From contig NZ_CP042430.1 of assembly GCF_007970665.1 (NCBI RefSeq), forward strand, positions 372,001 to 436,000: DNA of 64,000 bases, given 5' to 3'. Both the position numbers and the translations under genes were made by a program. The DNA comes from Baekduia soli. GTDB taxonomy: Bacteria; Actinomycetota; Thermoleophilia; Solirubrobacterales; Solirubrobacteraceae. This document shows positions 1 through 64,000 of the stretch, one piece after another; within the stretch, counting starts at the first letter, position 1; every line of letters starts with the position of its first letter. Below the pieces are notes generated by a model, which was not told the origin of the DNA, made no database searches, and worked only from the letters and a program-made list of their open reading frames with translations.

Positions 1-1
1 C

Positions 2-175
2 GACCTCGACAAGATCTTCTTGCCCTTCGAGCAGGGCGCCCACCGCAACGGCGGTGCCGGACTGGGACTGGCGGTCACCCACCGCATCATCGACGCCCAG
101 GGCGGACGCATCCACGTCAGCTCCGAACCCGGCCACGGCGCCACCTTCACCGTCACCCTACCCCGCGCACGATGA
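2..175 (+). CDS. Histidine kinase, C-terminal end (partial)
   Basis: Only the last 57 residues are inside the window. They carry the end of a HATPase_c domain: an F-box-like LPFEQG stretch, then the G2 box GGAGLGLAV, then a closing segment GGRIHVSSEPGHGATF that is typical of hybrid and orthodox sensor kinases. The stop overlaps the start of the next gene (ATGA), so kinase and receiver protein are translationally coupled and probably act together in a phosphorelay. The sensor region lies outside the window, so the signal cannot be guessed. Confidence 0.85.
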   Translation, partial: DLDKIFLPFEQGAHRNGGAGLGLAVTHRIIDAQGGRIHVSSEPGHGATFTVTLPRAR

Positions 176-528
176 CCAAGACCATCCTGGTCGTCGAAGA
201 CCACGACCTCAACCGCCAGCTGCTGACGATGCTGGTCGAGGGGGAGGGCCACCGCGTCATCGCGGCGGCCACCATCACCGAGGTCCAGCAGCGCCTCGCC
301 GAGCACCAGCCCGACATCATCTTGATGGATGTCAACCTGCCCGACGGGGACGGGCTGGACCTCGTGGCCGAACTGCGCCGCGACCCCCGCTTCGACGGCG
401 TCCGGATCTACGCCGTGACCGCCTACCTCATGGGCGAAACCCAAGAGCGCGCCGAATCCGCCGGCTGCGACGGGCTGTTCGAAAAGCCGATTGATACCGC
501 CAAGCTCCTCCCCGTCCTCCACGACTGA
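172..528 (+). CDS. CheY-like single-domain response regulator
   Basis: This 118-residue protein is just a receiver domain. Acidic pocket residues E9 and D10 (VVEDHD), phospho-acceptor D53 in LMDVNLPDGDG, T83 in the AVTA switch segment and K105 in the EKP motif are all present, so it should be phosphorylated by the kinase whose gene overlaps its start. There is no output domain; it may signal by protein contact, like CheY or DivK. The HD-GYP remnant starts immediately after its stop, which suggests that an output enzyme once followed in the same operon. Confidence 0.92.
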   Translation: MTKTILVVEDHDLNRQLLTMLVEGEGHRVIAAATITEVQQRLAEHQPDIILMDVNLPDGDGLDLVAELRRDPRFDGVRIYAVTAYLMGETQERAESAGCDGLFEKPIDTAKLLPVLHD

Positions 529-535
529 CCGCTCC

Positions 536-930
536 GTCTCGCCAGCACGATGCACGACATCGGCGAGGTCGCCGTGCCGACGCGAGCCTGCTCAAGCCCG
601 GTCCGCCGACCTCAGACGAGGGCGCCGTGATGCAGACGCACGCCCAGGTCGGCCACGAGATGCTCAGCGGTTGCGGCAGCGACCTTCTCGACCTCGCCGC
701 GTGGATCGCGCTCACGCACCACCAACGCCACGACGGTGGCGGCCATCCGCACGGGCTGCGCGGCGACGACATCCCCCTGGCCGGCCGGATCGTCGCGGTC
801 GCCGACGCGTTTGACGCCATCCCCAGCGGACGTGTCCACAAGGATGCCGTCGCGGTGCCCGTCGCCGCCGCGATCATCCACGCGGGCCGTGGTGCGCCTT
901 GCGCCGCCGTTGCCGAGAAGGTGCGTACCG
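536..930 (+). pseudogene. HD-GYP c-di-GMP phosphodiesterase remnant
   Basis: Reading from about 536 gives RLASTMHDIGEVAVP, the HD half of an HD-GYP domain. Near 577-580 the frame is lost by one missing base (GTGCCGACG where GTGCCGGACG would keep the frame). The next frame continues with AVMQTHAQVGHEM, then HHQRHDGGGHPHGLRGDDIPL and GRIVAVADAFDAI, the GYP half. The N-terminal part of the domain is absent and the sequence after about 870 no longer resembles the family. I read it as a truncated and frameshifted former partner of the adjacent two-component pair. Either a sequencing error or true decay could explain the frame loss, but not the missing N-terminus. Confidence 0.8.
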
Positions 931-984
931 ACGCGACCCGAGGGCCGTCGAGCCATCGGTGCCCCCTGACCCGTCGGACTGATA

Positions 985-1075
985 CGCCCGACGCCGGCGC
1001 CCGGCGGGCGCGGGCCTTGGCCTTGTACATCTCGTGATCGGCCCGGTGCAAGACCTCAGCACCTGGGACCGTCGA
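985..1075 (-). pseudogene. GGDEF-domain C-terminal scrap
   Basis: On the minus strand a short stretch reads EVLHRADHEMYKAKAR, which is the standard last helix of a GGDEF diguanylate cyclase domain (RADxAMYxAK). No GGDEF signature and no start codon are found upstream; on that side the MarR gene begins within about 160 bases. It is a fragment of a lost diguanylate cyclase lying tail-to-tail with the HD-GYP remnant. Confidence 0.5.
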
Positions 1076-1236
1076 TGACGGAGGGGGGTTGCGCCAGCGC
1101 GCGTCGGCGCGGATGTCCGGGTCTCGGCCATCGCGGCGCGGGAAGCTCGAGCGGCTTGGGTGTCGCGCCACGCGGCCGCGTGGGCCGCTGCGGCGGTGGG
1201 CAGCATCGGGGAGCCGAGAGGCCTCCTCGTCTGCCG

Positions 1237-1677
1237 TCACCCGCGCTTTGGCGCGGCCTGTTCGAGCGCAGCGGCACAGCGTGCCAGGAGCTCGAGCAGC
1301 TGATGGTGCTCGGCCTTGCTCAGATCGCTGACGGCCACGCTCTCGAGGCGGCCCACAAGCCGGTGAGCCTTGCTCAACAGCGCCTTGCCGGCCGGCGTCA
1401 GTTCGGCGTTGAGCACCCGCAGGTTGGTCGCGCTGACCCTTCGTGCGATCAGCTCCGCCTCCTCCAGCTGGAGCACAAGGGCGTTCATCGTCTGCGGCGT
1501 CACCAGGGCGTTTCTGGCCAATTCGGCGGACGAGGCCCCCGGCGCCCTCTCGAGCGCCCTGAGCGTCGAATACTGCGGAATCGTGAGCCCGAGCTCTCGC
1601 AGCGGCCCTTCGAGGCTCTTGCGCCAAGCCAACTCGGCGAGGCGAAGCTCGTACCCAAGCTGGCGCTGGTCGCTCAT
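1237..1677 (-). CDS. MarR-family transcriptional regulator
   Basis: The 146-residue protein has the winged-helix MarR layout: an N-terminal helix, LTIPQYSTLRAL, a recognition region around SSAELARNALVTPQTMNALV, a wing (ARRVSATNLRVLNAELT), then a long C-terminal dimerisation helix. The length is normal for the family. No obvious redox cysteine pair is seen (one Cys near the C-terminus), so a small-molecule effector is more likely. The inverted repeat at 1708-1724 lies just upstream of its start and is probably its own operator. A divergent target gene would be expected, but the neighbouring DNA holds no clear intact gene before the aldose epimerase. Confidence 0.9.
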   Translation of the reverse strand: MSDQRQLGYELRLAELAWRKSLEGPLRELGLTIPQYSTLRALERAPGASSAELARNALVTPQTMNALVLQLEEAELIARRVSATNLRVLNAELTPAGKALLSKAHRLVGRLESVAVSDLSKAEHHQLLELLARCAAALEQAAPKRG

Positions 1678-1707
1678 TGCGACAGCAACACTACGCAGGT
1701 TGCCTGA

Positions 1708-1724
1708 TATCAGTCAACCTGATA
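1708..1724. promoter_or_regulatory. Probable MarR operator (inverted repeat)
   Basis: TATCAG-N5-CTGATA is a perfect 6-bp inverted repeat and sits 30 bases upstream of the marR start codon in an AT-richer patch. Further CTGATA half-sites lie at 1704-1709 and about 1738-1743. Size and symmetry fit MarR-type operators, and the position suggests autorepression. Confidence 0.65.
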
Positions 1725-1990
1725 CAATCTCAGCATGCCTGATATGCAGAGGGTGGTCGTGCGGAGCGCACCGATGGCGGTGACGTTGTCTCCTCCGCTG
1801 CACCGCTGCGGCGGATCGTGGCCAACATCAACGCGTAGGTCACACGCACGACGGATCCGATGATGCGATCCGGCTCACCGTCGCACGAGGTGACGACCGA
1901 TGCGCTCGACGTCTCGGCCTACACGGTCTCCACCGGTCGGACGATCACCCAGTCGGCCAAGCAGAAGCTCCAGCAGCTCCTGCCCGACCG
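1725..1990. other. Intergenic stretch without a clear gene
   Basis: From the operator to the aldose epimerase start I see no convincing gene. A 43-codon plus-strand frame (1863-1994) ends in an ATGA overlap with the epimerase start and could be the tail of a deleted gene or a leader peptide, but its sequence is not recognisable. Confidence 0.4.
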
Positions 1991-2914
1991 ATGACGGCGA
2001 TCGAGATTCCCTCGGGCAGCCAGTTCGAGCTGCGCTCCGGCGACCAGCGAGCCATCGTGGTCGAGGTGGGCGGAGCCCTGCGCTCCTACGTCGCCGCCGG
2101 CCACGAGTTGCTCGACGGGTACGGAGCGCAGGAGCGCTGCACCTCGGCCCGGGGGCAGTCGCTGATCCCCTGGCCCAACCGGCTGCGCGACGGGCGCTAC
2201 AGCTTCGCAGGCCGGCAGCACCAGCTGCCACTCACCGAGCCGGCCAAGCACAACGCGATCCACGGTCTGGTCCGCTGGGCCAATTGGAGCGCCGCCTCCT
2301 CGGCGCAGGACCGCGTCACCATGACGCACCTCCTCCACCCCCAGTCCGGCTGGCCCTTCACCCTCGCGCTGGAGATCGAGTACTCGCTGTCGCGCGACGG
2401 TCTCACCGTTCGGACGCGAGCGACCAATGTCGGCTCGGGCCCGTGCCCGTATGGCGCCGGCGCACACCCCTACCTCACGCTCGGCACGGAGACGATCGAC
2501 TCCCTGCTCCTCCAGGCTCCGGGACAGAGGCATCTGACCTGCGACGAGCGAGGGATCCCGACCGGGTCGGCGGCCGTGGCGGGGACCAAGTTCGATTTCC
2601 TCCGCGCGCGCGAGATCGGCGATGCCCGCCTCGACACCGCCTACGGCGATCTGCTCCGCGATCCGGACGGCCGCGCGCGGGTGCGCGTGATCACCCCGGA
2701 CCGGACGAGACGGGCCACGCTGTGGCTCGACGCGGGCTACCCCTATCTGATGCTGTTCACCGGCGATTCGCTGCCCAAGCCGCGTCGCCGGCGTCGCGGA
2801 CTGGGGATCGAACCGATGACCTGCGCACCCAATGCGCTGCAGTCCGGCGACGGGCTCCTGACTCTCGAACCGGGCGAGCGCGTCGAGACCGCCTGGGGCA
2901 TCGCCCCCGAGTAG
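1991..2914 (+). CDS. Aldose 1-epimerase family protein
   Basis: This 307-residue protein of the galactose mutarotase-like fold interconverts alpha and beta anomers of hexoses or a related sugar. Landmarks are WPNR (61-64), H91 in HGLVRW, H159 in GAGAHPYL (catalytic acid position) and E274 in GLGIEPMTC (catalytic base position). It has normal length and no signal peptide, so it is cytoplasmic. It leads the plus-strand group with the molybdoenzyme, SDR and GH15 genes, which suggests a sugar-oxidation or sugar-release setting. The substrate is not predictable; YeaD-like hexose-6-phosphate epimerases share the fold. Confidence 0.9.
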   Translation: MTAIEIPSGSQFELRSGDQRAIVVEVGGALRSYVAAGHELLDGYGAQERCTSARGQSLIPWPNRLRDGRYSFAGRQHQLPLTEPAKHNAIHGLVRWANWSAASSAQDRVTMTHLLHPQSGWPFTLALEIEYSLSRDGLTVRTRATNVGSGPCPYGAGAHPYLTLGTETIDSLLLQAPGQRHLTCDERGIPTGSAAVAGTKFDFLRAREIGDARLDTAYGDLLRDPDGRARVRVITPDRTRRATLWLDAGYPYLMLFTGDSLPKPRRRRRGLGIEPMTCAPNALQSGDGLLTLEPGERVETAWGIAPE

Positions 2915-2920
2915 CGGACG

Positions 2921-4630
2921 ATGGCCGACGCCGAACGAGCGTTCGCCGAGCAGTCCCTGACGCGCGAGCAGGGCCGGCACCCGCGGATGCGACTGTCCCA
3001 GGTGCAGATGCGACTGGGTTCGCGCTTCTTCTCGGTGTGGTGGCTCCTGCCCGGCCTGCTGATGCTCGCCGTGGCGTCGGTGGCCGCGGGCAAGGTGTTC
3101 ATCGCCACCGGCGCGGGCCAGTCGTTGATCCATGGCCACCCCTGCGTCCCGCACACACCTCGGGTCAGCCCCGGGGTCCAGTGGTGGGTGGTGGTCACCC
3201 ACGTGGCCAACTTCTTCTTCATGGTGATGATCATCCGCGCCGGATGGCAGATCCTCGCCGATCATCCGCGTCTGTACGCGAAGGTGCACTGCACGCCCGA
3301 TCGGGAGGTGCTTCGCTTCCGTGGACCGGTCCCCAAGGACCGGGTCTGGACGGCCAAGGACGACGCCGTGACGCTGAGCCCGCTGTTCGGCATGCCCGGC
3401 GGCCGGCACACCATCGGCGTGGCACGCCACTGGCACTTCATCTTCGACATCCTGTTCGTGGTCAACGGGATCGCCTACGTGGTGCTGCTCTTTGCCACCG
3501 GCCGCTACCTCAAGCTCGTCCCGACGGAGCTGTCGATCCTTCCCGACGCGGGGTCGTGCATCGTGCAGTACTCCGCCCTCCACCTGCCGGCGGCACCGGG
3601 CGGCTACGTCCGCTTCGACGCGATCCAGCAGTTGAGCTACTTCGGTGTCGTCTTCCTGCTGGGGCCGCTGGCGATCCTCAGTGGACTGGCCATGTCGCCT
3701 GCGCTGGACAACCGGTTCCAGTGGTATCAGCGGATCTTCGGCAACCGTCAGGCCGCACGCACGCTGCACTTCTTGATCATGTGCGCGTTCCTGCTCTTCT
3801 ACGCCGTGCACATGACGATGGTGGCCGCGACGGGGTTCGCCGACAACCTCGACTCGATCGCCCTGGGGAGCCGGGGGCACGACCTCAATGGGGTGGCGCT
3901 GCTGTTCGTCGCGCTGGGCGTCACGATCGCATTCAACGTCTGGGCGGTTCGCTTCTCGTGGACCCATACCCGGGTCCTGCAGCGCGTCTCCAATGCCACG
4001 GTCGGACGCCTGATGGACCTTCTGTTCGATCACTACGCGCCACGGGCCGAGTACCGCGAGCAGGACATCAGCCCGTTCTTCTGGCCCAACGGACTGGTGC
4101 CCACCAGCGATGAGTGGACCGGCCTGCGCGATCGCGAGTTCCGCGACTACCGACTGCGCGTGCACGGCTTGGTGGAGCACCCGGTAGAGCTGTCCCTGAG
4201 GCAGTTGCGTGAGCTGGCACACCAGGACCAGATCACCATGCACAACTGCATTCAGGGCTGGTCGGCGATCGGTAGGTGGTCGGGGGTGCCGTTCACCAAG
4301 CTGATCGAGCTGGTACGCCCGCAGCCGGAGGCGCGGTGGGTCATGTTCTACTCCTACGGAGAGGGCGGCGAGGGCGGTCAGTACTACGACTCGCACACCG
4401 TCGACGATCTTCGTCACCCGCAGAGCCTGCTCGCCTACGAGATGAACGGCGAGCCGCTCCCACTGCTGCACGGCGCGCCTCTGCGGTTGCGGGTTGAGAA
4501 CCAGCTCGGCTTCAAGCACGTCAAGTGGATCAAGGAGATCGAGTTCGTCCGCCATTTCTCGGAGCGGGGCGGCGGCGAGGGCGGCTACAACGAGGACCAC
4601 GAGTTCTACGGCTACCGCGATGAGATCTGA
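2921..4630 (+). CDS. Cytochrome b / sulfite-oxidase-like molybdopterin fusion protein
   Basis: The 569 residues form two modules. Residues about 36-345 contain around six membrane helices with histidines typical of a cytochrome b561/thiosulfate-reductase type haem b protein (for example H94, H172, H283, H297). Residues about 400-545 are a YedY/MsrP-like molybdopterin domain, with the probable Mo-ligand Cys443 in MHNCIQGWS followed by GRWSGVPF. In MsrP-MsrQ these two functions are separate proteins; here they are fused, so electrons could pass between the quinone pool and the Mo site within one chain. No Tat signal is visible because the Mo domain follows the membrane part. Substrate unknown. 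It starts 6 bases after the epimerase stop. Confidence 0.82.
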   Translation: MADAERAFAEQSLTREQGRHPRMRLSQVQMRLGSRFFSVWWLLPGLLMLAVASVAAGKVFIATGAGQSLIHGHPCVPHTPRVSPGVQWWVVVTHVANFFFMVMIIRAGWQILADHPRLYAKVHCTPDREVLRFRGPVPKDRVWTAKDDAVTLSPLFGMPGGRHTIGVARHWHFIFDILFVVNGIAYVVLLFATGRYLKLVPTELSILPDAGSCIVQYSALHLPAAPGGYVRFDAIQQLSYFGVVFLLGPLAILSGLAMSPALDNRFQWYQRIFGNRQAARTLHFLIMCAFLLFYAVHMTMVAATGFADNLDSIALGSRGHDLNGVALLFVALGVTIAFNVWAVRFSWTHTRVLQRVSNATVGRLMDLLFDHYAPRAEYREQDISPFFWPNGLVPTSDEWTGLRDREFRDYRLRVHGLVEHPVELSLRQLRELAHQDQITMHNCIQGWSAIGRWSGVPFTKLIELVRPQPEARWVMFYSYGEGGEGGQYYDSHTVDDLRHPQSLLAYEMNGEPLPLLHGAPLRLRVENQLGFKHVKWIKEIEFVRHFSERGGGEGGYNEDHEFYGYRDEI

Positions 4631-4728
4631 TCGCCGCGCCGCTCCGGCCGTCCCCGTCACGCCGCCCATCGCCCGCGCCTCGGACACCCGAGAGCGCGCC
4701 CCATCCACCGCACAAGAGGAAACAGCAG

Positions 4729-5730
4729 ATGACCAAGCACACACGTCCTGAAGTCGTCGTCGTAACCGGTGCCTCGGGAGGCGTCGGACGGGCGATCGCG
4801 CATGCGTTCGCCAAGAGGGGAGCGCACATCGCCCTGCTCGCCCGCGGTGAGCAGGGCCTTGCCGAGGCGGTGGCCGAAGTCCAGGGCCTCGGCGGAAAGG
4901 CCATCGCGGTCCCGACCGACGTCGCCGACCACGAGGCCGTCGAGGCGGCCGCCGCCCGGGTCGAGCAGGAGCTCGGCCCGATCGACGTCTGGATCAACGA
5001 CGCGATGGCCACGGTGTTCGCCCGCGTCGCCGACACCGACCCGGCGGAGTTCAGGCGCGCAACCGAAGTGACCTATCTCGGCACCGTGTACGGGACGATG
5101 GCCGCGCTCAGCCGGATGGTCGAGCGCAACAGCGGGACGATCGTCCAGGTCGGCTCAGCGTTGTCCTACCGAGCGATCCCGCTGCAAGCGGCGTACTGCG
5201 GGTCGAAGTTCGCGATCCGTGGCTTCACCGATTCGCTTCGCACCGAGCTCCTGCACGACAAGAGCAACGTGCACATCACGATGGTCCAGCTCCCGGGCGT
5301 CAACACCACCCAGTTCAACTGGTGTCGCTCGAAGCTGCCCCAGCACCCCATGCCGGTGCCCCCGATCTACCAGCCGGAGATTCCCGCCGAGGCGGTCTAC
5401 TGGGCGGCTCACCACCGCCGCCGGGAGCTGTGGGTCGGCTACAGCGCCGTCCAGGCGATCCTCGGCAACAAGCTGGCGCCGAGCCTGGCCGACCGGTACC
5501 TCGCCAGGACCGGATTCAGCGGACAGCAGATGAAGAACCATCCCGTCGACCCCGACCGCCCCGACAACCTCTACGCGCCGGTCCAGAACGAGGCGGCGAC
5601 GCACGGGATCTTCAACGCCCAGGCCAAGACCACCAGCCCGCAGCTGTGGGCGGCCACGCACCGACCGATCGTGGCGGCGGCGGGGTTGGCCATCTCGGCC
5701 CTCGCGGCCGCGGCACGGCGCACGCGATGA
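4729..5730 (+). CDS. Short-chain dehydrogenase/reductase
   Basis: A classical SDR core occupies residues 8-200: the cofactor motif TGASGGVG (13-20), S143 and the catalytic Y156-x3-K160 in AAYCGSK. The usual NNAG motif is altered to INDAMA. With 333 residues it is about 80 longer than a minimal SDR; the C-terminal extension ends in a hydrophobic segment (AAAGLAISALAAAA) and Arg residues, suggesting membrane association. It is translationally coupled to the GH15 gene (ATGA). Substrate unknown. Confidence 0.9.
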   Translation: MTKHTRPEVVVVTGASGGVGRAIAHAFAKRGAHIALLARGEQGLAEAVAEVQGLGGKAIAVPTDVADHEAVEAAAARVEQELGPIDVWINDAMATVFARVADTDPAEFRRATEVTYLGTVYGTMAALSRMVERNSGTIVQVGSALSYRAIPLQAAYCGSKFAIRGFTDSLRTELLHDKSNVHITMVQLPGVNTTQFNWCRSKLPQHPMPVPPIYQPEIPAEAVYWAAHHRRRELWVGYSAVQAILGNKLAPSLADRYLARTGFSGQQMKNHPVDPDRPDNLYAPVQNEAATHGIFNAQAKTTSPQLWAATHRPIVAAAGLAISALAAAARRTR

Positions 5731-7523
5731 CCGCGCCGACAGCGTCCCAGACCGCCGCCCGCGCCCAGCGTCCACACGTCCTGCGCGAGTACGCGCTGTT
5801 GGCCGACGGCGAGCGGGGCGTTCTCGTCGGCCCCCGCGGTGACTTCGTCTGGATGTGCTTCCCGCGCTGGGACTCCGGCGCGGTGTTCTCCTCCCTGATC
5901 GGTGGTTCGGGTGCGTACGCGGTGACGCCGAGGGACCGGTGCGTGTGGGGTGGCTACTACGAGCCTGGGAGTCTGATCTGGCGCAGTCGATGGGTCACCG
6001 ACGATGCGACGATCGAGTGCCGCGAGGCGCTCGCGCTGCCCACTCGTCCCGACCGGGCAGTGATCCTGCGCCGGGTGATCGCCAGGCAAGGGACTGCCCG
6101 GGTCGACGTCGTACTCGACCCGCGGGGGGACTTCGGCAAGCACGCGCTGCGCAGGCTCTCCAAGGCCGATGACGGCACCTGGACCGGGGAACTTGACGGC
6201 GCTCACCTGTGTTGGGTCGGAGGCCAGGGAGCCCGCCCGCAGGCCGATGGCCACGGCGGGAAGGCTCTGACCCTCACGCTGGAGCTCGCCGAAGGAGCCC
6301 ACCACGACTTCGTCCTCGTCCTGGCCGCCGAGGCTTCCGACTGCGCCCCTCCGGATCCCGAATGGGCCTGGCAGGGCGTGGAGGCAGCATGGCGTGACCG
6401 CGTGCCCGAGCTGGAGCGCACCAGCGCGCCGCGCGACAGCCGCCACTCCTACGCGGTGCTCTCAGGGCTGACGAGCGCCGGCGGCGGAATGGTCGCCGCG
6501 GCCACCACCTCCCTGCCTGAGCGCGCCCGCCAGGGCCGCAACTATGACTACCGCTACGTGTGGATCAGGGACCAGTGCTACGCCGGCCAGGCGGTCGCCA
6601 AGGCGGGGCCGTACCCGCTCATGGATGACGCGGTTCGCTTCGTCGCCGAGCGGCTGCTCGCCGATGGTCCCCAGCTCAAGCCCGCCTACACCACCACCGG
6701 CGCCGCCGTCCCCGACCAGCGTCAGCTCGACCTGCCCGGGTACCCAGGTGGATCCGACATCGTCGGCAACTGGGTCAATGGGCAATTCCAGCTCGACGGC
6801 TTCGGCGAGGCGCTGCTCCTGTTCGCCGCCGCAGCGCGTCATGACCACCTCGACGCCGACGGCTGGCGCGCCGCCGAGTCCGCGATCGGGGCCATCGAGC
6901 AGCGCTGGCGCGAACCTGACACCGACGCGGGGATCTGGGAGATCGATCCCGACGCCTGGACGCACAGCCGCCTGATCTGCGCCGCCGGGCTACGGCAGAT
7001 CGCGCAATGCGGGCCTGGCGGGGAGCAGGCCGCCCGCTGGGTCTCACTCGCGGACATGATCGTCTCAGACACCGCGGCGCACGCCGTCCACCCCTCCGGA
7101 CGTTGGCAGCGCTCGCCAGGGGACGTGCGCGTGGACGCGGCCCTGCTGCTGCCTGCCATCCGCGGCGCGATCCCGGCCTCCGACCCCCGCTCCATCGCCA
7201 CGCTCCAAGCCGTCGCCTCAGAGCTCACCCAGGACGGCTACTGCTACCGCTATCGCCCTGACGAACGGCCGCTGGGAACATCAGAAGGTGCGTTTCTGCT
7301 CTGCGGCTTCCTGATGTCGCTGGCGTACACCCAACAGGGCGACCACGTCAGCGCCGCCCGCTGGTTCGAACGCAACCGTGCCGCCAGCGGACCTCCCGGC
7401 CTCTACTCAGAGGAGTTCGACGTCACCCAGCGCCAGTTGCGCGGCAACCTCCCGCAAGCGTTCGTCCACGCGCTGATGCTCGAATGCGCGCTCACCCAAT
7501 ACGGCGACCTGGACCTGCCGTGA
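5727..7523 (+). CDS. Glycoside hydrolase family 15 protein (glucoamylase/trehalase-like)
   Basis: This 598-residue enzyme belongs to the bacterial GH15 group: an N-terminal beta-sandwich (about 20-230) and an (alpha/alpha)6 barrel. Visible signatures are YDYRYVWIRD (273-282), WVNGQFQLDGFGE, E405 in DAGIWEI (general acid) and E562/E563 in GLYSEEFD (general base). Relatives release glucose from alpha-glucans or cleave trehalose. There is no signal peptide, so it acts on internal glucan or trehalose. The start is chosen at the ATGA overlap with the SDR; upstream in-frame sequence is antisense-like. The C-terminus overlaps the next gene by one base (TGATG). Confidence 0.93.
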   Translation: MTAPTASQTAARAQRPHVLREYALLADGERGVLVGPRGDFVWMCFPRWDSGAVFSSLIGGSGAYAVTPRDRCVWGGYYEPGSLIWRSRWVTDDATIECREALALPTRPDRAVILRRVIARQGTARVDVVLDPRGDFGKHALRRLSKADDGTWTGELDGAHLCWVGGQGARPQADGHGGKALTLTLELAEGAHHDFVLVLAAEASDCAPPDPEWAWQGVEAAWRDRVPELERTSAPRDSRHSYAVLSGLTSAGGGMVAAATTSLPERARQGRNYDYRYVWIRDQCYAGQAVAKAGPYPLMDDAVRFVAERLLADGPQLKPAYTTTGAAVPDQRQLDLPGYPGGSDIVGNWVNGQFQLDGFGEALLLFAAAARHDHLDADGWRAAESAIGAIEQRWREPDTDAGIWEIDPDAWTHSRLICAAGLRQIAQCGPGGEQAARWVSLADMIVSDTAAHAVHPSGRWQRSPGDVRVDAALLLPAIRGAIPASDPRSIATLQAVASELTQDGYCYRYRPDERPLGTSEGAFLLCGFLMSLAYTQQGDHVSAARWFERNRAASGPPGLYSEEFDVTQRQLRGNLPQAFVHALMLECALTQYGDLDLP

Positions 7524-7858
7524 TGAGGCTCCCCGCGATCCGGGCGACCTGGGGTGCCGCATTGCTGCTCGCCCCCGACGTCGTGCTCGGCATCATCGGC
7601 CAGGGCCGCGTGGACACTCGCACGCGCCGCGTGACCCAGGTACTCGGCGGACGGGAGCTCCTGCAAGGACTTCTGGCCTCACGACACTGCTCGCGATCCT
7701 GGGTGCTGAGGGGCGCGGCGGTCGACGGCACGCACGCCGTCACGATGCTCGCGTTGGCAGTCCGGCGCCCCGCGTCTCGACGGCCGGCAACGGCCAGCGC
7801 GCTCGCCGCCACGAGTCTCGCCGTGGCCGGGGTCGTCAGAGGTCGCCGGGTGCCCTGA
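7523..7858 (+). CDS. Small membrane protein of unknown function
   Basis: A 111-residue protein whose ATG overlaps the stop of the GH15 gene (TGATG). It has a hydrophobic N-terminal stretch (ATWGAALLLAPDVVLGIIG), a central Arg-rich part (VDTRTRRVTQVLGGRELLQGL) and a C-terminal Ala/Val-rich segment, so two to three membrane segments are plausible. I do not recognise a family beyond small DUF-type membrane proteins. The coupling suggests co-expression with the GH15 enzyme. Confidence 0.6.
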   Translation: MRLPAIRATWGAALLLAPDVVLGIIGQGRVDTRTRRVTQVLGGRELLQGLLASRHCSRSWVLRGAAVDGTHAVTMLALAVRRPASRRPATASALAATSLAVAGVVRGRRVP

Positions 7859-7945
7859 CCGCGCTCGGCCGCGGGTGACCGCAGACGCGGGCGTGATGCC
7901 GGTGGGCTGCCCGCTCACGGAGCCCCATGTCCCTGGGAGCGCCCG

Positions 7946-8178
7946 GACGTCGTCAACGACACGGCCGGCCACGAGAACGGTGACCTGCTCCTGGCCGACG
8001 TGGCACGGGCCATGACGTCGACGATGCGCTCCCGCGTGCCACGATCAGCGCCGGCCTGGCCGAGCTCGACGAGGACCACGCGCCCGACGCCCCCGATGAC
8101 ACGCTCACCACCCTCGTCAGGCGTGCCGACGAGGCGCTCCTCCCCGCCGAGCACCGCCGTCCGCGTAGCTCACGGTGA
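7946..8178 (+). pseudogene. GGDEF diguanylate cyclase remnant with internal deletion
   Basis: Two GGDEF pieces in different frames are joined. The first (from 7946) reads DVVNDTAGHENGDLLLADVARAM, the helix that precedes the GGDEF loop. The second (8041-8178, ending in a stop) reads TISAGLAELDEDH and then LVRRADEALLPAEHRR, the C-terminal strand and helix. The GGDEF loop between them has been deleted, so it is inactive. It resembles the other c-di-GMP remnants near the start of the window. Confidence 0.72.
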
Positions 8179-8267
8179 CTGGCGCGCGGCACCGTCCATC
8201 ACCAGCTCGCTCGTCGGACTCCCGGATCGGCCGCCGACCGGCCTTCGCCAGGCCCGGAGATGCGGGA

Positions 8268-8927
8268 CTAGTCCACCAGCACCGTCGGCTCGGAGGCGTC
8301 GAGGAACGTCCTCACGGCCGGTCGCACCAGGTAGTTGGCGTACTGCATCGACCGGGTGTAGATCTTGTCGTAGTTCTTCTGGTCGGGATCGGTGCCGTCG
8401 TAGTCGGAGGACCCGGGGAACTGCTCGGCGTACTTCTGGTATCCGGCAACCGCCAAGTAGGCGACGTTGTCGATCAGCATGTCCTTGGCGATCTCCGGAA
8501 ACACCCTCGGGTCATCAGCCACAGCGGTGAGCGCCCGCCGGCCGCGAGTGGTGAAGCGTCGATAGTGCCAGTCGATGTACTTGGCCACGACGGTGGGCGG
8601 TGAATGCAGGCCAACGGGCAGGCACACCATGGCCTGCACGAGACGCGGCTGGATCATGACCGCCGATTGGCCCGGGACTCCCCAATCGATGTCGTACAAC
8701 TTGCCGACATCCGCCCGGAATTCGTCGCAGGAGACGACCTTGACGTGCAGGTCCGGGAACGGGCTGCCGAATCCCATGTCGTTCCGCTGCGTGTAGGTGG
8801 GCCTGTGGGAGATGTAGGCGGCCGAGATCGGATTGAACCCGTAGTCGAGCGTCGCGTCCCAGGTCATCCTGAGCGCACCCGTGTCGAACATGCTCTCTCG
8901 CGCAAGACCTCTATGCAGATCCGTCAT
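8268..8927 (-). CDS. Hypothetical protein, 219 residues
   Basis: Codon use in this frame looks genuine and the protein is less Ala/Arg-rich than antisense frames, with many aromatic residues (for example ISHRPTYTQRNDMGFG, YIDWHYRRF, SDYDGTDPDQKNYDKIYTR). No signal peptide, membrane helix or catalytic motif stands out. I do not recognise a family. It stands alone between decayed regions, and its slightly lower GC content could indicate acquisition by transfer. A start at Met13 is also possible. Confidence 0.6.
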   Translation of the reverse strand: MTDLHRGLARESMFDTGALRMTWDATLDYGFNPISAAYISHRPTYTQRNDMGFGSPFPDLHVKVVSCDEFRADVGKLYDIDWGVPGQSAVMIQPRLVQAMVCLPVGLHSPPTVVAKYIDWHYRRFTTRGRRALTAVADDPRVFPEIAKDMLIDNVAYLAVAGYQKYAEQFPGSSDYDGTDPDQKNYDKIYTRSMQYANYLVRPAVRTFLDASEPTVLVD

Positions 8928-9377
8928 CGTTCCCGATCCTCGTCGACGACATCGGCCACAGCATAAAGGCCTGCTCGCGCCGTACAGCGCGCACGCCCTC
9001 AGGCCTTCTCGGTCTGCAGGAGCCGCTCGCGGCGGGCGAGCCGGTGATCGGTCCAGCGGCGGACCTTGACCTCGAACCGGCAGGGGGCGCCGCCGCCTCG
9101 GAGAGATCCGTCCCGATCCCGATCGCCTGGCGTAGCTCGACGGCGAGCTCCTCGAGGCGCTCGGAGCACCGCCGAGGGGTCAGACGTTCACCGCCTTGGT
9201 CTTCTTCATGTCGTCGAACCGGGCGGCCCCGTCCGCGGTCATGTCGTCGCAACCAGCATCGTCGCCGACGGGGGCCCGGGATGGCCCGGATGCCACGCGA
9301 ACGGGCCGGGGCCCGATTTCGCGCGCGTGATCTGACAGCCCGCCCTGCGGGCGCCACCGGATGGGTACGGCGGGCCT
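8928..9377. other. Decayed intergenic region
   Basis: No intact gene is visible in these 450 bases. On the minus strand, 8999 to about 9185 gives a plausible C-terminus in two frames: ERLEELAVELRQAIGIG, then after a one-base shift RFEVKVRRWTDHRLARRER and a stop at 8999. Just upstream (9180-9239, minus) another frame ends in FDDMKKTKAVNV. These look like the broken end of one or two genes I cannot name. Confidence 0.35.
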
Positions 9378-10448
9378 GTGTCCCAGCTCGCCACACCATG
9401 GTTGGTGCTGATCTTCGGTCTCGGCGCCGCTGCGGTCTGGGTCGCCGGCATCCATCTGTCGCGCCAGACCGACGTGCTCGCGACACGGCTGCATCTGGGA
9501 TCGGCGCTCGGCGGCCTGCTCCTCCTCGCGCTGGCGACCAACCTGCCGGAGATCGCGATCGTCTGCAGCGCCGCGCTCTCGGGCGACGTCGGCGTCGCCG
9601 TCGGCAACATCCTGGGCGGAATCGCCATCCAGACCGTCGTGCTGGTCGTCCTCGACGTGTTCGGGGTCAGCGCCGGGCGCCCCCTCACCTACCGCGCGGC
9701 GTCGCTCGTCCTGGTCGTGGAGGGGCTGGCCGTCATCGGCGTGCTCGCCACGGTGGTGGGCGGCACGCAGCTGCCCGCCGGCGTGATCGTCTGGCGCTTG
9801 ACCCCCGAGTGCGTGCTGATCGCCGTGCTGTGGCTGGTGAGCCTGCTGCTGGTCCAGCGCGCCGGGCGCGGCCTGCCCTGGCACGAGGCCGGCCAGCCGC
9901 CGGACGGCCAGAAGCCTGAGCGCGGCCACCGCCGCCGCAGGACCGAGCAGACCGCCACCCAGAAGGGCATCAGCACAGCCCGGGCCGCCGGCATCTTCGC
10001 CGCCGCGGCCGCCGTCACGCTGATCGCCGGCATCGTCCTGGAGCGCAGCGGCGAGGCGATCGCCGGCCACATCGGCCTGTCCGGCGTGCTCTTCGGCGCG
10101 ACGGTCCTGGCGGCCGCAACGTCACTGCCGGAGGTCTCTACCGGCCTCACCTCGGTCAGGCAGGGCGACTACCAGCTGGCCGTCAGCGACATCTTCGGCG
10201 GCAACGCCTTCCTCCCGGTGCTGTTCCTGCCGGCCACGCTGCTCTCCGGCAAGGCGGTCCTGCCCCGGGCCAGCGACACCGACATCTACCTCACCGCCGT
10301 CGGCATCGTGCTGACCACCGCCTACGTGACCGGGCTGCTGTTCCGTCCCACGCGTCGCGTCGCACGGATGGGCGTCGACTCCCTGGTCGTGCTGGTCCTC
10401 TACGCCCTGGCCCTGGCGGGGCTCTTCGCGATCAGCGCGGCCGCCTGA
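9378..10448 (+). CDS. Sodium/calcium exchanger (CaCA) family membrane protein
   Basis: A 356-residue membrane protein with the two inverted alpha-repeats of the CaCA superfamily: ALATNLPEIAIVCSAALSG with GNILGGIA in the first half, and AAATSLPEVSTGLTSVRQG with SDIFGGNAF in the second. The conserved glutamates of both repeats, which bind cation, are present. About ten membrane helices surround a charged central loop (residues about 170-195). It probably exchanges Ca2+ or another cation for Na+ or H+. The GTG start gives a normal N-terminal helix. Confidence 0.88.
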   Translation: MSQLATPWLVLIFGLGAAAVWVAGIHLSRQTDVLATRLHLGSALGGLLLLALATNLPEIAIVCSAALSGDVGVAVGNILGGIAIQTVVLVVLDVFGVSAGRPLTYRAASLVLVVEGLAVIGVLATVVGGTQLPAGVIVWRLTPECVLIAVLWLVSLLLVQRAGRGLPWHEAGQPPDGQKPERGHRRRRTEQTATQKGISTARAAGIFAAAAAVTLIAGIVLERSGEAIAGHIGLSGVLFGATVLAAATSLPEVSTGLTSVRQGDYQLAVSDIFGGNAFLPVLFLPATLLSGKAVLPRASDTDIYLTAVGIVLTTAYVTGLLFRPTRRVARMGVDSLVVLVLYALALAGLFAISAAA

Positions 10449-10489
10449 TGGAGCGCCGCGTCGGCCCTCCGCCGCACCCCCACCCCAGC

Positions 10490-10685
10490 CGCTGCACGAG
10501 GACCGCGCCGGGCTTGGACAGCGGCTGCCTGGAGACGGGGTCCCATGTGGTGGGCGTCAGCTCGTTGGCGGCGCGGCCGTCGTCGCCGCCCGGGCCCTCG
10601 GGATGGTCGGTGTCCCAGCAGCCGTAGTGGAACGGCACGAGGACCCCGCCCTCGCGGATGGAAGTGGCGTGTCGGATCCCCTCGC
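10490..10685 (-). pseudogene. Molybdopterin oxidoreductase C-terminal fragment
   Basis: The minus strand reads GIRHATSIREGGVLVPFHYG, then DTDHPEGPGG, RAANELTPTTWDPVSRQP and AVLVQRLG. This is the end of the molydopterin-dinucleotide-binding domain of formate dehydrogenase/nitrate reductase-like enzymes. Nothing upstream extends it, because that DNA belongs to the promoter and start of the CLC gene on the other strand. It is a truncated relic. Confidence 0.65.
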
Positions 10686-10706
10686 TGTCCGCAGAATGTA
10701 TCGGAG

Positions 10707-10722
10707 TCCAATATGTTTTGGA
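10707..10722. promoter_or_regulatory. Inverted repeat in clc promoter region
   Basis: TCCAA-N6-TTGGA lies in an AT-rich island five bases before the CLC start codon. The MarR gene co-transcribed downstream is a candidate ligand; binding here would block translation initiation or transcription of the operon. The short arms make this tentative. Confidence 0.4.
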
Positions 10723-10726
10723 TTGC

Positions 10727-12544
10727 ATGCCGGATCCTTCGACCCGCGCCGAGCTGCGCGACTTCTCCACATCCCCTGCCGTGGTGCTCCACGTGCTGGC
10801 CGCGGCCCTTGTCGGGGCCGCCGTGGCGGTCATCGCCCTCGGGCTGCTGGACCTCATCTCGCTGCTCACGCACCTCCTGTACTCCGGGCAGCTCAGCGTG
10901 CGCGCCGTGGCGCCGAGCACCCGGCACCTCGGCGTCGCCAGCGCGCTCATCCCGGTCGCCGGCGGCCTGGTCGTCGGGCTCATGGCGCGCTTCGGGTCCG
11001 AGCGCATCCGTGGTCACGGGATCCCCGAGGCCATCGAGACCATCCTCCTGCGCGGGAGCAGGATGGAGCCGCGGCTGGCCGTGCTCAAGCCGTTGTCGAG
11101 CGCGATCAGCATCGGCTCCGGCGGCCCGTTCGGCGCCGAGGGCCCGATCATCGTCACGGGCGGCGCGGTGGGCAGCATCACCGGCCAGCTGTTCCACCTG
11201 ACCGCCGCCGAGCGACGCGCGCTGCTGGTCGCCGGGGCGGCCGGGGGCATGACCGCGGTGTTCGGCACGCCGCTGGCCTCCGTCCTGCTGGCGGTCGAGC
11301 TGCTGCTGTTCGAGTGGCGCCCGCGCTCCGTCGTGCCCGCGGTCGCCGCCGCCGCGGCGGCGGCCGTCGTGCGCTCCCAGCTCGCGAGCGCCGGTCTGCT
11401 GCCGGGCATCCCGCTGTTCCCGATGGCCTCCCACACGCTGCAGGCCCAGCTGGGGCCCGCCGTGCTGGCCGGCGGCCTGGCCGTGGGCGTCTGCGGCGGG
11501 GCGCTGGCGTGGGTGATGACCCGCTGCGTCTACGCCGGCGAGGACCTCTTCGCGCGCCTCCCGCTGCACTGGTCGTGGTGGCCCGCGCTCGGCGGCGTGG
11601 TCGTCGGCGTGGGCGGCCTGATCGACCCGCGCGTCCTCGGCGTCGGCTACGGCACGATCGGCGACGAGCTGGCGGGCCGGCTCGCGCTCGGCGCGCTGGC
11701 CGCCGTGCTCGTCGTCAAGCTCGTGGTCTGGGCCGTCGCGCTGGGCTCGAACACCAGCGGCGGGATCCTCGCTCCGCTGATGATGCTCGGCGCGGCCGCG
11801 GGCGGGCTCGTCGGGCACGTGCTGCCCGGCGCGCCGGTCGGCACGTACGCGCTGCTCGGGCTCGCGGCGGCCATGGCCGGCGTGATGCGCTCCCCGCTGA
11901 CGAGCATCGCCTTCGCGATCGAGCTCACGCACGACGTCAACGCGGTCACCGCCCTCGTCCTCGCCTGCGGCGCGGCGCACCTGGTCAGCGTGCTGGTCCT
12001 CCCGCGCTCCATCCTCACGGAGAAGATCGCCCGCCGCGGCTACCACGTCAGCCGCGAGTACGCGGTAGATCCGCTCGAGGCGCTGTTCGTCCGCGACGTC
12101 ATGGAGACCGACGTGACGACCGTGAGCCCCACCGCCCTCGCGCGCGACCTCTACGCCCGGCTGCCCGAGGGCAGCCCCGCCCGCCGCCAGCGCCTGTACC
12201 CGATGACCGCGGGCAACGACGTGCTGCTCGGCGTCATCGCGTTCTCCGACCTCATGCCCGCGCGGTCGGCCGCCGGCGTCAGCGCCGCCGACCTGGCCCG
12301 CATCCCCGTGGTCGCCCATGCCGACGAGACGCTGCGCCACGTCGCCGACCGCATGGCCGCCGAGGGCCACGGCGCCCTGCCCGTCGTCGAGGCCTCCGAC
12401 CCCCAGCGCCTGGTCGGGCTGGTCACGCAGTTCGACCTGCTGCGCGCGCACGAGCGCGTGCTCGTCGAGGAGCGCCGCCGCGCCGCGCCCCTGCACCCGC
12501 GGAGCCTGCTCGGCCTGCGCCCCAGGAGGGAGCCGACGGCGTGA
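10727..12544 (+). CDS. CLC-family chloride channel/transporter with CBS domains
   Basis: The 605-residue protein has the CLC core (about 15-430): GHGIPE (97-101 region), GSGGPFGAEGP (130-140) with the gating glutamate E138, GTPLASVLLAVELL and GSNTSGGILAP. The usual Arg of GREGP is Ala. Two CBS-type repeats follow (about 445-590), which in relatives bind nucleotides. It should carry chloride, or chloride/proton antiport. The start at 10727 follows an AT-rich promoter-like patch; 23 upstream in-frame codons are not plausible protein. The stop overlaps the GTG of the MarR gene. Confidence 0.92.
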   Translation: MPDPSTRAELRDFSTSPAVVLHVLAAALVGAAVAVIALGLLDLISLLTHLLYSGQLSVRAVAPSTRHLGVASALIPVAGGLVVGLMARFGSERIRGHGIPEAIETILLRGSRMEPRLAVLKPLSSAISIGSGGPFGAEGPIIVTGGAVGSITGQLFHLTAAERRALLVAGAAGGMTAVFGTPLASVLLAVELLLFEWRPRSVVPAVAAAAAAAVVRSQLASAGLLPGIPLFPMASHTLQAQLGPAVLAGGLAVGVCGGALAWVMTRCVYAGEDLFARLPLHWSWWPALGGVVVGVGGLIDPRVLGVGYGTIGDELAGRLALGALAAVLVVKLVVWAVALGSNTSGGILAPLMMLGAAAGGLVGHVLPGAPVGTYALLGLAAAMAGVMRSPLTSIAFAIELTHDVNAVTALVLACGAAHLVSVLVLPRSILTEKIARRGYHVSREYAVDPLEALFVRDVMETDVTTVSPTALARDLYARLPEGSPARRQRLYPMTAGNDVLLGVIAFSDLMPARSAAGVSAADLARIPVVAHADETLRHVADRMAAEGHGALPVVEASDPQRLVGLVTQFDLLRAHERVLVEERRRAAPLHPRSLLGLRPRREPTA

Positions 12545-12945
12545 CCGCACCCACCGACGAGGAGTACCGGCGCCTGCTCGCCTTCCGCACGGAGCTGCGC
12601 CGCTTCATCCGCTGGAGCGAGACCGCGGCGGCGGACGCCGGGCTCACCCCCGCGCTGCATCAGCTGCTGCTCGCGATCCGCGGCCACGACGACGCGACGG
12701 GACCGGCGACGATCGGCTCGGTGGCCGAGGCGCTGCTCGTGCGCCACCACACCGCGGTCGAGCTCGCCCAGCGCGCCGAGCAGGAGGGCCTCATCGTCCG
12801 CCGGCGCGACGAGGACGACCAGCGGCGCGTCCTGCTCGCGCTCACGCGGCGGGGCGCGGCGCGCCTGGACCGGCTCAGCGAGATGCACCTCGAGCAGATC
12901 GGCGGCCTGGCCGAGCGCCTGACCGCGGTGACCGCCCGGCGATGA
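12541..12945 (+). CDS. MarR-family regulator linked to CLC gene
   Basis: A 134-residue winged-helix protein: LTPALHQLLLAIRGH, a recognition region near IGSVAEALLVRHHTAVELAQRA, a wing IVRRRDEDDQRRVLLALT and a C-terminal dimer helix. GTG start overlaps the CLC stop (GTGA) with an AGGAGGG ribosome site inside the CLC gene. Co-transcription suggests it controls its own operon, possibly at the inverted repeat before the CLC gene. Confidence 0.88.
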   Translation: MTAPTDEEYRRLLAFRTELRRFIRWSETAAADAGLTPALHQLLLAIRGHDDATGPATIGSVAEALLVRHHTAVELAQRAEQEGLIVRRRDEDDQRRVLLALTRRGAARLDRLSEMHLEQIGGLAERLTAVTARR

Positions 12946-13103
12946 CCGGGCGCGCGCTGGTCGCAGGACGCCCTCGTCGGCCACGCGGCGCGAGGCGGTG
13001 GTGCGGGCGGTCATCTTCGCGCCGTGGCCGGTGACCTTCAGCTTCACGGTGACCTTCGACCACGGGGCGGCCGAGGCGGGGCCGGCGAGGGCCAGGTCCG
13101 CCC

Positions 13104-13322
13104 TCAGTAGGCCGCGAGCCGCTCGGCGGCCTCGGCCAGGGAGCGGGCGAGGCTGGTGGTGTCGGCCAGCCATGGTTCCCCGTCGGCCCGTGGGTCGATC
13201 CGCAGGTGCAGGCGGCCGTCGTGCAGGACGGTCACGCCCAGGAGCTCGTTCGCACACCAGAACTCGGCCTCGTTGTCGTAGGCCTCCTCCGGGCCGGTGA
13301 CGACCACCGTGATCTCGGTCAC
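13104..13322 (-). CDS. Hypothetical protein, 72 residues
   Basis: The GTG start (VTEITVVVTGPEEAYDNE) overlaps the stop of the upstream NmrA-like gene (GTGA), which decides this start over an upstream ATG. The protein is soluble and acidic with alternating beta-strand-like segments (ITVVVTG, GVTVLHDGRLHLRI) and a C-terminal helix ending in AAERLAAY. Family not recognised. As last gene of the group it is probably co-expressed with the NmrA-like and LtrA genes. Confidence 0.6.
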   Translation of the reverse strand: MTEITVVVTGPEEAYDNEAEFWCANELLGVTVLHDGRLHLRIDPRADGEPWLADTTSLARSLAEAAERLAAY

Positions 13323-14080
13323 CGCTGCGTCTCCATGTGTGCGGCCCACCACGTCTCGTAGTCGGTCGCCCCGATCCGGGCGCCATCTCCGGGCGTCAGC
13401 TCGTCACCGGTCAGCTCCGTGCCGAAGTAGCGGGCGTGCGGGTCGCTGACGACCTCGCGCTGGTCGCCCGTGGTCGTGAACAGCCGCCGCGCCCACGCGT
13501 CGATGCCCAGCGCCTCGGGCCCCCCGAGCTCCACGTGACCGCCGACCGGGCCGCCGGTCGCCAGCTCGGCGACGGTCGCCGCGACGTCGTCGGCGGCGAC
13601 GAGCTGCATCAGGCCGTTCGAGAGGCGGACGCGCTGGTCGCCCTCGGCCCCGCTGTCGACGATCTGCGCGAGGAACTCGAAGAACTGCGTGGCCCGCAGG
13701 ATCGTGTAGGGGATGCCGCCCGCCTCGATCTCGGCCTCCTGGGCGACCTTGGCCCGCAGGTACCCGCTGTCAGGCAGCCGGTCGCAGCCCACGATCGACA
13801 CGGCGAGGTGGTGGCCGACGCCGGCCTCGCGCTCGGCCGCGAGCAGGTTGCGCGTCGAGGTCGTGAAGAACTCGCGGACCGCGTCGTCCTCCCAGACCGG
13901 CGCGTTGGAGACGTCGACGACGGCGTCGGCGCCGGCCATCACGTCTGCGAGGCCCTCGCCGGTGATCGTGTCGACCCCGGTCGACGGCGACGCCGGCACG
14001 GGGTCATGCCCGCGGGCGACCAGCCGTCGGACGACGCTGCCGCCGACCCGCCCGCTCCCTCCGATGACCACGATCTTCAT
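13319..14080 (-). CDS. NmrA/NAD(P)H-binding SDR-like protein
   Basis: A 253-residue atypical SDR with the nucleotide-binding motif IGGSGRVGGSVV at its N-terminus, the segment LAVSIVGCDRLP and YTILRATQFFEFL, as in NmrA-like and SDR_a5 quinone or sugar reductase-like proteins. A catalytic YxxxK is replaced by YLRAKV. The ATG is preceded at good spacing by GGAGGG. The LtrA frame upstream runs into this gene without a stop, so a fused protein is formally possible, but the ribosome site argues for independent initiation. Confidence 0.85.
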   Translation of the reverse strand: MKIVVIGGSGRVGGSVVRRLVARGHDPVPASPSTGVDTITGEGLADVMAGADAVVDVSNAPVWEDDAVREFFTTSTRNLLAAEREAGVGHHLAVSIVGCDRLPDSGYLRAKVAQEAEIEAGGIPYTILRATQFFEFLAQIVDSGAEGDQRVRLSNGLMQLVAADDVAATVAELATGGPVGGHVELGGPEALGIDAWARRLFTTTGDQREVVSDPHARYFGTELTGDELTPGDGARIGATDYETWWAAHMETQR

Positions 14081-15346
14081 GATGTCGTTCCCTCCGGTTG
14101 GTGGTGATGAGGTCGAAGATCTCCGACACGCCCCTCGGGCGCGTCCGTGGCGGGCCCCAGTCTGGTCCCCAGCCGGCCGCGCCCGGGTGCCGCGCAGCTC
14201 CCACAGGGCCAGGGCGCTCAGCACCGCGGCGACGACCGCGCTCAGCGCCAGTGCGCTGAGTCGTCCACCGGCGGGCGCGAGCGCCAGGAGCAGCGCCGCG
14301 ACCGCGAGCCGCTCGGTGCTCATGGACCCCGTGAGGCGCAGGCGGAACAGCGCCTCGCCGATCAGGTAGAGCGCCGGCCCGCCGAGGACCATCGCGAGGC
14401 CGGCGCCGTGCAGCGCCCGTCCCGGCTCCTTGATGAGCAGGTCGTCGCCCACCGCCACGGCGATGACGCCCGCGACGATCGGGAGGTGCAGGTAGGTGTA
14501 CGCGTCGCGTGCCAGCCGGCCCGGGTCCGCGCACGTCCGCATGACCTCGCGTGAGCGCTCGGCCATCACCCCGAAGTACAGCCACCACAGCGCGGCGGTC
14601 TCCAGGAACGCGACGCCCAGGCAGAGCACCACCGTGGCGTCCAGCCCCGCGCCCGCCGCCGTCGCGCCGGTGACGACGATCGACTCGCCCAGGGCGATGA
14701 TGATGAAGGCCTCGCAGCGCTCGGTGAAGTGACCGCCCTCGATGTCGTAGTCGCTGGTCGCGGCCCGGCCTCGTCCCGGCAGCCAGTACCCCGCGGCCGG
14801 TGCGCACAGGTCGAGCACCACCGCCGGGACCCACAGCAGCAGCCGCCGGTCGCCGGGCAGCGCCGAGCCGGCCAGCCACAGCGCGCCCGACACGGCGCTC
14901 CAGCCGACCAGCCGCTCGAAGATGTCGCGCAGCGGCTCGCCTCGCCGCAGCAGGAGCGCCGCCGCCGCGTTGCGGCCCACCTGCAGCACGACGTAGGCGG
15001 CGGCGAACAGCGTGCCGTCGGCGCCGAACGCACCCGGCAGCGCCGCGGCCATCAGCAGGCTGGCGAGCATCACGCCGGTGAGCACGGCGCGCACCGCGGG
15101 CGAGCCCGGGTCGAACCAGTTGACCATCCACGTCGTGTAGATCCACGCCCACCACACGATGAGCAGCAGGAACGCCGCGCGGCCGATCCCCGCGACGGAC
15201 GGATCGTCGAGGATCAGGTGGGAGAGCTGCGTGATCGCGAAGACGTAGACCAGGTCGAAGAACAACTCGACGGTCGTCGTGGGCTGCGTGACGCCGTCGC
15301 CCCGTGGGCGCAGGCGCTGCGCCCGCGGCGGCCGGACGGTATTCAC
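14081..15346 (-). CDS. ltrA: Low temperature requirement protein A (LtrA)
   Basis: A membrane protein of the LtrA family. Family landmarks are VELFFDLVYVFAITQLSH near the N-terminus, ERCEAFIIIALGESIVV in the middle and HLPIVAGVIAVAVGD later; about ten membrane helices end near 14180. Biochemical role in the family is unsettled. The GTG start overlaps the stop of the small membrane protein upstream (GTGA). The odd point is the 3' end: after the last helix the frame continues through about 35 low-complexity codons into the NmrA-like gene with no stop, so the natural stop has been lost or the two are fused. Confidence 0.85.
14155..14172. promoter_or_regulatory. 18-bp repeated motif, copy 1
   Basis: CCCCAGTCTGGTCCCCAG, about 75 bases upstream of the NmrA-like start. 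Copy 2 (15686-15703) differs by one base and lies in the same orientation in front of the small membrane protein gene. Read on the minus strand it is a direct repeat of CTGGGG spaced by one helical turn (12 bp), as expected for a dimeric activator site. The neighbouring LuxR-type regulator is a candidate. Confidence 0.5.
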
Positions 15347-15639
15347 GACCGCCGCAGGCGGTGCAGGAACAGGGTCGTCCCGTGCGCCCGGTGGTGGGCG
15401 CGGACGCGACGGACGAGACAGCCGACGGCCAGCACCGGGGCCACGAGGGCCGCGATGAGGGCGGCGCCCGCGACGAGCGGGGCCGCCACGACGACGGCGA
15501 GGATCAGGAACGGCGGGCAGGCCAGCAGCCCGATGAGGACGACGACGCCGATCTCGGCGGCGCGCAGGCCGTCGCCGGCGGACTCCGCCACATCTGCGGT
15601 CAGCTCGGCGGTCGGACGGATGGTGTCGGTGGTGCTCAT
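15343..15639 (-). CDS. Small membrane protein, 98 residues
   Basis: An N-terminal hydrophilic part (residues 1-28) precedes two membrane helices: AEIGVVVLIGLLACPPFLIL and a following Val/Ala-rich one, then a basic tail (RRVRAHHRAHGTTLFLHRLRRS). No family recognised. It is the first gene of the minus-strand group and its stop overlaps the GTG of ltrA. Copy 2 of the 18-bp motif lies about 50 bases upstream of the start. Confidence 0.7.
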   Translation of the reverse strand: MSTTDTIRPTAELTADVAESAGDGLRAAEIGVVVLIGLLACPPFLILAVVVAAPLVAGAALIAALVAPVLAVGCLVRRVRAHHRAHGTTLFLHRLRRS

Positions 15640-15685
15640 GGGGACGAGCCTGGCGGGACCGGGCTCCGCTCTCGTCAGGATGTGT

Positions 15686-15703
15686 CCCCAGTCCGGTCCC
15701 CAG
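15686..15703. promoter_or_regulatory. 18-bp repeated motif, copy 2
   Basis: CCCCAGTCCGGTCCCCAG, sited between the 3' end of the LuxR-type gene and the start of the small membrane protein gene. It matches copy 1 at 17 of 18 positions, in the same orientation, in a promoter-like position about 47 bases from the start codon. Confidence 0.5.
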
Positions 15704-15715
15704 TCGGCGTGACGG

Positions 15716-18464
15716 TCAGCCCAGGTCGGCCAGGGCGTCCTTCAGCTCCGACCGCGAGCTGAGGCCGAGCTTGACGAAGACCTTGCGCAGGTGGTACTCG
15801 GCGGTTCGCGAGCTGATGAACAGCCGCGCGCCGATGTCGCGGTTGGTCAGCCCCTGGCCCGCGAGGCGCGCGACGTTGAGCTCCTGGTCGGTGAGCCGGT
15901 CGATGGACTCCGGCGTGCGCGGGCGCAGCGTCTCACCGGTGGCCGCGAGCTCACGCGCCGCGCGCTCCGCGAACGCGACGGCGCCGGCGCGTGACAGCAC
16001 CTCGTGCGCGGCCCGCAGGTGCACGCGGGCGTCGACCCGCCGCTGCCGGCGGCGCAGCATCTCCCCATGGAGCAGGCGGACGCGGCCCACCATGATCGGC
16101 ATCCGCCCGCGCTCGAAGCCGTCCATCGCCTCCAGGTACCGTCGCTCGGCCTCCTCACCCTCGAGGAGCTGGGCCCTGGCCATCGCAAGGGACGGCCAAG
16201 GCCGTCGTGTTGCCCACCGGCTCGGTGACGCGCGCGAGGCGCGCGAGCGCCTCCTCGGCCAGCGCCGGCTCGCCGCTGCGCACCGCCGCCTCCACGAGCT
16301 CCAGCAGCGCGCGCATCGCGTGGCCCAGCTCGGACGTGTGCGACAGCTCGCGGCGGGCGGAGGCCATCGCCTCGCCGTAGCGTCCGAGCCCGTTGAACAG
16401 GATGGCCTCGGCGTAGTTGACCGCGCTGAGCGCGTACCCCTCACCCCTCGCCTCCGCATCGGCGCGCAGCGGCCTGGCCAGTCGCTCGACCTCATCGGCC
16501 TGACCGCGATAGGCCGCGAGGAAGACGCGGCTGAACACCGGCAGCGGATGGCCCGTGACGCTCTTGATGGTGTCGATCTCGTCGCACGCGGCCTCGGCCG
16601 CGTCCAGGTCCCCATCGATGGTCTGGGCCAGGATCTGCATGCTCAGGGCGATCGGGAGCACGGTGAGCACGCCGTCGGCGCGCGCGAGCTCGACCTGCCG
16701 CCCTGCGAGGGTCCGCAGCGTGTCGACCTCCCACAGGTCCTGCGCCGCGCGGCTGCCGAACCACATCCACCGCAGCTCCAGCGCGTCGGGCGGCCGGGCC
16801 GTGAACGCGTGGAACGCACGCCGCAGGACGGGCATGGCCGCGACCTGGCCGTCGGCGGCCAGCAGGGCCTGCCCGCGCAGGATCAGGTCCCGCGCGCGCT
16901 CGGATGCGTCGGCCGCGGTCGCCGCCAGGATCGCTCGCGCGACCGTCTGCACCTCGTCAGGGTCACCCAGGCGCCCGGAGTACAGCGCCGCGGCCAACGC
17001 CTCCATGTACGTGTCGCGCGCCAGCGTCGGGTCGAGCGGCTCGAGGCGCTGCGCGGCGGCGAGGAGCTCGCGGCCCCCGCTGCGGTCGCGCCGCAGCGCA
17101 TATCCCGCCCTGGCCCGCAGCCGCGCGACGAGCGCCTCCTGCAGCGCGGTCAGCGGATCGTCGCGCGCGCTGTCGAGCAGTCTCAGCGCCGCGTCGGGGG
17201 CGCCGGCGTCGTGCTTGGCCTCGGCGGCCGCGATCAGCCGCTGGGCCCGCCGCAGGGGCGCGGGCGAGAGCTCGGCCGCACGCTCGAGGAACGCGGCGGC
17301 CGCTGCGACCCCGCCGCGCGTCCGTGCGCGCTGCGCCGATCGCTCGAGGTCGGCGGCGACCTCCTCGTCGGGGCCCGGCGTGGCGCTGGCCCGGTGCCAC
17401 GCCCGCCGGTCCGGGTCGCGGTCGACGGAGGTCGCCTCCGCCAGCGCGGCGTGCGCCGCCCGCCGGTCCTCGGGCGACGCGGCGCGGTACACCGCCGACC
17501 GCACGAGCGGATGGCGGAACCGGACGCGCGTGCCGACGGCGAGGGCGTCGGCCCGTTGGGCCGCACCGAGATCCTGGGGGCCCAGGCCGAGCACCGCACC
17601 GGCCCGCCACAGCAGCCCGGGATCGCCCGTCGGATCCGCGGCCGCGAGCAGCAGCAGCATGCGGGTCGCCGCGGGCAGCGGCTCGAGCTGGGCGATGAGG
17701 CTGCGTTCGATGCGGCTCTCGAGCGGCACGGAGCCGGCGACGGCGAAGCCGCCGGCGTGCTCGGCCGGGCCCAGCGCCCGCGGCAGCTCGCGCAGCGCGA
17801 GCGGGTTGCCTCGCGCTTCGGCGATGAGCTGGTCGCGGACCCGCCGATCGATGGCACCGGGCAGCGCGAGGCGCAGCAGCTCGTGGGCGTCGTGGTCGCC
17901 GAGGCCGCCGACGACGAGCTGCGGCAGGTCGGCGAACGCCTCGTCGACGGTGCGCATCGCCAGGACGATCGCGATCCCCTCGCTGTCGAGGCGAGGAGCG
18001 ACGAACGCGACCGCGCGAGCCGACACGTCGTCCAGCCACTGGGCGTCGTCCACGATGCACAGCAGGGCCCGCTCGCCGGCGGCCTCCGTCAGCAGCCCGA
18101 GCACGGCGAGCCCGACGAGGAACGGGCTGGCCGCGGGGAGGTGCCGCAGGCCGAACGCCGCCTCCAGCGCCTCGCGCTGCGGGGCGGGCAGACGCTCCGC
18201 GGCACCCATCACGTGCGCGCACAGCTGGTGCAGGCCGGCGTAGGGCAGCCCCATCTCCGACTCCGAGGCGACCATGCGCTCGACGCGGACATGGGACGCG
18301 GCTCGCCCGGACGCGTCGTCGAGCACCGCGGTCTTGCCGACCCCGGCCTCGCCGGAGACGACCAGCGCGCCGCTGCGCCGGGTGCGGGCGCGGCCGATCA
18401 GCGCGTCCAGCTCACGCAGTTCGCGGCTGCGGCCCAGGAGCGTTGGGGTCTCCGCGACGGTCAT
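15716..18464 (-). CDS. AAA-type LuxR-family regulator (LAL type), with frameshift
   Basis: About 915 residues once corrected. The N-terminal AAA/STAND ATPase has LLGRSRELRELD and the P-loop SGEAGVGKT (38-45), with Walker B-like LLCIVDDAQWLDD. A long helical TPR-like middle follows, and the C-terminus is a LuxR helix-turn-helix: LTDQELNVARLAGQGLTNRDIG and SRTAEYHLRKVFVKLGLSSR. The frame breaks at the G3 run 16189-16191, where one extra base is present; the protein reads on perfectly in the next frame. Such LAL regulators sense a small molecule and activate neighbouring genes, and the 18-bp motifs just downstream are candidate sites. Without correction, the HTH would be lost. Confidence 0.85.
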
Positions 18465-18565
18465 GGCTGTCCCGCCGAACCCTAGCCGGGCCCGCCACGC
18501 GCCCCGCGGCGCCTCGGCGCGGTCCCCTGTCCCCCCGTCCCGACCCCGACCGGGACCGGAGCGCC

Positions 18566-18980
18566 TCACCCCCGGTCGGGGACGAACGTCACGAACACGA
18601 AGCAGTCGCCGTGGGGCTGCAGCTCGGCCACGACCGGGAGGCCGATCCTCGCCTCGTCGGGTGCGCACCCCTCCAGCGCCCCGAGGAAGCGGACGCCGCC
18701 GCCGAGCTCGACGACGGCGGTGATGCAGGGCGTCTCCTGCGCCCAGCCGCCGTCGAACGGCGCGTGCGTGACCGTCCAGGACCACAGCTCGCCGCGCCCG
18801 TCGACCGGCTCCCCAGCGGGTCTCGGACGACCCGCAGTCCGAGCACCGCAGGCGCGGCGGATGACGGCGGCGGCCGCAGACGGCGCAGGCCTGGAAGGTC
18901 AGGCGGCCCACGGCGATCGTGCGCGCGTGGAACTCGGCGTTCAGGCCGGCCGTCTCGGGGATGCGGGGCTGAGGCGTCAT
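18566..18980 (-). CDS. Zn-ribbon/OB-fold DUF35 protein, with frameshift
   Basis: The first part reads LTFQACAVCGRRRHPPRLRC and then SDCGSSETRW, a rubredoxin-like Zn ribbon with two Cys pairs. After one extra base in the C4 run at 18811-18814 the sequence continues in the next frame as EPVDGRGELWSWTVTHAPFD and closes with LQPHGDCFVFVTFVPDRG, the OB fold. The corrected length, 137 residues, is normal. DUF35 proteins bind acyl-CoA and work with thiolase-like enzymes, often in degradation of steroids or other CoA esters. The start ATG overlaps a stop (ATGA) of an unrecognised upstream frame. Confidence 0.78.
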
Positions 18981-19210
18981 CGGGCCCGCCCCAGCACCGC
19001 GATGCTGCCGTCGCCGAGGTCGCCGTGCCCGGCGGCGCCGCCGACCTCATCCGCGACGGCGCGCTCGAGCTCGGGGGCCGTCACCCGCTCAACACGCACG
19101 TCGACCTGGAGGCGACCGACCGGGCGCGCGCCGCCCGGCGGGGCCGACGCCTCCCGCACCTGGCACCATCCGCTCCGAGACCCGGCGACCACCAAACGAG
19201 GACCCGACCC
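18981..19210. other. Possible gene end upstream of DUF35; leader of aldehyde dehydrogenase
   Basis: A minus-strand frame ending in LGDGSIAVLGRAR stops exactly in an ATGA overlap with the DUF35 start, as the 3' end of an operon partner would. It has no intact gene upstream because the aldehyde dehydrogenase begins at 19211 on the other strand. It may be the tail of a deleted thiolase-type gene; the match is weak. Confidence 0.3.
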
Positions 19211-20665
19211 ATGACCGCGACGCAGACCTCCCCCGTGCGCAGCTTCGACTCCCTGTTCATCGGCGGCCGGTGGGTGTCGCCCTCCAGCGACGCGGTCATC
19301 GAGGTGATCAACCCGATCACCGAGGAGGTCATCGCCACGGTGCCCGACGCGCAGGACGCCGACATGGATGCCGCGGTCGCCGCCGCGCGCGAGGCGTTCG
19401 ACCACGGCCCGTGGCCGCGGATGACGCCCGCGGAGCGCGCCGAGGCGATCGGGCGGATCGCCGACGAGCTGCACGCCCGCGCCGACGAGCTGGCCCTGGT
19501 GTTCGCCGAGGAGGTCGGGGCGTCCAAGGCCTTCGCCACGCTGATCCAGGCCGGCGCGGAGACCAAGCTGCGCGACGCGACGACGTTCCACGAACGCTTC
19601 GAGCTCGAGACGGAGGTGCCGATCGCGGGCAACCGCGGGCGCATCACCCACGAGCCGGTCGGCGTCGTGGCGGCCGTCATCCCGTGGAACGGGCCGGTGA
19701 CGACCCTCGCGGGCAAGCTGGCCCCGTCGCTGGCCGCGGGCTGCACGGTGGTCGTCAAGCCCGCCCCCGACGCACCGGTGGGCACGATGATCTTCGCCGA
19801 GGCCATCGAGGCCGCGGGCCTGCCCGAGGGCGTCGTGAGCATCCTCCCCGGCGGTCGCGAGGTCGGCGAGCACCTCGTGTCCAACCCCGACGTCGACAAG
19901 GTGACCTTCACGGGCTCGACCGCCGCGGGCAAGCGCATCATGTCGATCTGCAGCGAGCGCATCGCCCGCGTCACGCTCGAGCTGGGCGGCAAGTCGGCGG
20001 CGATCATCGCGGACGACATCCCCTTCGACCAGATGCTCTCCGGCATGGTCGCCGCCGGCATCGGCCACTCCGGTCAGGTGTGCGCGGCGCTGACCCGGGT
20101 GCTCGTGCCGCGCCACCGCCAGCAGGAGCTGCTCGACGCGCTCGTCCCCGTCATCGAGTCGATGACCGTCGGCGACCCGCGCGAGGAGGGCGTCGTGATC
20201 GGGCCGCTCGTCGCCGAGCGCCAGCGCGAGCGGGTCGAGGGCTACATCGAGATCGGCCGCCAGGAGGGCGCCCGCGTCGTGATCGGCGGCGGCCGGCCGG
20301 CCGGCCTGGACCGCGGCTACTTCGTCGAGCCGACCGTGTTCGCCGACGTCACCAACGACATGCGCATCGCCCAGGAGGAGATCTTCGGCCCCGTGCTGTG
20401 CGTGATCCCGTTCGACGACGTCGAGGAGGCGATCGCGATCGCCAACGACTCCAGCTACGGCCTGTCGGGCGCGGTCTACGCCCAGGACACCGAGCTGGCC
20501 GAGCGGATCGCGCGGCGGATCCGCACCGGCCAGATCTCGATCAACACCTGGTCCCTGTGCCCCGGCACCCCGTTCGGCGGCTTCAAGCAGTCCGGTCTCG
20601 GCCGCGAGGGCGGCGTCGAGGGCTACGCCGGCTACCTGGAGACCAAGGTCATCCAGTACGGGTGA
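19211..20665 (+). CDS. NAD(P)-dependent aldehyde dehydrogenase
   Basis: This 484-residue ALDH oxidises an aldehyde to a carboxylic acid. It has the oxyanion Asn160 (IPWNGP), cofactor K183 (VVKPAPDAP), the Rossmann loop FTGSTAAGK (233-241), catalytic base E257 in LELGGKS and nucleophile C291 in GHSGQVCAALTR, and ends with the usual PFGGFKQSGLGREGG. The start follows a clean GAGGACCC-type leader; upstream in-frame sequence is antisense to DUF35. Its 3' end overlaps fadB by 17 bases tail-to-tail. The substrate is probably a medium-chain or aromatic aldehyde. Confidence 0.95.
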   Translation: MTATQTSPVRSFDSLFIGGRWVSPSSDAVIEVINPITEEVIATVPDAQDADMDAAVAAAREAFDHGPWPRMTPAERAEAIGRIADELHARADELALVFAEEVGASKAFATLIQAGAETKLRDATTFHERFELETEVPIAGNRGRITHEPVGVVAAVIPWNGPVTTLAGKLAPSLAAGCTVVVKPAPDAPVGTMIFAEAIEAAGLPEGVVSILPGGREVGEHLVSNPDVDKVTFTGSTAAGKRIMSICSERIARVTLELGGKSAAIIADDIPFDQMLSGMVAAGIGHSGQVCAALTRVLVPRHRQQELLDALVPVIESMTVGDPREEGVVIGPLVAERQRERVEGYIEIGRQEGARVVIGGGRPAGLDRGYFVEPTVFADVTNDMRIAQEEIFGPVLCVIPFDDVEEAIAIANDSSYGLSGAVYAQDTELAERIARRIRTGQISINTWSLCPGTPFGGFKQSGLGREGGVEGYAGYLETKVIQYG

Positions 20666-22880
20666 CCTGGAGCTCGACCGCCACCGGCGCCGTGGCCCTG
20701 TCGCGGTAGGGCTCGCCTCGCTCGCCCTGCTCGACGAGCGAGGCCGGCGGCTCGAAGCGGTCGCCGTACCTCTCGGCCAGTTCGCGCGCGCGGGCCACGA
20801 AGCCGGCGACGCCGGGGTGGGCGGGATCCGGATAGCCGTTGATGTACTGCAGCACGCCGCCGGTCCAGCCGGGGAAGCCGATGCCCATGATCGAGCCGAT
20901 GTTCGCGTCGGCGACCGACTCGATGACGCCCTCGTCGCGACAGCGGACGGTCTCGAGCGCCTCGGCGAACAGCATGCGCTCCTCGAGGTCGCGCAGGACG
21001 ATCGCCGACGGGTCGGCGACCGGCGGGAACAGCTCGCGCAGCCCGGCCCACAACCCGGTGCGCTTGCCGTCGGCGTAGTCGTAGAAGCCCGCGCCGCGCA
21101 GCTTGCCCGCGCGGCCCTCGGCCAGCATGCGGTCGATGACCGCGAAGGCCGGATGGTCGACCCACGTCGCCCCCGAGGCCTCGACGGCCTCCTTGGAGGC
21201 CTTGCGGATCTTGGCCATGAGCTCGAGGTTCAGCTCGTCGGAGAGCTGGAGCACCGGCGCGGGGTAGCCCGCCTGCGACGCGGCCTGCTCGATCGTCGCC
21301 GCCGGCACGCCCTCGGTGAGCATCGCGATGCCCTCGTTGATGAAGGTGCCGATCACGCGCGAGGTGAAGAACCCGCGCGAGTCGTTGACGACGATCGGCG
21401 TCTTGCCGATCTGCCGGGCCACGTCGAGCGCGCGGTACAGCGTCTCGTCGCTGGTGGCCTCGCCCCGGATGATCTCCAGGAGCGGCATCTTGTCCACCGG
21501 GCTGAAGAAGTGCAGGCCGATGAAGTCGGCCGGCCGCGAGACGTGCTCGGCCAGCGAGGTGATCGGCAGCGTCGAGGTGTTGGAGCCCAGCAGCGCGTCC
21601 GGGTCCAGGTGCGGCTCGACCTCGGCGTAGACCTGGGCCTTGACCGCCGGGTCCTCGAAGACGGCCTCGATCAGCAGGTCCGCGCCGGCCGCCGCGGCCG
21701 CATCGGTCGTGGCGGTGATGCGGGCCAGCAGCGCGTCGCCGGCCTCCTGGCTCTGACGGCCGCGGCCCACGGCCTTCTCGACCAGCGCGGCCGAGTAGCC
21801 CTTGCCGCGGTCGGCGGCGGCCTGGTCGACGTCCTTGAGCACGACCTCGAGCCCGGCCTTGGCGCAGACGTAGGCGATCGCCGCGCCCATCATGCCCGCG
21901 CCGAGCACGACGACCTTCGTCGCGGCGAACGGCGGGATGTCGGACGGGCGGCCGCGCTCCCCGTTGACCTGCTGCAGGTCGAAGAAGAACGCCTGGATCA
22001 TGTTCTTGGCGACCTGGCCCGTGACGAGGTCCAGGAAGTAGCGGCCCTCGATCTCGATCGCCGTGTCGAAGTCGACCTGCGTGCTCTCGACCGCCGCGGC
22101 CATGATGTGGTGCGGCGCCGGGTAGTTGGCGCCCTTGATCTGCTTGCGCAGGTTGGCGGGGAACGCCGGCAGCATCGCCGCGAGCTTGGGGCTGCTCGGG
22201 GTGCCGCCGGGGATCTTGTAGCCCTTGACCTCCCAGGGCTGGACGATCTCCTCGTCGCGGTGGGCGGCGATCCACGCCTTGGCGGCGGGCACCAGCTCGT
22301 CGCGGGTCGCGACGACCTCGTCGACGACCCCGAGCTCCAGCGCCTTGGCCGGCCGCAGCCGCTGGCCCTGCAGCAGGAGCTGCATGAGCGCGTCGGTGAT
22401 GCCGAGCATCCGCACCGAGCGCACGACCCCGCCGGCGCCGGGCAGCAGCCCGAGCTGGACCTCGGGGAACCCGACGACGGCCTTGGGGTCATCGACGATC
22501 ACTCGGTGGTGGCAGGCGAGGCAGATCTCCAGTCCGCCGCCGAGCGCGGCGCCATTGATCGCGGCGACGACCGGCCGGCCGAGCGTCTCCAGGCGCCGCA
22601 GGAGGGCCTTGCCCTCGCGCAGGGCGGCGTCCAGCTCAGGTGCGTCGGCCTTGGTGACCCGGATCAGGTCGTGGAGGTCGCCGCCGGCGAAGAACGTCTT
22701 CTTGGCGCTGGTGATGACGACGCCGGCGATGTCGTCCTTCTCGGCCTCGAGGCGCTCGACGGTGGCGCGCATGGACGCGGCATAGGCCGCGTTCATCGTG
22801 TTGGCCGACTGGCCGGGGTCGTCGAACGTGAGCAGGACGACGCCGTCGCCGTCCTGGTCCCAGCGGATCGTGGAGGCCAT
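20649..22880 (-). CDS. fadB: 3-hydroxyacyl-CoA dehydrogenase / enoyl-CoA hydratase (FadB-type)
   Basis: A 743-residue bifunctional beta-oxidation protein. Residues 1-190 are an enoyl-CoA hydratase: GGDLHDLIR, NGAALGGGLEICLACHHR, FPEVQLGLLPGAGGVVR. From about 325 follows the NAD-binding hydroxyacyl-CoA dehydrogenase: VVLGAGMMGAAIAYVCAKAG, GSNTSTLPITSLA, HFFSPVDKMPLLEIIRG and a C-terminal duplicated domain. Length and order match FadB/FadJ alpha subunits. It lies two bases after fadA in the same operon, so a FadA-FadB complex is expected. Confidence 0.96.
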   Translation of the reverse strand: MASTIRWDQDGDGVVLLTFDDPGQSANTMNAAYAASMRATVERLEAEKDDIAGVVITSAKKTFFAGGDLHDLIRVTKADAPELDAALREGKALLRRLETLGRPVVAAINGAALGGGLEICLACHHRVIVDDPKAVVGFPEVQLGLLPGAGGVVRSVRMLGITDALMQLLLQGQRLRPAKALELGVVDEVVATRDELVPAAKAWIAAHRDEEIVQPWEVKGYKIPGGTPSSPKLAAMLPAFPANLRKQIKGANYPAPHHIMAAAVESTQVDFDTAIEIEGRYFLDLVTGQVAKNMIQAFFFDLQQVNGERGRPSDIPPFAATKVVVLGAGMMGAAIAYVCAKAGLEVVLKDVDQAAADRGKGYSAALVEKAVGRGRQSQEAGDALLARITATTDAAAAAGADLLIEAVFEDPAVKAQVYAEVEPHLDPDALLGSNTSTLPITSLAEHVSRPADFIGLHFFSPVDKMPLLEIIRGEATSDETLYRALDVARQIGKTPIVVNDSRGFFTSRVIGTFINEGIAMLTEGVPAATIEQAASQAGYPAPVLQLSDELNLELMAKIRKASKEAVEASGATWVDHPAFAVIDRMLAEGRAGKLRGAGFYDYADGKRTGLWAGLRELFPPVADPSAIVLRDLEERMLFAEALETVRCRDEGVIESVADANIGSIMGIGFPGWTGGVLQYINGYPDPAHPGVAGFVARARELAERYGDRFEPPASLVEQGERGEPYRDRATAPVAVELQVTRTG

Positions 22881-22882
22881 GG

Positions 22883-24100
22883 CTAGATCGCCTCGATGAC
22901 GGTCGCGATGCCCATGCCGCCGCCCACGCAGAGGGTGGCCAGGCCGTAGCGGCCGCCCGTGCGGTGCAGCTCGTCGATGAGCGTGCCGAGGATCATCGCC
23001 CCCGTGGCGCCCAGCGGATGGCCCATCGCGATGGCGCCGCCGTTGACGTTGACCTTCTCGAGGTCGATGTCCATGTCCTTGACGAAGCGCATCGGGACCG
23101 CGGCGAAGGCCTCGTTGATCTCGACGAGGTCGAGGTCGCCGGCCGTCAGGCCGGCCTTGGCCAGCGCCTTGCGCGCCGCCGGCGCGGGGCCGGTGAGCAT
23201 GATGGTCGGGTCGGCGCCCGAGACCGCGGTGGCCATGATGCGCGCCCGCGGCGTGAGGCCGAGCTCGGCGCCCGTCTGCTCGTTGCCGATGGCCACGAGC
23301 GAGGCGCCGTCGACGATGCCGCTCGAGTTGCCCGGCGTGTGGACGTGGTCGATCTTCTCGATCCAGTGGTACTTCTGCAGCGCGACGGCGTCGAAGCCGC
23401 CCATCTCGCCCATGGCGGCGAACGACGGCTTGAGCGCGCCGAGCGTCGCCACGGTCGTGCCGGGGCGGATGAACTCGTCGTGGTCGAGGACCACCTGCTC
23501 GTTGAGGTCCTTGACCGGGATCACCGAGCCGGCGAAGCGTCCCTCGGCCTGCGCGGCCGCGGCGCGCTCCTGCGAGCGCGCGGCGTAGGCGTCGACGTCG
23601 TCGCGGCTGAAGCCCTCGACGGTCGCGATGAGGTCGGCGCCGATGCCCTGCGGCACGAACGAGGTGTCGTAGTTGGTCTCGGGATCCATCGCCCAGGCGC
23701 CGCCGTCGGAGCCCATCGGCACGCGCGACATCGACTCCACGCCGCCGGCGAAGACGAGGTCCTCCCAGCCCGAGGCGACCTTCTGCGCCGCGATGTTGAC
23801 GGCCTCCAGGCCGGAGGCGCAGAAGCGGTTGAGCTGGACGCCGGCGACGGTGTCGGGCAGCCCGGCCTTGATCGCGGCGGTCTTGGCGATGTCGGCGCCC
23901 TGGTCGCCGACGGGCGAGACGCAGCCGAGCACGACGTCGTCGACGCGGTTCGGGTCGAGGCGCTCGTTGCGGATGAGCATCTCGTGCATCAACCCGACCA
24001 CGAGGTCGACCGGCTTGGTGCCGTGCAGGGACCCGGTGTGCTTGCCGCGACCGCGCGGCGTGCGGATCGCGTCGAAGACCAACGCCTCGGTGGCTGCCAT
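22883..24100 (-). CDS. fadA: Acetyl-CoA C-acyltransferase (FadA-type thiolase)
   Basis: This 405-residue thiolase performs the last step of beta-oxidation. Nucleophile C94 lies in [11 protein letters not shown], the second catalytic pair is the His in [12 protein letters not shown] and the Cys in [10 protein letters not shown], and NEAFAAVP is the usual substrate loop. The start is chosen at the ATG with AAAAGGACGA upstream; a longer frame would run through the TetR operator. First gene of the fadA-fadB operon, divergent from the TetR regulator. Confidence 0.96.
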
Positions 24101-24152
24101 TGCTCGTCCTTTTCGAAGTCCGTGAGGGGACGGCCACGCTACCACAGAAACA

Positions 24153-24168
24153 TGCGTTCCTGAACGCA
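24153..24168. promoter_or_regulatory. Palindromic operator between fadA and TetR genes
   Basis: TGCGTTC-CT-GAACGCA is a perfect 7-bp inverted repeat midway in the 85-base divergent spacer and within the most AT-rich part of it. Its size fits a TetR dimer, so the adjacent regulator probably represses fadAB and itself from here. Confidence 0.75.
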
Positions 24169-24185
24169 AGTACACTCGCCCGGCC

Positions 24186-24845
24186 ATGGCCCCCGAACCG
24201 CGCACCCCGCCCCATGCGCGACGCAACCAGGCCGAGCGCTCCGCCACCACGCGCGCGGCGTTGCTGGACGCGACGCTCGAGTGCCTCGTGTGCGACGGCT
24301 ACGCGAACACGACGACCGCCCGGGTGGCCGAGCGCGCGGGCCTGTCGCGTGGCGCCCACCTGCACCACTTCCAGACCCGAGCCGCGCTGCTGGCGGCGGC
24401 GGCCGACCACCTCACGCGGCGCCGCGGCGAGCACATGCTGGCCTCGGCCGACGCGCTGCCGACCGGTCCCGAGCGCGTGGCCGAGGGCCTGGACCTGCTC
24501 TGGCGCAGCTACAACACCCCGCTCTACCAGGCGTCGCTGGACCTATGGACCCACGCGCGGACCGACGACGACCTGCGCGACCACCTCATCCCGATCGAGC
24601 GCCGCCTGGACCGCCAGACGATGGAGCTCTCGCGCCGCCTGTTCCCGCACGCCGCCCGGCGCGCGGACTTCGAGGTGCTGGTCAACCTCGCACTGGCGAC
24701 GATCCGCGGGCTCGTGGTCCTCGACACGCTGCACACGGGCTCGGCGCGGGCCGAGAAGCAGTGGGGCGCCTGCCGCGCGCAGCTCGTCTCCTTGTTCGAG
24801 CCCGAGGGCCGGCCGGGCATGGGCGGCCGGGGGGCCGCCTCATGA
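24186..24845 (+). CDS. TetR-family regulator of the fad operon
   Basis: The 219-residue protein has a TetR HTH at residues 17-65: [32 protein letters not shown], then a helical ligand domain with [20 protein letters not shown] and [11 protein letters not shown], resembling TetR_C-type domains of fatty-acid and aromatic-acid regulators. It is divergent from fadA and the palindrome in the shared promoter is a natural target. The effector may be an acyl-CoA. Confidence 0.92.
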
Positions 24846-24904
24846 TCGGGGCGTGTAAGCGCAGGGCGTGACCGTGGGCGCCCGGCCCGGGCCGTCGCTC
24901 GGCG

Positions 24905-25312
24905 ATGATGGAGACCATGCAGATCACCCGCAGCAGCATCGACACCCAGAAGGGCCCCGCCGACTGGTTCACGGGCGACGTCTACATCGACGCCGTCGCC
25001 GCGCCCGCTGGGACCTCCACGTTCGCGGCGGCCGCCGTGCACTTCACGCCCGGCGCGCGCACCGCGTGGCACACCCACCCGCACGGCCAGACGATCTTCG
25101 TCACCGAGGGCGTCGGGCGCTGCCAGCGCGAGGGCGGCCCGGTCGAGGAGCTGCGCCCCGGCGATCGCGTCTTCTTCGAGCCCGGCGAGCGCCACTGGCA
25201 CGGTGCGGCTCCCACCCGCTTCATGCTGCACATCGCCATCCACCAGAACGACGACGCGGGCAGCGCGGTCACCTGGGGCGAGCACGTCACCGACGAGCAG
25301 TACGCCGCCTAG
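24905..25312 (+). CDS. Cupin-domain protein
   Basis: A 135-residue single-domain cupin. Motif 1 (TAWHTHPHGQTIFVTEGVG) contains the metal-ligand histidines and glutamate; motif 2 is LRPGDRVFFEPGERHWHGA. It resembles the small cupins often annotated next to carboxymuconolactone decarboxylase-like proteins. Alternative starts at 24908 and 24917 are possible. Metal-dependent isomerase, dioxygenase or sensor roles cannot be separated. It precedes an MFS exporter and an SDR on the same strand. Confidence 0.85.
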   Translation: MMETMQITRSSIDTQKGPADWFTGDVYIDAVAAPAGTSTFAAAAVHFTPGARTAWHTHPHGQTIFVTEGVGRCQREGGPVEELRPGDRVFFEPGERHWHGAAPTRFMLHIAIHQNDDAGSAVTWGEHVTDEQYAA

Positions 25313-25354
25313 GTCCCGGCGGCCCCGGCCTCGTCCGCGCCCCGATCTGCTGTC

Positions 25355-26584
25355 GTGTCGGACATGAGCGCCATCGCCGCCGGCGACCAGGCGGGCGCGG
25401 ACGACGGTGTGCGGCCGGACCGGCCGGCCTGGCTCGCGTTCGCGGCCGCGACGCTGTCCTTCACCTCGATCTTCACGGCGTCGGGCGCGCCGATCCCGCT
25501 CTACGAGCTCTACCGGCGCACGGAGGGGCTCACGAAGGCCGACCTGTCGTTCACGGCCGTATCCTACTTCCTCGCCGCGATGGTCGCCCTGCTCATGTTC
25601 GGCCGGGTCTCGAACGTCGTGGGGCGCCGCCCGGTCGCCCTGGCGGCGCTGGCGCTGGCGGCCGCCGGCACCCTCGTGCTGCTGCACGTCACCAGCGCAT
25701 CCCCGCTCATCGTCGGCCGGACGCTGCAGGGCCTCGGCTGCGGGCTGGCCTCCAGCGCCATCGCGGCCTACATCGTCGACAGCGCGCCCCGGCGGCCGGC
25801 CTGGCTCGGCGCGGCCGTCTCGGCCGGAGGACCGATGGTCGGCATCACGCTCGGCGCCGTCAGCTCCGGCGCGCTGGCCGAGTACGGGCCCCATCCGCGC
25901 ACCCTCGTCTTCTGGATCGTCCTCGGGCTGCTCGCCATCAGCGCGGCGATGGTCGTGGCCGGCCCCGAGACCGCCGTCCGCACCGCCGGGCCGGGCGCCT
26001 CGCTGCGTCCCGACGTGCGGGTCCCGCCGGCCGTCCGCCGGCTCCTGCCCGCGGCGGCCTGCGTCTTCGTCGCGACCTGGGCGCTGGGAGGCTTCTACCA
26101 GGCCTTCGGACCCACGATCACCTCCGACCAGCTCGACACGCACAACACGCTGGTGCTCGGCGCGCTCTTCGCGGCGTTCATCGCGCCGAGCGCCGCGGGC
26201 GCCCTGGTCTCCGGCCGCCTCGCGCCCGCGCCGACCCAGCGGCTGGGCATGGGCGTGTTCATGGCCGGCGTCGTGCTCATGCTCATCTCGCTGCACCTCG
26301 GCCGCATCGCGCCCTTCCTCGTCGCCACGATGATCCTGGGCGCGATGCAGGGCGTGACCTTCTCCGCCAGCACCCGGTCCCTCCTGACGCACACCGCCCC
26401 CGCCGACCGCGCGGGCGTCATGTCGACGATCTACATCATCGCCTACACCGGGACCGCCGTCCCGGCCCTCGTCGCCGGGCAGCTCACGCGCGCGTTCAGC
26501 CTGTTCACGATCCTCCTCGGCTACGGCGCGCTGACCGCACTCGCGCTCGTCGTGACCCTCGTCACGGCGCGCGACCCGCAGTGA
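25355..26584 (+). CDS. Major facilitator superfamily transporter
   Basis: This 409-residue protein has twelve predicted membrane segments and the MFS loop 2-3 signature MFGRVSNVVGRRPVALAAL. The PIPLYELYRR segment after helix 1 is seen in drug- or small-molecule exporters of the MFS_1 group. The central loop lies around residues 205-230. GTG 25355 and ATG 25364 are both possible starts. It is probably a proton-driven exporter; the substrate is unknown. Next to it are a cupin gene and an SDR gene. Confidence 0.9.
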   Translation: MSDMSAIAAGDQAGADDGVRPDRPAWLAFAAATLSFTSIFTASGAPIPLYELYRRTEGLTKADLSFTAVSYFLAAMVALLMFGRVSNVVGRRPVALAALALAAAGTLVLLHVTSASPLIVGRTLQGLGCGLASSAIAAYIVDSAPRRPAWLGAAVSAGGPMVGITLGAVSSGALAEYGPHPRTLVFWIVLGLLAISAAMVVAGPETAVRTAGPGASLRPDVRVPPAVRRLLPAAACVFVATWALGGFYQAFGPTITSDQLDTHNTLVLGALFAAFIAPSAAGALVSGRLAPAPTQRLGMGVFMAGVVLMLISLHLGRIAPFLVATMILGAMQGVTFSASTRSLLTHTAPADRAGVMSTIYIIAYTGTAVPALVAGQLTRAFSLFTILLGYGALTALALVVTLVTARDPQ

Positions 26585-26613
26585 CCATCCAGAAGGGACG
26601 AAAGGACACCGAC

Positions 26614-27447
26614 ATGCCCACATGGCTCATCACCGGCTGCTCGACCGGCCTCGGCCGCGCGCTCGCCGCGGCCGCGCTGGACCATGGCCTCAACGTCGTC
26701 GTCACCGCCCGTGACGCCGCCACGGTCCAGGACCTCGCCGACGCCCATCCCGACGCGGCGCTCGCGCTGTCGCTCGACGTCACCGACCGCGCCCAGGTCA
26801 CCGCGGCGGTCGCGCGGGCGCAGGAGCGCTTCGGCGCGATCGACGTCCTGGTCAACAACGCCGGCTATGGCTACCGCGCCGCCGTCGAGGAGGGCGACGA
26901 GGACGACGTCCAGCAGCTCTTCGCGACCAACGTCTTCGGGCCCGTGGCGATGATGAAGGCCGTCCTGCCCGGGATGCGCGCCCGGCGCTCGGGCGCCATC
27001 GTCAACATCTCGTCCATCGGCGCGCGGATCTGCCCACCCGGCTCGGGCTACTACTCGGCCGCCAAGGCGGCGCTCGAAGCCCTCACGGGCTCCCTGCGCA
27101 AGGAGGTCGAGCCGCTGGGCATCAGCGCCGTCATCGTCGAGCCCGGCGCGTTCCGCACCGACTTCGCCGGGCGCTCGCTCGCGCAGTCGGCCGAGGCGAT
27201 CGACGACTACGCCGAGACCGCCGGCCTGCGCCGCATCGAGAACGACTCGACCCACGGCACCCAGCAGGGCGACCCGGCCAAGGCCGCCGAGGCCATCATC
27301 GAGGCTGTGCAGAGCGACGATCCGCCGCTCATGCTCGTGCTCGGGCCCGACGCGCTGGGCCTGTTCCGCAGCGCGATGGCCGCGCTGGAGGCCGACCTCG
27401 ACGCGTGGGAGGCGACGAGCGCCGGGACGAGCTTCGCGACCGGCTAG
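26614..27447 (+). CDS. Short-chain dehydrogenase/reductase
   Basis: A 277-residue classical SDR: TGCSTGLGRA near the N-terminus, NNAGYGYRAAVEE, the catalytic Ser in NISSIGA and YYSAAKAALEALT with the Tyr-x3-Lys pair. It resembles the 'oxidoreductase/SDR family' group with DVLVNNAGYG followed by an extended C-terminus. AGAAGGGACGAAAGG upstream is a good ribosome site. The stop CTAG is shared head-on with the minus-strand frame. Confidence 0.93.
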   Translation: MPTWLITGCSTGLGRALAAAALDHGLNVVVTARDAATVQDLADAHPDAALALSLDVTDRAQVTAAVARAQERFGAIDVLVNNAGYGYRAAVEEGDEDDVQQLFATNVFGPVAMMKAVLPGMRARRSGAIVNISSIGARICPPGSGYYSAAKAALEALTGSLRKEVEPLGISAVIVEPGAFRTDFAGRSLAQSAEAIDDYAETAGLRRIENDSTHGTQQGDPAKAAEAIIEAVQSDDPPLMLVLGPDALGLFRSAMAALEADLDAWEATSAGTSFATG

Positions 27448-27454
27448 CGGTGCC

Positions 27455-27700
27455 TCCGGATGCCTCCGCGACCGTCCGGCCTCCGGGCACGAAGTGGATG
27501 CTCGTGTCGATGTGGGTCCCGATGTGCGCGGCCGTCTCGAGGGGCGTGACCCGTGCGGTCAGCCTGCCCTCGGTGACCGCAACGTCGGTCGCGTCGACCC
27601 AGAACCGCGGCACGCCGTGGGCCGGCGGCCCGGGCATGCCGTTGAACAGCGGCTGTGAGAGATCGACCCACCCGTCGAGCGTCGGCGCTCGGATCGCCAT
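27455..27700 (-). pseudogene. Truncated cyclase-family (kynurenine formamidase-like) gene
   Basis: From ATG 27700 the minus strand reads LDGWVDLSQPLFNGMPGPP, then TPLETAAHIGTHIDTSIHFV and PGGRTVAE, the N-terminal third of a metal-dependent cyclase/formamidase with the HxGTHxD metal motif. It then dissolves into sequence antisense to the SDR 3' end. About 150 residues including later metal ligands are missing, so it should be inactive. The divergent GntR gene may have regulated it. Confidence 0.8.
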
Positions 27701-27727
27701 CGCCGCGCAACCCACTATCGTCGGTCC

Positions 27728-28528
27728 GTGCCGTCCGACGGCCAGGACGATGACCTCGACGGGCCGGCCGCGCCGCCGCTGACGCTGGCGCCCCTGCCCG
27801 ACGCCGGCCGGCGCTCCAAGCTCTCGGCCCGCGTGGCGAGCCAGCTCGTGGGCTACATCGTGTCCAACGGGATCGCCCCCGGCAGCGCGCTGCCGCCCGA
27901 GCGCCAGATGGTCGCCCAGCTCGGGGTCAGCCGCGGCACGCTGCGCGAGGCGCTGCGGATGCTCGAGGTCCACGGGCTGATCTCGCTCAAGCCGGGCCCG
28001 GCGGGCGGCCCGATCGTGCAGCGCATGGCCGGCCGCCAGCTCGGGCTGGCGTCGACGCTGCACTTCCACGTCGCCGGCGCGACGTTCCGCGAGATCTGGG
28101 AGGCGCGGGTGATCATGGAGGCCGTGATGGCGCGCCTGGCCGCCGAACGCAATGCCGACGAGGCCTCGCAGCGGCTGCTGGCCGCCGTCGCGCGCGCGCA
28201 GGAGGTCGACGGCTCGGCCGACGAGACGTGGGTCGCGGCGGTCTCGGACTTCCACACCACCATCAGCGCGCTGAGCGGCAACCGCGTGCTGGACCTGTGG
28301 GCCGTCTCCTTCGCCGAGATCTGGAAGATCCACACGCGCGGCCTGACGTTCCCCGGTGAGGGCCGCCGGCGCGTCTCCGACGCCCACCACGAGATCGTCC
28401 GCGCGGTGCGCGACGGCGACGGGGAGCTGGCCTACCGCCTCATGGAGCAGCACAACCGGGAGATGCTCGCCTACGTCGACGAGCGCTTCCCAGGCCTGCT
28501 CGACGCGGTCGTCCCCTTCACGATGTGA
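27728..28528 (+). CDS. GntR-family regulator (FadR/FCD type)
   Basis: A 266-residue regulator: residues 30-100 are a GntR winged helix (VASQLVGYIVSNGIAPGSAL, LPPERQMVAQLGVSRGTLRE, LRMLEVHGLI), and residues 120-255 an all-helical FCD ligand domain with metal-site-like residues (DFHTTI, SDAHHEIVRAVRDGDGE). Such proteins usually sense carboxylic acids. GTG start; only 27 bases separate it from the truncated cyclase, so the operator is probably within that gap. It may control neighbouring operons. Confidence 0.9.
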   Translation: MPSDGQDDDLDGPAAPPLTLAPLPDAGRRSKLSARVASQLVGYIVSNGIAPGSALPPERQMVAQLGVSRGTLREALRMLEVHGLISLKPGPAGGPIVQRMAGRQLGLASTLHFHVAGATFREIWEARVIMEAVMARLAAERNADEASQRLLAAVARAQEVDGSADETWVAAVSDFHTTISALSGNRVLDLWAVSFAEIWKIHTRGLTFPGEGRRRVSDAHHEIVRAVRDGDGELAYRLMEQHNREMLAYVDERFPGLLDAVVPFTM

Positions 28529-28543
28529 GCGGCGCCGCGGCGC

Positions 28544-29545
28544 TCAGGACCCTGACCACAGCGCGGGGTCCGTCGGGCGGTCGCCGCCGCGGGCCTGCAT
28601 CTCGCTGGTCTCCCAGTGCCACTTGTACTCGCCCCAAGAGGTCTCGCCCTCGTAGATCCACTGCGTGAGGCCGACGATGTTGAACTGGTTGGGCCAGCTC
28701 GGGAAGATGAACTGCGACGTCGGCCGGCCCTCGATGCGGTGCGAGCGCCCGCGCTCGTCCTCGAGCTCGTAGACGAGTCGGCGGGTGAACCAGCCGTCGG
28801 TCTCGTAGCGGCCGGTGCCGGCCTTGAGCAGGATGACCTCGCCGTGCTCGAGCAGGTAGCCGTTGGACACCGGCGAGACGTCGAGGTGGCGGCTGCGCGT
28901 CTGGACGTGGAAGGAGAACTCCTCGCCGAAGAAGCCCTCGTCGAAGTACCCGAAGCCGTGGCCGAACTCGGGCCGCGGGCTCCACGAGTGGTCGCGGTTG
29001 GACGCGAACGCGATGTCGATGCGCTCGCCGCGCAGGTGCAGCTCGCCGCGCATCATCATCGTCTGGTCGATGTGGCCGCTGGCGGCCGCCAGGCTCGGGT
29101 CGACGTTGTGGAAGTGACTGAAGTCGCCCCCCTCGGGCAGCCGGGTCATGTGGCTGGTGACGGCGGGCATCATCGCCGTGGCCTCCAGCTCCAGGTGCAT
29201 GTCCTTGAAGCCGTCGTAGCTGATCTCCCAGCGCTGCAGCGGCTCGGTCATGCGCACGTGCAGCCCGTTGTCCAGCCGGTAGTCGTCGAGGTTGCCGGAC
29301 GGGAACGGCAGGTGGACGCGCTGGTCCCAGTAGTCGGTCTGCAGGACGTTGAGAACCTCCTCGCCGCTCCAGAGCACGACGATCGACATGGCGACCTTCA
29401 GGTTGCTGCGAAAGCAGGCGTACACGTACCCGCGCAGGTTGCGCTCGGGCACGATGAACGGGAACCAGTTGGTCTCCAGCCACGTGGGGTCGCCGTAGAC
29501 CGGCGTGTGCAGGAACGCCTCGCGCGCGGGGACCGGCTCGATCAT
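28544..29545 (-). CDS. CrtC/AttH-like lipocalin-fold protein
   Basis: A 333-residue protein rich in aromatic beta-strand segments (WFPFIVPERNLRGYVYACF, YWDQRVHLPFPSG, GELHLRGERIDIAFASNRDHSWSP split by turns, SWPNQFNIVG). The overall pattern resembles the hydroxyneurosporene synthase (CrtC)/AttH group, where related proteins hydrate carotenoids or act as lipid-binding sheets. That assignment is by pattern only. The ATG has GGAGG upstream. It is the last of three genes with the helical protein and the aminoglycoside-kinase-like protein. Confidence 0.6.
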   Translation of the reverse strand: MIEPVPAREAFLHTPVYGDPTWLETNWFPFIVPERNLRGYVYACFRSNLKVAMSIVVLWSGEEVLNVLQTDYWDQRVHLPFPSGNLDDYRLDNGLHVRMTEPLQRWEISYDGFKDMHLELEATAMMPAVTSHMTRLPEGGDFSHFHNVDPSLAAASGHIDQTMMMRGELHLRGERIDIAFASNRDHSWSPRPEFGHGFGYFDEGFFGEEFSFHVQTRSRHLDVSPVSNGYLLEHGEVILLKAGTGRYETDGWFTRRLVYELEDERGRSHRIEGRPTSQFIFPSWPNQFNIVGLTQWIYEGETSWGEYKWHWETSEMQARGGDRPTDPALWSGS

Positions 29546-29547
29546 GG

Positions 29548-29976
29548 TCACAACCTCCTCGTCGATGTCAGACCCGCGCGGTGCACCGCGCGCTCCAGCA
29601 GGTCGTGCTCCACGACGGCCGCGTCGCGCAGCCCGGCGCGCAGCCGCGTCAGCGCGGCGCCCTCGCCGCCGGCGTGCAGCGGCTCCACCGCGGCGTCGAG
29701 CGCCACCAGCAGCTCGCGGTTGCGGCGCAGCAGGTCGCCGGCGGCCAGGTCGGCCGCGGCGCCCGGGGCCACGTCGCGCAGGGTGGACTCCAGGATGGCG
29801 TTCGTCCGCTCCAGCGCCGCGAAGAGCTCGGGCCACGCGGCGCCGATCTCGCCCACGATCAGCGCGATCGCGTCGACCTGCTGGCCCAGGAACCCGTCGT
29901 CGACCACGGGGCGGATCTCGGTCTCCAGGACCTCGGCCGACCGCTGCAGGATGCGCCCGAGCGTGTCAAAGAACAC
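29548..29976 (-). CDS. Hypothetical helical protein, 142 residues
   Basis: Almost entirely helical by composition: TLGRILQRSAEVLETEIRPV, VGEIGAAWPELFAALERT and LRRNRELLVALDAAVEPLH. No cysteine or catalytic motif is visible. It overlaps the upstream kinase-like gene by 11 bases and ends two bases before the CrtC-like gene, so it belongs to that operon. Family not recognised, but the company of a phosphotransferase-like protein suggests an accessory subunit. Confidence 0.7.
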   Translation of the reverse strand: MFFDTLGRILQRSAEVLETEIRPVVDDGFLGQQVDAIALIVGEIGAAWPELFAALERTNAILESTLRDVAPGAAADLAAGDLLRRNRELLVALDAAVEPLHAGGEGAALTRLRAGLRDAAVVEHDLLERAVHRAGLTSTRRL

Positions 29977-31090
29977 CGCGGCCCGCCTCGTAGGCCTCGA
30001 TCTGCGCCGTGAGCAGACGCGTGACCTGGTTGAGCTTCTTGTAGCCGGTGGCCATGCGCATGTCTCCGTCCCACTCGGCGATGCTCGGCAGGCCGATCGT
30101 GAGCGTCCACGTGTGGAACAGCAGCGCGTAGACCACGTAGTAGTGCAGGCGTCGGCGGTCGACGGTGCGCTCGGAGGCCGCCTCGTAGTAGGCGATGAGG
30201 TCGTCCAGCGGCGCGAGCATGGCCATCAGGTCGGGCCGCGGCTCGCGCATCGCGGGATGGCACGCGTAGCCGAGGTCCTGCAGCGGGTCGCCGACCATCG
30301 CGCCCTCCCAGTCCAGGAAGGCGACGATGCGCTCGTCGCGCCAGATGAAGTTGCCCACCTTGAAGTCGCCGTGGATGAGCACCATGTCGTCCGGGTCGCC
30401 GTCGGGCGCGTGCTCCTGGCACCAGCGCGCGGCATCGCGGAAGATGGGGTGCGGCACCCAGTCGGCCATGCGGTGCGCAGCGGTCGCGAGCATGTGCTCG
30501 ATGAGGGCGTGCAGGCGCTCGGGCTCCCGCGGGCGCGGCCCGGAGGCCAGCGCGGCGAAGCGCTCGAAGCGGCGCCAGTCCACGCGCTGCGCGGCACCAA
30601 GCACCCCCATGAACTGCCGGGCCATGTTCGCGCGGCGGGCCGGGTCGATCCACTCGTCGCGCTGCATGAGCGTGCGGTAGTCGGGGACCTCGCCGTCGAT
30701 GTACTCGAGCACCGCGAACGGGCGCCCGGCCACGGCAAGGTCCGCGCAGGTGCCCAGCACCCGCGGGACGGGGACGCCGGTGTCCGCCAGGCCGGCGTAG
30801 ACCGCGGCCTCGCCGAGCACGTCGTAGGGCTCGACCGGCCCGCGCAGCGGCTGGCGGCGCAGCACGAACCGGGCGCGGCGGTCCTGCGGGTCGGCGGGGT
30901 CCTCGGCGTCGACGATCCACGTCTCGTACGAGACCCCGCCCGAGGTGCGGGCCAGCGCGGTGAAGCGTGCGGCCGACCAGTCCGGCGTGACGTGCTCGAC
31001 CAGCCAGGCGCCGATCCGGTCCAGGCGATCACCGGCGCGCAGGTCGTCGCGGCGCGCGGGCGGGTCATCCGATGTCGTCGAGGACATCAT
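29966..31090 (-). CDS. Aminoglycoside-phosphotransferase-fold protein (ACAD10-like)
   Basis: A 374-residue kinase-fold protein: ARTSGGVSYETWIVDA, RRQPLRGPVEPYDVLGEAAV, LEYIDGEVPDYRTL, catalytic loop LIHGDFKVGNFIW and metal-binding FLDWEGAMVGDPLQDLGY. This group (APH/ACAD10-like) phosphorylates small hydroxy substrates such as 4-hydroxy acids or sugars. The ATG at 31090 is chosen; ATG 31108 is an in-frame alternative. It is the first gene of the three-gene operon, divergent from the nitronate monooxygenase gene across an AT-rich spacer. Confidence 0.88.
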   Translation of the reverse strand: MMSSTTSDDPPARRDDLRAGDRLDRIGAWLVEHVTPDWSAARFTALARTSGGVSYETWIVDAEDPADPQDRRARFVLRRQPLRGPVEPYDVLGEAAVYAGLADTGVPVPRVLGTCADLAVAGRPFAVLEYIDGEVPDYRTLMQRDEWIDPARRANMARQFMGVLGAAQRVDWRRFERFAALASGPRPREPERLHALIEHMLATAAHRMADWVPHPIFRDAARWCQEHAPDGDPDDMVLIHGDFKVGNFIWRDERIVAFLDWEGAMVGDPLQDLGYACHPAMREPRPDLMAMLAPLDDLIAYYEAASERTVDRRRLHYYVVYALLFHTWTLTIGLPSIAEWDGDMRMATGYKKLNQVTRLLTAQIEAYEAGRGVL

Positions 31091-31192
31091 CCGGGCTCTA
31101 TCTATCATGATGATTCGCCACGCTGCAACCGCGGGCCGGCGGCAGGCGCGGCGCCCGTGGACATCCGTCGCCGCGGGAGCGACGATGCGGCG

Positions 31193-32248
31193 ATGACCGT
31201 CCTCGAGCAGCTGGAGCTCCCCATCGTCGGCGCGCCCATGGCCGGCGGCCCGTCGACCCCGGAGCTGGCGGCCGCGGTCAGCGAGGCCGGCGGGCTGGGG
31301 GTGCTCGCCGCCGGCTACCTGACGGCCGGGCAGATGGCCGAGCGCCTCGCGGCTGTGCGGGTGCTGACGGCACGGCCGATCGGGGTCAACCTGTTCGCCG
31401 CCGGCGGCGCGCGTGCCGACCCCGCGCTCGTCGCCCGCTACGCGGCGCGCCTGGCGCCGGAGGCGCAGCGGCTCGGCGTCGAGCTCGGCGCGCCGCGCTT
31501 CGACGACGACGACCTGGAGGCCAAGGTCGACCACCTGTGCGCCGAGCCGGTCGCGGTCGTGTCGTTCACGTTCGGCCTGCCCTCCGGCGAGGTGGCCGCG
31601 CGGCTGCGGGCCGCCGGCTCGGAGCTGTGGGCCACCGTGACGGCTCCCGACGAGGCGCAGCGGGCCGCCGCGCTCGGCGTCGACGCGCTGGTCGTCCAGG
31701 GCGTCGAGGCCGGCGGCCACCGGGGCGTCTTCTGCGACGACGAGCACGCCGCCGACGTGACGCTGCTGGCGGCGCTGCAGCTCGTCGGCGCCGGGGTCGA
31801 CCTGCCGCTCGTGGCGGCCGGCGCGCTGATGACCGGCGGCGCCGTCGCGGCGGTGCTCGCGGCCGGGGCCGCCGCGGCCCAGCTCGGCACGGCCTACCTG
31901 CGCACGCCGGAGGCCGGCACGTCGCCCGTCCAGCGTGCGGCCACCGCGCAGGACGCGCCCACCGTGCTCACCCGCGCCTTCAGCGGCCGGACCGCGCGCG
32001 GCATCGTCAACCGCCTGCACGCCGAGCACGGCGCCCACGCGCCGAGCGCCTACCCCGAGATCCACCACGTCACCGCGCCGCTGCGGGCGCGGGCCCGCGC
32101 CCAGGGCGACGGCGAGGTGATCAACCTCTGGGCCGGCCAGGCCCACGTCCTGGCCCGCGACCTGCCGGCCGCGCAGCTGACGCGGGCGCTGGCCGACGAG
32201 GCACGCGCCGCGCTGGCCCGGGCCGGGAGGCGCCTGGGCGAGGGATGA
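31193..32248 (+). CDS. Nitronate monooxygenase family protein
   Basis: A 351-residue FMN TIM-barrel protein (2-nitropropane dioxygenase family): PIVGAPMAGGPSTPELAAAV at the N-terminus, VVSFTFGLP, VVQGVEAGGHRG and LVAAGALMTGG, which hold the FMN phosphate. These enzymes oxidise alkyl nitronates such as propionate-3-nitronate, although enoyl-reductase-like relatives share the motifs. Length is normal. Confidence 0.9.
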   Translation: MTVLEQLELPIVGAPMAGGPSTPELAAAVSEAGGLGVLAAGYLTAGQMAERLAAVRVLTARPIGVNLFAAGGARADPALVARYAARLAPEAQRLGVELGAPRFDDDDLEAKVDHLCAEPVAVVSFTFGLPSGEVAARLRAAGSELWATVTAPDEAQRAAALGVDALVVQGVEAGGHRGVFCDDEHAADVTLLAALQLVGAGVDLPLVAAGALMTGGAVAAVLAAGAAAAQLGTAYLRTPEAGTSPVQRAATAQDAPTVLTRAFSGRTARGIVNRLHAEHGAHAPSAYPEIHHVTAPLRARARAQGDGEVINLWAGQAHVLARDLPAAQLTRALADEARAALARAGRRLGEG

Positions 32249-32287
32249 CGCGGGGCGGGGCGCGACCGGGTCGCGTCCGGCCGGGGA

Positions 32288-32632
32288 TCAGCGGCTGCTG
32301 ATGCCCTCGCGTGCGGTCTGCGCGTCGCCCTGCGCGCTGTGGCGCAGCTCGGCGCCGTGCTCCTGCGCGGTCTGGCTGGCGGCGTGCACCGCCGTCGAGG
32401 CGGTCTCAGAGACCACGGCCTTGCCGTGCTCCAGCGCCTCCTGGCCGCTGTCCTTGAGCTGCTCCTTGACCTGGTCGGCCATGGGGCCCAGGCGGTCGTC
32501 CTCGACCCCGGTGCCCGGGAGCAGCATCCCCGCCAGCAAGCCCACCGCGACGGCGCCGATGATCGGGACCCGCCGCCGCGGGTGCGGGCAGCGCGCCGCG
32601 ACGCACGTCCCCGCGGTCTCCGAGACCGACAA
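32288..32632 (-). CDS. Small DUF3618-like membrane-anchored protein (uncertain start)
   Basis: One hydrophobic helix (GAVAVGLLAGMLLPG) is followed by an amphipathic helical tail (QVKEQLKDSGQEALEHG, SQTAQEHGAELRHSAQG), like the C-terminal part of DUF3618/YtxH-type envelope stress proteins. The N-terminus is unclear: a TTG at 32632 is used, while a frame up to 32761 is open but looks noncoding. It may be a shortened family member. Confidence 0.45.
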   Translation of the reverse strand: MSVSETAGTCVAARCPHPRRRVPIIGAVAVGLLAGMLLPGTGVEDDRLGPMADQVKEQLKDSGQEALEHGKAVVSETASTAVHAASQTAQEHGAELRHSAQGDAQTAREGISSR

Positions 32633-32754
32633 CGAGGGATGACCCGGCGCCGGGCGGGGCCCACGCGGACCCCCGCCGGGCGATCGCGCTGCGCGGCGCC
32701 CGGGCAGGGTACCGTCCGGTCCATGGGTCTCCCCGCCATCGCACCCGCGCGCCC

Positions 32755-34347
32755 GTGACACGCTACGCGGCGCTCGTCGTCGTGGCGTCGGCCGCCGCCG
32801 CCCTCGTGCTGCTGTCGGCCCTGACCGGCGGTGTCGCCTGGATCGTCCTGGCGGCCGTCGCCGTCCTCCTGCTGGCCGTCGGCGTCGCCGACCTCGTGCA
32901 GCGGCGCCACAGCATCCTGCGCAACTACCCCATCCTCGGCCACGGCCGCTTCCTGCTGGAACGCGTGCGCCCCGAGCTGCAGCAGTACTTCATCGAGCGC
33001 AACTACGACGGCCGCCCCTATGACCGCGACACGCGCACGTCGATCTACGAGCGCGCGAAGGGCATCAAGGACGAGCAGGCGTTCGGCACCGAGCGCGACG
33101 TCGCCGAGCCCGGCTACGAGTGGCTGCTGCACTCCACCGCCCCGATCGATCCCCCGGCCGAGCCGCCGCGCGTCACCGTCGGCGGCCCGCACTGCACCAA
33201 GCCCTACGACATGGCCCTGCTCAACGTCAGCGCCATGAGCTTCGGCGCCCTGTCGGGCGCCGCGCTCACCGCCCTGAACCGGGGCGCGGCCCTGGGCGGC
33301 TTCGCCCACGACACCGGCGAGGGCGGCCTGACCGACCACCACCTCCAGGGCGGCGACGTGGTGTGGGAGATCGGCAGCGGCTACTTCGGCGCGCGGACCA
33401 GGGACGGGGGCTTCGACGAGGGGGAGTTCGGCGAGAAGGCCGCGCACCCCAACGTCCGGTGCGTGTCGCTCAAGCTCAGCCAGGGCGCCAAGCCGGGGAT
33501 CGGCGGGGTCCTCCCCGGACCCAAGGTCACCGCGGAGATCGCCCAGGCCCGCGACGTCCCGCAGGGCCAGACGTGCGTCAGCCCGGCGTCGCACAAGGTG
33601 TTCTCGACGCCGCGCGAGCTCGTGCGGTTCATCGCCCACATGCGCGAGCTCGCGGGCGGCAAGCCGACCGGCTTCAAGCTCTGCGTCGGCGCGCGCCACG
33701 AGTTCCTGGCCATCTGCAAGGCGATGGTCGACGAGGGCGTGGCGCCGGACTTCATCATCGTCGACGGCTCGGAGGGCGGAACCGGCGCCGCGCCCATGGA
33801 GTACGAGGATCACGTCGGCACGCCGCTGACCGAGGGGCTGATGCTCGCCCACAACGCCCTGGTCGGTGTCGGACTGCGCGACCAGGTGCGCATCGGCGCC
33901 AGCGGCAAGGTCGCGACGGGCTCGGACATCGTCAAGCGCCTCGCGCAGGGCGCGGACTACACCAACGCGGCCCGGGCGATGATGATGGCCGTCGGCTGCA
34001 TCCAGTCCCAGCGCTGCAACACGAACCGCTGCCCCGTCGGCGTGGCCACCCAGGATCCTCGCCGCAGCCGCGCGCTCGACGTCCCCAGCAAGACCATGCG
34101 CGTCCGCAACTACCAGCAGGCGGCCGTCGCCGAGGCCGTGCAGATCATGGCCTCCATGGGCGTCCACCATCCCGGCCAGCTCTCGCCCCGCATGCTCATC
34201 CGCCGCGTCGACCACGCGACGGTCCGCTCCTACGCCGACCTGTACCGCTGGCTGGCGCCCGGCGAGCTGCTGGCCGACCCGCCGGAGGACTGGGCGGCCG
34301 ACTGGGCCCGCGCCGATCCCGATTCCTTCCAGGAGACACCACGATGA
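32755..34347 (+). CDS. FMN-binding glutamate synthase family protein
   Basis: The 530-residue protein starts with two membrane helices (residues 4-45), then the glutamate-synthase FMN barrel: HCTKPYDMALLNVSAMSFGA, HDTGEGGLTDHHL, SLKLSQGAKPGIGGVLPG and DGSEGGTGAAP. A Cys cluster GCIQSQRCNTNRCPVG can ligate a 3Fe-4S centre. It has no glutaminase domain, so it is not a classical GltB; such stand-alone membrane-bound proteins have unproven function, perhaps electron transfer. It is coupled by ATGA to the pyruvate-oxidase-like gene, suggesting the two act together. Confidence 0.88.
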   Translation: MTRYAALVVVASAAAALVLLSALTGGVAWIVLAAVAVLLLAVGVADLVQRRHSILRNYPILGHGRFLLERVRPELQQYFIERNYDGRPYDRDTRTSIYERAKGIKDEQAFGTERDVAEPGYEWLLHSTAPIDPPAEPPRVTVGGPHCTKPYDMALLNVSAMSFGALSGAALTALNRGAALGGFAHDTGEGGLTDHHLQGGDVVWEIGSGYFGARTRDGGFDEGEFGEKAAHPNVRCVSLKLSQGAKPGIGGVLPGPKVTAEIAQARDVPQGQTCVSPASHKVFSTPRELVRFIAHMRELAGGKPTGFKLCVGARHEFLAICKAMVDEGVAPDFIIVDGSEGGTGAAPMEYEDHVGTPLTEGLMLAHNALVGVGLRDQVRIGASGKVATGSDIVKRLAQGADYTNAARAMMMAVGCIQSQRCNTNRCPVGVATQDPRRSRALDVPSKTMRVRNYQQAAVAEAVQIMASMGVHHPGQLSPRMLIRRVDHATVRSYADLYRWLAPGELLADPPEDWAADWARADPDSFQETPR

Positions 34348-36074
34348 CCACCGTTGCCGAGCTGATCGTCGGCGCGCTGCACGCGCAGGGCGTCCGCACG
34401 ATCTGGGGCGTCGTGGGCGACGCCCTGAACCCCGTGACCGACGCGATCCGCCGCCAGGACGACATGGAGTGGATCGGCGTGCGCCACGAGGAGACCGCCG
34501 CCTTCGCGGCCGGCGCCCAGGCCCAGCTGACCGGCACCCTCGGCGTCTGCATGGGCACCGTCGGACCGGGCTCCATCCACCTGCTCAACGGCCTCTACGA
34601 CGCCAAGAAGTCCCACGCCCCGCTCCTCGCGATCTGCGGGCAGGTGCCCCTGGCCGAGCTGGGCAGCGACTACTTCCAGGAGGTCGACAACGACGTCCTG
34701 TTCGCCGACGTCGCGGTGTTCGCACGCACCGTCTCCAGCCCGCAGCAGATGCCCGGCCTGCTGGAGCGTGCGGTGCAGAGCGCGATCCAGGAGTCCGGCG
34801 TCGCGGTACTGACCCTGCCCGGCGACGTCGGCGGCCAGGACCTGCCGCGCTCGACGCCGGCGGCCCACTTCACCGCGACGTCCGGACCCGTGACGCCGGA
34901 TCCCGACGCCCTGCGGGCCGCCGCGCAGGCGATCGACGCCGCGGGCACCGTGACGATGCTCGTCGGCATCGGCGCGCGCGAGGCGCGCGAGCCCGTGCTC
35001 GCCCTGGCCGACCACCTGGCCGCGCCGATGGTCCTCACGCTGAAGGCCAAGGAGGGCCTGGAGGGCGACAACCCGTTCCAGGTCGGTCAGAGCGGCCTGC
35101 TCGGCAACCCCGCCGCCCACCAGGCCCTCGAGGGCGGCGACGTGCTGCTCATGGTCGGCACGGACTTCCCGTACAGCGACTGGTACCCGAAGGGCAAGGT
35201 CGTCGTCCAGATCGACCGCCTCGGCGCCCACATCGGGCGGCGCACCGCGGTCCACCACGGCGTGGTCGGCGACGCCCGGCTGTCGGTCGCCGCGCTGGCC
35301 GGCCTCGTCGCGGCCAAGGCGGACCGCTCGCACCTCGACGGGTCGGTCGCGGCCTACGGGACGTGGCGCGAGAGCCAGGCCCGGCTGACCGAGCCGGGGT
35401 TCGACGGCAGCGGGCTCGTCGCCCGGGTGCGGTCGCGCTTCGACAACCCCGACGAGCGCATCCGCCCCGAGGCGCTGGCCGCGGCCGTCGACCGCCTCGC
35501 GCCCGACGACGCGATCTTCACCTCCGACACCGGCATGTCGACCGTGTGGCTCGCACGGTTCGTGACGATGCACGGGCGGCGCCGGCTGCTTGGCTCCTAC
35601 AACCTCGGGTCGATGGCCAACGCCATGCCCCAGGCCCTGGGCGCGCAGGCCCTGGACCGCTCGCGCAAGGTGGTGGCCTTCTGCGGTGACGGCGGGCTCA
35701 CCATGCTCCTCGGCGACCTCATCACCGCCGTGTCGCACGACCTGCCGGTCTGCCTGGTCGTCTTCGACAACGGGCGTCTCGGGATGGTCAAGCTCGAGCA
35801 GGAGCAGGGCGGCCTGCCCGAGTTCGGCACGGTCCTGCAGAACCCCGACCTGGCCGCGGTGGCCCGGGCGATCGGCCTGCACGGCATCCGCGTCGAGGCG
35901 CCCGGTGAGCTCGACGCTGCGGTGGCGTCGGCGCTGGCCCACCAGGGCCCCGTGCTCCTGGACGTCGTCACGAACCCCGACGAGGTCGCGCTGCCGCCCA
36001 AGACGACCGCGTCGGATGCGTGGGGCTTCGCGATCGGCAAGCTCTCCGAGCCGCTGAGCAGCCGGGGCGCCTGA
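34344..36074 (+). CDS. Thiamine-pyrophosphate enzyme, pyruvate oxidase / quinone-dependent pyruvate dehydrogenase-like
   Basis: A 576-residue ThDP enzyme with three domains. The N-terminal pyrimidine domain has the activating glutamate E50 in VRHEETAAF; the middle domain binds FAD in oxidases (VGIGAREAREPVL); the PP domain has FCGDGGLTMLLGD and FDNGRLGMVKLEQEQ. Length and motifs fit PoxB-type enzymes, which convert pyruvate to acetate and feed electrons to quinones, rather than acetolactate synthase. Coupled to the membrane-anchored FMN/Fe-S protein, which might accept its electrons. Confidence 0.85.
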   Translation: MTTVAELIVGALHAQGVRTIWGVVGDALNPVTDAIRRQDDMEWIGVRHEETAAFAAGAQAQLTGTLGVCMGTVGPGSIHLLNGLYDAKKSHAPLLAICGQVPLAELGSDYFQEVDNDVLFADVAVFARTVSSPQQMPGLLERAVQSAIQESGVAVLTLPGDVGGQDLPRSTPAAHFTATSGPVTPDPDALRAAAQAIDAAGTVTMLVGIGAREAREPVLALADHLAAPMVLTLKAKEGLEGDNPFQVGQSGLLGNPAAHQALEGGDVLLMVGTDFPYSDWYPKGKVVVQIDRLGAHIGRRTAVHHGVVGDARLSVAALAGLVAAKADRSHLDGSVAAYGTWRESQARLTEPGFDGSGLVARVRSRFDNPDERIRPEALAAAVDRLAPDDAIFTSDTGMSTVWLARFVTMHGRRRLLGSYNLGSMANAMPQALGAQALDRSRKVVAFCGDGGLTMLLGDLITAVSHDLPVCLVVFDNGRLGMVKLEQEQGGLPEFGTVLQNPDLAAVARAIGLHGIRVEAPGELDAAVASALAHQGPVLLDVVTNPDEVALPPKTTASDAWGFAIGKLSEPLSSRGA

Positions 36075-36219
36075 GGGCGGGGCGTTCGGGCGGGCCCCGG
36101 CGCCGGGGGTGGCGCGCCGGCGCTCATCGGCCTGGCGGATGTCGCATAGGTGTGGTCCTGCCCCACCTCCGCGCCATCGGCGCGCCCGGCGCCGGCGGAC
36201 GGCCCCCGGCGCCCGGGCC

Positions 36220-37272
36220 CTACGGCCGCGAGCCGACGCCCGTCCGCAGCTCGCGGCCGCGGAAGCGGCCGCCGGCGTGGCGGTCCAGCGGCGGGGTCGC
36301 GCCGCCGGCGCCGCGGCCGAGCCCGTCGAGCAGCTCGAGCAGCGCGTCACCGGCGCTGCGGCGCGGCGTCCACCCCAGCTCGGTCCGTGCGCGGGTGATG
36401 TCCATGGTCGGGACGCCGCGGGCCAGGTCGATCCACCCCGGCGAGGTCGGCTGAAGATGGGCGTGCCAGGTCAGCGACGCCGCGGCGCGCAGGACACGGG
36501 CCGGGACGGGCACGGCCCGGGCCCCGAGCGTCGCCGCCAGCGCGTCGGCGTCGAGCACCGGGTCGGCCGCGACGTTGAACGCGCCGCGCGCGCCCGGGTC
36601 CATGATGGCCCGCCGGTAGGCGTCGGCGACGTCGTCGGCGTGCACGGCCTGGAACGCGAGGCGGTCCGTGCGCGGGACGACCGGGATCAGGCCGCGGCGC
36701 AGCAGCGGGGTGGGGACCAGCGGCCCGAGGAAGAAGCGGCGGATCTCGCTCGCGGCGTCGCGCTGGAAGATCAGGCCGGGGCGCAGGCGCACGACCCGCA
36801 GGCGGGGATGCTCGGCCTCGAGGGCGTCGAGCAGCCGCTCCACGCGCGCCTTGTGCTGGGAGTAGATGCTCGTCGCGATGCCGTCCGTCGGCCAGGACTC
36901 ATCGACGGCGCGGTCCTTGGGCCCGGGCGAGTAGGCGCCGACCGAGGACGCGACGACCAGGGCGCCCGCCTCCGCCTGCACCGCCGCCTCGAACACGCGG
37001 CGCGAGCCGTCCACGTTGGCGGCCTCCATGATCCGCGGGTGCCGGTCGGGCTGGATGAGCCAGGCGAGGTGGACGACGACGTCGGCCCCGTCCAGGGCCG
37101 GGGCGAGGGCGTCGCGCGTCACGTCGGCCGTGACCCAACGCACCTTGCCCGCCTCGGTCGCCGGCCGCCGGCGCGCGACGGCGACGATCTCGCCCACGCG
37201 GTCGTCGTCCTGCAGCGCCCGCACCACGGCGGTCCCCACGTTGCCCGTTGCCCCGACGATCGCGACTCGCAT
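36220..37272 (-). CDS. NAD-dependent epimerase/dehydratase family protein
   Basis: A 350-residue extended SDR: VAIVGATGNVGTAVVRAL at the N-terminus, VVHLAWLIQPDRHP, VASSVGAYSPGP and the catalytic Tyr and Lys in SIYSQHKARVE. The substrate may be a nucleotide sugar or a steroid-like alcohol. The start is the ATG immediately before the nucleotide motif. It is followed at its 5' side by an enoyl-CoA hydratase gene on the same strand, 63 bases apart. Confidence 0.9.
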   Translation of the reverse strand: MRVAIVGATGNVGTAVVRALQDDDRVGEIVAVARRRPATEAGKVRWVTADVTRDALAPALDGADVVVHLAWLIQPDRHPRIMEAANVDGSRRVFEAAVQAEAGALVVASSVGAYSPGPKDRAVDESWPTDGIATSIYSQHKARVERLLDALEAEHPRLRVVRLRPGLIFQRDAASEIRRFFLGPLVPTPLLRRGLIPVVPRTDRLAFQAVHADDVADAYRRAIMDPGARGAFNVAADPVLDADALAATLGARAVPVPARVLRAAASLTWHAHLQPTSPGWIDLARGVPTMDITRARTELGWTPRRSAGDALLELLDGLGRGAGGATPPLDRHAGGRFRGRELRTGVGSRP

Positions 37273-37335
37273 GTCCGGGACGTTCCCGGCCGGGGCACAG
37301 GCCATCCACGGACCTGCGCGCGCCGGCGGCGCGCC

Positions 37336-38112
37336 TCACCCCTGCCCGGCCACCTCGTCGGCGATCGCGAGCCCCTCGAGCGCCAGGCCGTAGCCCAGGA
37401 GCTCCTGGGTCGACCGGCGCAGCGACTCCGTCATCACGAGCTTGGTGTAGCGCCGCGTCAGCAGCGGCTGGCGCAGCACGAGCTCGGCGAGCTCACGCGC
37501 GCGGGGCAGCAGCTGCTCGCGGGGCAGGATCTCGGCGACCAGCCCCAGGTCCTTGGCCTCCTGGACGCCGAGCACCTGCCCGGTCAGCGCGAAGTAGCGC
37601 GCGCGGTTGGGGCCCATGAGCGCCGGGAGCAGGTAGTGCAGGCCGTCGCCCGGCACGACGCCGGCGCGGAAGTGCGCCGAGTCCTGGAACGTCGCGGTGT
37701 CGGCGGCGAGCACGATGTCGGCCACGAGCGGGATCTCGGGGTGGCGGATCGCCGGCCCGTTGACCGCGCTGATGACGATGGCCTCGATGTCGAGCAGGCC
37801 CCGCGTCAGCTGCAGCCCGTGCCGGCGGATCGTCTCCCACCCGCGCGGCGACAGCCGCGGCACCGATGTCGTGTCGCCCAGCGGACCGGAGAACGCGTCC
37901 CCGGTGCCGGTCATGATCACGACCTCGTTGCCCTCGTCGCGCGCGATCTGGGCGAACGCGTCCGCGCAGTCGGCGTGGGAGCCGGCCGCCGACCACTGCA
38001 GCGGGCCGCCGTCGGTGTGGAAGGTGAGCTCGAGGACGCCGTCGTGGCGCTCCATGCGGATCGTCTCGTAGCGATCCCGGTAGTCCTCGAAGCTCACAAA
38101 GGAACCGCCCAT
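37336..38112 (-). CDS. Enoyl-CoA hydratase/isomerase family protein
   Basis: A 258-residue crotonase-fold protein with [34 protein letters not shown] and [20 protein letters not shown]. The usual AGGD and GGG loop residues are altered (here SGPL and PAIRH), so the oxyanion hole is present but the chemistry may differ from hydration; 6-oxocamphor-hydrolase-like C-C hydrolases have similar [11 protein letters not shown] features. ATG 38112 is preferred over a longer frame. Confidence 0.87.
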
Positions 38113-38261
38113 GCCCGACCTCCCGGCGCCGGGACGCATCCGCCCACGGGGCCGTTCCCCGCGGGTCCCGCGTCGCGCGCCGATCCTAGCCCGCCGGGCG
38201 GGAAGGATCGCCCACGGCCGGTGTCATGCATGGGTGTCCGGGCGCCGCCCGGACCCGCGCG

Positions 38262-39284
38262 ATGCCCTCCCGAGCCGAGACCGAGGACGTGCCCGACGGC
38301 GCCCAGGCGTTCTGGCTCCGCGCGCCCGGCCACGGCGAGATCCGGCCCGTCGCGCTGCCCGAGCCGGGCCCCGGCGACGTCGTCGTGCGGACGCTGCGGT
38401 CCGGCGTCAGCCGCGGCACGGAGGCGCTCGTGTTCCGCGGCGGCGTGCCCGCCGGCCAGCGCGCCGCGATGCGCGCGCCGTTCCAGGAGGGCGACTTCCC
38501 GGGCCCCGTGAAGTACGGCTACCTCAGCGTCGGGAGCGTGCGTCACGGCCCGCCGGAGCTGCTGGACCGCACGGTCTTCTGCCTGTATCCGCACCAGACG
38601 GCCTACGTCGTGCCCGCCGGCGCGGTGACCGTCGTGCCCGACGACGTGCCGCCGGCGCGCGCGGTGCTGGCGGGCACCGTCGAGACGGCGGTCAACGCGC
38701 TGTGGGACGCGCCGCCGCTGGTCGGCGACCGCGTCGCCGTCGTCGGCGCGGGGATGGTGGGCTGCTGCGTCGCGCGGCTGCTCGCCCGGTTCCCGGCGGT
38801 GCAGGTCACGCTCGTCGAGGTCGACGCTGCGCGGGCCCCGGTCGCGGCCGCGCTGGGCGTCGGGTTCGCCGCGCCGCAGGACACCGCGGGCGGCTGCGAC
38901 CTCGTCGTGCACACGAGCGCCACATCGGCCGGCCTGCAGACCGCACTGGACCTGCTCGCCCCCGAGGGCACCGTGCTGGACCTGAGCTGGTACGGCGACG
39001 CCGAGGTCCGGCTCTCGCTGGGCGGCGCGTTCCACGCCCGCCGCCTGGGGATCCGGGCCAGCCAGGTCGGGACGGTCTCCCCGGCCCGCAGCGCGCGCCG
39101 CGGCACGGGCGCCCGGCTGGCGCTCGCGCTCGACCTGCTGCGCGACCCGGCGTTCGACGCGCTGGTGACCGGCGCGTCGCACTTCGACGAGCTGCCCGCG
39201 GTCATGCCGCGGCTGGCCGACGGGAGCCTGCCGGCGCTGTGCCACACCATCACCTACGACGGGACCGGCCCATGTTCAGCGTGA
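38262..39284 (+). CDS. Zinc-type alcohol dehydrogenase-like protein (cluster gene 1)
   Basis: A 340-residue MDR-fold protein. It has the GroES-like N-terminal domain ([35 protein letters not shown]) and a Rossmann domain [19 protein letters not shown]. The usual catalytic zinc Cys/His set and the structural zinc loop are missing, as in the bacteriochlorophyllide-reductase BchC-like and 'theronine dehydrogenase-like' group. It probably oxidises or reduces an alcohol in building the head group. Starts at 38226 and 38289 are alternatives. Its end overlaps the next gene by 13 bases. Confidence 0.85.
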
Positions 39285-39670
39285 CGATCCGCGACCACAT
39301 GATGATCGCCCACAGCCTGCGGGGCGCGACGTTCGGGCCCGCGCAGCGGCTGCACGGCGCGACGTACGTCGTCGACGCCACGTTCCGCCGCGCGACCCTG
39401 GACGAGGACGGGATCGTCGTCGACATCGCCCGGGCGGCCGGCGCGCTGCACGTCGTGGTCGCCGAGCTGGGCTACCGCAACCTCGACGACGAGCCCGCCC
39501 TGGCCGGCCTGAACACCACGACCGAGGAGCTCGCCCGGGTCGTCGCCGACCGGCTCGCCGACCGCGCCGCAGCCGGTGACCTCGGCGACGGCGGGCGCCG
39601 TCTCGACGGGCTCGCCGTGACCCTGCACGAGTCCCATGTCGCGTGGGCCGGCTACGAGCGGTCGCTGTGA
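39272..39670 (+). CDS. 6-pyruvoyltetrahydropterin synthase/QueD-fold protein lacking canonical catalytic residues (cluster gene 2)
   Basis: A 132-residue T-fold protein. H14 (MIAHSL) and H28 (RLHGATY) align with zinc ligands, but the third ligand of the usual LHGH motif is Ala30, the catalytic Cys that precedes it is missing (FGPAQRLHG), and the Asp-His pair is replaced in ELGYRNLDD (G67, Y68). E120 in LHESHVAWA keeps the substrate-anchoring glutamate. So it may bind a pterin-like ring but should not perform the standard QueD/PTPS reaction. It is embedded by overlaps between the dehydrogenase and glycosyltransferase genes. Confidence 0.85.
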
Positions 39671-40734
39671 CGGAGGTCCACGTCATCGTCCCGGAGGGCA
39701 TCGACGACCCGGCGCGGCCCAGCGGCGGCAACACCTACGACCGCCAGGTGTGCCGGGAGCTCGCCGCGCGCGGCACGGCCGTGCGCGAGCACCCCGTCGC
39801 CGGCGCCTGGCCGCGACGCGACGCGAGCGGGCACACCGCGCTGGCGCACGCCCTGCAGCGGATCCCCGACGGCGCCGTGGTGCTGCTCGACGGGCTCATC
39901 GCCTGCGCCGCCCCCGAGATGCTCGTGCCGCAGGCCGGGCGGCTGGCGCAGGTCGTGCTCGTCCACATGCCGCTCGGCGACCGTCCGCCGGAGGGCGAGG
40001 CGGCCGCGGTGCGCGCACGCGAGCACGCCGTCCTGGCGGCGGCGGCCGCCGTCGTGACGACGAGCGCCTGGAGCCGGCGCCGGCTGGCCGAGCTGTACGC
40101 GCTGCCGGCCGGACGGGTGCACGTCGCCGAGCCCGGCGTCGAGGAGGCCGACCTCGCGCCCGGGACGGAGGCCGGCGACGCGCTGCTCTGCGTGGCGGCC
40201 GTCACGCCCGGCAAGGGCCACGACGTGCTGCTCGACGGGCTGGCGGCCGCCAAGGACCTCCCCTGGCGCTGCTCGTGCCTGGGCAGCCTGGTCTGCGACC
40301 CGGCCTTCGCCGACAGCGTGCGGCGCCGCGCGCGGGCCGGCGGGCTGGGCGACCGCGTGCGCTTCCCGGGCCCGCGCACGGGCCCGCAGCTGCAGCGCGC
40401 CTACGCCGCCGCGGACCTGCTCGTGCTCGCCTCGCACGCCGAGACCTACGGGATGGTCGTCACGGAGGCCCTGGCCCGCGGCGTGCCGGTCCTGGCCACC
40501 GACGTCGGCGGCGTGCCGGAGGCGCTCGGCCATGCCGACGACGGCACGCGGCCGGGCCTCCTCGTCGCTCCCGGCGATCCGGCCGCCCTCGGCACCGCGC
40601 TGCGGGCCTGGCTCCTGGACGACGGGCTGCGCCGCCGCCTGCGGCGAGCCGCGCGCCGGCGGCGCGCCGCGCTGCCCCGGTGGCCCGACACCACCGCCGT
40701 CGTGGCCGGCGTCCTGGCGGAGGCCCGCCGGTGA
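39667..40734 (+). CDS. Glycosyltransferase family 4 protein (cluster gene 3)
   Basis: A 355-residue GT-B enzyme: [17 protein letters not shown] at the acceptor side, [32 protein letters not shown], and the donor site [20 protein letters not shown] with the E-x7-E pattern of GT4. It is cytoplasmic, so it glycosylates an intermediate on the inner face of the membrane. The GTG start overlaps the QueD-fold gene stop (GTGA). Confidence 0.92.
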
Positions 40735-41552
40735 GCGCGACGGGCATCCGGGTCAGCCCCGAGTGGCTCGTGCTGCGCGAGCCCGCCGACGCGGCGGCGC
40801 GCTCGGCGCGCCTGGCCGGGCGCCTCGCGCGCCACCTCCCCGCCCGCGGCGGGCTCGCCATCCACGACCTCGGCGGCGGCAGCGGCGCCATGGGCCGCTG
40901 GCTGGCGCCCCGCCTGCCCGGCCCTCAGCACTGGATCGTGCACGACCGCGACGCCGACCTCCTGGACCTCGCCGTTGCGCACCCCCCAGTCCCGACCGCC
41001 GACGGCCCGGCGGTCACCACGGAGGCGCGGCGAACCGACCTCGCCCGGCTCGGGCCGGCGGACCTCGCGGGCGCCGATCTCGTCGTCGCCTCCGCGCTGC
41101 TGGACATCCTGGGCGCCGGCGAGCTGGCCGCGATGCTCGACGCCTGCACCGCGGCGGCGTGCCCGCTGCTGCTCGCGCTCACCGTGGTGGGTCGCGTCGC
41201 CCTGAGCCCGGCCGACGACCTGGACGCACACATCGCCGCCGCGTTCGACGCCCATCAGCGCCGCAGCACGCCGGGTGGACGCCTGCTCGGGCCAGACGCG
41301 GTGGCGGCGGCCACCGCGCACCTGCGGGCCGCGGGCGCCGAGGTCCTCAGCGACCCGAGCCCGTGGCGCCTGGGCGCGGCCCAGGCGGACCTCGCGGCCG
41401 AGTGGCTGCGCGGGTGGGTCGCCGCCGCCTGCGAGCAGGAGCCCGCGCTGACGGTCCCCGCCGGCGCCTACCTCGATCGCCGCCTGGCCCAGGCGGCCGC
41501 CGGCGGGCTGGCCGTGATCGTCGACCACGCCGACGTGCTGGTGCTGCCGTGA
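40731..41552 (+). CDS. Class I SAM-dependent methyltransferase (cluster gene 4)
   Basis: A 273-residue protein with SAM motif I IHDLGGGSGAMGRWLA, acidic motif II WIVHDRDADLL and post-motif VVASALLDILGAGELAAML. The C-terminal part (LRGWVAAACEQEP, AGAYLDRRLAQA) is probably the acceptor-binding lobe. It should methylate a cluster intermediate. GTG start overlaps the glycosyltransferase stop (GTGA). Confidence 0.88.
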   Translation: MSATGIRVSPEWLVLREPADAAARSARLAGRLARHLPARGGLAIHDLGGGSGAMGRWLAPRLPGPQHWIVHDRDADLLDLAVAHPPVPTADGPAVTTEARRTDLARLGPADLAGADLVVASALLDILGAGELAAMLDACTAAACPLLLALTVVGRVALSPADDLDAHIAAAFDAHQRRSTPGGRLLGPDAVAAATAHLRAAGAEVLSDPSPWRLGAAQADLAAEWLRGWVAAACEQEPALTVPAGAYLDRRLAQAAAGGLAVIVDHADVLVLP

Positions 41553-42523
41553 CGTGGGCGCGCCTGACGGCGACGGCGGCGATCCTCGCCGTCCTGGTCT
41601 GGCGGCTGGGCACGGACCCGTTCCTCGACGGCCTGCGCACCGTCGACGGCGGGGCGCTGGCGGCCGCGGCCGGGCTGGCCATGCTCACCACGGTGTGCTG
41701 CGCGTGGCGCTGGCGGATCGTGGCGCGCGGCCTGGGCGTCGAGCTGCCCATGGGCGCAGCGGTGGCCGCCTGCTACCGCTCGCTGTTCCTCAACGTCGCG
41801 CTGCCCGGCGGCGTACTGGGCGACGTGCACCGCGGCATCAGCCACGGCCGCGACACGGACGACGTCGGCCGCGGGCTGCGCGCCGTGGCCTGGGAGCGCG
41901 CCGCGGGCCAGGCCGTGCAGGCCGTCCTCACCGTCGTGCTGCTCCTCGTCCTGCCCTCACCCGTGCGCCCGGCGATGCCGCTCGTCGCCGCCGGGCTGGT
42001 CGCCGCGGTGGCGATCGTCGTCGTGGCGGCGCGGGCGCGGCCCGGCGGCGAGGGCCCGACCCGGTGGGCGCGGCTGCGGCGTGCGGCGGCCCGCGACCTG
42101 CGCGCCGGCCTGTTCGCGCGGCGCGCCTGGCCGGCCATCGTGGTGGCGTCCGCGCTGGTCGTCGCCGGCCACGCCGCCACGTTCCTGATCGCCGCCCGTA
42201 CCGCCGGTGCAGGCGCACCGCCGTCGCGGATGCTGCCGCTGGCGCTGCTCGTCCTGCTCGGCGCGGCGCTGCCCAACGTGGGCGGCTGGGGGCCGCGCGA
42301 GGGCGTGACCGCCTGGGCCTTCGCCGCGGCCGGCCTGGGCGCGCCGCGCGGGGTGGCCACCGCGGTCGTCTACGGCGTGATGGTGCTCGTCGCCGGCCTG
42401 CCGGGCGCCGCGGTCCTCGTCGTCGCCTGGGCGCGCCGCGCCCGGCCGGCGCCGGCGATCGAGCGGACCGTGCGCGGCGGGCTCGTCGTCCCCGCGCGAC
42501 CGGAGGGAGTCCCGGATGCCTGA
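41549..42523 (+). CDS. Lysylphosphatidylglycerol-synthase-type flippase-like membrane protein (cluster gene 5)
   Basis: A 324-residue integral membrane protein of the AglD/MprF N-terminal (UPF0104) type, with about eight helices. The conserved loop SLFLNVALPGGVLGDVHRG and the later GAALPNVGGWGPREGVTAW are the family signatures. In MprF this module flips lysyl-PG; here it could flip the glycosylated lipid product. It overlaps genes on both sides (4 and 8 bases). Confidence 0.9.
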   Translation: MTWARLTATAAILAVLVWRLGTDPFLDGLRTVDGGALAAAAGLAMLTTVCCAWRWRIVARGLGVELPMGAAVAACYRSLFLNVALPGGVLGDVHRGISHGRDTDDVGRGLRAVAWERAAGQAVQAVLTVVLLLVLPSPVRPAMPLVAAGLVAAVAIVVVAARARPGGEGPTRWARLRRAAARDLRAGLFARRAWPAIVVASALVVAGHAATFLIAARTAGAGAPPSRMLPLALLVLLGAALPNVGGWGPREGVTAWAFAAAGLGAPRGVATAVVYGVMVLVAGLPGAAVLVVAWARRARPAPAIERTVRGGLVVPARPEGVPDA

Positions 42524-43205
42524 GCGTCCCTACACCATGCTGAGCTGCAGCGTGTCGCTGGACGGCTACCTCGGCGACCACACGCCGCGCCTGGCGCTGT
42601 CCAACGCCGCCGACTTCGACCGGGTCGACGAGGTGCGCGCGTCGTGCGACGCGATCATGGTCGGCGCCGTCACGGTGCGCACCGACAACCCGCGCCTGCT
42701 CGTGCGCTCGGCGGCGCTGCGCGACGGGCGCACCGCCCGCGGGCTGCCGTCGTCGCCGATGAAGATCACCGTGACCGAGCGGGCCGACCTCGACGCGCGC
42801 TCGCGCTTCTTCGCCACCGGCGAGGCCGAGAAGCTCGTGTACACCTCGACGGCCCGCGTGCGCAACGCGTGCGCGCGGCTCGGCCCGGTGGCGACGATCG
42901 TCGACGGCGGCCCCCGCGTGCGGATGCGCCGGCTCAGCGAGGACCTCGCCGACCGGGGTGTGCAGCGGCTCATGGTCGAGGGCGGCGGCGTCGTGCACAC
43001 CCAGTTCCTGGCCGACGACCTCGTCGACGAGCTGCAGCTCGTCATCGCCCCGCTGTTCGTCGGCGACTCCAGCGCGCCGCGCTTCGTGACCGACGGGCGC
43101 TTCCCGTGGCACGCGGGGCGGCGCGCCACGCTGGCCGAGACGCGGCAGATCGGCGACGTCGTCCTCCTGCGCTACGCGCTGTCCCCGCGGTTCGAGGACC
43201 GATGA
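42516..43205 (+). CDS. RibD C-terminal/dihydrofolate-reductase-fold reductase (cluster gene 6)
   Basis: A 229-residue reductase domain like the C-terminal half of RibD: MLSCSVSLDGYLGD, CDAIMVGAVTVRTDNPRL, RLMVEGGGVVHTQFLADDLV and DELQLVIAPLFVGD. The fold reduces the ribose of a pyrimidine intermediate with NADPH in riboflavin synthesis, and dihydrofolate in DHFR. There is no deaminase domain and no other riboflavin gene nearby, so a cluster-specific substrate is likely. Confidence 0.9.
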   Translation: MPERPYTMLSCSVSLDGYLGDHTPRLALSNAADFDRVDEVRASCDAIMVGAVTVRTDNPRLLVRSAALRDGRTARGLPSSPMKITVTERADLDARSRFFATGEAEKLVYTSTARVRNACARLGPVATIVDGGPRVRMRRLSEDLADRGVQRLMVEGGGVVHTQFLADDLVDELQLVIAPLFVGDSSAPRFVTDGRFPWHAGRRATLAETRQIGDVVLLRYALSPRFEDR

Positions 43206-43971
43206 TCGCGGCGCGCGCGCACGCCAGCCGGACGGGCCCGGCGGCCGGGCTGCTCGCCCAGGTGCTCCTGCTGGCCGTCCTGGCGGGGACCGCCGGGCTC
43301 GGCGTCGCCGGCTGCCTGGCCGGCTCGGCGTGCGCGCTGGCGGTCGCCGCGGCGCTGGCTTGCGGCCTCGCACGCCGCCCGGGCGAGCGCCTCGGGCCGG
43401 CGTCGTGGGTGACGCTGGCACGGGCCACGCTGGCCGTCGGCGTCGCCGCCCTGGCGGTCGACGCGCTGGCGCACGACCCGCCCGTCGCGGTCGTCGTCGC
43501 ACTGGCCGCCGTCGCGCTCGTGCTGGACCTCGTCGACGGCGCGGTCGCGCGGTTCAGCGGGACGGCGACGACGCTCGGCGCGCGCTTCGACGGAGAGGTC
43601 GACGCGCTGCTCATCCTGGCCCTGTGCGTCTACGTCGCGCCGGCCTACGGCGCGTGGGTGCTCGCGGGGGCGCCGCGCGCTACGCGTTCGCCGCCGGCGA
43701 GTGGCTGGCGCCGTGGATGCGCGCACCGCTGCCGCGGCGCCTGTGGCGCCGCGTCGCGGCGGCGACCCAGGGCCTCGTGCTGACGGTGGCGGCCGCCGGG
43801 GTGCTGCCGCGCGGGGTCATGCAGGCCGTCCTGGCCGCGGCGCTCGTCCTGCTGGCCGCCTCGTTCGCCGATTCGGTGCGGTGGCTGTGGCGCCGCCGGC
43901 ACGTCGCTCCCGGCGAGCCCGTCCCGGAGGTCACGGGCGGGGACCGAGGCGCCCCGTCCGCGCGCGGGCCG
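43202..43971 (+). CDS. CDP-alcohol phosphatidyltransferase, with frameshift (cluster gene 7)
   Basis: The full CDP-OH-P motif is present: D109, D112, G113, A116, R117, G126, D130 and D134 (DLVDGAVARF then GARFDGEVD). It joins an alcohol to a CDP-activated lipid or polyol, releasing CMP. After the G5 run at 43666-43670 the frame is lost by one base; the next frame continues convincingly (RYAFAAGEWLAPWMRAPLP, then GLVLTVAAAGVLPRGV). In that second frame there is no stop before the LtaS-like gene, so either the two are fused or a stop was lost. Without correction the protein would end at 43783. Confidence 0.85.
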
Positions 43972-43989
43972 CTGCGCACGGCCATCGCG

Positions 43990-45579
43990 GTGGCGCTCAC
44001 CGTGCTCGCCCTCCTGCTCACCTGGGCCGCCTCGGTCGCGCCGCAGCAGCCGAGCCTGCTCACGCCCGGCGCGTTCGCGCGGGTCCCGCTGGAGCTCCTG
44101 GTCCTCGTCGCGCTGGCCGTCCTGCTGCCCGCCCGCCCACGCCGCGCGCTCGCCGTCGTCGCGGGCGTGCTGCTGAGCGCGCTGGTGCTCGTGACGATCC
44201 TCGACCTGGGGTTCTTCACCGCGTTCGACCGGCCGTTCAGGCCCGTCGACGACTCGGGCTACCTGGGCATCGGGATCGAGACGCTCCGCGACGGGGCCGG
44301 ACGGTCCTACGCCGACCTCGTCGTCGCCGGCGCCGCGCTCCTCGGCGTCGTCCTGCTCGCCATCCCGGTGCTGGCCCTGCTGCGCGTGACCCGGGTCGCG
44401 GCCGACCACCGCCCGGTGGTCCTGCGCGCCGCCGCCGTGCTCGGCGTCCTGTGGGTCGTCCTGCGGATCGCCGGCGCGCCGGCGGCCTCCTCGAGCGCCG
44501 CCTCCCTGGCCGTGCGGGAGGTGCACCTCGTGCGCACCGGCCTGGCCGACCGCGCCGTGCTCGCCCGGCAGATCGCCCACGACCGCTTCCGCGCCACGCC
44601 GGGCGACCGGCTGCTCACCGGCCTGTGCGGCAAGGACGTCCTGCTCGTGTTCGTCGAGAGCTACGGCCGTGTCGCCCTGCAGGGCTCGTCGTTCTCGCCC
44701 GGCGTCGACGCCGTCGTGAACCGCGGCACCGCGCAGCTGCGGGCCGCCGGGTTCGCGGCGCGCAGCGCGTTCCTCACCTCGCCGACGTTCGGCGGCCTGA
44801 GCTGGCTGGCGCACTCCACCCTGCAGTCGGGCGTCCGCGTCGACGGCCAGCGGCGCTACGACCAGCTCGTGGCCCAGGACCGCCTCACGCTCACCGCGGC
44901 GTTCCGGCGCGCCGGGTGGCGGACGGTCGGGATCATGCCCGCCAACCACCGGGCGTGGCCGCAGGGCTCGACGTTCTACCACTACAACCAGGTCTACGAC
45001 CGGCGCAACCTCGGCTACCGCGGCCCGGGCTTCGGGCTGCCGCCCATGCCCGACCAGTACGCGCTGGCCGCCCTGCAGCGCCGCGAGCTGGCACCCCGCG
45101 ATCGCGCACCGCTCTTCGCCGAGGTCGACCTCATCTCGAGCCACGCGCCATGGACGAGCATCCCCCGGCTCGTCCCCTGGGACCAGGTCGGCGACGGCTC
45201 CGTCTTCGCCCGGATCCCGCCCGCGGCGACCTCGCGGGCCGCGCTCATCGGCGACTCCGCACGGGCCCGCAGGGCCTACGGGCAGTCCATCGAGTACTCG
45301 CTGGCCACCCTGATCTCGTTCGTGCGGCGTTACGGCGACGACGACACGGTTCTCGTCGTCCTCGGCGACCACCAGCCCGCCACGACCGTCAGCGGGCTGG
45401 GCGCCAGCCACGACGTCCCGATCTCGGTCATCGCCCACGATCCCGAGGTGCTGCGGCGGATCTCGGCCTGGGACTGGCAGGACGGCCTGCTGCCCGGCCC
45501 GCAGGCCCCGGTCTGGCCGATGGAGGCGTTCCGCGACCGCTTCCTGACCGCGTTCGGCTCGACGCCGGCGACGGGCTGA
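43990..45579 (+). CDS. Alkaline-phosphatase-superfamily (sulfatase/LtaS-like) membrane phosphotransferase (cluster gene 8)
   Basis: Four to five N-terminal helices are followed by an extracytoplasmic sulfatase-fold domain: DVLLVFVESYGR (metal-ligand Glu), FLTSPTFGGLSWLAHS (nucleophile region), LISSHAPWTS and LGDHQPATTVSG (metal-ligand Asp-His). Such proteins move phosphoglycerol or phosphoethanolamine onto envelope glycolipids, as LtaS and EptA do. GTG 43990 is the first start that leaves the helix intact, but the frame is open further upstream into the CDP-alcohol transferase, so a two-domain fusion is possible. Confidence 0.85.
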   Translation: MALTVLALLLTWAASVAPQQPSLLTPGAFARVPLELLVLVALAVLLPARPRRALAVVAGVLLSALVLVTILDLGFFTAFDRPFRPVDDSGYLGIGIETLRDGAGRSYADLVVAGAALLGVVLLAIPVLALLRVTRVAADHRPVVLRAAAVLGVLWVVLRIAGAPAASSSAASLAVREVHLVRTGLADRAVLARQIAHDRFRATPGDRLLTGLCGKDVLLVFVESYGRVALQGSSFSPGVDAVVNRGTAQLRAAGFAARSAFLTSPTFGGLSWLAHSTLQSGVRVDGQRRYDQLVAQDRLTLTAAFRRAGWRTVGIMPANHRAWPQGSTFYHYNQVYDRRNLGYRGPGFGLPPMPDQYALAALQRRELAPRDRAPLFAEVDLISSHAPWTSIPRLVPWDQVGDGSVFARIPPAATSRAALIGDSARARRAYGQSIEYSLATLISFVRRYGDDDTVLVVLGDHQPATTVSGLGASHDVPISVIAHDPEVLRRISAWDWQDGLLPGPQAPVWPMEAFRDRFLTAFGSTPATG

Positions 45580-45581
45580 CC

Positions 45582-46343
45582 GTGCGCCAGGACGACCGCG
45601 CGTGGTTCGACGACACGCTGCGGCGAGCGCGCCTGTCGGCCTACCCGCCGGGCGAGTTCGTCGGGCAGGAGAGCTTCATGACCGCCGGCGAGATCCGGGC
45701 CCTGGCGCTGCGCGCCGGCATCTCCAGCGGGGTCGCGGCCCTGGACCTCTGCTGCGGCGTGGCCGGGCCCGGGCGCTTCGTCACACGGGAGCTGGGCTGC
45801 GACTACCTGGGCGTGGACGCCAGCGCGAGCGCCCTCGCGGTCGCCCGCAGCCGCGCCGGCGACCTGCCGTGCCGCTTCGTCGTCGGCCAGGTCCCTGCGC
45901 TGCCGGCAGGCTCCTTCGACGTCGTGCTGCTGCTGGAGACCATGCTCGCGTTCGAGGACAAGGACGCCGTGCTGCGCGCGGTCGCCGCGGCGCTGGCGCC
46001 CGGTGGGCGCTTCGCGTTCACGCTGGAGGAGGGCGCGCCGCTCACGGCGGCCGAGCGGGAGGCGATGCCCGCCGCCGACACCGTCTGGCCCGCCCCGCTG
46101 GCCGAGGTCGCCGCGCTGCTGGAGGCCGCGGGGCTCGTGCTGACCTGGCAGGAGGATCGCAGCGCCGCGCACCGCGCGACCGCCCAGGCGCTGGCCGAGG
46201 CGTTCGCCGCCGACGCCGCGCACATCGCCGCCCAGCTCGGCCGCCGGGCGCTGGACGACCTGCTCGCCGCGCACCGCCTGTGGATCGACTGGCTGCGCAC
46301 GGGCCGGGTCCGCAAGCTCGCGCTCGTGGCCCAGCGGGCCTAG
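45582..46343 (+). CDS. Class I SAM-dependent methyltransferase (cluster gene 9)
   Basis: A 253-residue Rossmann methyltransferase: ALDLCCGVAGPGRFVTRELG (motif I with Cys pair), YLGVDASASALAVAR, SFDVVLLLETMLAFEDKD and APGGRFAFTLEEG. This group includes glycine- and small-molecule methyltransferases. GTG start two bases after the LtaS-like stop. It is the last gene of the cluster, before a hairpin. Confidence 0.9.
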   Translation: MRQDDRAWFDDTLRRARLSAYPPGEFVGQESFMTAGEIRALALRAGISSGVAALDLCCGVAGPGRFVTRELGCDYLGVDASASALAVARSRAGDLPCRFVVGQVPALPAGSFDVVLLLETMLAFEDKDAVLRAVAAALAPGGRFAFTLEEGAPLTAAEREAMPAADTVWPAPLAEVAALLEAAGLVLTWQEDRSAAHRATAQALAEAFAADAAHIAAQLGRRALDDLLAAHRLWIDWLRTGRVRKLALVAQRA

Positions 46344-46368
46344 GGGCGGGCGGATCGTCCCGGCCGCG

Positions 46369-46393
46369 GTCGCCGCAGGATCCCCGCGGCGAC
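46369..46393. terminator. Possible terminator hairpin after the cluster
   Basis: GTCGCCGC-N9-GCGGCGAC is an 8-bp perfect stem 25 bases after the last cluster gene. There is no U-tract, as is common in high-GC actinobacteria, so intrinsic termination is plausible but unproven. Confidence 0.4.
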
Positions 46394-46440
46394 TGCCTCG
46401 CGCTCGAGCTCCTCGCGGTGGTCGGGGTGGGCGACGGCGA

Positions 46441-46916
46441 TCAGCGCCGGTCAGCGCCGACAGCGAACGGCCGCGCGGCGAGCACGATGAACGCCTTGCC
46501 GCGCCCGGCGAGGTCGACGACACCGTCGGAGATCAGCTCGGTGTGGATCCCCAGGTCGGCGTGGCCCGTCAGGCAGGCTGGTCGCTCTCCGTCCAGCCCA
46601 CGACCGGGGAGACGTGGATCTGGTTGAGCCCGAACGTCCGCCGCATGGGCGGCGTGGCCTCGAGGAGGAAGGGGACCTCGCCGATGAGCGGCGCCACGTC
46701 GTCGGCGCTGATGCCGAGCGTGAGGTAGCCGCGGCGGTCGGGCGGGCTCGCCGCGGCGACGGCCATCGAGCACGCCGTGTGCTCGCTGCACTCGCCGCGG
46801 ATGTAGGCCCGCTCGCACACGGCGTGCATCTGGTAGATCCGGATGCCGTCGAGCTGCTCGTGCTCGCGCTCCAGCACGTCCACCAGCGTGACCGGCTCAC
46901 CGTTGGCCAGCGGCAC
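46441..46916 (-). pseudogene. Acetyl-CoA hydrolase/CoA-transferase pseudogene
   Basis: The first part (46569-46916) reads PLANGEPVTLVDVLEREHEQ, RRGYLTLGISADDVAPLIGE, VPFLLEAT and FGLNQIHVSPVVGWTESD. After a frame change near 46570 comes CLTGHADLGIHTELISDGVV and KAFIVLAARPFAVG (to 46441). These are separated blocks of the 4-hydroxybutyrate CoA-transferase/acetyl-CoA hydrolase family; the catalytic glutamate region and roughly 300 residues are missing. It has decayed by several internal deletions. Confidence 0.85.
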
Positions 46917-46990
46917 GATGAGGTCGGCCCCGGGGCGCCACGGTGCCCGGGGCCCGGGGCCCCGCGAGGGGTACCGGGCGCAGATGCGGC

Positions 46991-47398
46991 CTACGGGTGC
47001 GCGGGCATGGTGTTGACCGCGGCCACCGTGAGGCCGCTGCTGACCTGCACCTCGACCTCGGTGCCGTCGGCCTTCTTGATGTGGGCCTCGTACGGGGCGC
47101 TCGAGTCGACGTTGGTCTCGACGCGCTCGACCGTGCCCGAGACCTTGGCCAGGGCGGCGGCCTTGACCTTGGCCGCGGTGTCACCGGTCAGCAGTGTCTC
47201 GGTCTTGCCGTTGAGCGTGTGGCTCCCCTTGGAGGGGTCGCGCTGCGCCGGGCCGGTGGCCGTGGCGGAGGACGAGCCCGACGCGGAGGGTGACGTCGTC
47301 GAGGAGGAGGACGTCGCCGCGTTGGCGATCGCCCCGCCGCCGAGGGCGGCGGCGCCGATCGCGGCGGCGGTGGTGAGCTTGGTGCGCAGCGTGGACAT
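46991..47398 (-). CDS. Secreted PepSY-like protein
   Basis: A 135-residue protein with a signal peptide (KLTTAAAIGAAALGGGAIANA), a Ser/Thr-rich linker (SSSSTTSPSASGSSS) and one PepSY-like domain: TAAKVKAAALAKVSGTVERV, followed by YEAHIKKADGTEVEVQV. Related domains bind or inhibit peptidases or simply act in the cell envelope. AAAGGAA is the ribosome site. It stands alone. Confidence 0.82.
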   Translation of the reverse strand: MSTLRTKLTTAAAIGAAALGGGAIANAATSSSSTTSPSASGSSSATATGPAQRDPSKGSHTLNGKTETLLTGDTAAKVKAAALAKVSGTVERVETNVDSSAPYEAHIKKADGTEVEVQVSSGLTVAAVNTMPAHP

Positions 47399-47522
47399 GC
47401 TGGGTTCCTTTGGGTGGGAGGGGGTGAGCCGCACGATGGCCGTCGACCCTGGGCGGCGGCCGAGATCGCGCCGAGGATCGGCCAAGACGTCGTCACCGCC
47501 CCAGCGGCGCCCCGGGCCCTCC

Positions 47523-48296
47523 TCAGACGCGCGTCCCGCCCGAGGCCTCGATCCGCTGCCCGGTGATCCAGTGCCCCGAGCGCAGCACGAGCCCGGCGAT
47601 CGCCGGCCCGATGTCCTCGGGAAGGCCGACCCGGCCGAGCGCCGTCTGGGCGGCGATCTGCTCCTGCAGCTCCGGGGTGTCGCGGACCATGCCGCCGCTG
47701 AAGTCGGTCGCGACCGCGCCCGGGGCCAGCGTGTTGACCGCGATACCGCGCCCGCCGAGCTCGAGCGCGAGGTAGCGCGTGAGCACGTCGGCCGCGCCCT
47801 TGGCCGCGGCGTAGGCGGCCGACCCGGCGAACGTGAAGCGCGTCAGGCCCGTGCCGATGTTGACGATCGACCCGCCGTCGGCGATGTGCCCCAGCAGCGC
47901 CTGGGTGAGGAAGAACACGCCCTTGAAGTGGACGTCGACGACCGCGTCGAACTGGTCCTCGGTCGTCTCGGCGATGGAGGCGTGCAGCGAGGTGCCGCCG
48001 TTGTTGACCAGGATGTCGAACGCGGACCGGTCCCAGGTCTCGCGCAGCGCGGCGCCGACGGCGTCGGCGAACGCACCGAACGACGCGACCTCGCCGACGT
48101 CGAGGCGCAGCGCGACGGCGCGGCCGCCGCCGGCCTCGATCGCGGCGGCGACGTCCTGCGCCTCGGTCGCATTGGCGCGGTAGGTGAGGATGACGCCGGC
48201 GCCCTCGGCGGCCAGCGCGAGCGCGGTGCTGCGCCCGATCCCGCGGTTGCCGCCGGTCACGAGCGCGATCGGGGTGGGGGTGGTGTCAGGGGTCAT
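47523..48296 (-). CDS. Short-chain dehydrogenase/reductase
   Basis: A 257-residue classical SDR, 3-oxoacyl-ACP-reductase-like: LVTGGNRGIGRSTALALA, LVNNGGTSLHASI, catalytic Ser in NIGTGLTRF region, AAYAAAKGAADVLTRYLALE (Tyr-x3-Lys) and NTLAPGAVATDFSGG. The NNAG motif is NNGG. It is divergent from the HTH gene, a common regulator-SDR pairing in actinobacteria. Confidence 0.93.
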   Translation of the reverse strand: MTPDTTPTPIALVTGGNRGIGRSTALALAAEGAGVILTYRANATEAQDVAAAIEAGGGRAVALRLDVGEVASFGAFADAVGAALRETWDRSAFDILVNNGGTSLHASIAETTEDQFDAVVDVHFKGVFFLTQALLGHIADGGSIVNIGTGLTRFTFAGSAAYAAAKGAADVLTRYLALELGGRGIAVNTLAPGAVATDFSGGMVRDTPELQEQIAAQTALGRVGLPEDIGPAIAGLVLRSGHWITGQRIEASGGTRV

Positions 48297-48398
48297 GGCG
48301 GGCACGGTCGCGCGCCGGCGCCGTCGGCGAAAGGGACCCGCCGAGCCCCGGATCGGCGATCCCTGGCTGCGCCGCGCGCGGCGTCGCATACTGGGGCG

Positions 48399-49286
48399 AT
48401 GGACCGGATCGAGCTCGCCGACTTCCTGCGCCGCCGCCGCGAGGCGCTGCAGCCAGAGGACGTCGGGCTCGCGCGCGGCGCGCGGCGCCGCACGAGCGGC
48501 CTGCGCCGCGAGGAGGTCGCGCTGCTGGCCAGCATGTCCACCGACTACTACGGGCGCCTGGAGCAGCGCCGCGGGCCCCAGCCGTCGGAGCCGATGCTGG
48601 CCGCGATCGCCCGCGCGCTGCGCCTGAGCCAGGACGAGCGCGACCACCTCTTCCGGCTGGCGGGCCACACCCCGCCGGCGCGGGCCTCGCGCTCGGACCA
48701 CGTCAGCCCGGCGCTGCTGCGCGTGCTCGATCGCCTCGACACGCCGGCCCAGGTCGCGACCGACCTCGGCGAGACGCTCGTCCAGAACCCGGCGGCGGTC
48801 GCGCTGCTCGGCGACCAGACCCACTACGCACCCGGCGACCCGGCGCGCTCGCTGCACTACCGCTGGTTCACCGACCCGGCCGCGCGGGCGCGCTACGCCC
48901 CCGAGGACCACGACCGCCTCACCCGCAGCTTCGTCGGCGGCCTGCGCATCGCCATGGCCCGCCACCCCGGCGACGAGCGCGGGCTGGCGCTCATCGCGGC
49001 GCTGCACGCGGCGAGCGCCGAGTTCAGCGCGCGCTGGGCCGAGCACGACGTGTCCGCCCGGCCCTCGGACGAGCGCAAGCGCTTCATGCACCCGCAGGTC
49101 GGCCGGATCGAGGTGAACTGCCAGACGCTCGTCGCCGAGAGCGAGGCGCAGGTGCTGCTCGTCTACACGGCGACGCCCGGGACCGAGGACGCCGAGAAGC
49201 TGCGGCTGCTCGAGGTCGTCGGGGCGCAGGAGTTCGCGGCCGCGCCCGACGGCGCGTGGGAGGCGTCCGGGACGGCGCGCAGCTAG
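48399..49286 (+). CDS. XRE-type HTH regulator with MmyB-like ligand domain
   Basis: A 295-residue regulator. The N-terminal HTH has LADFLRRRREALQPEDVGL, RRTSGLRREEVALLASMS and TDYYGRLEQRRGPQPSE. The C-terminal MmyB-like PAS domain (QVATDLGETLVQNPAAVALL, YRWFTDPAARARY, QTLVAESEAQVLLVYTA) often binds fatty acid or other small ligands. It is divergent from the SDR, which is its likely target. It shares the palindromic stop CTAG with the acyl-CoA ligase on the other strand. Confidence 0.93.
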   Translation: MDRIELADFLRRRREALQPEDVGLARGARRRTSGLRREEVALLASMSTDYYGRLEQRRGPQPSEPMLAAIARALRLSQDERDHLFRLAGHTPPARASRSDHVSPALLRVLDRLDTPAQVATDLGETLVQNPAAVALLGDQTHYAPGDPARSLHYRWFTDPAARARYAPEDHDRLTRSFVGGLRIAMARHPGDERGLALIAALHAASAEFSARWAEHDVSARPSDERKRFMHPQVGRIEVNCQTLVAESEAQVLLVYTATPGTEDAEKLRLLEVVGAQEFAAAPDGAWEASGTARS

Positions 49287-50944
49287 CCGGTGTAGTGGCC
49301 GCGGTGGCGGGTGCGCAGCTCGTACTTGCGGACCTTGTCGCCGACGGTCGTCGGCAGGCTGTCGACGGCGATGATCGCCTTCGGGGTCTCGAAACCCGCC
49401 AGCCGCGAGCGGCAGAACCCGATGAGCCCGTCGGCGTCGACGTCCTGCCCCTCGGCCGGGATGACGAACGCGGTGACTGCCTCGCCCCAGTGCTCGTGCG
49501 GCAACCCGACGACCGCGGCGCGCCGCACGGCCGGGTGCTGCAGGAGCACGGCCTCGACGCGGATGCTCGACACGTTCTCGCCGCCGGACTTCACGATGTC
49601 CTTGGACCGGTCGACCATGATCTTCAGGTCGTCCTCGTCGTAGACGCACACGTCGCCGGAGTGGAACCAGCCGCCGCGGAACGCCTCGGCCGTCGCCTCC
49701 TCGTCCTTGTAGTAGCCCGCGGTCACGACCGGCGAGCGGTAGACGATCTCGCCGGGGACGCCGGGCCGGCCGCGCAGCGACCCGCCCTCCTCGTCCCACA
49801 GGTCGGCGGCCAGGAGCGGGTTGGGCACGCCGACGTAGTTGAGCTCGGGCGCCGTGGCGCGGAACACCTCGGGCCACTTGTCGGGCCAGAAGCGGTGGGC
49901 CGAGATCGCCTCGGTCTGGCCGAGGGCCTCGCAGGTGACGAGGTCGGGGCCGGCGAGCGCCTTGAGTCGGTCGATGAGCGCGGGTGCCGCGCTCGTCCAG
50001 CCGTAGACGACCGAGGTCAGCGACCGCACGTCGTGGCCGCCGGCCTCGATCGCGTCGGCGAGCTCGGCGAGCATCGCGGGCGACCCGCCCCAGAGCGCCG
50101 TGACCCCCTCGCGCTCGACGGCCGCCGCGATGCCCGCCGCGTCGAAGCGCCGCCCGAGCACGAGCGTGCCGCCGACCACGAACGCCGGGAAGCTCATGAT
50201 CGTGTCGCAGATGTGGAAGACGACCGGCAGGAAGCTCAAGAGCTTCATGTCGCTCTCGATGCGGTTGCCGCGCCCGTAGGTCAGCGCGAACGTGAACGCG
50301 GCGAAGTGGCTGTAGGTGTGCGAGATCATCGCGCCCTTGGGCATCGCCGTCGTGCCCGAGGTGAACACGATCTCCCAGATGTCGTCGCCGTGGATCTCGA
50401 CGTCGGGCTCGGTGGTCGCGGCCCCGGCGACGAACGTCCCGAACGACGCGCTCCCGGCCACCGCGCCGCCGCCGATCTCGATCGTCACGTCGGGCCGCGT
50501 GCCGGCCTGCGCGAACGCCACCTCGCAGCGCGGCCACAGCTCGGCGTCGACGACGCAGAGCGCAGGCTCCAGGCGCTCGATGAGGTGGGCGACGACGTCG
50601 GGGGCGAGCATCGGGTTCAGCGGCGCGACGGTGAGCCCCGCCTTCGCGACGCCGAACTTCAGGATGTAGGCCTCGACGGAGTTCTCGCAGAACATGAGCA
50701 CCGTGTCGCCCTGCCGCAGGCCGCGGCCCAGGAGCGCGTTGGCGACGCGGTTGGCCAGCGCGTCGGCCTGCCGGTAGGTCAGGCGCTCGTGGGCGGGGTC
50801 GGCGAACGCGCCGGGCCACGTCACGATCGCCTCCTTGTCGGGGAAGCTCCACGTGACGCGCTCGAGCAGGTCGCCGATGCTCACGCGGTTGACGCGGTCG
50901 ACCGGGCGCCGGTGGTGCAGGCTCGTGACGTCGAACCCGGTCAC
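49283..50944 (-). CDS. Acyl-CoA synthetase (AMP-dependent ligase)
   Basis: A 553-residue ANL enzyme: FTSGTTAMPKGAM (ATP loop), VVYGWTSAAP, YYKDEEATAEAFRGGWFHSGD, RSKDIVKSGGENVSS and the C-terminal catalytic Lys in VGDKVRKYELR. It activates a carboxylic acid to its CoA ester. It is the last gene of the acyl-CoA carboxylase operon, GTG overlapping the upstream stop (GTGA), so it probably makes the substrate of that carboxylase or a related one. Confidence 0.93.
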   Translation of the reverse strand: MTGFDVTSLHHRRPVDRVNRVSIGDLLERVTWSFPDKEAIVTWPGAFADPAHERLTYRQADALANRVANALLGRGLRQGDTVLMFCENSVEAYILKFGVAKAGLTVAPLNPMLAPDVVAHLIERLEPALCVVDAELWPRCEVAFAQAGTRPDVTIEIGGGAVAGSASFGTFVAGAATTEPDVEIHGDDIWEIVFTSGTTAMPKGAMISHTYSHFAAFTFALTYGRGNRIESDMKLLSFLPVVFHICDTIMSFPAFVVGGTLVLGRRFDAAGIAAAVEREGVTALWGGSPAMLAELADAIEAGGHDVRSLTSVVYGWTSAAPALIDRLKALAGPDLVTCEALGQTEAISAHRFWPDKWPEVFRATAPELNYVGVPNPLLAADLWDEEGGSLRGRPGVPGEIVYRSPVVTAGYYKDEEATAEAFRGGWFHSGDVCVYDEDDLKIMVDRSKDIVKSGGENVSSIRVEAVLLQHPAVRRAAVVGLPHEHWGEAVTAFVIPAEGQDVDADGLIGFCRSRLAGFETPKAIIAVDSLPTTVGDKVRKYELRTRHRGHYTG

Positions 50945-52941
50945 CCCGGCTCCTCGATCGCCGCCAGCAGCATCCCGGCGTCGACCTGCATCCCGACGGC
51001 GACGGGCAGCTCGGCGACGCGGCCGTCGGCCGGGGCGACGATCTCGTGCTCCATCTTCATCGCCTCGAGCGCCAGCAGCGCCTGCCCGGCGCGCACGGCG
51101 TCGCCGACGGCGACGTCGACGCGCACCACGTTGCCCGGCATCGGCGCCAGCAGCGAGCCGGGCGCGGCCTGGGCGGCCGGGTCGGGGAGGCGCTCGAGCT
51201 CGCGCAGCGTGCAGGCGCCCGTGGGCCCGGAGACGTGCACGGCGCCCTCCGGGCCGGGTCGCACCCCCAAGCGCGTCCGCACGCCGTCGAGCTCGAGCAC
51301 GACCGCCCCGGGATCCGCGCCCGCCAGGCGCACGTCGGCGGCCAGCGGCTCGCCGTCGACGAGCAGGTGCTCGAGCCCGCCCCGCCCGAAGCGGTAGGCG
51401 ACCACGAGCTCGTCGTCGCGGTCGGCGAAGCGCGCCTCCTGGTCGACGGCCGGGTTGTTGCGCCACCCGCTGGGCAGCGTGCGCTGCACGGTCGCCGCCG
51501 CGCGGCGGGCGGCCTGGCCCGCGAGTGCCGCGGCGGCGGCCGCCGCACGCCGCGCCGCCCCGTCGAGCAGGTCGGCGCGCAGGGCCTGCGCGTCGTCGCG
51601 CTCCAGGTGGTGGATGCCGATCGCGCCGGCGGCGAATGCCGGCGACTCCAGCACGCGGACGAGGAAGTCGCGGTTGGTGCGCACGCCGTCGATCTCGGCC
51701 GCCCGCAGCGCGGCGGCCAGGCGGCGGGTCGCCTCGGCGCGCGTGGCGCCGTGGGCGATGACCTTGGCGATCATCGGGTCGTAGTGGAGCGAGACCTCCG
51801 AGCCCGCCGCCACCCCGGCGTCGACGCGCAGGCCGGGCCGCGCCGGCACCTCCAGGCGCGTCAGCGTCCCCGTCTGGGGCAGGAAGCCGGCCACCGGGTC
51901 CTCGGCGTAGAGCCGCACCTCGATCGCGTGGCCCTGCGGCGCGGGGGCGGTCGCGGCCTCCGGGATCGGCACCCCCATCGCGATCTCGAGCTGCAGGCGC
52001 ACGAGGTCGGTGCCCGTGACCATCTCGGTCACCGGGTGCTCGACCTGCAGGCGCGTGTTGACCTCCAGCGCGTGGAAGCTCCCGTCGTCGGCGAGCAGGA
52101 ACTCGACGGTGCCCGCCCCGACGTAGCCGATCGCCGCCCCCGCGGCGACCGCGGCGGCGCCCATGCGGGCCCGCAGCGCCGGATCGACCGCGGGTGACGG
52201 CGCCTCCTCCAGGAGCTTCTGGTGGCGGCGCTGCAGGGAGCAGTCGCGCTCGCCGAGGTGGGTCACCGTGCCGTGGTGGTCGCCGAGGATCTGGATCTCG
52301 ACGTGCCGGCCCGCCGTCACGTAGCGCTCGAGCAGCAGCGCGTCGTCGCCGAACGCCTCACGCGCCAGGCGCCGTGCGCCCGCCACCGCCGCCGCCAGCT
52401 CCTCGGGGCGGCCGACGACCGCCATGCCCTTGCCGCCCCCGCCCCCCGACGGCTTGACGAGCAGCGGGTACCCGACCCCGGCGGCCGCCGCCGCCAGCGC
52501 CTCGCCGTCCAGGCCGCTGACATCGGCGTCGGCCAGCACGGGCACGCCGACGCCGGCCATGATCCGCTTGGCGCCGAGCTTGGACCCCATGTCGCGGATG
52601 ACCTGCGGCGACGGGCCGACGAACAGCAGGCCCGCGTCGGCGCAGGCCTGCGCGAAGTCGGCGTTCTCGGCCAGGAAGCCGTAGCCCGGGTGCACCGCGT
52701 CGGCGCCCGTCCGCCGCGCGGCGTCGACGATCGCCTCGGCCCGCAGGTAGGAGGCCGAGGGCGCCGCGGCGCCGATCCGCACCGCGACGTCGGCCTGCGC
52801 GACATGCGGCGCGTCGGCGTCGGCGTCGGAGAAGACCGCGACCGTCGGCAGGCCCATCGCTCGCGCGGTGCGGATGATCCGGCAGGCGATCTCGCCGCGG
52901 TTGGCGACGAGCAGGCGGGTGATGTCGCGCGGGGCGGCCAT
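50941..52941 (-). CDS. Acyl-CoA carboxylase alpha subunit (biotin carboxylase + BCCP)
   Basis: A 666-residue protein. Residues 8-450 are biotin carboxylase (LLVANRGEIACRIIRTAR, KPSGGGGGKGMAVV, HALEVNTRLQVEHPVTEMV). The C-terminal biotinyl domain carries the biotin Lys629 in LEAMKMEHE. With the beta subunit gene two bases upstream it forms an acyl-CoA (propionyl/methylcrotonyl/other) carboxylase. ATG 52941 is used; GTG 52947 would overlap the beta-subunit stop. Confidence 0.95.
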   Translation of the reverse strand: MAAPRDITRLLVANRGEIACRIIRTARAMGLPTVAVFSDADADAPHVAQADVAVRIGAAAPSASYLRAEAIVDAARRTGADAVHPGYGFLAENADFAQACADAGLLFVGPSPQVIRDMGSKLGAKRIMAGVGVPVLADADVSGLDGEALAAAAAGVGYPLLVKPSGGGGGKGMAVVGRPEELAAAVAGARRLAREAFGDDALLLERYVTAGRHVEIQILGDHHGTVTHLGERDCSLQRRHQKLLEEAPSPAVDPALRARMGAAAVAAGAAIGYVGAGTVEFLLADDGSFHALEVNTRLQVEHPVTEMVTGTDLVRLQLEIAMGVPIPEAATAPAPQGHAIEVRLYAEDPVAGFLPQTGTLTRLEVPARPGLRVDAGVAAGSEVSLHYDPMIAKVIAHGATRAEATRRLAAALRAAEIDGVRTNRDFLVRVLESPAFAAGAIGIHHLERDDAQALRADLLDGAARRAAAAAAALAGQAARRAAATVQRTLPSGWRNNPAVDQEARFADRDDELVVAYRFGRGGLEHLLVDGEPLAADVRLAGADPGAVVLELDGVRTRLGVRPGPEGAVHVSGPTGACTLRELERLPDPAAQAAPGSLLAPMPGNVVRVDVAVGDAVRAGQALLALEAMKMEHEIVAPADGRVAELPVAVGMQVDAGMLLAAIEEPG

Positions 52942-52943
52942 CG

Positions 52944-54545
52944 TCACATGCGGAAGACGCCGAAGCCCTCGGCGCCCTCCACGGTGGTGGCGTGCACGGC
53001 CGAGAGCGCGAGGCCCAGGACGGTGCGCGTGTCGCGCGGGTCGATGATCCCGTCGTCGTAGAGGCGCCCCGACATGGGCAGCGCGAGCGACTCGGCCTCG
53101 ATCTGGGCCTCGACCGCCTCGCGCATCGCGGCGTCGGCGGCCTCGTCGACGGCCTCGCCGCGGGCGGCCGCCGCGGCCCGGGCGACGATCGACAGCACGC
53201 CGGCCAGCTGGGCGCCGCCCATGACCGCGACCTTCGCGTTGGGCCACGCGAACAGGAAGCGCGGCCGGTAGGAGCGGCCGCTCATCCCGTAGTTGCCCGC
53301 GCCGTAGGAGCCGCCGCAGATCACCGAGATGTGCGGGACGGTCGAGTTGGACACCGCGTTGATCATCTGCGCGCCGTGCTTGATGATCCCGCGCTGCTCG
53401 TATTCGCGGCCGACCATGTAGCCCGTGACGTTGTGCAGGAACAGCAGCGGGACGTCGGCCTGGTTGCACAGCTGGATGAACTGCGTGGCCTTCTGGGCCT
53501 CCTCGCTGAAGATGATGCCGCGCTGGTTGGCGATGACCCCGACCGGGAAGCCGTGGATCGCCGCCCAGCCCGTCGTCAGCGACGTGCCGTACGCGGGCTT
53601 GAACTCGTCGTAGTCGGAGGCGTCGACCACGCGGGCGAGCACCTCGCGCATGTCGAAGGGCTCGCGCAGGTCGGTGGCGGCGATGCCCGCGAGCTCCTCG
53701 GGGTCGTGACACGGCTCGCGCACCGGCAGCACCGTCGGGCCCGGCCCGTGCTTGCGCCGGTTGAGCCGCCGCACGACCTGGCGGCACAGCCGCAGCGCGT
53801 CGCGCTCGTCGAGGGCCAGGTAGTCCGACAGGCCCGAGACGCGCGAGTGCATCCCGGCGCCGCCGAGCGCCTCGTCGTCGGACTCCTCCCCCGTGGCCAT
53901 CTTGACGAGCGGCGGCCCGCCGAGGAACACCTTCGAGCGGTCCTCGATGAAGATCGTGTAGTCGGCCATCCCCGGCGTGTACGCGCCGCCGGCGGTGGCG
54001 TTGCCGAACACGACGGCGATGTTCGGGATGCGCGCCCGCGACATCTGGGCCTGGCGGCGGAACCCCTCGCCGGCCGGGACGAACAGCTCGGCCTGCGTCG
54101 GCAGGTCGGCGCCCCCGGACTCGACGAGCGAGATGAACGGCAGCCGGTTGTCCATCGCGATCTCCATCGCGCGGATCGCCTTGCGCAGCGTGTAGGGGTT
54201 CATCGTGCCGCCGCGGATCGTCGCGTCGTTGGCCACGATCACGCACTCGACGCCCTCCACGACGCCGATCCCCGTCACCGTGCTCGCCCCGACCGCGAAC
54301 GGCGTCTCGTAGGCGGCGAACGGCTGCAGCTCGAGGAACGCGGTGTCGCGGTCGAGCAGCAGCTCGATCCGCTCGCGCGGCAGCAGCTTGCCCCGCTCGC
54401 GATGGCGCTGCACGTAGCGCTCGCCCCCGCCGGCGCGCGTCTGCGCGAGCAACTCGTCGAGCCGCGCGACGAGGCCGAGCATCGCCTGGCGCCGCCGGGC
54501 GTAGCCCTCCGACGCGAGGTCCACCGCGCTGGCCAGCGTCGTCAT
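52944..54545 (-). CDS. Acyl-CoA carboxylase beta subunit (carboxyltransferase)
   Basis: A 533-residue carboxyltransferase with two crotonase-like halves: ERIELLLDRDTAFLELQPF, ANDATIRGGTMNPYTLRKAI, VFGNATAGGAYTPGMADY, LFLHNVTGYMVGREYEQRG and CGGSYGAGNYGMSGRSYRPR, FLFAWPNAKVAVMGG. The substrate is best guessed from the MCC/geranyl-CoA group, since NQADVPLLFLHNVTGYMVG and AAYGTSLTT-like segments are typical there. Forms the holoenzyme with the biotin subunit. Confidence 0.93.
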   Translation of the reverse strand: MTTLASAVDLASEGYARRRQAMLGLVARLDELLAQTRAGGGERYVQRHRERGKLLPRERIELLLDRDTAFLELQPFAAYETPFAVGASTVTGIGVVEGVECVIVANDATIRGGTMNPYTLRKAIRAMEIAMDNRLPFISLVESGGADLPTQAELFVPAGEGFRRQAQMSRARIPNIAVVFGNATAGGAYTPGMADYTIFIEDRSKVFLGGPPLVKMATGEESDDEALGGAGMHSRVSGLSDYLALDERDALRLCRQVVRRLNRRKHGPGPTVLPVREPCHDPEELAGIAATDLREPFDMREVLARVVDASDYDEFKPAYGTSLTTGWAAIHGFPVGVIANQRGIIFSEEAQKATQFIQLCNQADVPLLFLHNVTGYMVGREYEQRGIIKHGAQMINAVSNSTVPHISVICGGSYGAGNYGMSGRSYRPRFLFAWPNAKVAVMGGAQLAGVLSIVARAAAAARGEAVDEAADAAMREAVEAQIEAESLALPMSGRLYDDGIIDPRDTRTVLGLALSAVHATTVEGAEGFGVFRM

Positions 54546-54620
54546 CGGACCGCCTGGGGATCGTCGGGCTCAGCGATCCCGCCATCTTGACCGACGGACC
54601 GGCGGCCACGCGGCGGCGGG

Positions 54621-55772
54621 TCAGGGCTGCGGCAGCGGCTCGGTCGCCGCGATCACCGCGGCCGCGCGCAGCAGGAAGAACGCGGGCATCGAGTCGGCGT
54701 CGGCCGCCGCGAGCTGCTCGGCCGCGGCGAGCAGCCCGTCGACGCGCTCCAGCGCCGGGCCGGCGGCCCCCGGGTCGGGGTCGCGGCACGCCGCGCGGGC
54801 GAGCACCACGCCGGGCATCGCCGGAGGCAGCCGCAGCGGTGGGCCCGCGCCCATGGCCCCGCCGAAGGCCATCGCCAGATAGGTGCCCACCCGCGCCAGG
54901 CGGCCGTTGACGAGCCGGTCGGGCGCGAGCCGGGGCGCGGTCGCCGAGGGCGGCGGCCCGCCCTCGAGCACCGCGCGCATGGTCCCGCCGGCCACCAGCG
55001 CCCGCTCCCCGGCGTCCAGTCCCGCGTAGGCGGCGGCGCGCAGGGTGAGGAAGAGCCCGGCGTCGGGCTGCCCGTAGGGGGCGTCGGAGGCGAAGACGAT
55101 GCGCTCGGCGGGCACGCGGGCGAACAGCTCGACGACGTCGGCCGGTGACAGGGTCGACGTGTCGTACAGGACCGCGGGGTGGCCGGCCAGGCGGCTGGCG
55201 AACATGCCCTGGTCGGCGATCGCCGCGTGGGCGAGCACGAGCGCCACCTCCGGGAAGCGCAGCGCGAGGTCGGCCAGCGGGTCCATCCGCGGCATCCCCC
55301 GGCCGGCATGGATCAGGATCGGCACCCCGGCGTCGCGCGCCACCTCGAAGATCGCCTCCGCGGCGGCGTTGCCGAAGCCGAAGGCCTGGGCGCGCGGGTG
55401 CAGCTTGATGCCGCGCGCGCCGAGGCCGAGGCAGCGCTGCGCCTCGCCGACCGGGTCGTCGGCCGGGTCCAGGCGGCAGTAGGGGAACAGGCGGCCGCCG
55501 GACTCCGCGGCCCAGGCGAGGATCCGGTCGTTGGGGGCGCGGTAGGCCGGGTGGCGCTGGGGGTCGTGCAGCGCGAAGACGCAGGCCGCGGCGTCCGGGC
55601 CGACCTCGTCGAGCTGCCGGAGCAGGCTCGCGAGGTCCAGCGACCGCCCGTCCTCGTCGAGGCCGAGATGGGTGTGGGCGTCGATGATCCCGCCGCCGGG
55701 TGGGCCGAGCGCCTCGAGCTCGGCGCCGAGCGACGCGACCGCCGCGGACTCCGGGGGACCCGCAGCGGTCAG
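54621..55772 (-). CDS. TIM-barrel amidohydrolase family protein, CTG start
   Basis: About 383 residues: GGGIIDAHTHLGLDEDGR (metal-binding HxH), GARGIKLHPRAQAFGFGN, PILIHAGRGMPRMDPLADLA and IVFASDAPYGQPDAGLF, in the order of the amidohydrolase_2/ACMSD-like family. No ATG, GTG or TTG precedes the metal motif in frame; the first plausible start is CTG 55772, which overlaps the upstream stop as CTGA. Starting instead at GTG 55343 would delete the active site. Probably hydrolytic decarboxylation or hydration of an aromatic-ring breakdown product. Confidence 0.82.
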   Translation of the reverse strand: MTAAGPPESAAVASLGAELEALGPPGGGIIDAHTHLGLDEDGRSLDLASLLRQLDEVGPDAAACVFALHDPQRHPAYRAPNDRILAWAAESGGRLFPYCRLDPADDPVGEAQRCLGLGARGIKLHPRAQAFGFGNAAAEAIFEVARDAGVPILIHAGRGMPRMDPLADLALRFPEVALVLAHAAIADQGMFASRLAGHPAVLYDTSTLSPADVVELFARVPAERIVFASDAPYGQPDAGLFLTLRAAAYAGLDAGERALVAGGTMRAVLEGGPPPSATAPRLAPDRLVNGRLARVGTYLAMAFGGAMGAGPPLRLPPAMPGVVLARAACRDPDPGAAGPALERVDGLLAAAEQLAAADADSMPAFFLLRAAAVIAATEPLPQP

Positions 55773-56884
55773 CGGGCGCCCGGAAGGTCGTAGACGGCCC
55801 TGGCGTTGCCGCCGAGGATCGCGCGGCGCAGGTCGTCGTCCAGCGACGTCGGCAGGGCCGAGGGCGGGTCGAAGTCCCAGTGCGGGTAGTCACTGGAGAA
55901 CAACAGCCGGCCGGGCATGTCCAGCGCCGCGAGGGCCTCGTGGAACTGCTCGGGGCGCTCGGGCTCCTCGATGGGCTGCGTGGTGAACCAGAAGTGCTCG
56001 CGGATGTACTCCGAGGGCCGGCGCTGCAGGTGGGGCACCTCGCCCTTGAGCTGCTCGAACGCGCGGTCGAAGCGCCACAGGAACGGCGCCACCCACGACC
56101 AGCCGCCCTCCTGGATGACGATCTTCATGTCCGGGAAGCGCTCGAAGACGCCCTCGCACACCATGCTGGCCATCTGGTTGAACAGCGCCTGGGGCAGCCC
56201 GACGTGGTCCTCGTAGTAGTAGGAGACCCAGCCCGCACCGGTGATGAGGTTGTTGCCCGTCGAGCCCGGGTGCATCGCCAGCGGCATGCCGCGCCCCGTG
56301 CAGAGCTCGTAGAGCTTCCAGTACTTGCGGTGGCCCAGCGGCTTCTGCGTGCGGAACGGGATCTGGATCTGCACGAAGCGATCGTCGTCGGCCCAGCGCT
56401 CGGCCTCGGCCACGAGCGACTCGGGGTCCTCGAACGGGGTGCAGATCGACGCGCGCAGGCGGTCGTCGCGATCCAGCCACTGCTCGGCGACCCAGTCGTT
56501 CGTGGCCGCCATGAGCGCGTTGGTGAACTCCTGCGGCTGGTTGCCGCCGACGAACATCTGCACCGACATCATGATCGAGTTGAGGATCGCGATGTCGATG
56601 TGCTCGCGGTCGAGCAGCTGCTCGATGAAGAACTCGGGGTCCGAGCCGGGCAGCTTGCCGGAGGGCGACCAGGAGTCGGCGCGGGAGGCCATCCAGCGGG
56701 CGCGCACGATGCCCATCTCGCCGAGCGTGCGCAGGCCGTAGGTGTCCAGGTACTCCCGCCAGCGGGCCGGCAGGTGCGGACGCAGGTCGTCGAGCATCGG
56801 GAGGTTGTGGGAGTCGCAGTCCACCACGAAGTCGCGCTGGGCGAGGGAGCTCGGTGAACCTGGCGCGAGGGTTGTTTCGCTCAT
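55769..56884 (-). CDS. Amidohydrolase family 2 (metal-dependent TIM barrel) protein
   Basis: A 371-residue protein: FVVDCDSHNLPMLDDLRPHL at the N-terminus, AMHPGSTGNNLITGAGW, IVIQEGGWSWVAPFLWRFD and LLFSSDYPHWDFDPPSALP. The N-terminal motif is DCDSHN rather than HxH, so metal binding is different from its neighbour. This group includes 2-hydroxymuconate- and gamma-resorcylate-type decarboxylases. First gene of the operon with amidohydrolase, carboxylase subunits and ligase, coupled by CTGA. Confidence 0.88.
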   Translation of the reverse strand: MSETTLAPGSPSSLAQRDFVVDCDSHNLPMLDDLRPHLPARWREYLDTYGLRTLGEMGIVRARWMASRADSWSPSGKLPGSDPEFFIEQLLDREHIDIAILNSIMMSVQMFVGGNQPQEFTNALMAATNDWVAEQWLDRDDRLRASICTPFEDPESLVAEAERWADDDRFVQIQIPFRTQKPLGHRKYWKLYELCTGRGMPLAMHPGSTGNNLITGAGWVSYYYEDHVGLPQALFNQMASMVCEGVFERFPDMKIVIQEGGWSWVAPFLWRFDRAFEQLKGEVPHLQRRPSEYIREHFWFTTQPIEEPERPEQFHEALAALDMPGRLLFSSDYPHWDFDPPSALPTSLDDDLRRAILGGNARAVYDLPGAR

Positions 56885-57088
56885 GCTTCACTCCTGCTGC
56901 GGATCGGGATGTGGACCCCTGGGGGCTGCGGCACCGTCCAGCATGCCATCTCGGGGCCCCGCGGCCAACCTCGGGCGCCCCGGCGGGCCGCGCCCTGTGT
57001 GCGCCATCCCACGGCTGCGGCATACAGGTCTGGCGCCCGTGGCCGACCTCAGGGGTGACCGCTGGGCAGCGTCGAGCGGTCGCCCGCC

Positions 57089-59287
57089 ATGCCCCTCCCC
57101 GCCCGACTCCATCGCCCCGGCCGCACGCCCACGTCCCCGCTGACGCGGCTGCGGCGCATGTTCCTCGGGGCCGCCCTGGCCAGCCTGGTCCAGGCGACCG
57201 TGATGATCGCCGGCGCGGACGCGCCCGTGGCCGTTCGGGCGCTGGGGGCGGCCGCGGCCCTCGTGCTGTGCGCCAGCTGGCTGTCGGGCGCCCGGCGCGG
57301 CGCGTTCCGCCGGGCGGCCGACCTCGTCGAGGTGCCCGCGCTGCTCGTCCTGATGCACATCGCGCCCGGCAGCCCGTTCGTGCCGCTCTTCGGCCTGGCC
57401 TTCCGCTCGCTGTACGGCGGCCCGCGCGGCGCCATGGCGCGCTACGCGCTGTGGGTCGCCGCGCTGCTGCTCGCCCACGCCACCCGCGGCGCGGTCGAGA
57501 TCCGAGCCGACCTGGCCCGCGCGCTCGGCCTCGCGATCGCCCCTCCGCTCTTCCAGGTCCTCCTCGCGGCCCTGCGCCGCCTCCAGGCCAGCGAGCAGCG
57601 GCTGGCCTCGCTCGTGCAGAACTCCACCGACGTCGTGACGGTCCTGGGCGAGGACCTCGTCATCACCTGGCAGGCGGAGCCGATCCGGACCGTCCTGGGC
57701 CACGACCCCGCCGACCTCAGCGGCACGTCGCTGCTGGACCTCGTCGACGAGGACGATCACGCGGCCCTGCACACCTTCGTCGACGACGCCGCCCGGCAGC
57801 ATGGCCTCGTGCGGACGATCCCCCTGCACCTGCGCCACGCCGACGGCGGGCTGCGGGAGTTCGAGGTCGTCGTCTCCGACCGCCTCGGCGACCCCAGCGT
57901 CCGTGGCCTGGTCCTCAACATGCGCGACGCGACCGAGCGCAGCCGGCTGGAGCGCGAGCTGCGCCACCTCGCCGCCGAGCGCGAGCACGACGCGCTGCAC
58001 GACCCGCTGACCGGGCTGGCCAACCGGCGCAAGCTCTTCCAGCGCCTGGAGGCCGCGATCGCCGCGGCCGTCGGCGAGGATCGCGCCGTGGCCCTGCTCA
58101 TCATCGACCTCGACGGCTTCAAGGAGCTCAACGACACCCTCGGCCACCAGGCCGGCGACCGCCTCCTGAGCGAGATCGGCCCGCGGCTGGCCGCCGGTGC
58201 GCCGGCGGCCGACCTCGTCGCGCGCCTCGGCGGCGACGAGTTCGCCGTGGTGCTGGGCCCGGGCGTCACGCTGACCGAGGCCGAGCGCACCGCCTGCGCC
58301 ATCCGCGCGATCATCGACCGCCCGGTGGCACTGAGCGGGCTGACGCTGCGGGTGCGCGCCAGCGTCGGCATCGCGATGTACCCCGAGCACGCGCCGAACC
58401 TGACGGCGCTGGTGCAGCGGGCCGACATCGCGATGTACTGCGCCAAGTCCGAGGGGCTCGGTCACAGCGTCTACGACCCCGCCCGCGACAGCTCCTCGAC
58501 GCAGCGCCTGGCGCTCATGGGCGAGCTGCCCGAGGCGATCGAGTCCGACGAGCTCGTCGTGCTCTACCAGCCGCTGATCGACTTCCGCTCGGGCGCGATC
58601 GCCGGCGCCGAGGCGCTCGTGCGCTGGCAGCACCCCGTCCACGGGCTGCTCGGGCCCGACGTCCTGCTGCCGCTCGTCGAGCAGAGCGGCCTGATGTCCC
58701 TGCTCACCGGGCGCGTCCTGGATCGCGCGCTGGCCCAGCGCGCGGCGTGGAGCGCCGCGGGCCTGGACCTCGACGTGGCCGTCAACCTCGCCGCGCCCAA
58801 CCTGATCGACATCGGCTTCGCCGCCGCGGTCGACGCGCTCCTGCGCGAGCACGGCGTGCCGCCCCGCGCCCTGACGCTCGAGGTCACCGAGACGATCGTG
58901 GCCGCCGACCCGCCGCGGGTCATCGGGGTGATGGGCCAGCTCCACGCGCTCGGGGTGCGGCTGTCGCTCGACGACTTCGGCACGGGGTCGTCCTCGCTCA
59001 GCTTCCTGCGCCGGCTGCCCGTGCAGGAGCTCAAGATCGACAAGTCGTTCGTGCTCGGCATGGACGGCCACGCCCACGACGGCGCGATCGTCAGGATGAT
59101 CACCCGGCTCGGACACGACCTCGGCGTCTCTGTCGTCGCCGAGGGCATCGAGACCGCCGCGGTCTACGAGCACCTACGCGCCGGCGGCTGCGACCGCGGC
59201 CAGGGCTTCCTGCTCGGGCGCCCGGTCCCTGCGGACGAGCTCGCCCGGCTCGCCGCGGCCGAGCCCGCCGGCCGCGCCGCGGCCTGA
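57089..59287 (+). CDS. Membrane GGDEF-EAL c-di-GMP protein with PAS domain
   Basis: The 732-residue protein has four or five N-terminal helices (to about 160), a PAS domain (175-285), a GGDEF domain with intact GGDEF at 381-385, no RxxD I-site before it, and an EAL domain: GAEALVRWQHPVHG, LTLEVTETIV, SLDDFGTGSSSLSFL, VVAEGIETAAVY and GQGFLLGRP. Both catalytic centres look intact, so it could make or cleave c-di-GMP depending on the PAS signal. It is the only intact c-di-GMP gene here, against three broken ones. Confidence 0.95.
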   Translation: MPLPARLHRPGRTPTSPLTRLRRMFLGAALASLVQATVMIAGADAPVAVRALGAAAALVLCASWLSGARRGAFRRAADLVEVPALLVLMHIAPGSPFVPLFGLAFRSLYGGPRGAMARYALWVAALLLAHATRGAVEIRADLARALGLAIAPPLFQVLLAALRRLQASEQRLASLVQNSTDVVTVLGEDLVITWQAEPIRTVLGHDPADLSGTSLLDLVDEDDHAALHTFVDDAARQHGLVRTIPLHLRHADGGLREFEVVVSDRLGDPSVRGLVLNMRDATERSRLERELRHLAAEREHDALHDPLTGLANRRKLFQRLEAAIAAAVGEDRAVALLIIDLDGFKELNDTLGHQAGDRLLSEIGPRLAAGAPAADLVARLGGDEFAVVLGPGVTLTEAERTACAIRAIIDRPVALSGLTLRVRASVGIAMYPEHAPNLTALVQRADIAMYCAKSEGLGHSVYDPARDSSSTQRLALMGELPEAIESDELVVLYQPLIDFRSGAIAGAEALVRWQHPVHGLLGPDVLLPLVEQSGLMSLLTGRVLDRALAQRAAWSAAGLDLDVAVNLAAPNLIDIGFAAAVDALLREHGVPPRALTLEVTETIVAADPPRVIGVMGQLHALGVRLSLDDFGTGSSSLSFLRRLPVQELKIDKSFVLGMDGHAHDGAIVRMITRLGHDLGVSVVAEGIETAAVYEHLRAGGCDRGQGFLLGRPVPADELARLAAAEPAGRAAA

Positions 59288-59299
59288 GCGCCCGCCCGG

Positions 59300-60367
59300 T
59301 CAGCCCCGCAGCGGGCTGGGCTCCGTCCCGGCCCACAGCTCGGCGGCCGACGCCGCCTGGGCGCGCTCGCCGAGCGTGCGCGCGCGGCGACGCTCGCCGC
59401 CGCCGTCCGAGCGCCACGACCACAGCCGCCGGGTGAAGTGGTGCAGCTGGTACTCGCGCGTGGCCCCGATCGCGCCGTGGCACTGGTGCGCGCTGCGGGC
59501 GACCTCGGTCGCCGCCTCGGCGGCGATGAGCGCGAGGCTCCCGGCGCTCGCGGCCAGCGCCGCGTCGTCCTCGGCGCGGCAGGCGTCGTCGAGCATCGCG
59601 TCGACGAGCGCCGCGTGGGCGGCCATCGTCGCCAGGTGCGCGCCGACGAGCTGGAAGCGCGTCAGCGGGCGCCCGAACTGGCTGCGCCGCGACGTGTGCT
59701 CGCGCGTCAGGGCCAGCGCGCGGCCCAGAGCGCCGGCGATCTGCGCGCTGCGCAGCACCTCGGCGCGTGGCGCCAGCAGCGCGGCCGCGCGCCGCCCCTC
59801 CGAGCCGTCGGCCGCGGCGACCGCGACGGCGTCCAGGACGACGTCGTCGCGCGCCTGACCGGCGAGGTCGACGTGCGGCTCCACGGCCGCCCCGGGGCCC
59901 TCGAGGTCGACGACCACCAGCGCGCCGTCCGGCCCGGCCGCCACCAGCGCCCGGGCGTGGCGCGCCCACGGCACGCGGGCCAGCCGCCCGGTCGCCTCCG
60001 GGCCGCCGGGCGCGGGGCGCAGCGCGAGGGCATCGCCGTCGTGGGCGACCGTCAGGATCGCGCCCTCCGGCGGCTGCTCGAGCCCTGCGGTGGCCAGCGC
60101 CCAGCGCGCGAGCGCCGTCTCGACGAGCGGCATCGCCAGCGGATGGCGGCCCGCGGCCTGCGCGAGGATCACCAGGGGGCCGACGTCGTCGCCCATGCCG
60201 CCCAGGTCCTCGGGCAGCCCGGCGTGATCCCAGCCCAGCTCGGCGCACAGCGCCCACGCCTCGGCGGCGAGGCTGCCGTCGTCGGGCGGATCCCAGTCGG
60301 CCGGGTGCAGCGGCGCGAGCGCCTCCTCGAGCGACCGCTCCAGCAGCAGCGCCTCCTCGCGCGTCAC
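59300..60367 (-). CDS. Acyl-CoA dehydrogenase, short beta-type subunit
   Basis: A 355-residue ACAD: N-terminal helical part (EEALLLERSLEEALAPLHP, AGLPEDLGGMGDDVGPL), middle sheet region, then QIAGALGRALALTREHTSRR, SQFGRPLTRFQLVGAHLA and QCHGAIGATREYQLHHFTRR. The FAD-binding SxTEAGSD-type motif is missing, as in the beta chain of heteromeric ACADs. It overlaps the next upstream ACAD gene by 4 bases, and the two likely form an alpha2beta2 enzyme. Confidence 0.9.
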   Translation of the reverse strand: MTREEALLLERSLEEALAPLHPADWDPPDDGSLAAEAWALCAELGWDHAGLPEDLGGMGDDVGPLVILAQAAGRHPLAMPLVETALARWALATAGLEQPPEGAILTVAHDGDALALRPAPGGPEATGRLARVPWARHARALVAAGPDGALVVVDLEGPGAAVEPHVDLAGQARDDVVLDAVAVAAADGSEGRRAAALLAPRAEVLRSAQIAGALGRALALTREHTSRRSQFGRPLTRFQLVGAHLATMAAHAALVDAMLDDACRAEDDAALAASAGSLALIAAEAATEVARSAHQCHGAIGATREYQLHHFTRRLWSWRSDGGGERRRARTLGERAQAASAAELWAGTEPSPLRG

Positions 60368-61464
60368 CGGGCCACCTCCGCGTCCTTGGCGATGATGCCG
60401 GCCAGGATCTCGGTGGAGCCGCCGCGCAGCGAGATGCCGGGCATCGCGAGCTGCACGTCGGCGAGCATGGCGGCCGTGGCCTCCGAGCCGGGCTCCAGCA
60501 GCCGCCGGGCCGTCTCGAGCAGGTCCTGCTCGTAGCTTGTGCCCAGGAACTTCAGGATCGCCGCCGCCTGGGCGGGCGCCTCGCCGGCGTCCATGCGCCG
60601 CGCGGTCTCCCAGGCCAGGGTCCGCAGGCCGCGCAGGCGGGCGACGAGGCCGCCGATCGCCTCGGCCGCCGACGCGTCGCGCTCGGCGCCGGCGGCGAGC
60701 GCCTGCAGCAGCGGGTAGGTGCTCATGAAGCGCTCGGGACCCCCGCGCTCGAAGGCCAGCTGCGCGGTGACCTGCTCCCAGCCGCGTCCCACGGTGCCGA
60801 TCACCCGGCCCTCGGGGACGAACGCGCCGTCGAAGAACACCTCGTTGAAGTGGTGCTCGCCGGCCAGGTCGTAGATCGGCCGGACCTCGACCTCGGGCGT
60901 GCGCATGTCGACCACGAACTCGCTGAGCCGTCCGGCCTTGCCGGCCGCCGAGTCGGTGACGGCCAGTACGTAGGCGAACTCGGCCCGGTGGGCGTTCGTC
61001 GTCCAGATCTTGGTGCCCGTGACGCGGAAGCCGTCGCCGTCGCGCTGCGCGACGGTGCGCACGGCGGCCAGGTCGGAGCCGGCCTCGCTCTCGCTCATCC
61101 CCAGGCAGAACGTCAGCTCGCCGGCGGCGATGGGCGGCAGCAGCTCGTGCTTGAGCGCCTCGGTGCCGTAGCGGAGGATCGCGGGGCCGATCTGGCGCTC
61201 GGCGATCCAGTGGGAGGCCACGGGCGCGCCGGCGCGCAGCAGCTCCTCCGTGACCACCAGCCGCGCCAGGTGCGGCTGCCCGCGGCCGCCGTAGGCCGTC
61301 GGCCAGGTGATCCCGAGCCAGCCGCGGCGCCCGAGGTCCTGCGAGAACCCACGGTCGACGCCGCGCATCCAGGCGTCGCAGCGCGGTGCGAAGCGCCCGG
61401 TGGCCTGCTCGGCGGCCAGGAAGGCGGCGACCTCGGACCGCAGCTCGGCGAGGGGCTCAGCCAC
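60364..61464 (-). CDS. Acyl-CoA dehydrogenase, alpha-type subunit
   Basis: A 366-residue ACAD with GITWPTAYGGRGQPHLARLV, FCLGMSESEAGSDLAAV (FAD site), GTKIWTTNAHRAEFAYVLA, the catalytic-base position in LAFERGGPERF and the closing SLRGGSTEILAGIIAK. It keeps the FAD and base features missing from its partner, consistent with a heteromeric FadE-type enzyme for bulky CoA esters such as steroids or terpenoids. GTG-free ATG start, coupled downstream by overlap. Confidence 0.92.
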   Translation of the reverse strand: MAEPLAELRSEVAAFLAAEQATGRFAPRCDAWMRGVDRGFSQDLGRRGWLGITWPTAYGGRGQPHLARLVVTEELLRAGAPVASHWIAERQIGPAILRYGTEALKHELLPPIAAGELTFCLGMSESEAGSDLAAVRTVAQRDGDGFRVTGTKIWTTNAHRAEFAYVLAVTDSAAGKAGRLSEFVVDMRTPEVEVRPIYDLAGEHHFNEVFFDGAFVPEGRVIGTVGRGWEQVTAQLAFERGGPERFMSTYPLLQALAAGAERDASAAEAIGGLVARLRGLRTLAWETARRMDAGEAPAQAAAILKFLGTSYEQDLLETARRLLEPGSEATAAMLADVQLAMPGISLRGGSTEILAGIIAKDAEVAR

Positions 61465-62392
61465 CGTGGCCCTGCCCGGCCTGGTCGTCCTTGACGCGCA
61501 CGAGTGCCGTGACCGTCTCGTTGACGGGCGCCGGCACCCCGTGCTCGTGCGCCAGGGGGCCGATGGCCCCGTTGATCACGTCGACCTCGGTGCGCCGTCC
61601 CGCCAGGACGTCGAGCAGCATGGAGGGCCGCGCGCCGGGGATCTTCTCCCCGAAGGCGCGGACGTAGGCCGACGCGTCGTCGAAGCCGAGGTCGACGTCC
61701 ATCGCGCGCGCCACGGCGTAGGCCTCCTCGGCGCACGACGACGAGACCCACCAGCCGCTCGGGCTGTCGAGCATGCCCTGGATGGTGAGCCCCGTCATCG
61801 CGCAGGGCCCGGAGAAGGCGACGTTGCAGATGAGCTTCTCCCACACGAGCTTGTGCACGTCGTCGTAGGTGTTGACGGTGAAGCCGGCCGCGCGCCAGAC
61901 GTCGGCCACGCGCTCGATCCGCGGGCTGACCGGTCCGCGGCGCTCCCCGAGCCGCACGAGCTCGAGCCCGTGGTGGTGCACGTGCCCCGGTCCCCGGATG
62001 GAGGCGCCGAAGCCGCCCACGACGCCCATCGCCACCCGGTCCTCGCCGAGGACGGCGGCGACGCGGTCGGCGCTGCCCAGGCCGTTCTGGATCGAGAGCA
62101 CGAGCGTGTCGTCGCCGAGCAGCGGCGCGGCGGCGCGGGCCGCATCCTGCACGTGATGGGCCTTGGTCGCGATGACCACCAGGTCGACCTCGCCGGCCTC
62201 GCCGGCGTCGGTGGTGGCGTGCACGGCCACGGTGCTGTCGCCGCTGGCGCCCTCCACGCGCAGGCCGCGCTCGCGCATCGCGGCCACGTGCTCCTCGTCG
62301 ACGTCGATGGCCCAGACCTCGTTGCCCGCCCGGCCCAGAAGGCCGGCGTAGACCGCGCCCATGGCGCCCACGCCGACGATCGCGATCCTCAC
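61457..62392 (-). CDS. 2-dehydropantoate 2-reductase (ketopantoate reductase) family protein
   Basis: A 311-residue protein: RIAIVGVGAMGAVYAGLLGR (NADP site), LVVIATKAHHVQDAARA, VLSIQNGLGSADRVAAVLG, KLVWEKLICNVAFSGPCAM with the catalytic Lys, and RPSMLLDVLAGRRTEVDVING. In CoA operons such relatives reduce hydroxy/keto acids other than pantoate. GTG start overlaps the upstream hydrolase stop; its end overlaps the ACAD by 8 bases. Confidence 0.9.
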   Translation of the reverse strand: MRIAIVGVGAMGAVYAGLLGRAGNEVWAIDVDEEHVAAMRERGLRVEGASGDSTVAVHATTDAGEAGEVDLVVIATKAHHVQDAARAAAPLLGDDTLVLSIQNGLGSADRVAAVLGEDRVAMGVVGGFGASIRGPGHVHHHGLELVRLGERRGPVSPRIERVADVWRAAGFTVNTYDDVHKLVWEKLICNVAFSGPCAMTGLTIQGMLDSPSGWWVSSSCAEEAYAVARAMDVDLGFDDASAYVRAFGEKIPGARPSMLLDVLAGRRTEVDVINGAIGPLAHEHGVPAPVNETVTALVRVKDDQAGQGHGG

Positions 62393-63018
62393 AGGCGCTC
62401 GAGGACCTCCGACAGCGCCAGGACGTCGCCGTACTTGGCGTCGATGTCGGCGAGGTTGGCGCGGTGCGGCGCCTCGGCGCGGTCGGCGACGCACTCCTCG
62501 GGCACGACGATCCGGTAGCCGAGCGAGACGCCGTCCAGGGCGGTGGCCCGGATGCAGCCCGACGTCGAGCAGCCCGTGACGATCAGCGTGTCGACGTCCA
62601 TCGTCTCCAGCAGCTCCTCCAGCGGCGTGCCGAAGAACGCCGACGAGCGCGTCTTGATGAACGACGCGTCGCTCTCCGCCGGGGCCAGGCGCGGGTGGAC
62701 GCCGGTCGCGCGCGGGTCGGAGTCGACGAGCTGCAGCAGCGCCGGGACCTTGCGGCCCCACATGCCGGCGCTGGCCTCGGGGTCGGCGGCGTCGAAGGCC
62801 ATCGTGGCGTACACGACGGGGACGCCGCGGGCGCGCGCGTGCTCCAGCAGGGTCGCGATGGCCTCGACGGTGGCGTCCATCGGGGCGCCGACGTCGTAGG
62901 CCGGGTCGCAGAACGCCTCGGACATGTCGATGACGACCACCGCGGCGCGCTCGCCGAACCCCGTGCGGTGTCCGATCCTGCGGCTCGCATAGAACTCGCC
63001 GAGCGTGTCGTGGTCCAC
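62389..63018 (-). CDS. Isochorismatase-family cysteine hydrolase
   Basis: A 209-residue protein with the Asp-Lys-Cys triad: D31 (VVVIDMSEAFCDP), K122 (SFIKTRSSAFFGTPL) and C155 (VTGCSTSGCIRATALD). The nearest named group is N-carbamoylsarcosine amidohydrolase, which releases ammonia from an N-carbamoyl or amide substrate. First gene of the four-gene operon; GTG 63018 chosen as first plausible start. Confidence 0.92.
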   Translation of the reverse strand: MDHDTLGEFYASRRIGHRTGFGERAAVVVIDMSEAFCDPAYDVGAPMDATVEAIATLLEHARARGVPVVYATMAFDAADPEASAGMWGRKVPALLQLVDSDPRATGVHPRLAPAESDASFIKTRSSAFFGTPLEELLETMDVDTLIVTGCSTSGCIRATALDGVSLGYRIVVPEECVADRAEAPHRANLADIDAKYGDVLALSEVLERL

Positions 63019-63144
63019 GGTCGCGAATCTATCGGAGGATCCCGCCCGGTCGCCCGGCGCCGCGGCGGCGTTGGCGGATCCACCAGTTGCACGCGCCCGG
63101 GGAATGGTCGACGGTCGAGGCCCCACCACCACGAGGAGGCCTCC

Positions 63145-63471
63145 GTGCCCGACGTGTACGCCCTGCTGCTGGTCGACGGCATCGACGACCGCGAGACCTA
63201 CCGGCGCTACGAGGAGCAGTTCGACGTGGACTCCTTCACCGCCCACGGCGGCGAGATCGTCATCAAGAGCGAGACCCCCGCGCCGATGGAGGGCGACTGG
63301 CCCTATCAGCGCGTGGTGCTGCTGCGGTTCCCGTCCCAGGCCCAGCTCGACGCCTGGTACGGATCGCCCGAGTACGCCTCGGTGCGCGAGCTGCGCCTCG
63401 CGTCGGCCCGGCAGCGGATGGCCGCCTTCCCGGCGCTGGAGTGGTCGGAGGAGACGCGGCTGATGGCCTAG
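63145..63471 (+). CDS. DUF1330-like small protein
   Basis: A 108-residue ferredoxin-like-fold protein: YALLLVDGIDDRETYRRYEE, GGEIVIKSETPAPMEGDWPY, RVVLLRFPSQAQLDAWYGSPEY. The pattern matches the DUF1330 family, whose function is unassigned (dimeric alpha-beta barrel). GTG start with GAGGAGG ahead. It is divergent from the cysteine-hydrolase operon and may belong to the same pathway. It shares a CTAG stop with the acyl-CoA ligase on the other strand. Confidence 0.85.
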   Translation: MPDVYALLLVDGIDDRETYRRYEEQFDVDSFTAHGGEIVIKSETPAPMEGDWPYQRVVLLRFPSQAQLDAWYGSPEYASVRELRLASARQRMAAFPALEWSEETRLMA

Positions 63472-64000
63472 CCGGCCGCTCGCGGCGCCGGCGCCTCGAC
63501 GACGCCCAGGGCGTCGAGCTCGCGCTGCAGGCGCTCGCGCAGCGCTCCCTTGCGGATCTTGGTCGCCGACATCGGCCACTGCTCGACGAAGCGCACGTAG
63601 CGCGGGACCTTGTACGTCGCGATCCGGCCGAGGCAGTGGTCGATGAGCTCGCGCTCGGTGCACGCCGCCCCGGGGCGCAGCTGCACGAACGCCGCGCAGA
63701 CCTCGACGTAGCGCCGGTCGGGCACGCCGACCACCTGGGCGATCGCCACCGCGGGGTGGGTGGCCAGGAACGTCTCGACCTCGGCGGCCGAGACGTTCTC
63801 GCCGCCCACCTTCATCATGTCCTTGATCCGGCCGGTGTAGGTCAGCCGCCCGTCGGCGTCGAGCCGGCCGAGGTCCCCGGAGTGAAACCAGCCCTCGTCG
63901 TCGATCACCGCTGCGGTGAGCTCGGGGGCCCGGAAGTAGCCCGCGAACCGCATCGATCCGCGGAAGAGGATCTCGCCCTCGACGCCGGCCGCGACGTCGC
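63468..64000 (-). CDS. Acyl-CoA synthetase, C-terminal part (partial)
   Basis: The visible end of an ANL ligase: FAGYFRAPELTAAVIDDEGW, FHSGDLGRLDADGRLTYTGR, IKDMMKVGGENVSAAEVETF, then VPRYVRFVEQWPMSATKIRK with the catalytic Lys region. The adenylation core is beyond the window end. It should activate a carboxylic acid to its CoA ester, feeding the acyl-CoA dehydrogenase operon nearby. Confidence 0.92.
   Translation of the reverse strand, partial: DVAAGVEGEILFRGSMRFAGYFRAPELTAAVIDDEGWFHSGDLGRLDADGRLTYTGRIKDMMKVGGENVSAAEVETFLATHPAVAIAQVVGVPDRRYVEVCAAFVQLRPGAACTERELIDHCLGRIATYKVPRYVRFVEQWPMSATKIRKGALRERLQRELDALGVVEAPAPRAAG

Follow-up and report, generated by a model that had tools for sequence, protein, structure and literature searches.

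Organization of the cluster

Within the window (the whole 64,000-nucleotide stretch of DNA that was analysed), a codon-usage gene caller placed a compact series of genes; the CDP-alcohol phosphatidyltransferase frame, from 43202 onward, was identified by inspection. The features are:

38262..39284, + strand: DH, an MDR-type dehydrogenase nearest to BchC (gene caller, Pfam/NCBIfam)
39272..39670, + strand: PTPS, a T-fold protein related to SCO6650 (PDB 3D7J) (Pfam, homology search, alignment)
39667..40734, + strand: GT4-type glycosyltransferase (Pfam, NCBIfam, PDB search)
40731..41552, + strand: MT1, with a SAM methyltransferase fold (predicted structure)
41549..42523, + strand: LPGTM, a flippase-like membrane protein, LPG_synthase_TM (Pfam, NCBIfam)
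42516..43205, + strand: RibD, a RibD_C-type reductase (Pfam, NCBIfam, PDB search)
43202..45579, + strand: fused CDP-alcohol phosphatidyltransferase::LtaS-like gene, in two frames (Pfam, relatives; structure model of a relative)
43666..43670, + strand: G5 run, apparent one-base slip in the frame of the fused gene (two-piece match, inspection)
45582..46343, + strand: MT2, a second methyltransferase (Pfam)

Successive overlaps from DH to the CDP-alcohol frame are 13, 4, 4, 4, 8 and 4 bases; the gene caller ended the LtaS ORF at 45579, and MT2 starts after a 2-base gap. The original prediction had placed these genes at the same coordinates on one strand, mostly with 4–13 base overlaps, and gene calling reproduced this layout. 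It had counted nine genes, however, and we count eight, because the CDP-alcohol transferase and LtaS-like pair corresponds to a single fused gene interrupted by the frame slip. The other cluster genes have open frames and strong coding bias. No promoters or terminators were found by a scan that is poorly suited to such GC-rich DNA.

Identity of the cluster proteins

The PTPS protein matches Pfam PF01242 (E = 7.5e-23) and groups with Streptomyces coelicolor SCO6650, PDB 3D7J (phmmer E = 5.5e-55). In an alignment of relatives, we examined the catalytic Cys, Asp and His and the three zinc-binding His, which we take to be the known QueD/PTPS sites. Ala occupies the catalytic Cys site and the third zinc His site, each in 67 of the 67 rows with a residue there, and the remaining triad sites hold Asp in 1/69 rows and His in 0/69. 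Glu120, which anchors the ring, is kept in all 69 rows. The predicted QueD/PTPS fold and its anchoring Glu are therefore retained, but the residues for known QueD/PTPS chemistry are not, since the triad and one zinc His are replaced. SCO6650 reportedly lacks PTPS activity, and structural and enzymatic work is said to exist for SCO6650 and SCO6655.

DH scores below every curated Pfam and NCBIfam cut-off, its best NCBIfam model being BchC (E = 2e-13), and has no Cys in its GVSRGTE stretch, a region in which zinc MDR enzymes usually carry one. The glycosyltransferase matches Pfam Glycos_transf_1 (E = 1.3e-27); its best NCBIfam model is the mycothiol GT4 enzyme MshA, but it scores 83.5 bits where the cut-off is 462.5, and its best PDB matches, 3c4q and 3c48, are titled 'Predicted glycosyltransferases' and are presumably MshA. 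LPGTM matches Pfam LPG_synthase_TM (E = 2.4e-25) and MT2 matches Methyltransf_25 (E = 2.2e-13). MT1 falls under the Pfam cut-off (E = 0.001); its predicted structure (pLDDT 92.4) matches SAM methyltransferases, and structure searches returned generic methyltransferases only.

The window RibD, one of eight RibD_C matches in the genome, lies well above the cut-off of Pfam RibD_C (PF01872, E = 2.7e-38), and no deaminase domain was found in it. It shares this domain family with the archaeal-type 2,5-diamino-6-ribosylamino-pyrimidinone phosphate (DARPP) reductase, whose model TIGR01508 is its best in NCBIfam (7.2e-41) but at 139.7 bits, below the cut-off of 186.45. A PDB search placed 5xv5, labelled 'Conserved protein', first; the first named reductase was the DARPP reductase 6p8c (1.5e-22).

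The fused gene and its frame slip

The CDP-alcohol half matches Pfam CDP-OH_P_transf (E = 1.3e-7) and contains, as read in P0001, the sequence D-x2-D-G-x2-A-R-x8-G-x3-D-x3-D, which we take to be the CDP-alcohol phosphatidyltransferase motif. Among 16 fusions, D, D, G, R, G, D and D of this motif are invariant and Ala is present in at least 90%. The LtaS half matches Pfam Sulfatase (E = 6.3e-6, 26.1 bits versus a cut-off of 25). The two are fused in 22 of the 44 LtaS homologues of related loci. An intact relative matches the genome in two pieces, query residues 3–143 and 144–241, with the junction at window position 43669, near which the gene appears to be split by a single-base frame slip. The G5 run at this point lies in 2 kb of DNA with a GC content of 79%, and sequencing errors are common in such GC-rich stretches. 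We do not claim programmed frameshifting at this run, because no full slippery heptamer was seen by eye and the fused frames of relatives are open without a shift.

A fold search with a model of one fused relative (L051), covering mainly residues 450–792, matched S. aureus LtaS (Z 20.4, rmsd 4.7, 284 aligned) at 11–14% identity in the LtaS rows; unlike LtaS, the cluster protein is fused to a CDP-alcohol transferase. Scores for other phosphotransferases were close to that of LtaS, at 18–19 (EptC 19.1, GacH 18.9), confidence in the model is intermediate (pLDDT 76.6, pTM 0.57), and Pfam Sulfatase gave no match to this fusion at E<=0.001. The ectodomain of the fusion is predicted to adopt an alkaline-phosphatase-superfamily fold like that of LtaS. 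At the motifs where the metal ligands would be expected, the LtaS homologues have Glu in 44/44, Asp in 43/43 and His in 42/43, and the likely nucleophile, placed from a sequence motif, is Ser rather than Thr.

Conservation in other actinobacteria

A neighbourhood survey of the kind proposed with the original prediction, covering 40 related loci whose 10 kb flanks were complete, supports conserved co-occurrence of the PTPS-fold, RibD-fold and CDP-alcohol genes across Actinomycetota. GT4 and LPGTM are each present in 39/40 loci, DH and PTPS each in 38/40, and the CDP-alcohol gene in 38/40, fused in 8 of these; LtaS is found in 24/40, MT1 in 22/40 and MT2 in 6/40. Related loci come from Micromonospora, Actinoplanes, Nocardioides, Catellatospora and other genera, as well as Streptomyces-type genomes, so that the homologous neighbourhoods anticipated in other actinobacteria do exist, and since synteny extends across many genera, the gene set is not a chance assembly. 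We conclude that the neighbourhood is a strongly conserved system. In 296 genomes, CDP-alcohol was matched at E<=1e-20 in eight, all of which fall among the nine with a PTPS match at E<=1e-30, with thresholds chosen after the lists were seen and the query's own genome being one of the eight. The eight also include G008, in which the two genes lie on different contigs. Genomes of family f18 carry RibD-DH-PTPS-GT4-MT adjoined by folB, with no flippase-like gene nearby and no CDP-alcohol match at E<=1e-6; the lipid step is therefore not universal. No described product for the gene combination was found in the literature searched, most subscription journals lying outside it, in keeping with the original statement that no characterized product was known.

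Five genomes were taken as Streptomyces, and are called Streptomyces-type here, because the PTPS of one is nearly identical by eye to SCO6650. Their gene order, DH-PTPS-GT4-MT1-LPGTM-GCH2 (GCH2, GTP cyclohydrolase II), is accompanied in 5/5 clusters by a creatininase-family gene; this family includes the archaeal FAPy deformylase, whose model was matched below its cut-off. RibD is absent from these five clusters; the genomes do have a relative (53–57%) at another site, with another GCH2, and it carries a fused deaminase domain. No PTPS appeared among the matches listed for G246, of the same genus. With its syntenic DH-PTPS-GT4-LPGTM genes and a CDP-alcohol gene, the window cluster belongs to the type of the S. 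coelicolor SCO6650–SCO6655 region, which has a PTPS relative and a similar gene order. Compared with this type, the window adds RibD, the LtaS fusion and MT2, and is without GCH2 and the creatininase gene.

GTP cyclohydrolase II and housekeeping pathways

GCH2 is present in 33/40 full-flank loci and missing from seven, including one (L130) that has RibD alone. Its YLR(Q/GH)EGR stretch is kept in 71 of 74 proteins (three show no match), a set with two probable repeats and five proteins from an unlinked locus. The GCH2 in these loci suggests the starting substrate. GCH2 divergence tracks that of the other genes weakly (r 0.27–0.48; 0.65 with RibD). One S. coelicolor GCH2 reportedly forms FAPy through a Tyr change; the sequences examined gave no support for this. 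The window cluster lacks GCH2, and the only copy in the genome lies beside another RibD at 3.04 Mb, about 2.6 Mb away. The cluster is therefore not the self-contained pathway that had been proposed.

The original prediction had named riboflavin, folate and queuosine synthesis as competing assignments for the QueD and RibD homologues, and genome checks speak against all three. The RibD and GCH2 pair at 3.04 Mb argues against a riboflavin role. Against a folate role stand the loss of the PTPS catalytic residues and the presence of two FolE and one FolB at other genomic sites; the residue loss also argues against queuosine synthesis, as does the lack of a QueC match at E<=0.001 in this genome (estimated completeness 95.55%), the same search having matched 12/14 control genomes, 11 over the cut-off.

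A proposed pathway and its alternatives

Beyond the observed conservation, domain identities, active-site loss, fusion and genome-level co-occurrence, we propose, with a probability of roughly 0.4 for both parts jointly, that a widespread, uncharacterized actinobacterial pathway of the SCO6650–SCO6655 type is encoded here, and that this pathway branches off the first riboflavin steps to make a pyrimidine or pterin carrying sugar and methyl groups, which is then attached to a lipid, flipped and transferred outside the cell by the LtaS-like domain. All substrates, the sequence of reactions and the action of all genes on one molecule are inferred. GCH2, supplied here by the copy beside the other RibD and in most relatives by the in-cluster gene, would open GTP to yield DARPP, and the cluster RibD would reduce its ribosyl chain to ribityl. 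The PTPS-fold protein, devoid of PTPS catalysis but keeping the Glu that would hold the 2-amino-4-oxo ring, may act with the dehydrogenase to bind and remodel the pyrimidine or pterin. GT4 would glycosylate the compound and MT1 would methylate it. A phosphatidyl group would then be transferred from CDP-diacylglycerol to the polyol or sugar by the CDP-alcohol domain. The resulting phospholipid, novel in its head group, would be moved outward by the flippase-like protein, and the fused LtaS-like domain would pass its phospho-head group to an acceptor outside.

Tentatively, the product may represent a new class of envelope phosphoglycolipid, with a head group of GTP-derived pyrimidine or pterin drawn off the first riboflavin steps and transferred or polymerized outside the cell by an LtaS-like domain fused to the enzyme that attaches it. 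If so, many Actinomycetota would couple riboflavin-branch chemistry to the making of membrane lipids, 3D7J, a solved structure of unknown function, would gain a pathway, and the envelope would have a new component.

Several observations count against the proposed pathway: the incomplete occurrence of LtaS, the f18 genomes with neither a nearby flippase-like gene nor a CDP-alcohol match, the gaps in GCH2 and the frame-slipped CDP-alcohol half in the window. RibD is absent from the Streptomyces-type clusters and, at E<=0.001, from G008. The weak GCH2 correlation, the lack of PTPS among the matches listed for G246, the similar fold scores of other phosphotransferases, the middling model and the missing Sulfatase match of L051 weigh on the same side.

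The f18 arrangement beside folB, in which no CDP-alcohol relative was detected, would suit a soluble glycosylated and methylated pterin or pyrimidine akin to the pterin glycosides and serving as a cofactor, a pigment or a redox molecule, with the membrane genes serving export or a later addition. We consider this unlikely, though deserving of weight, as the CDP-alcohol and flippase-like genes are nearly constant in the full-flank loci and G008 keeps its CDP-alcohol gene even when unlinked. Alternatively, the LtaS fold, the CDP-alcohol transferase fusion, GT4, the flippase-like protein and the lost PTPS triad might indicate a lipoteichoic-acid-like glycosylated phosphoglycolipid, for which GCH2, RibD and the PTPS fold had been recruited to a sugar or polyol rather than a pterin. 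The prevalence of GCH2 in the loci, its retained active-site stretch and the invariant ring-anchoring Glu make this distinctly unlikely.

Loss of cluster function in this strain through the frame slip in the fused gene is quite improbable, and would be compatible with any other reading for the relatives. The two-piece match meeting at 43669 favours it, but the remaining frames are uninterrupted and show strong coding bias, and the slip falls in a G5 run within GC-rich DNA prone to sequencing errors. It is very improbable that the genes form a spare branch of riboflavin, F420 or folate synthesis with unrelated membrane genes as neighbours: RibD and GCH2 homology and the folB beside the f18 cluster point that way, but the genome has its other RibD and GCH2 pair, FolE and FolB elsewhere, and almost every full-flank locus retains the membrane genes.

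Expression of a probable Streptomyces cluster gene

In S. coelicolor, SCO6652 is a likely cluster member, corresponding to MT1 by gene order, and PMC3610822 places it among genes of unknown function. Its log2 ratios of second versus first mycelium are 0.8, 4.3 and 4.1, an increase of about 17- to 20-fold in both later stages, with the column order assigned from a different table in the paper. PMC2853524 likewise names cluster genes. The rise of SCO6652 in the second mycelium hints at a role in aerial and sporulating cells.

Gene organization and the split fusion gene

Codon-usage gene calling, inspection and Pfam searches agree on the gene set originally predicted for one strand of this region.

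38262–46343, plus strand: MDR-type dehydrogenase (DH), QueD/PTPS-fold protein (PTPS), glycosyltransferase GT4, methyltransferase MT1, flippase-like membrane protein (LPGTM), RibD_C-type reductase (RibD), CDP-alcohol transferase, LtaS-like protein and methyltransferase MT2
43669, within a run of five G: frame junction

Neighbouring genes overlap by 13, 4, 4, 4, 8 and 4 bases, and MT2 starts after a 2-base gap. The cluster is distinct from its surroundings, since its scanned neighbours have general metabolic or regulatory roles (glutamate synthase-like, TPP enzyme, epimerase, enoyl-CoA hydratase, SDR, AMP-binding, biotin carboxylase, thiolase and others). Elsewhere in the window, positions 29966–32038 encode a protein of 690 aa whose C-terminal half holds an APH-type phosphotransferase domain, and positions 1–10000, possibly foreign DNA, have a GC content of about 0.69–0.72, compared with 0.71–0.80 in the remainder.

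The original prediction treated the CDP-alcohol transferase and the LtaS-like protein as separate genes, but they constitute one gene split over two frames. The N-terminal part (P0001) bears the CDP-alcohol motif, while the remainder of this domain is encoded, together with the LtaS domain, in a different frame (P0008). With an intact relative as query, the window genome was matched in two pieces, joined between query residues 143 and 144 at the junction listed above; the frame slip reflects either a genuine lesion or an error of sequencing. Relatives show the fusion uninterrupted: a CDP-alcohol domain was found in 22 of 44 LtaS homologues, although three of these 22 gene calls are too long and contig ends truncate some homologues. 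LtaS-bearing genes of 764–1048 aa, which may likewise be fusions, occur at seven further loci of the class; two of these are probably repeats of earlier loci, L154 of L063 and L158 of L060, the contigs being equal in length.

A structure model of one fused relative, L051 (16 sequences; pLDDT 76.6, pTM 0.57), gave LtaP/LtaS as top fold matches (Foldseek, 4uop, E = 6.7e-8; 2w5q, Z 20.4, rmsd 4.7, 284 aligned), with EptC, GacH, EptA and BcsG-type phosphotransferases scoring close behind. Pfam Sulfatase matches the window LtaS-like protein and gave no match to the L051 fusion at E ≤ 0.001. The fusion of a head-group-attaching enzyme to a head-group-transferring ectodomain argues that both domains serve one product, which must then cross the membrane; the flippase-like protein is encoded at 39 of 40 related loci with complete flanks.

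Conservation of the neighbourhood

A search of the GTDB genomes with three aligned RibD proteins yielded at least 400 confirmed relatives, and genes were called around the best 80, which come from Thermoleophilia, Nocardioides, Catellatospora, Micromonospora, Actinoplanes, Humibacillus, Arthrobacter and others. Forty of these 80 loci have ~10 kb on both sides, and genes were counted anywhere in these flanks; the shorter loci, all but three of them cut, were excluded. Besides LPGTM, DH was present at 38 of the 40, GT4 at 39, GTP cyclohydrolase II (GCH2) at 33, LtaS at 24, MT1 at 22 and MT2 at 6. The co-occurrence that the original prediction proposed to survey was found for the PTPS-fold and CDP-alcohol genes, each at 38 of the 40 (the latter fused in 8); RibD frequency is uninformative in loci selected by RibD, and the lineages are not independent. 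PTPS and DH genes were not called at L083, and RibD stands alone at L130 and at the shorter loci L110, L114 and L119. Gene divergences between loci are correlated (r 0.27–0.82), which shared ancestry alone could explain.

By eye, an acyltransferase-3-like gene lies near the cluster at L051, L052, L053, L057 and L059, and sigma-factor-like and zinc-finger anti-sigma-like genes at L066, L069, L074, L079, L081, L083, L084, L097, L101 and L106, mostly Nocardioides.

As a second entry point, 296 genomes of the phylum were searched with PTPS. The core was present in five genomes taken as Streptomyces and in G204, and partially in G008 and G028. All eight genomes with a CDP-alcohol match at E ≤ 1e-20, one of them the query's own (G204), belong to the nine with PTPS at E ≤ 1e-30, thresholds that were set after the lists were seen. 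The ninth, G028, has its cluster on a contig of 3.8 kb; G008 carries the two genes on separate contigs. Weaker CDP-alcohol matches occur in five other genomes, the strongest (7e-14) in G246, a congener of the five Streptomyces-type genomes for which no PTPS match was among those listed. Within the class, PTPS was found at E ≤ 1e-20 in 14 of 299 genomes, including the window's own; the other 13 all lie outside its family, and a search of three congeners gave no match. This patchiness suggests horizontal transfer or repeated loss.

The PTPS subfamily and a clue to the substrate

The only solved PTPS relative at E ≤ 0.001 is SCO6650 (3D7J). Across 68 homologues and the window protein, every row with a residue there (67 of 67) has Ala in place of the catalytic Cys and of the third zinc His, the catalytic Asp is kept in 1/69 and the His in 0/69, and no row departs from Glu120, which in PTPS holds the pterin ring. 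Judged from these residues, the cluster PTPS is a coherent subfamily with altered chemistry.

GCH2, absent from the window cluster, is in its relatives a substrate clue beyond the original prediction. The stretch YLR(Q/GH)EGR is kept in 71 of 74 GCH2 proteins and unmatched in 3; two of the 74 are probably repeats, and five belong to a Streptomyces-type locus not linked to the cluster. In the window genome GCH2 was matched once, ~2 kb away from the best-scoring of 8 RibD_C matches and in an apparent riboflavin operon, so that the GCH2 step would here be shared. Because Pfam detected no deaminase domain in the cluster RibD, the 2-amino group would survive, giving a pterin-like and not a flavin-like product.

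In S. coelicolor, GT4 was assigned by gene order to SCO6651, MT1 to SCO6652, LPGTM to SCO6653 and a creatininase to SCO6654. PMC3610822 gives log2 ratios of 0.8, 4.3 and 4.1 for SCO6652, MT1 on this assignment. In PMC2853524, SCO6655 is named GTP cyclohydrolase II and its expression correlates with predicted flux at -0.61, which is weakly compatible with a role outside riboflavin synthesis; another GCH2, SCO2687, likewise has -0.52.

Streptomyces-type and reduced clusters

Streptomyces-type clusters lack RibD and carry a creatininase-family gene in 5/5 (Pfam on one), with no match at E ≤ 1e-6 in the other loci compared. Among NCBIfam models this gene scores best against mycofactocin MftE; that match and the one to archaeal FAPy deformylase (3.7e-9) are both below cut-off. 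A separate locus in these genomes (L149–L153) holds a cluster-like GCH2, a regulator and a RibD relative of 375–383 aa; at L149, Pfam identified a MarR family regulator and RibD fused to a C-terminal deaminase domain, in reversed domain order.

Genomes of the f18 PTPS family (L040, L042–L047, L050) have a reduced cluster, RibD-DH-PTPS-GT4-MT, adjoining a folB-like gene; their PTPS retains the zinc His residues and has also lost the triad. GT4 and MT are seemingly fused in L042, L045 and L047 (Pfam for L042 only). As lipid genes are not nearby in this form, the basic product of the pathway may be soluble.
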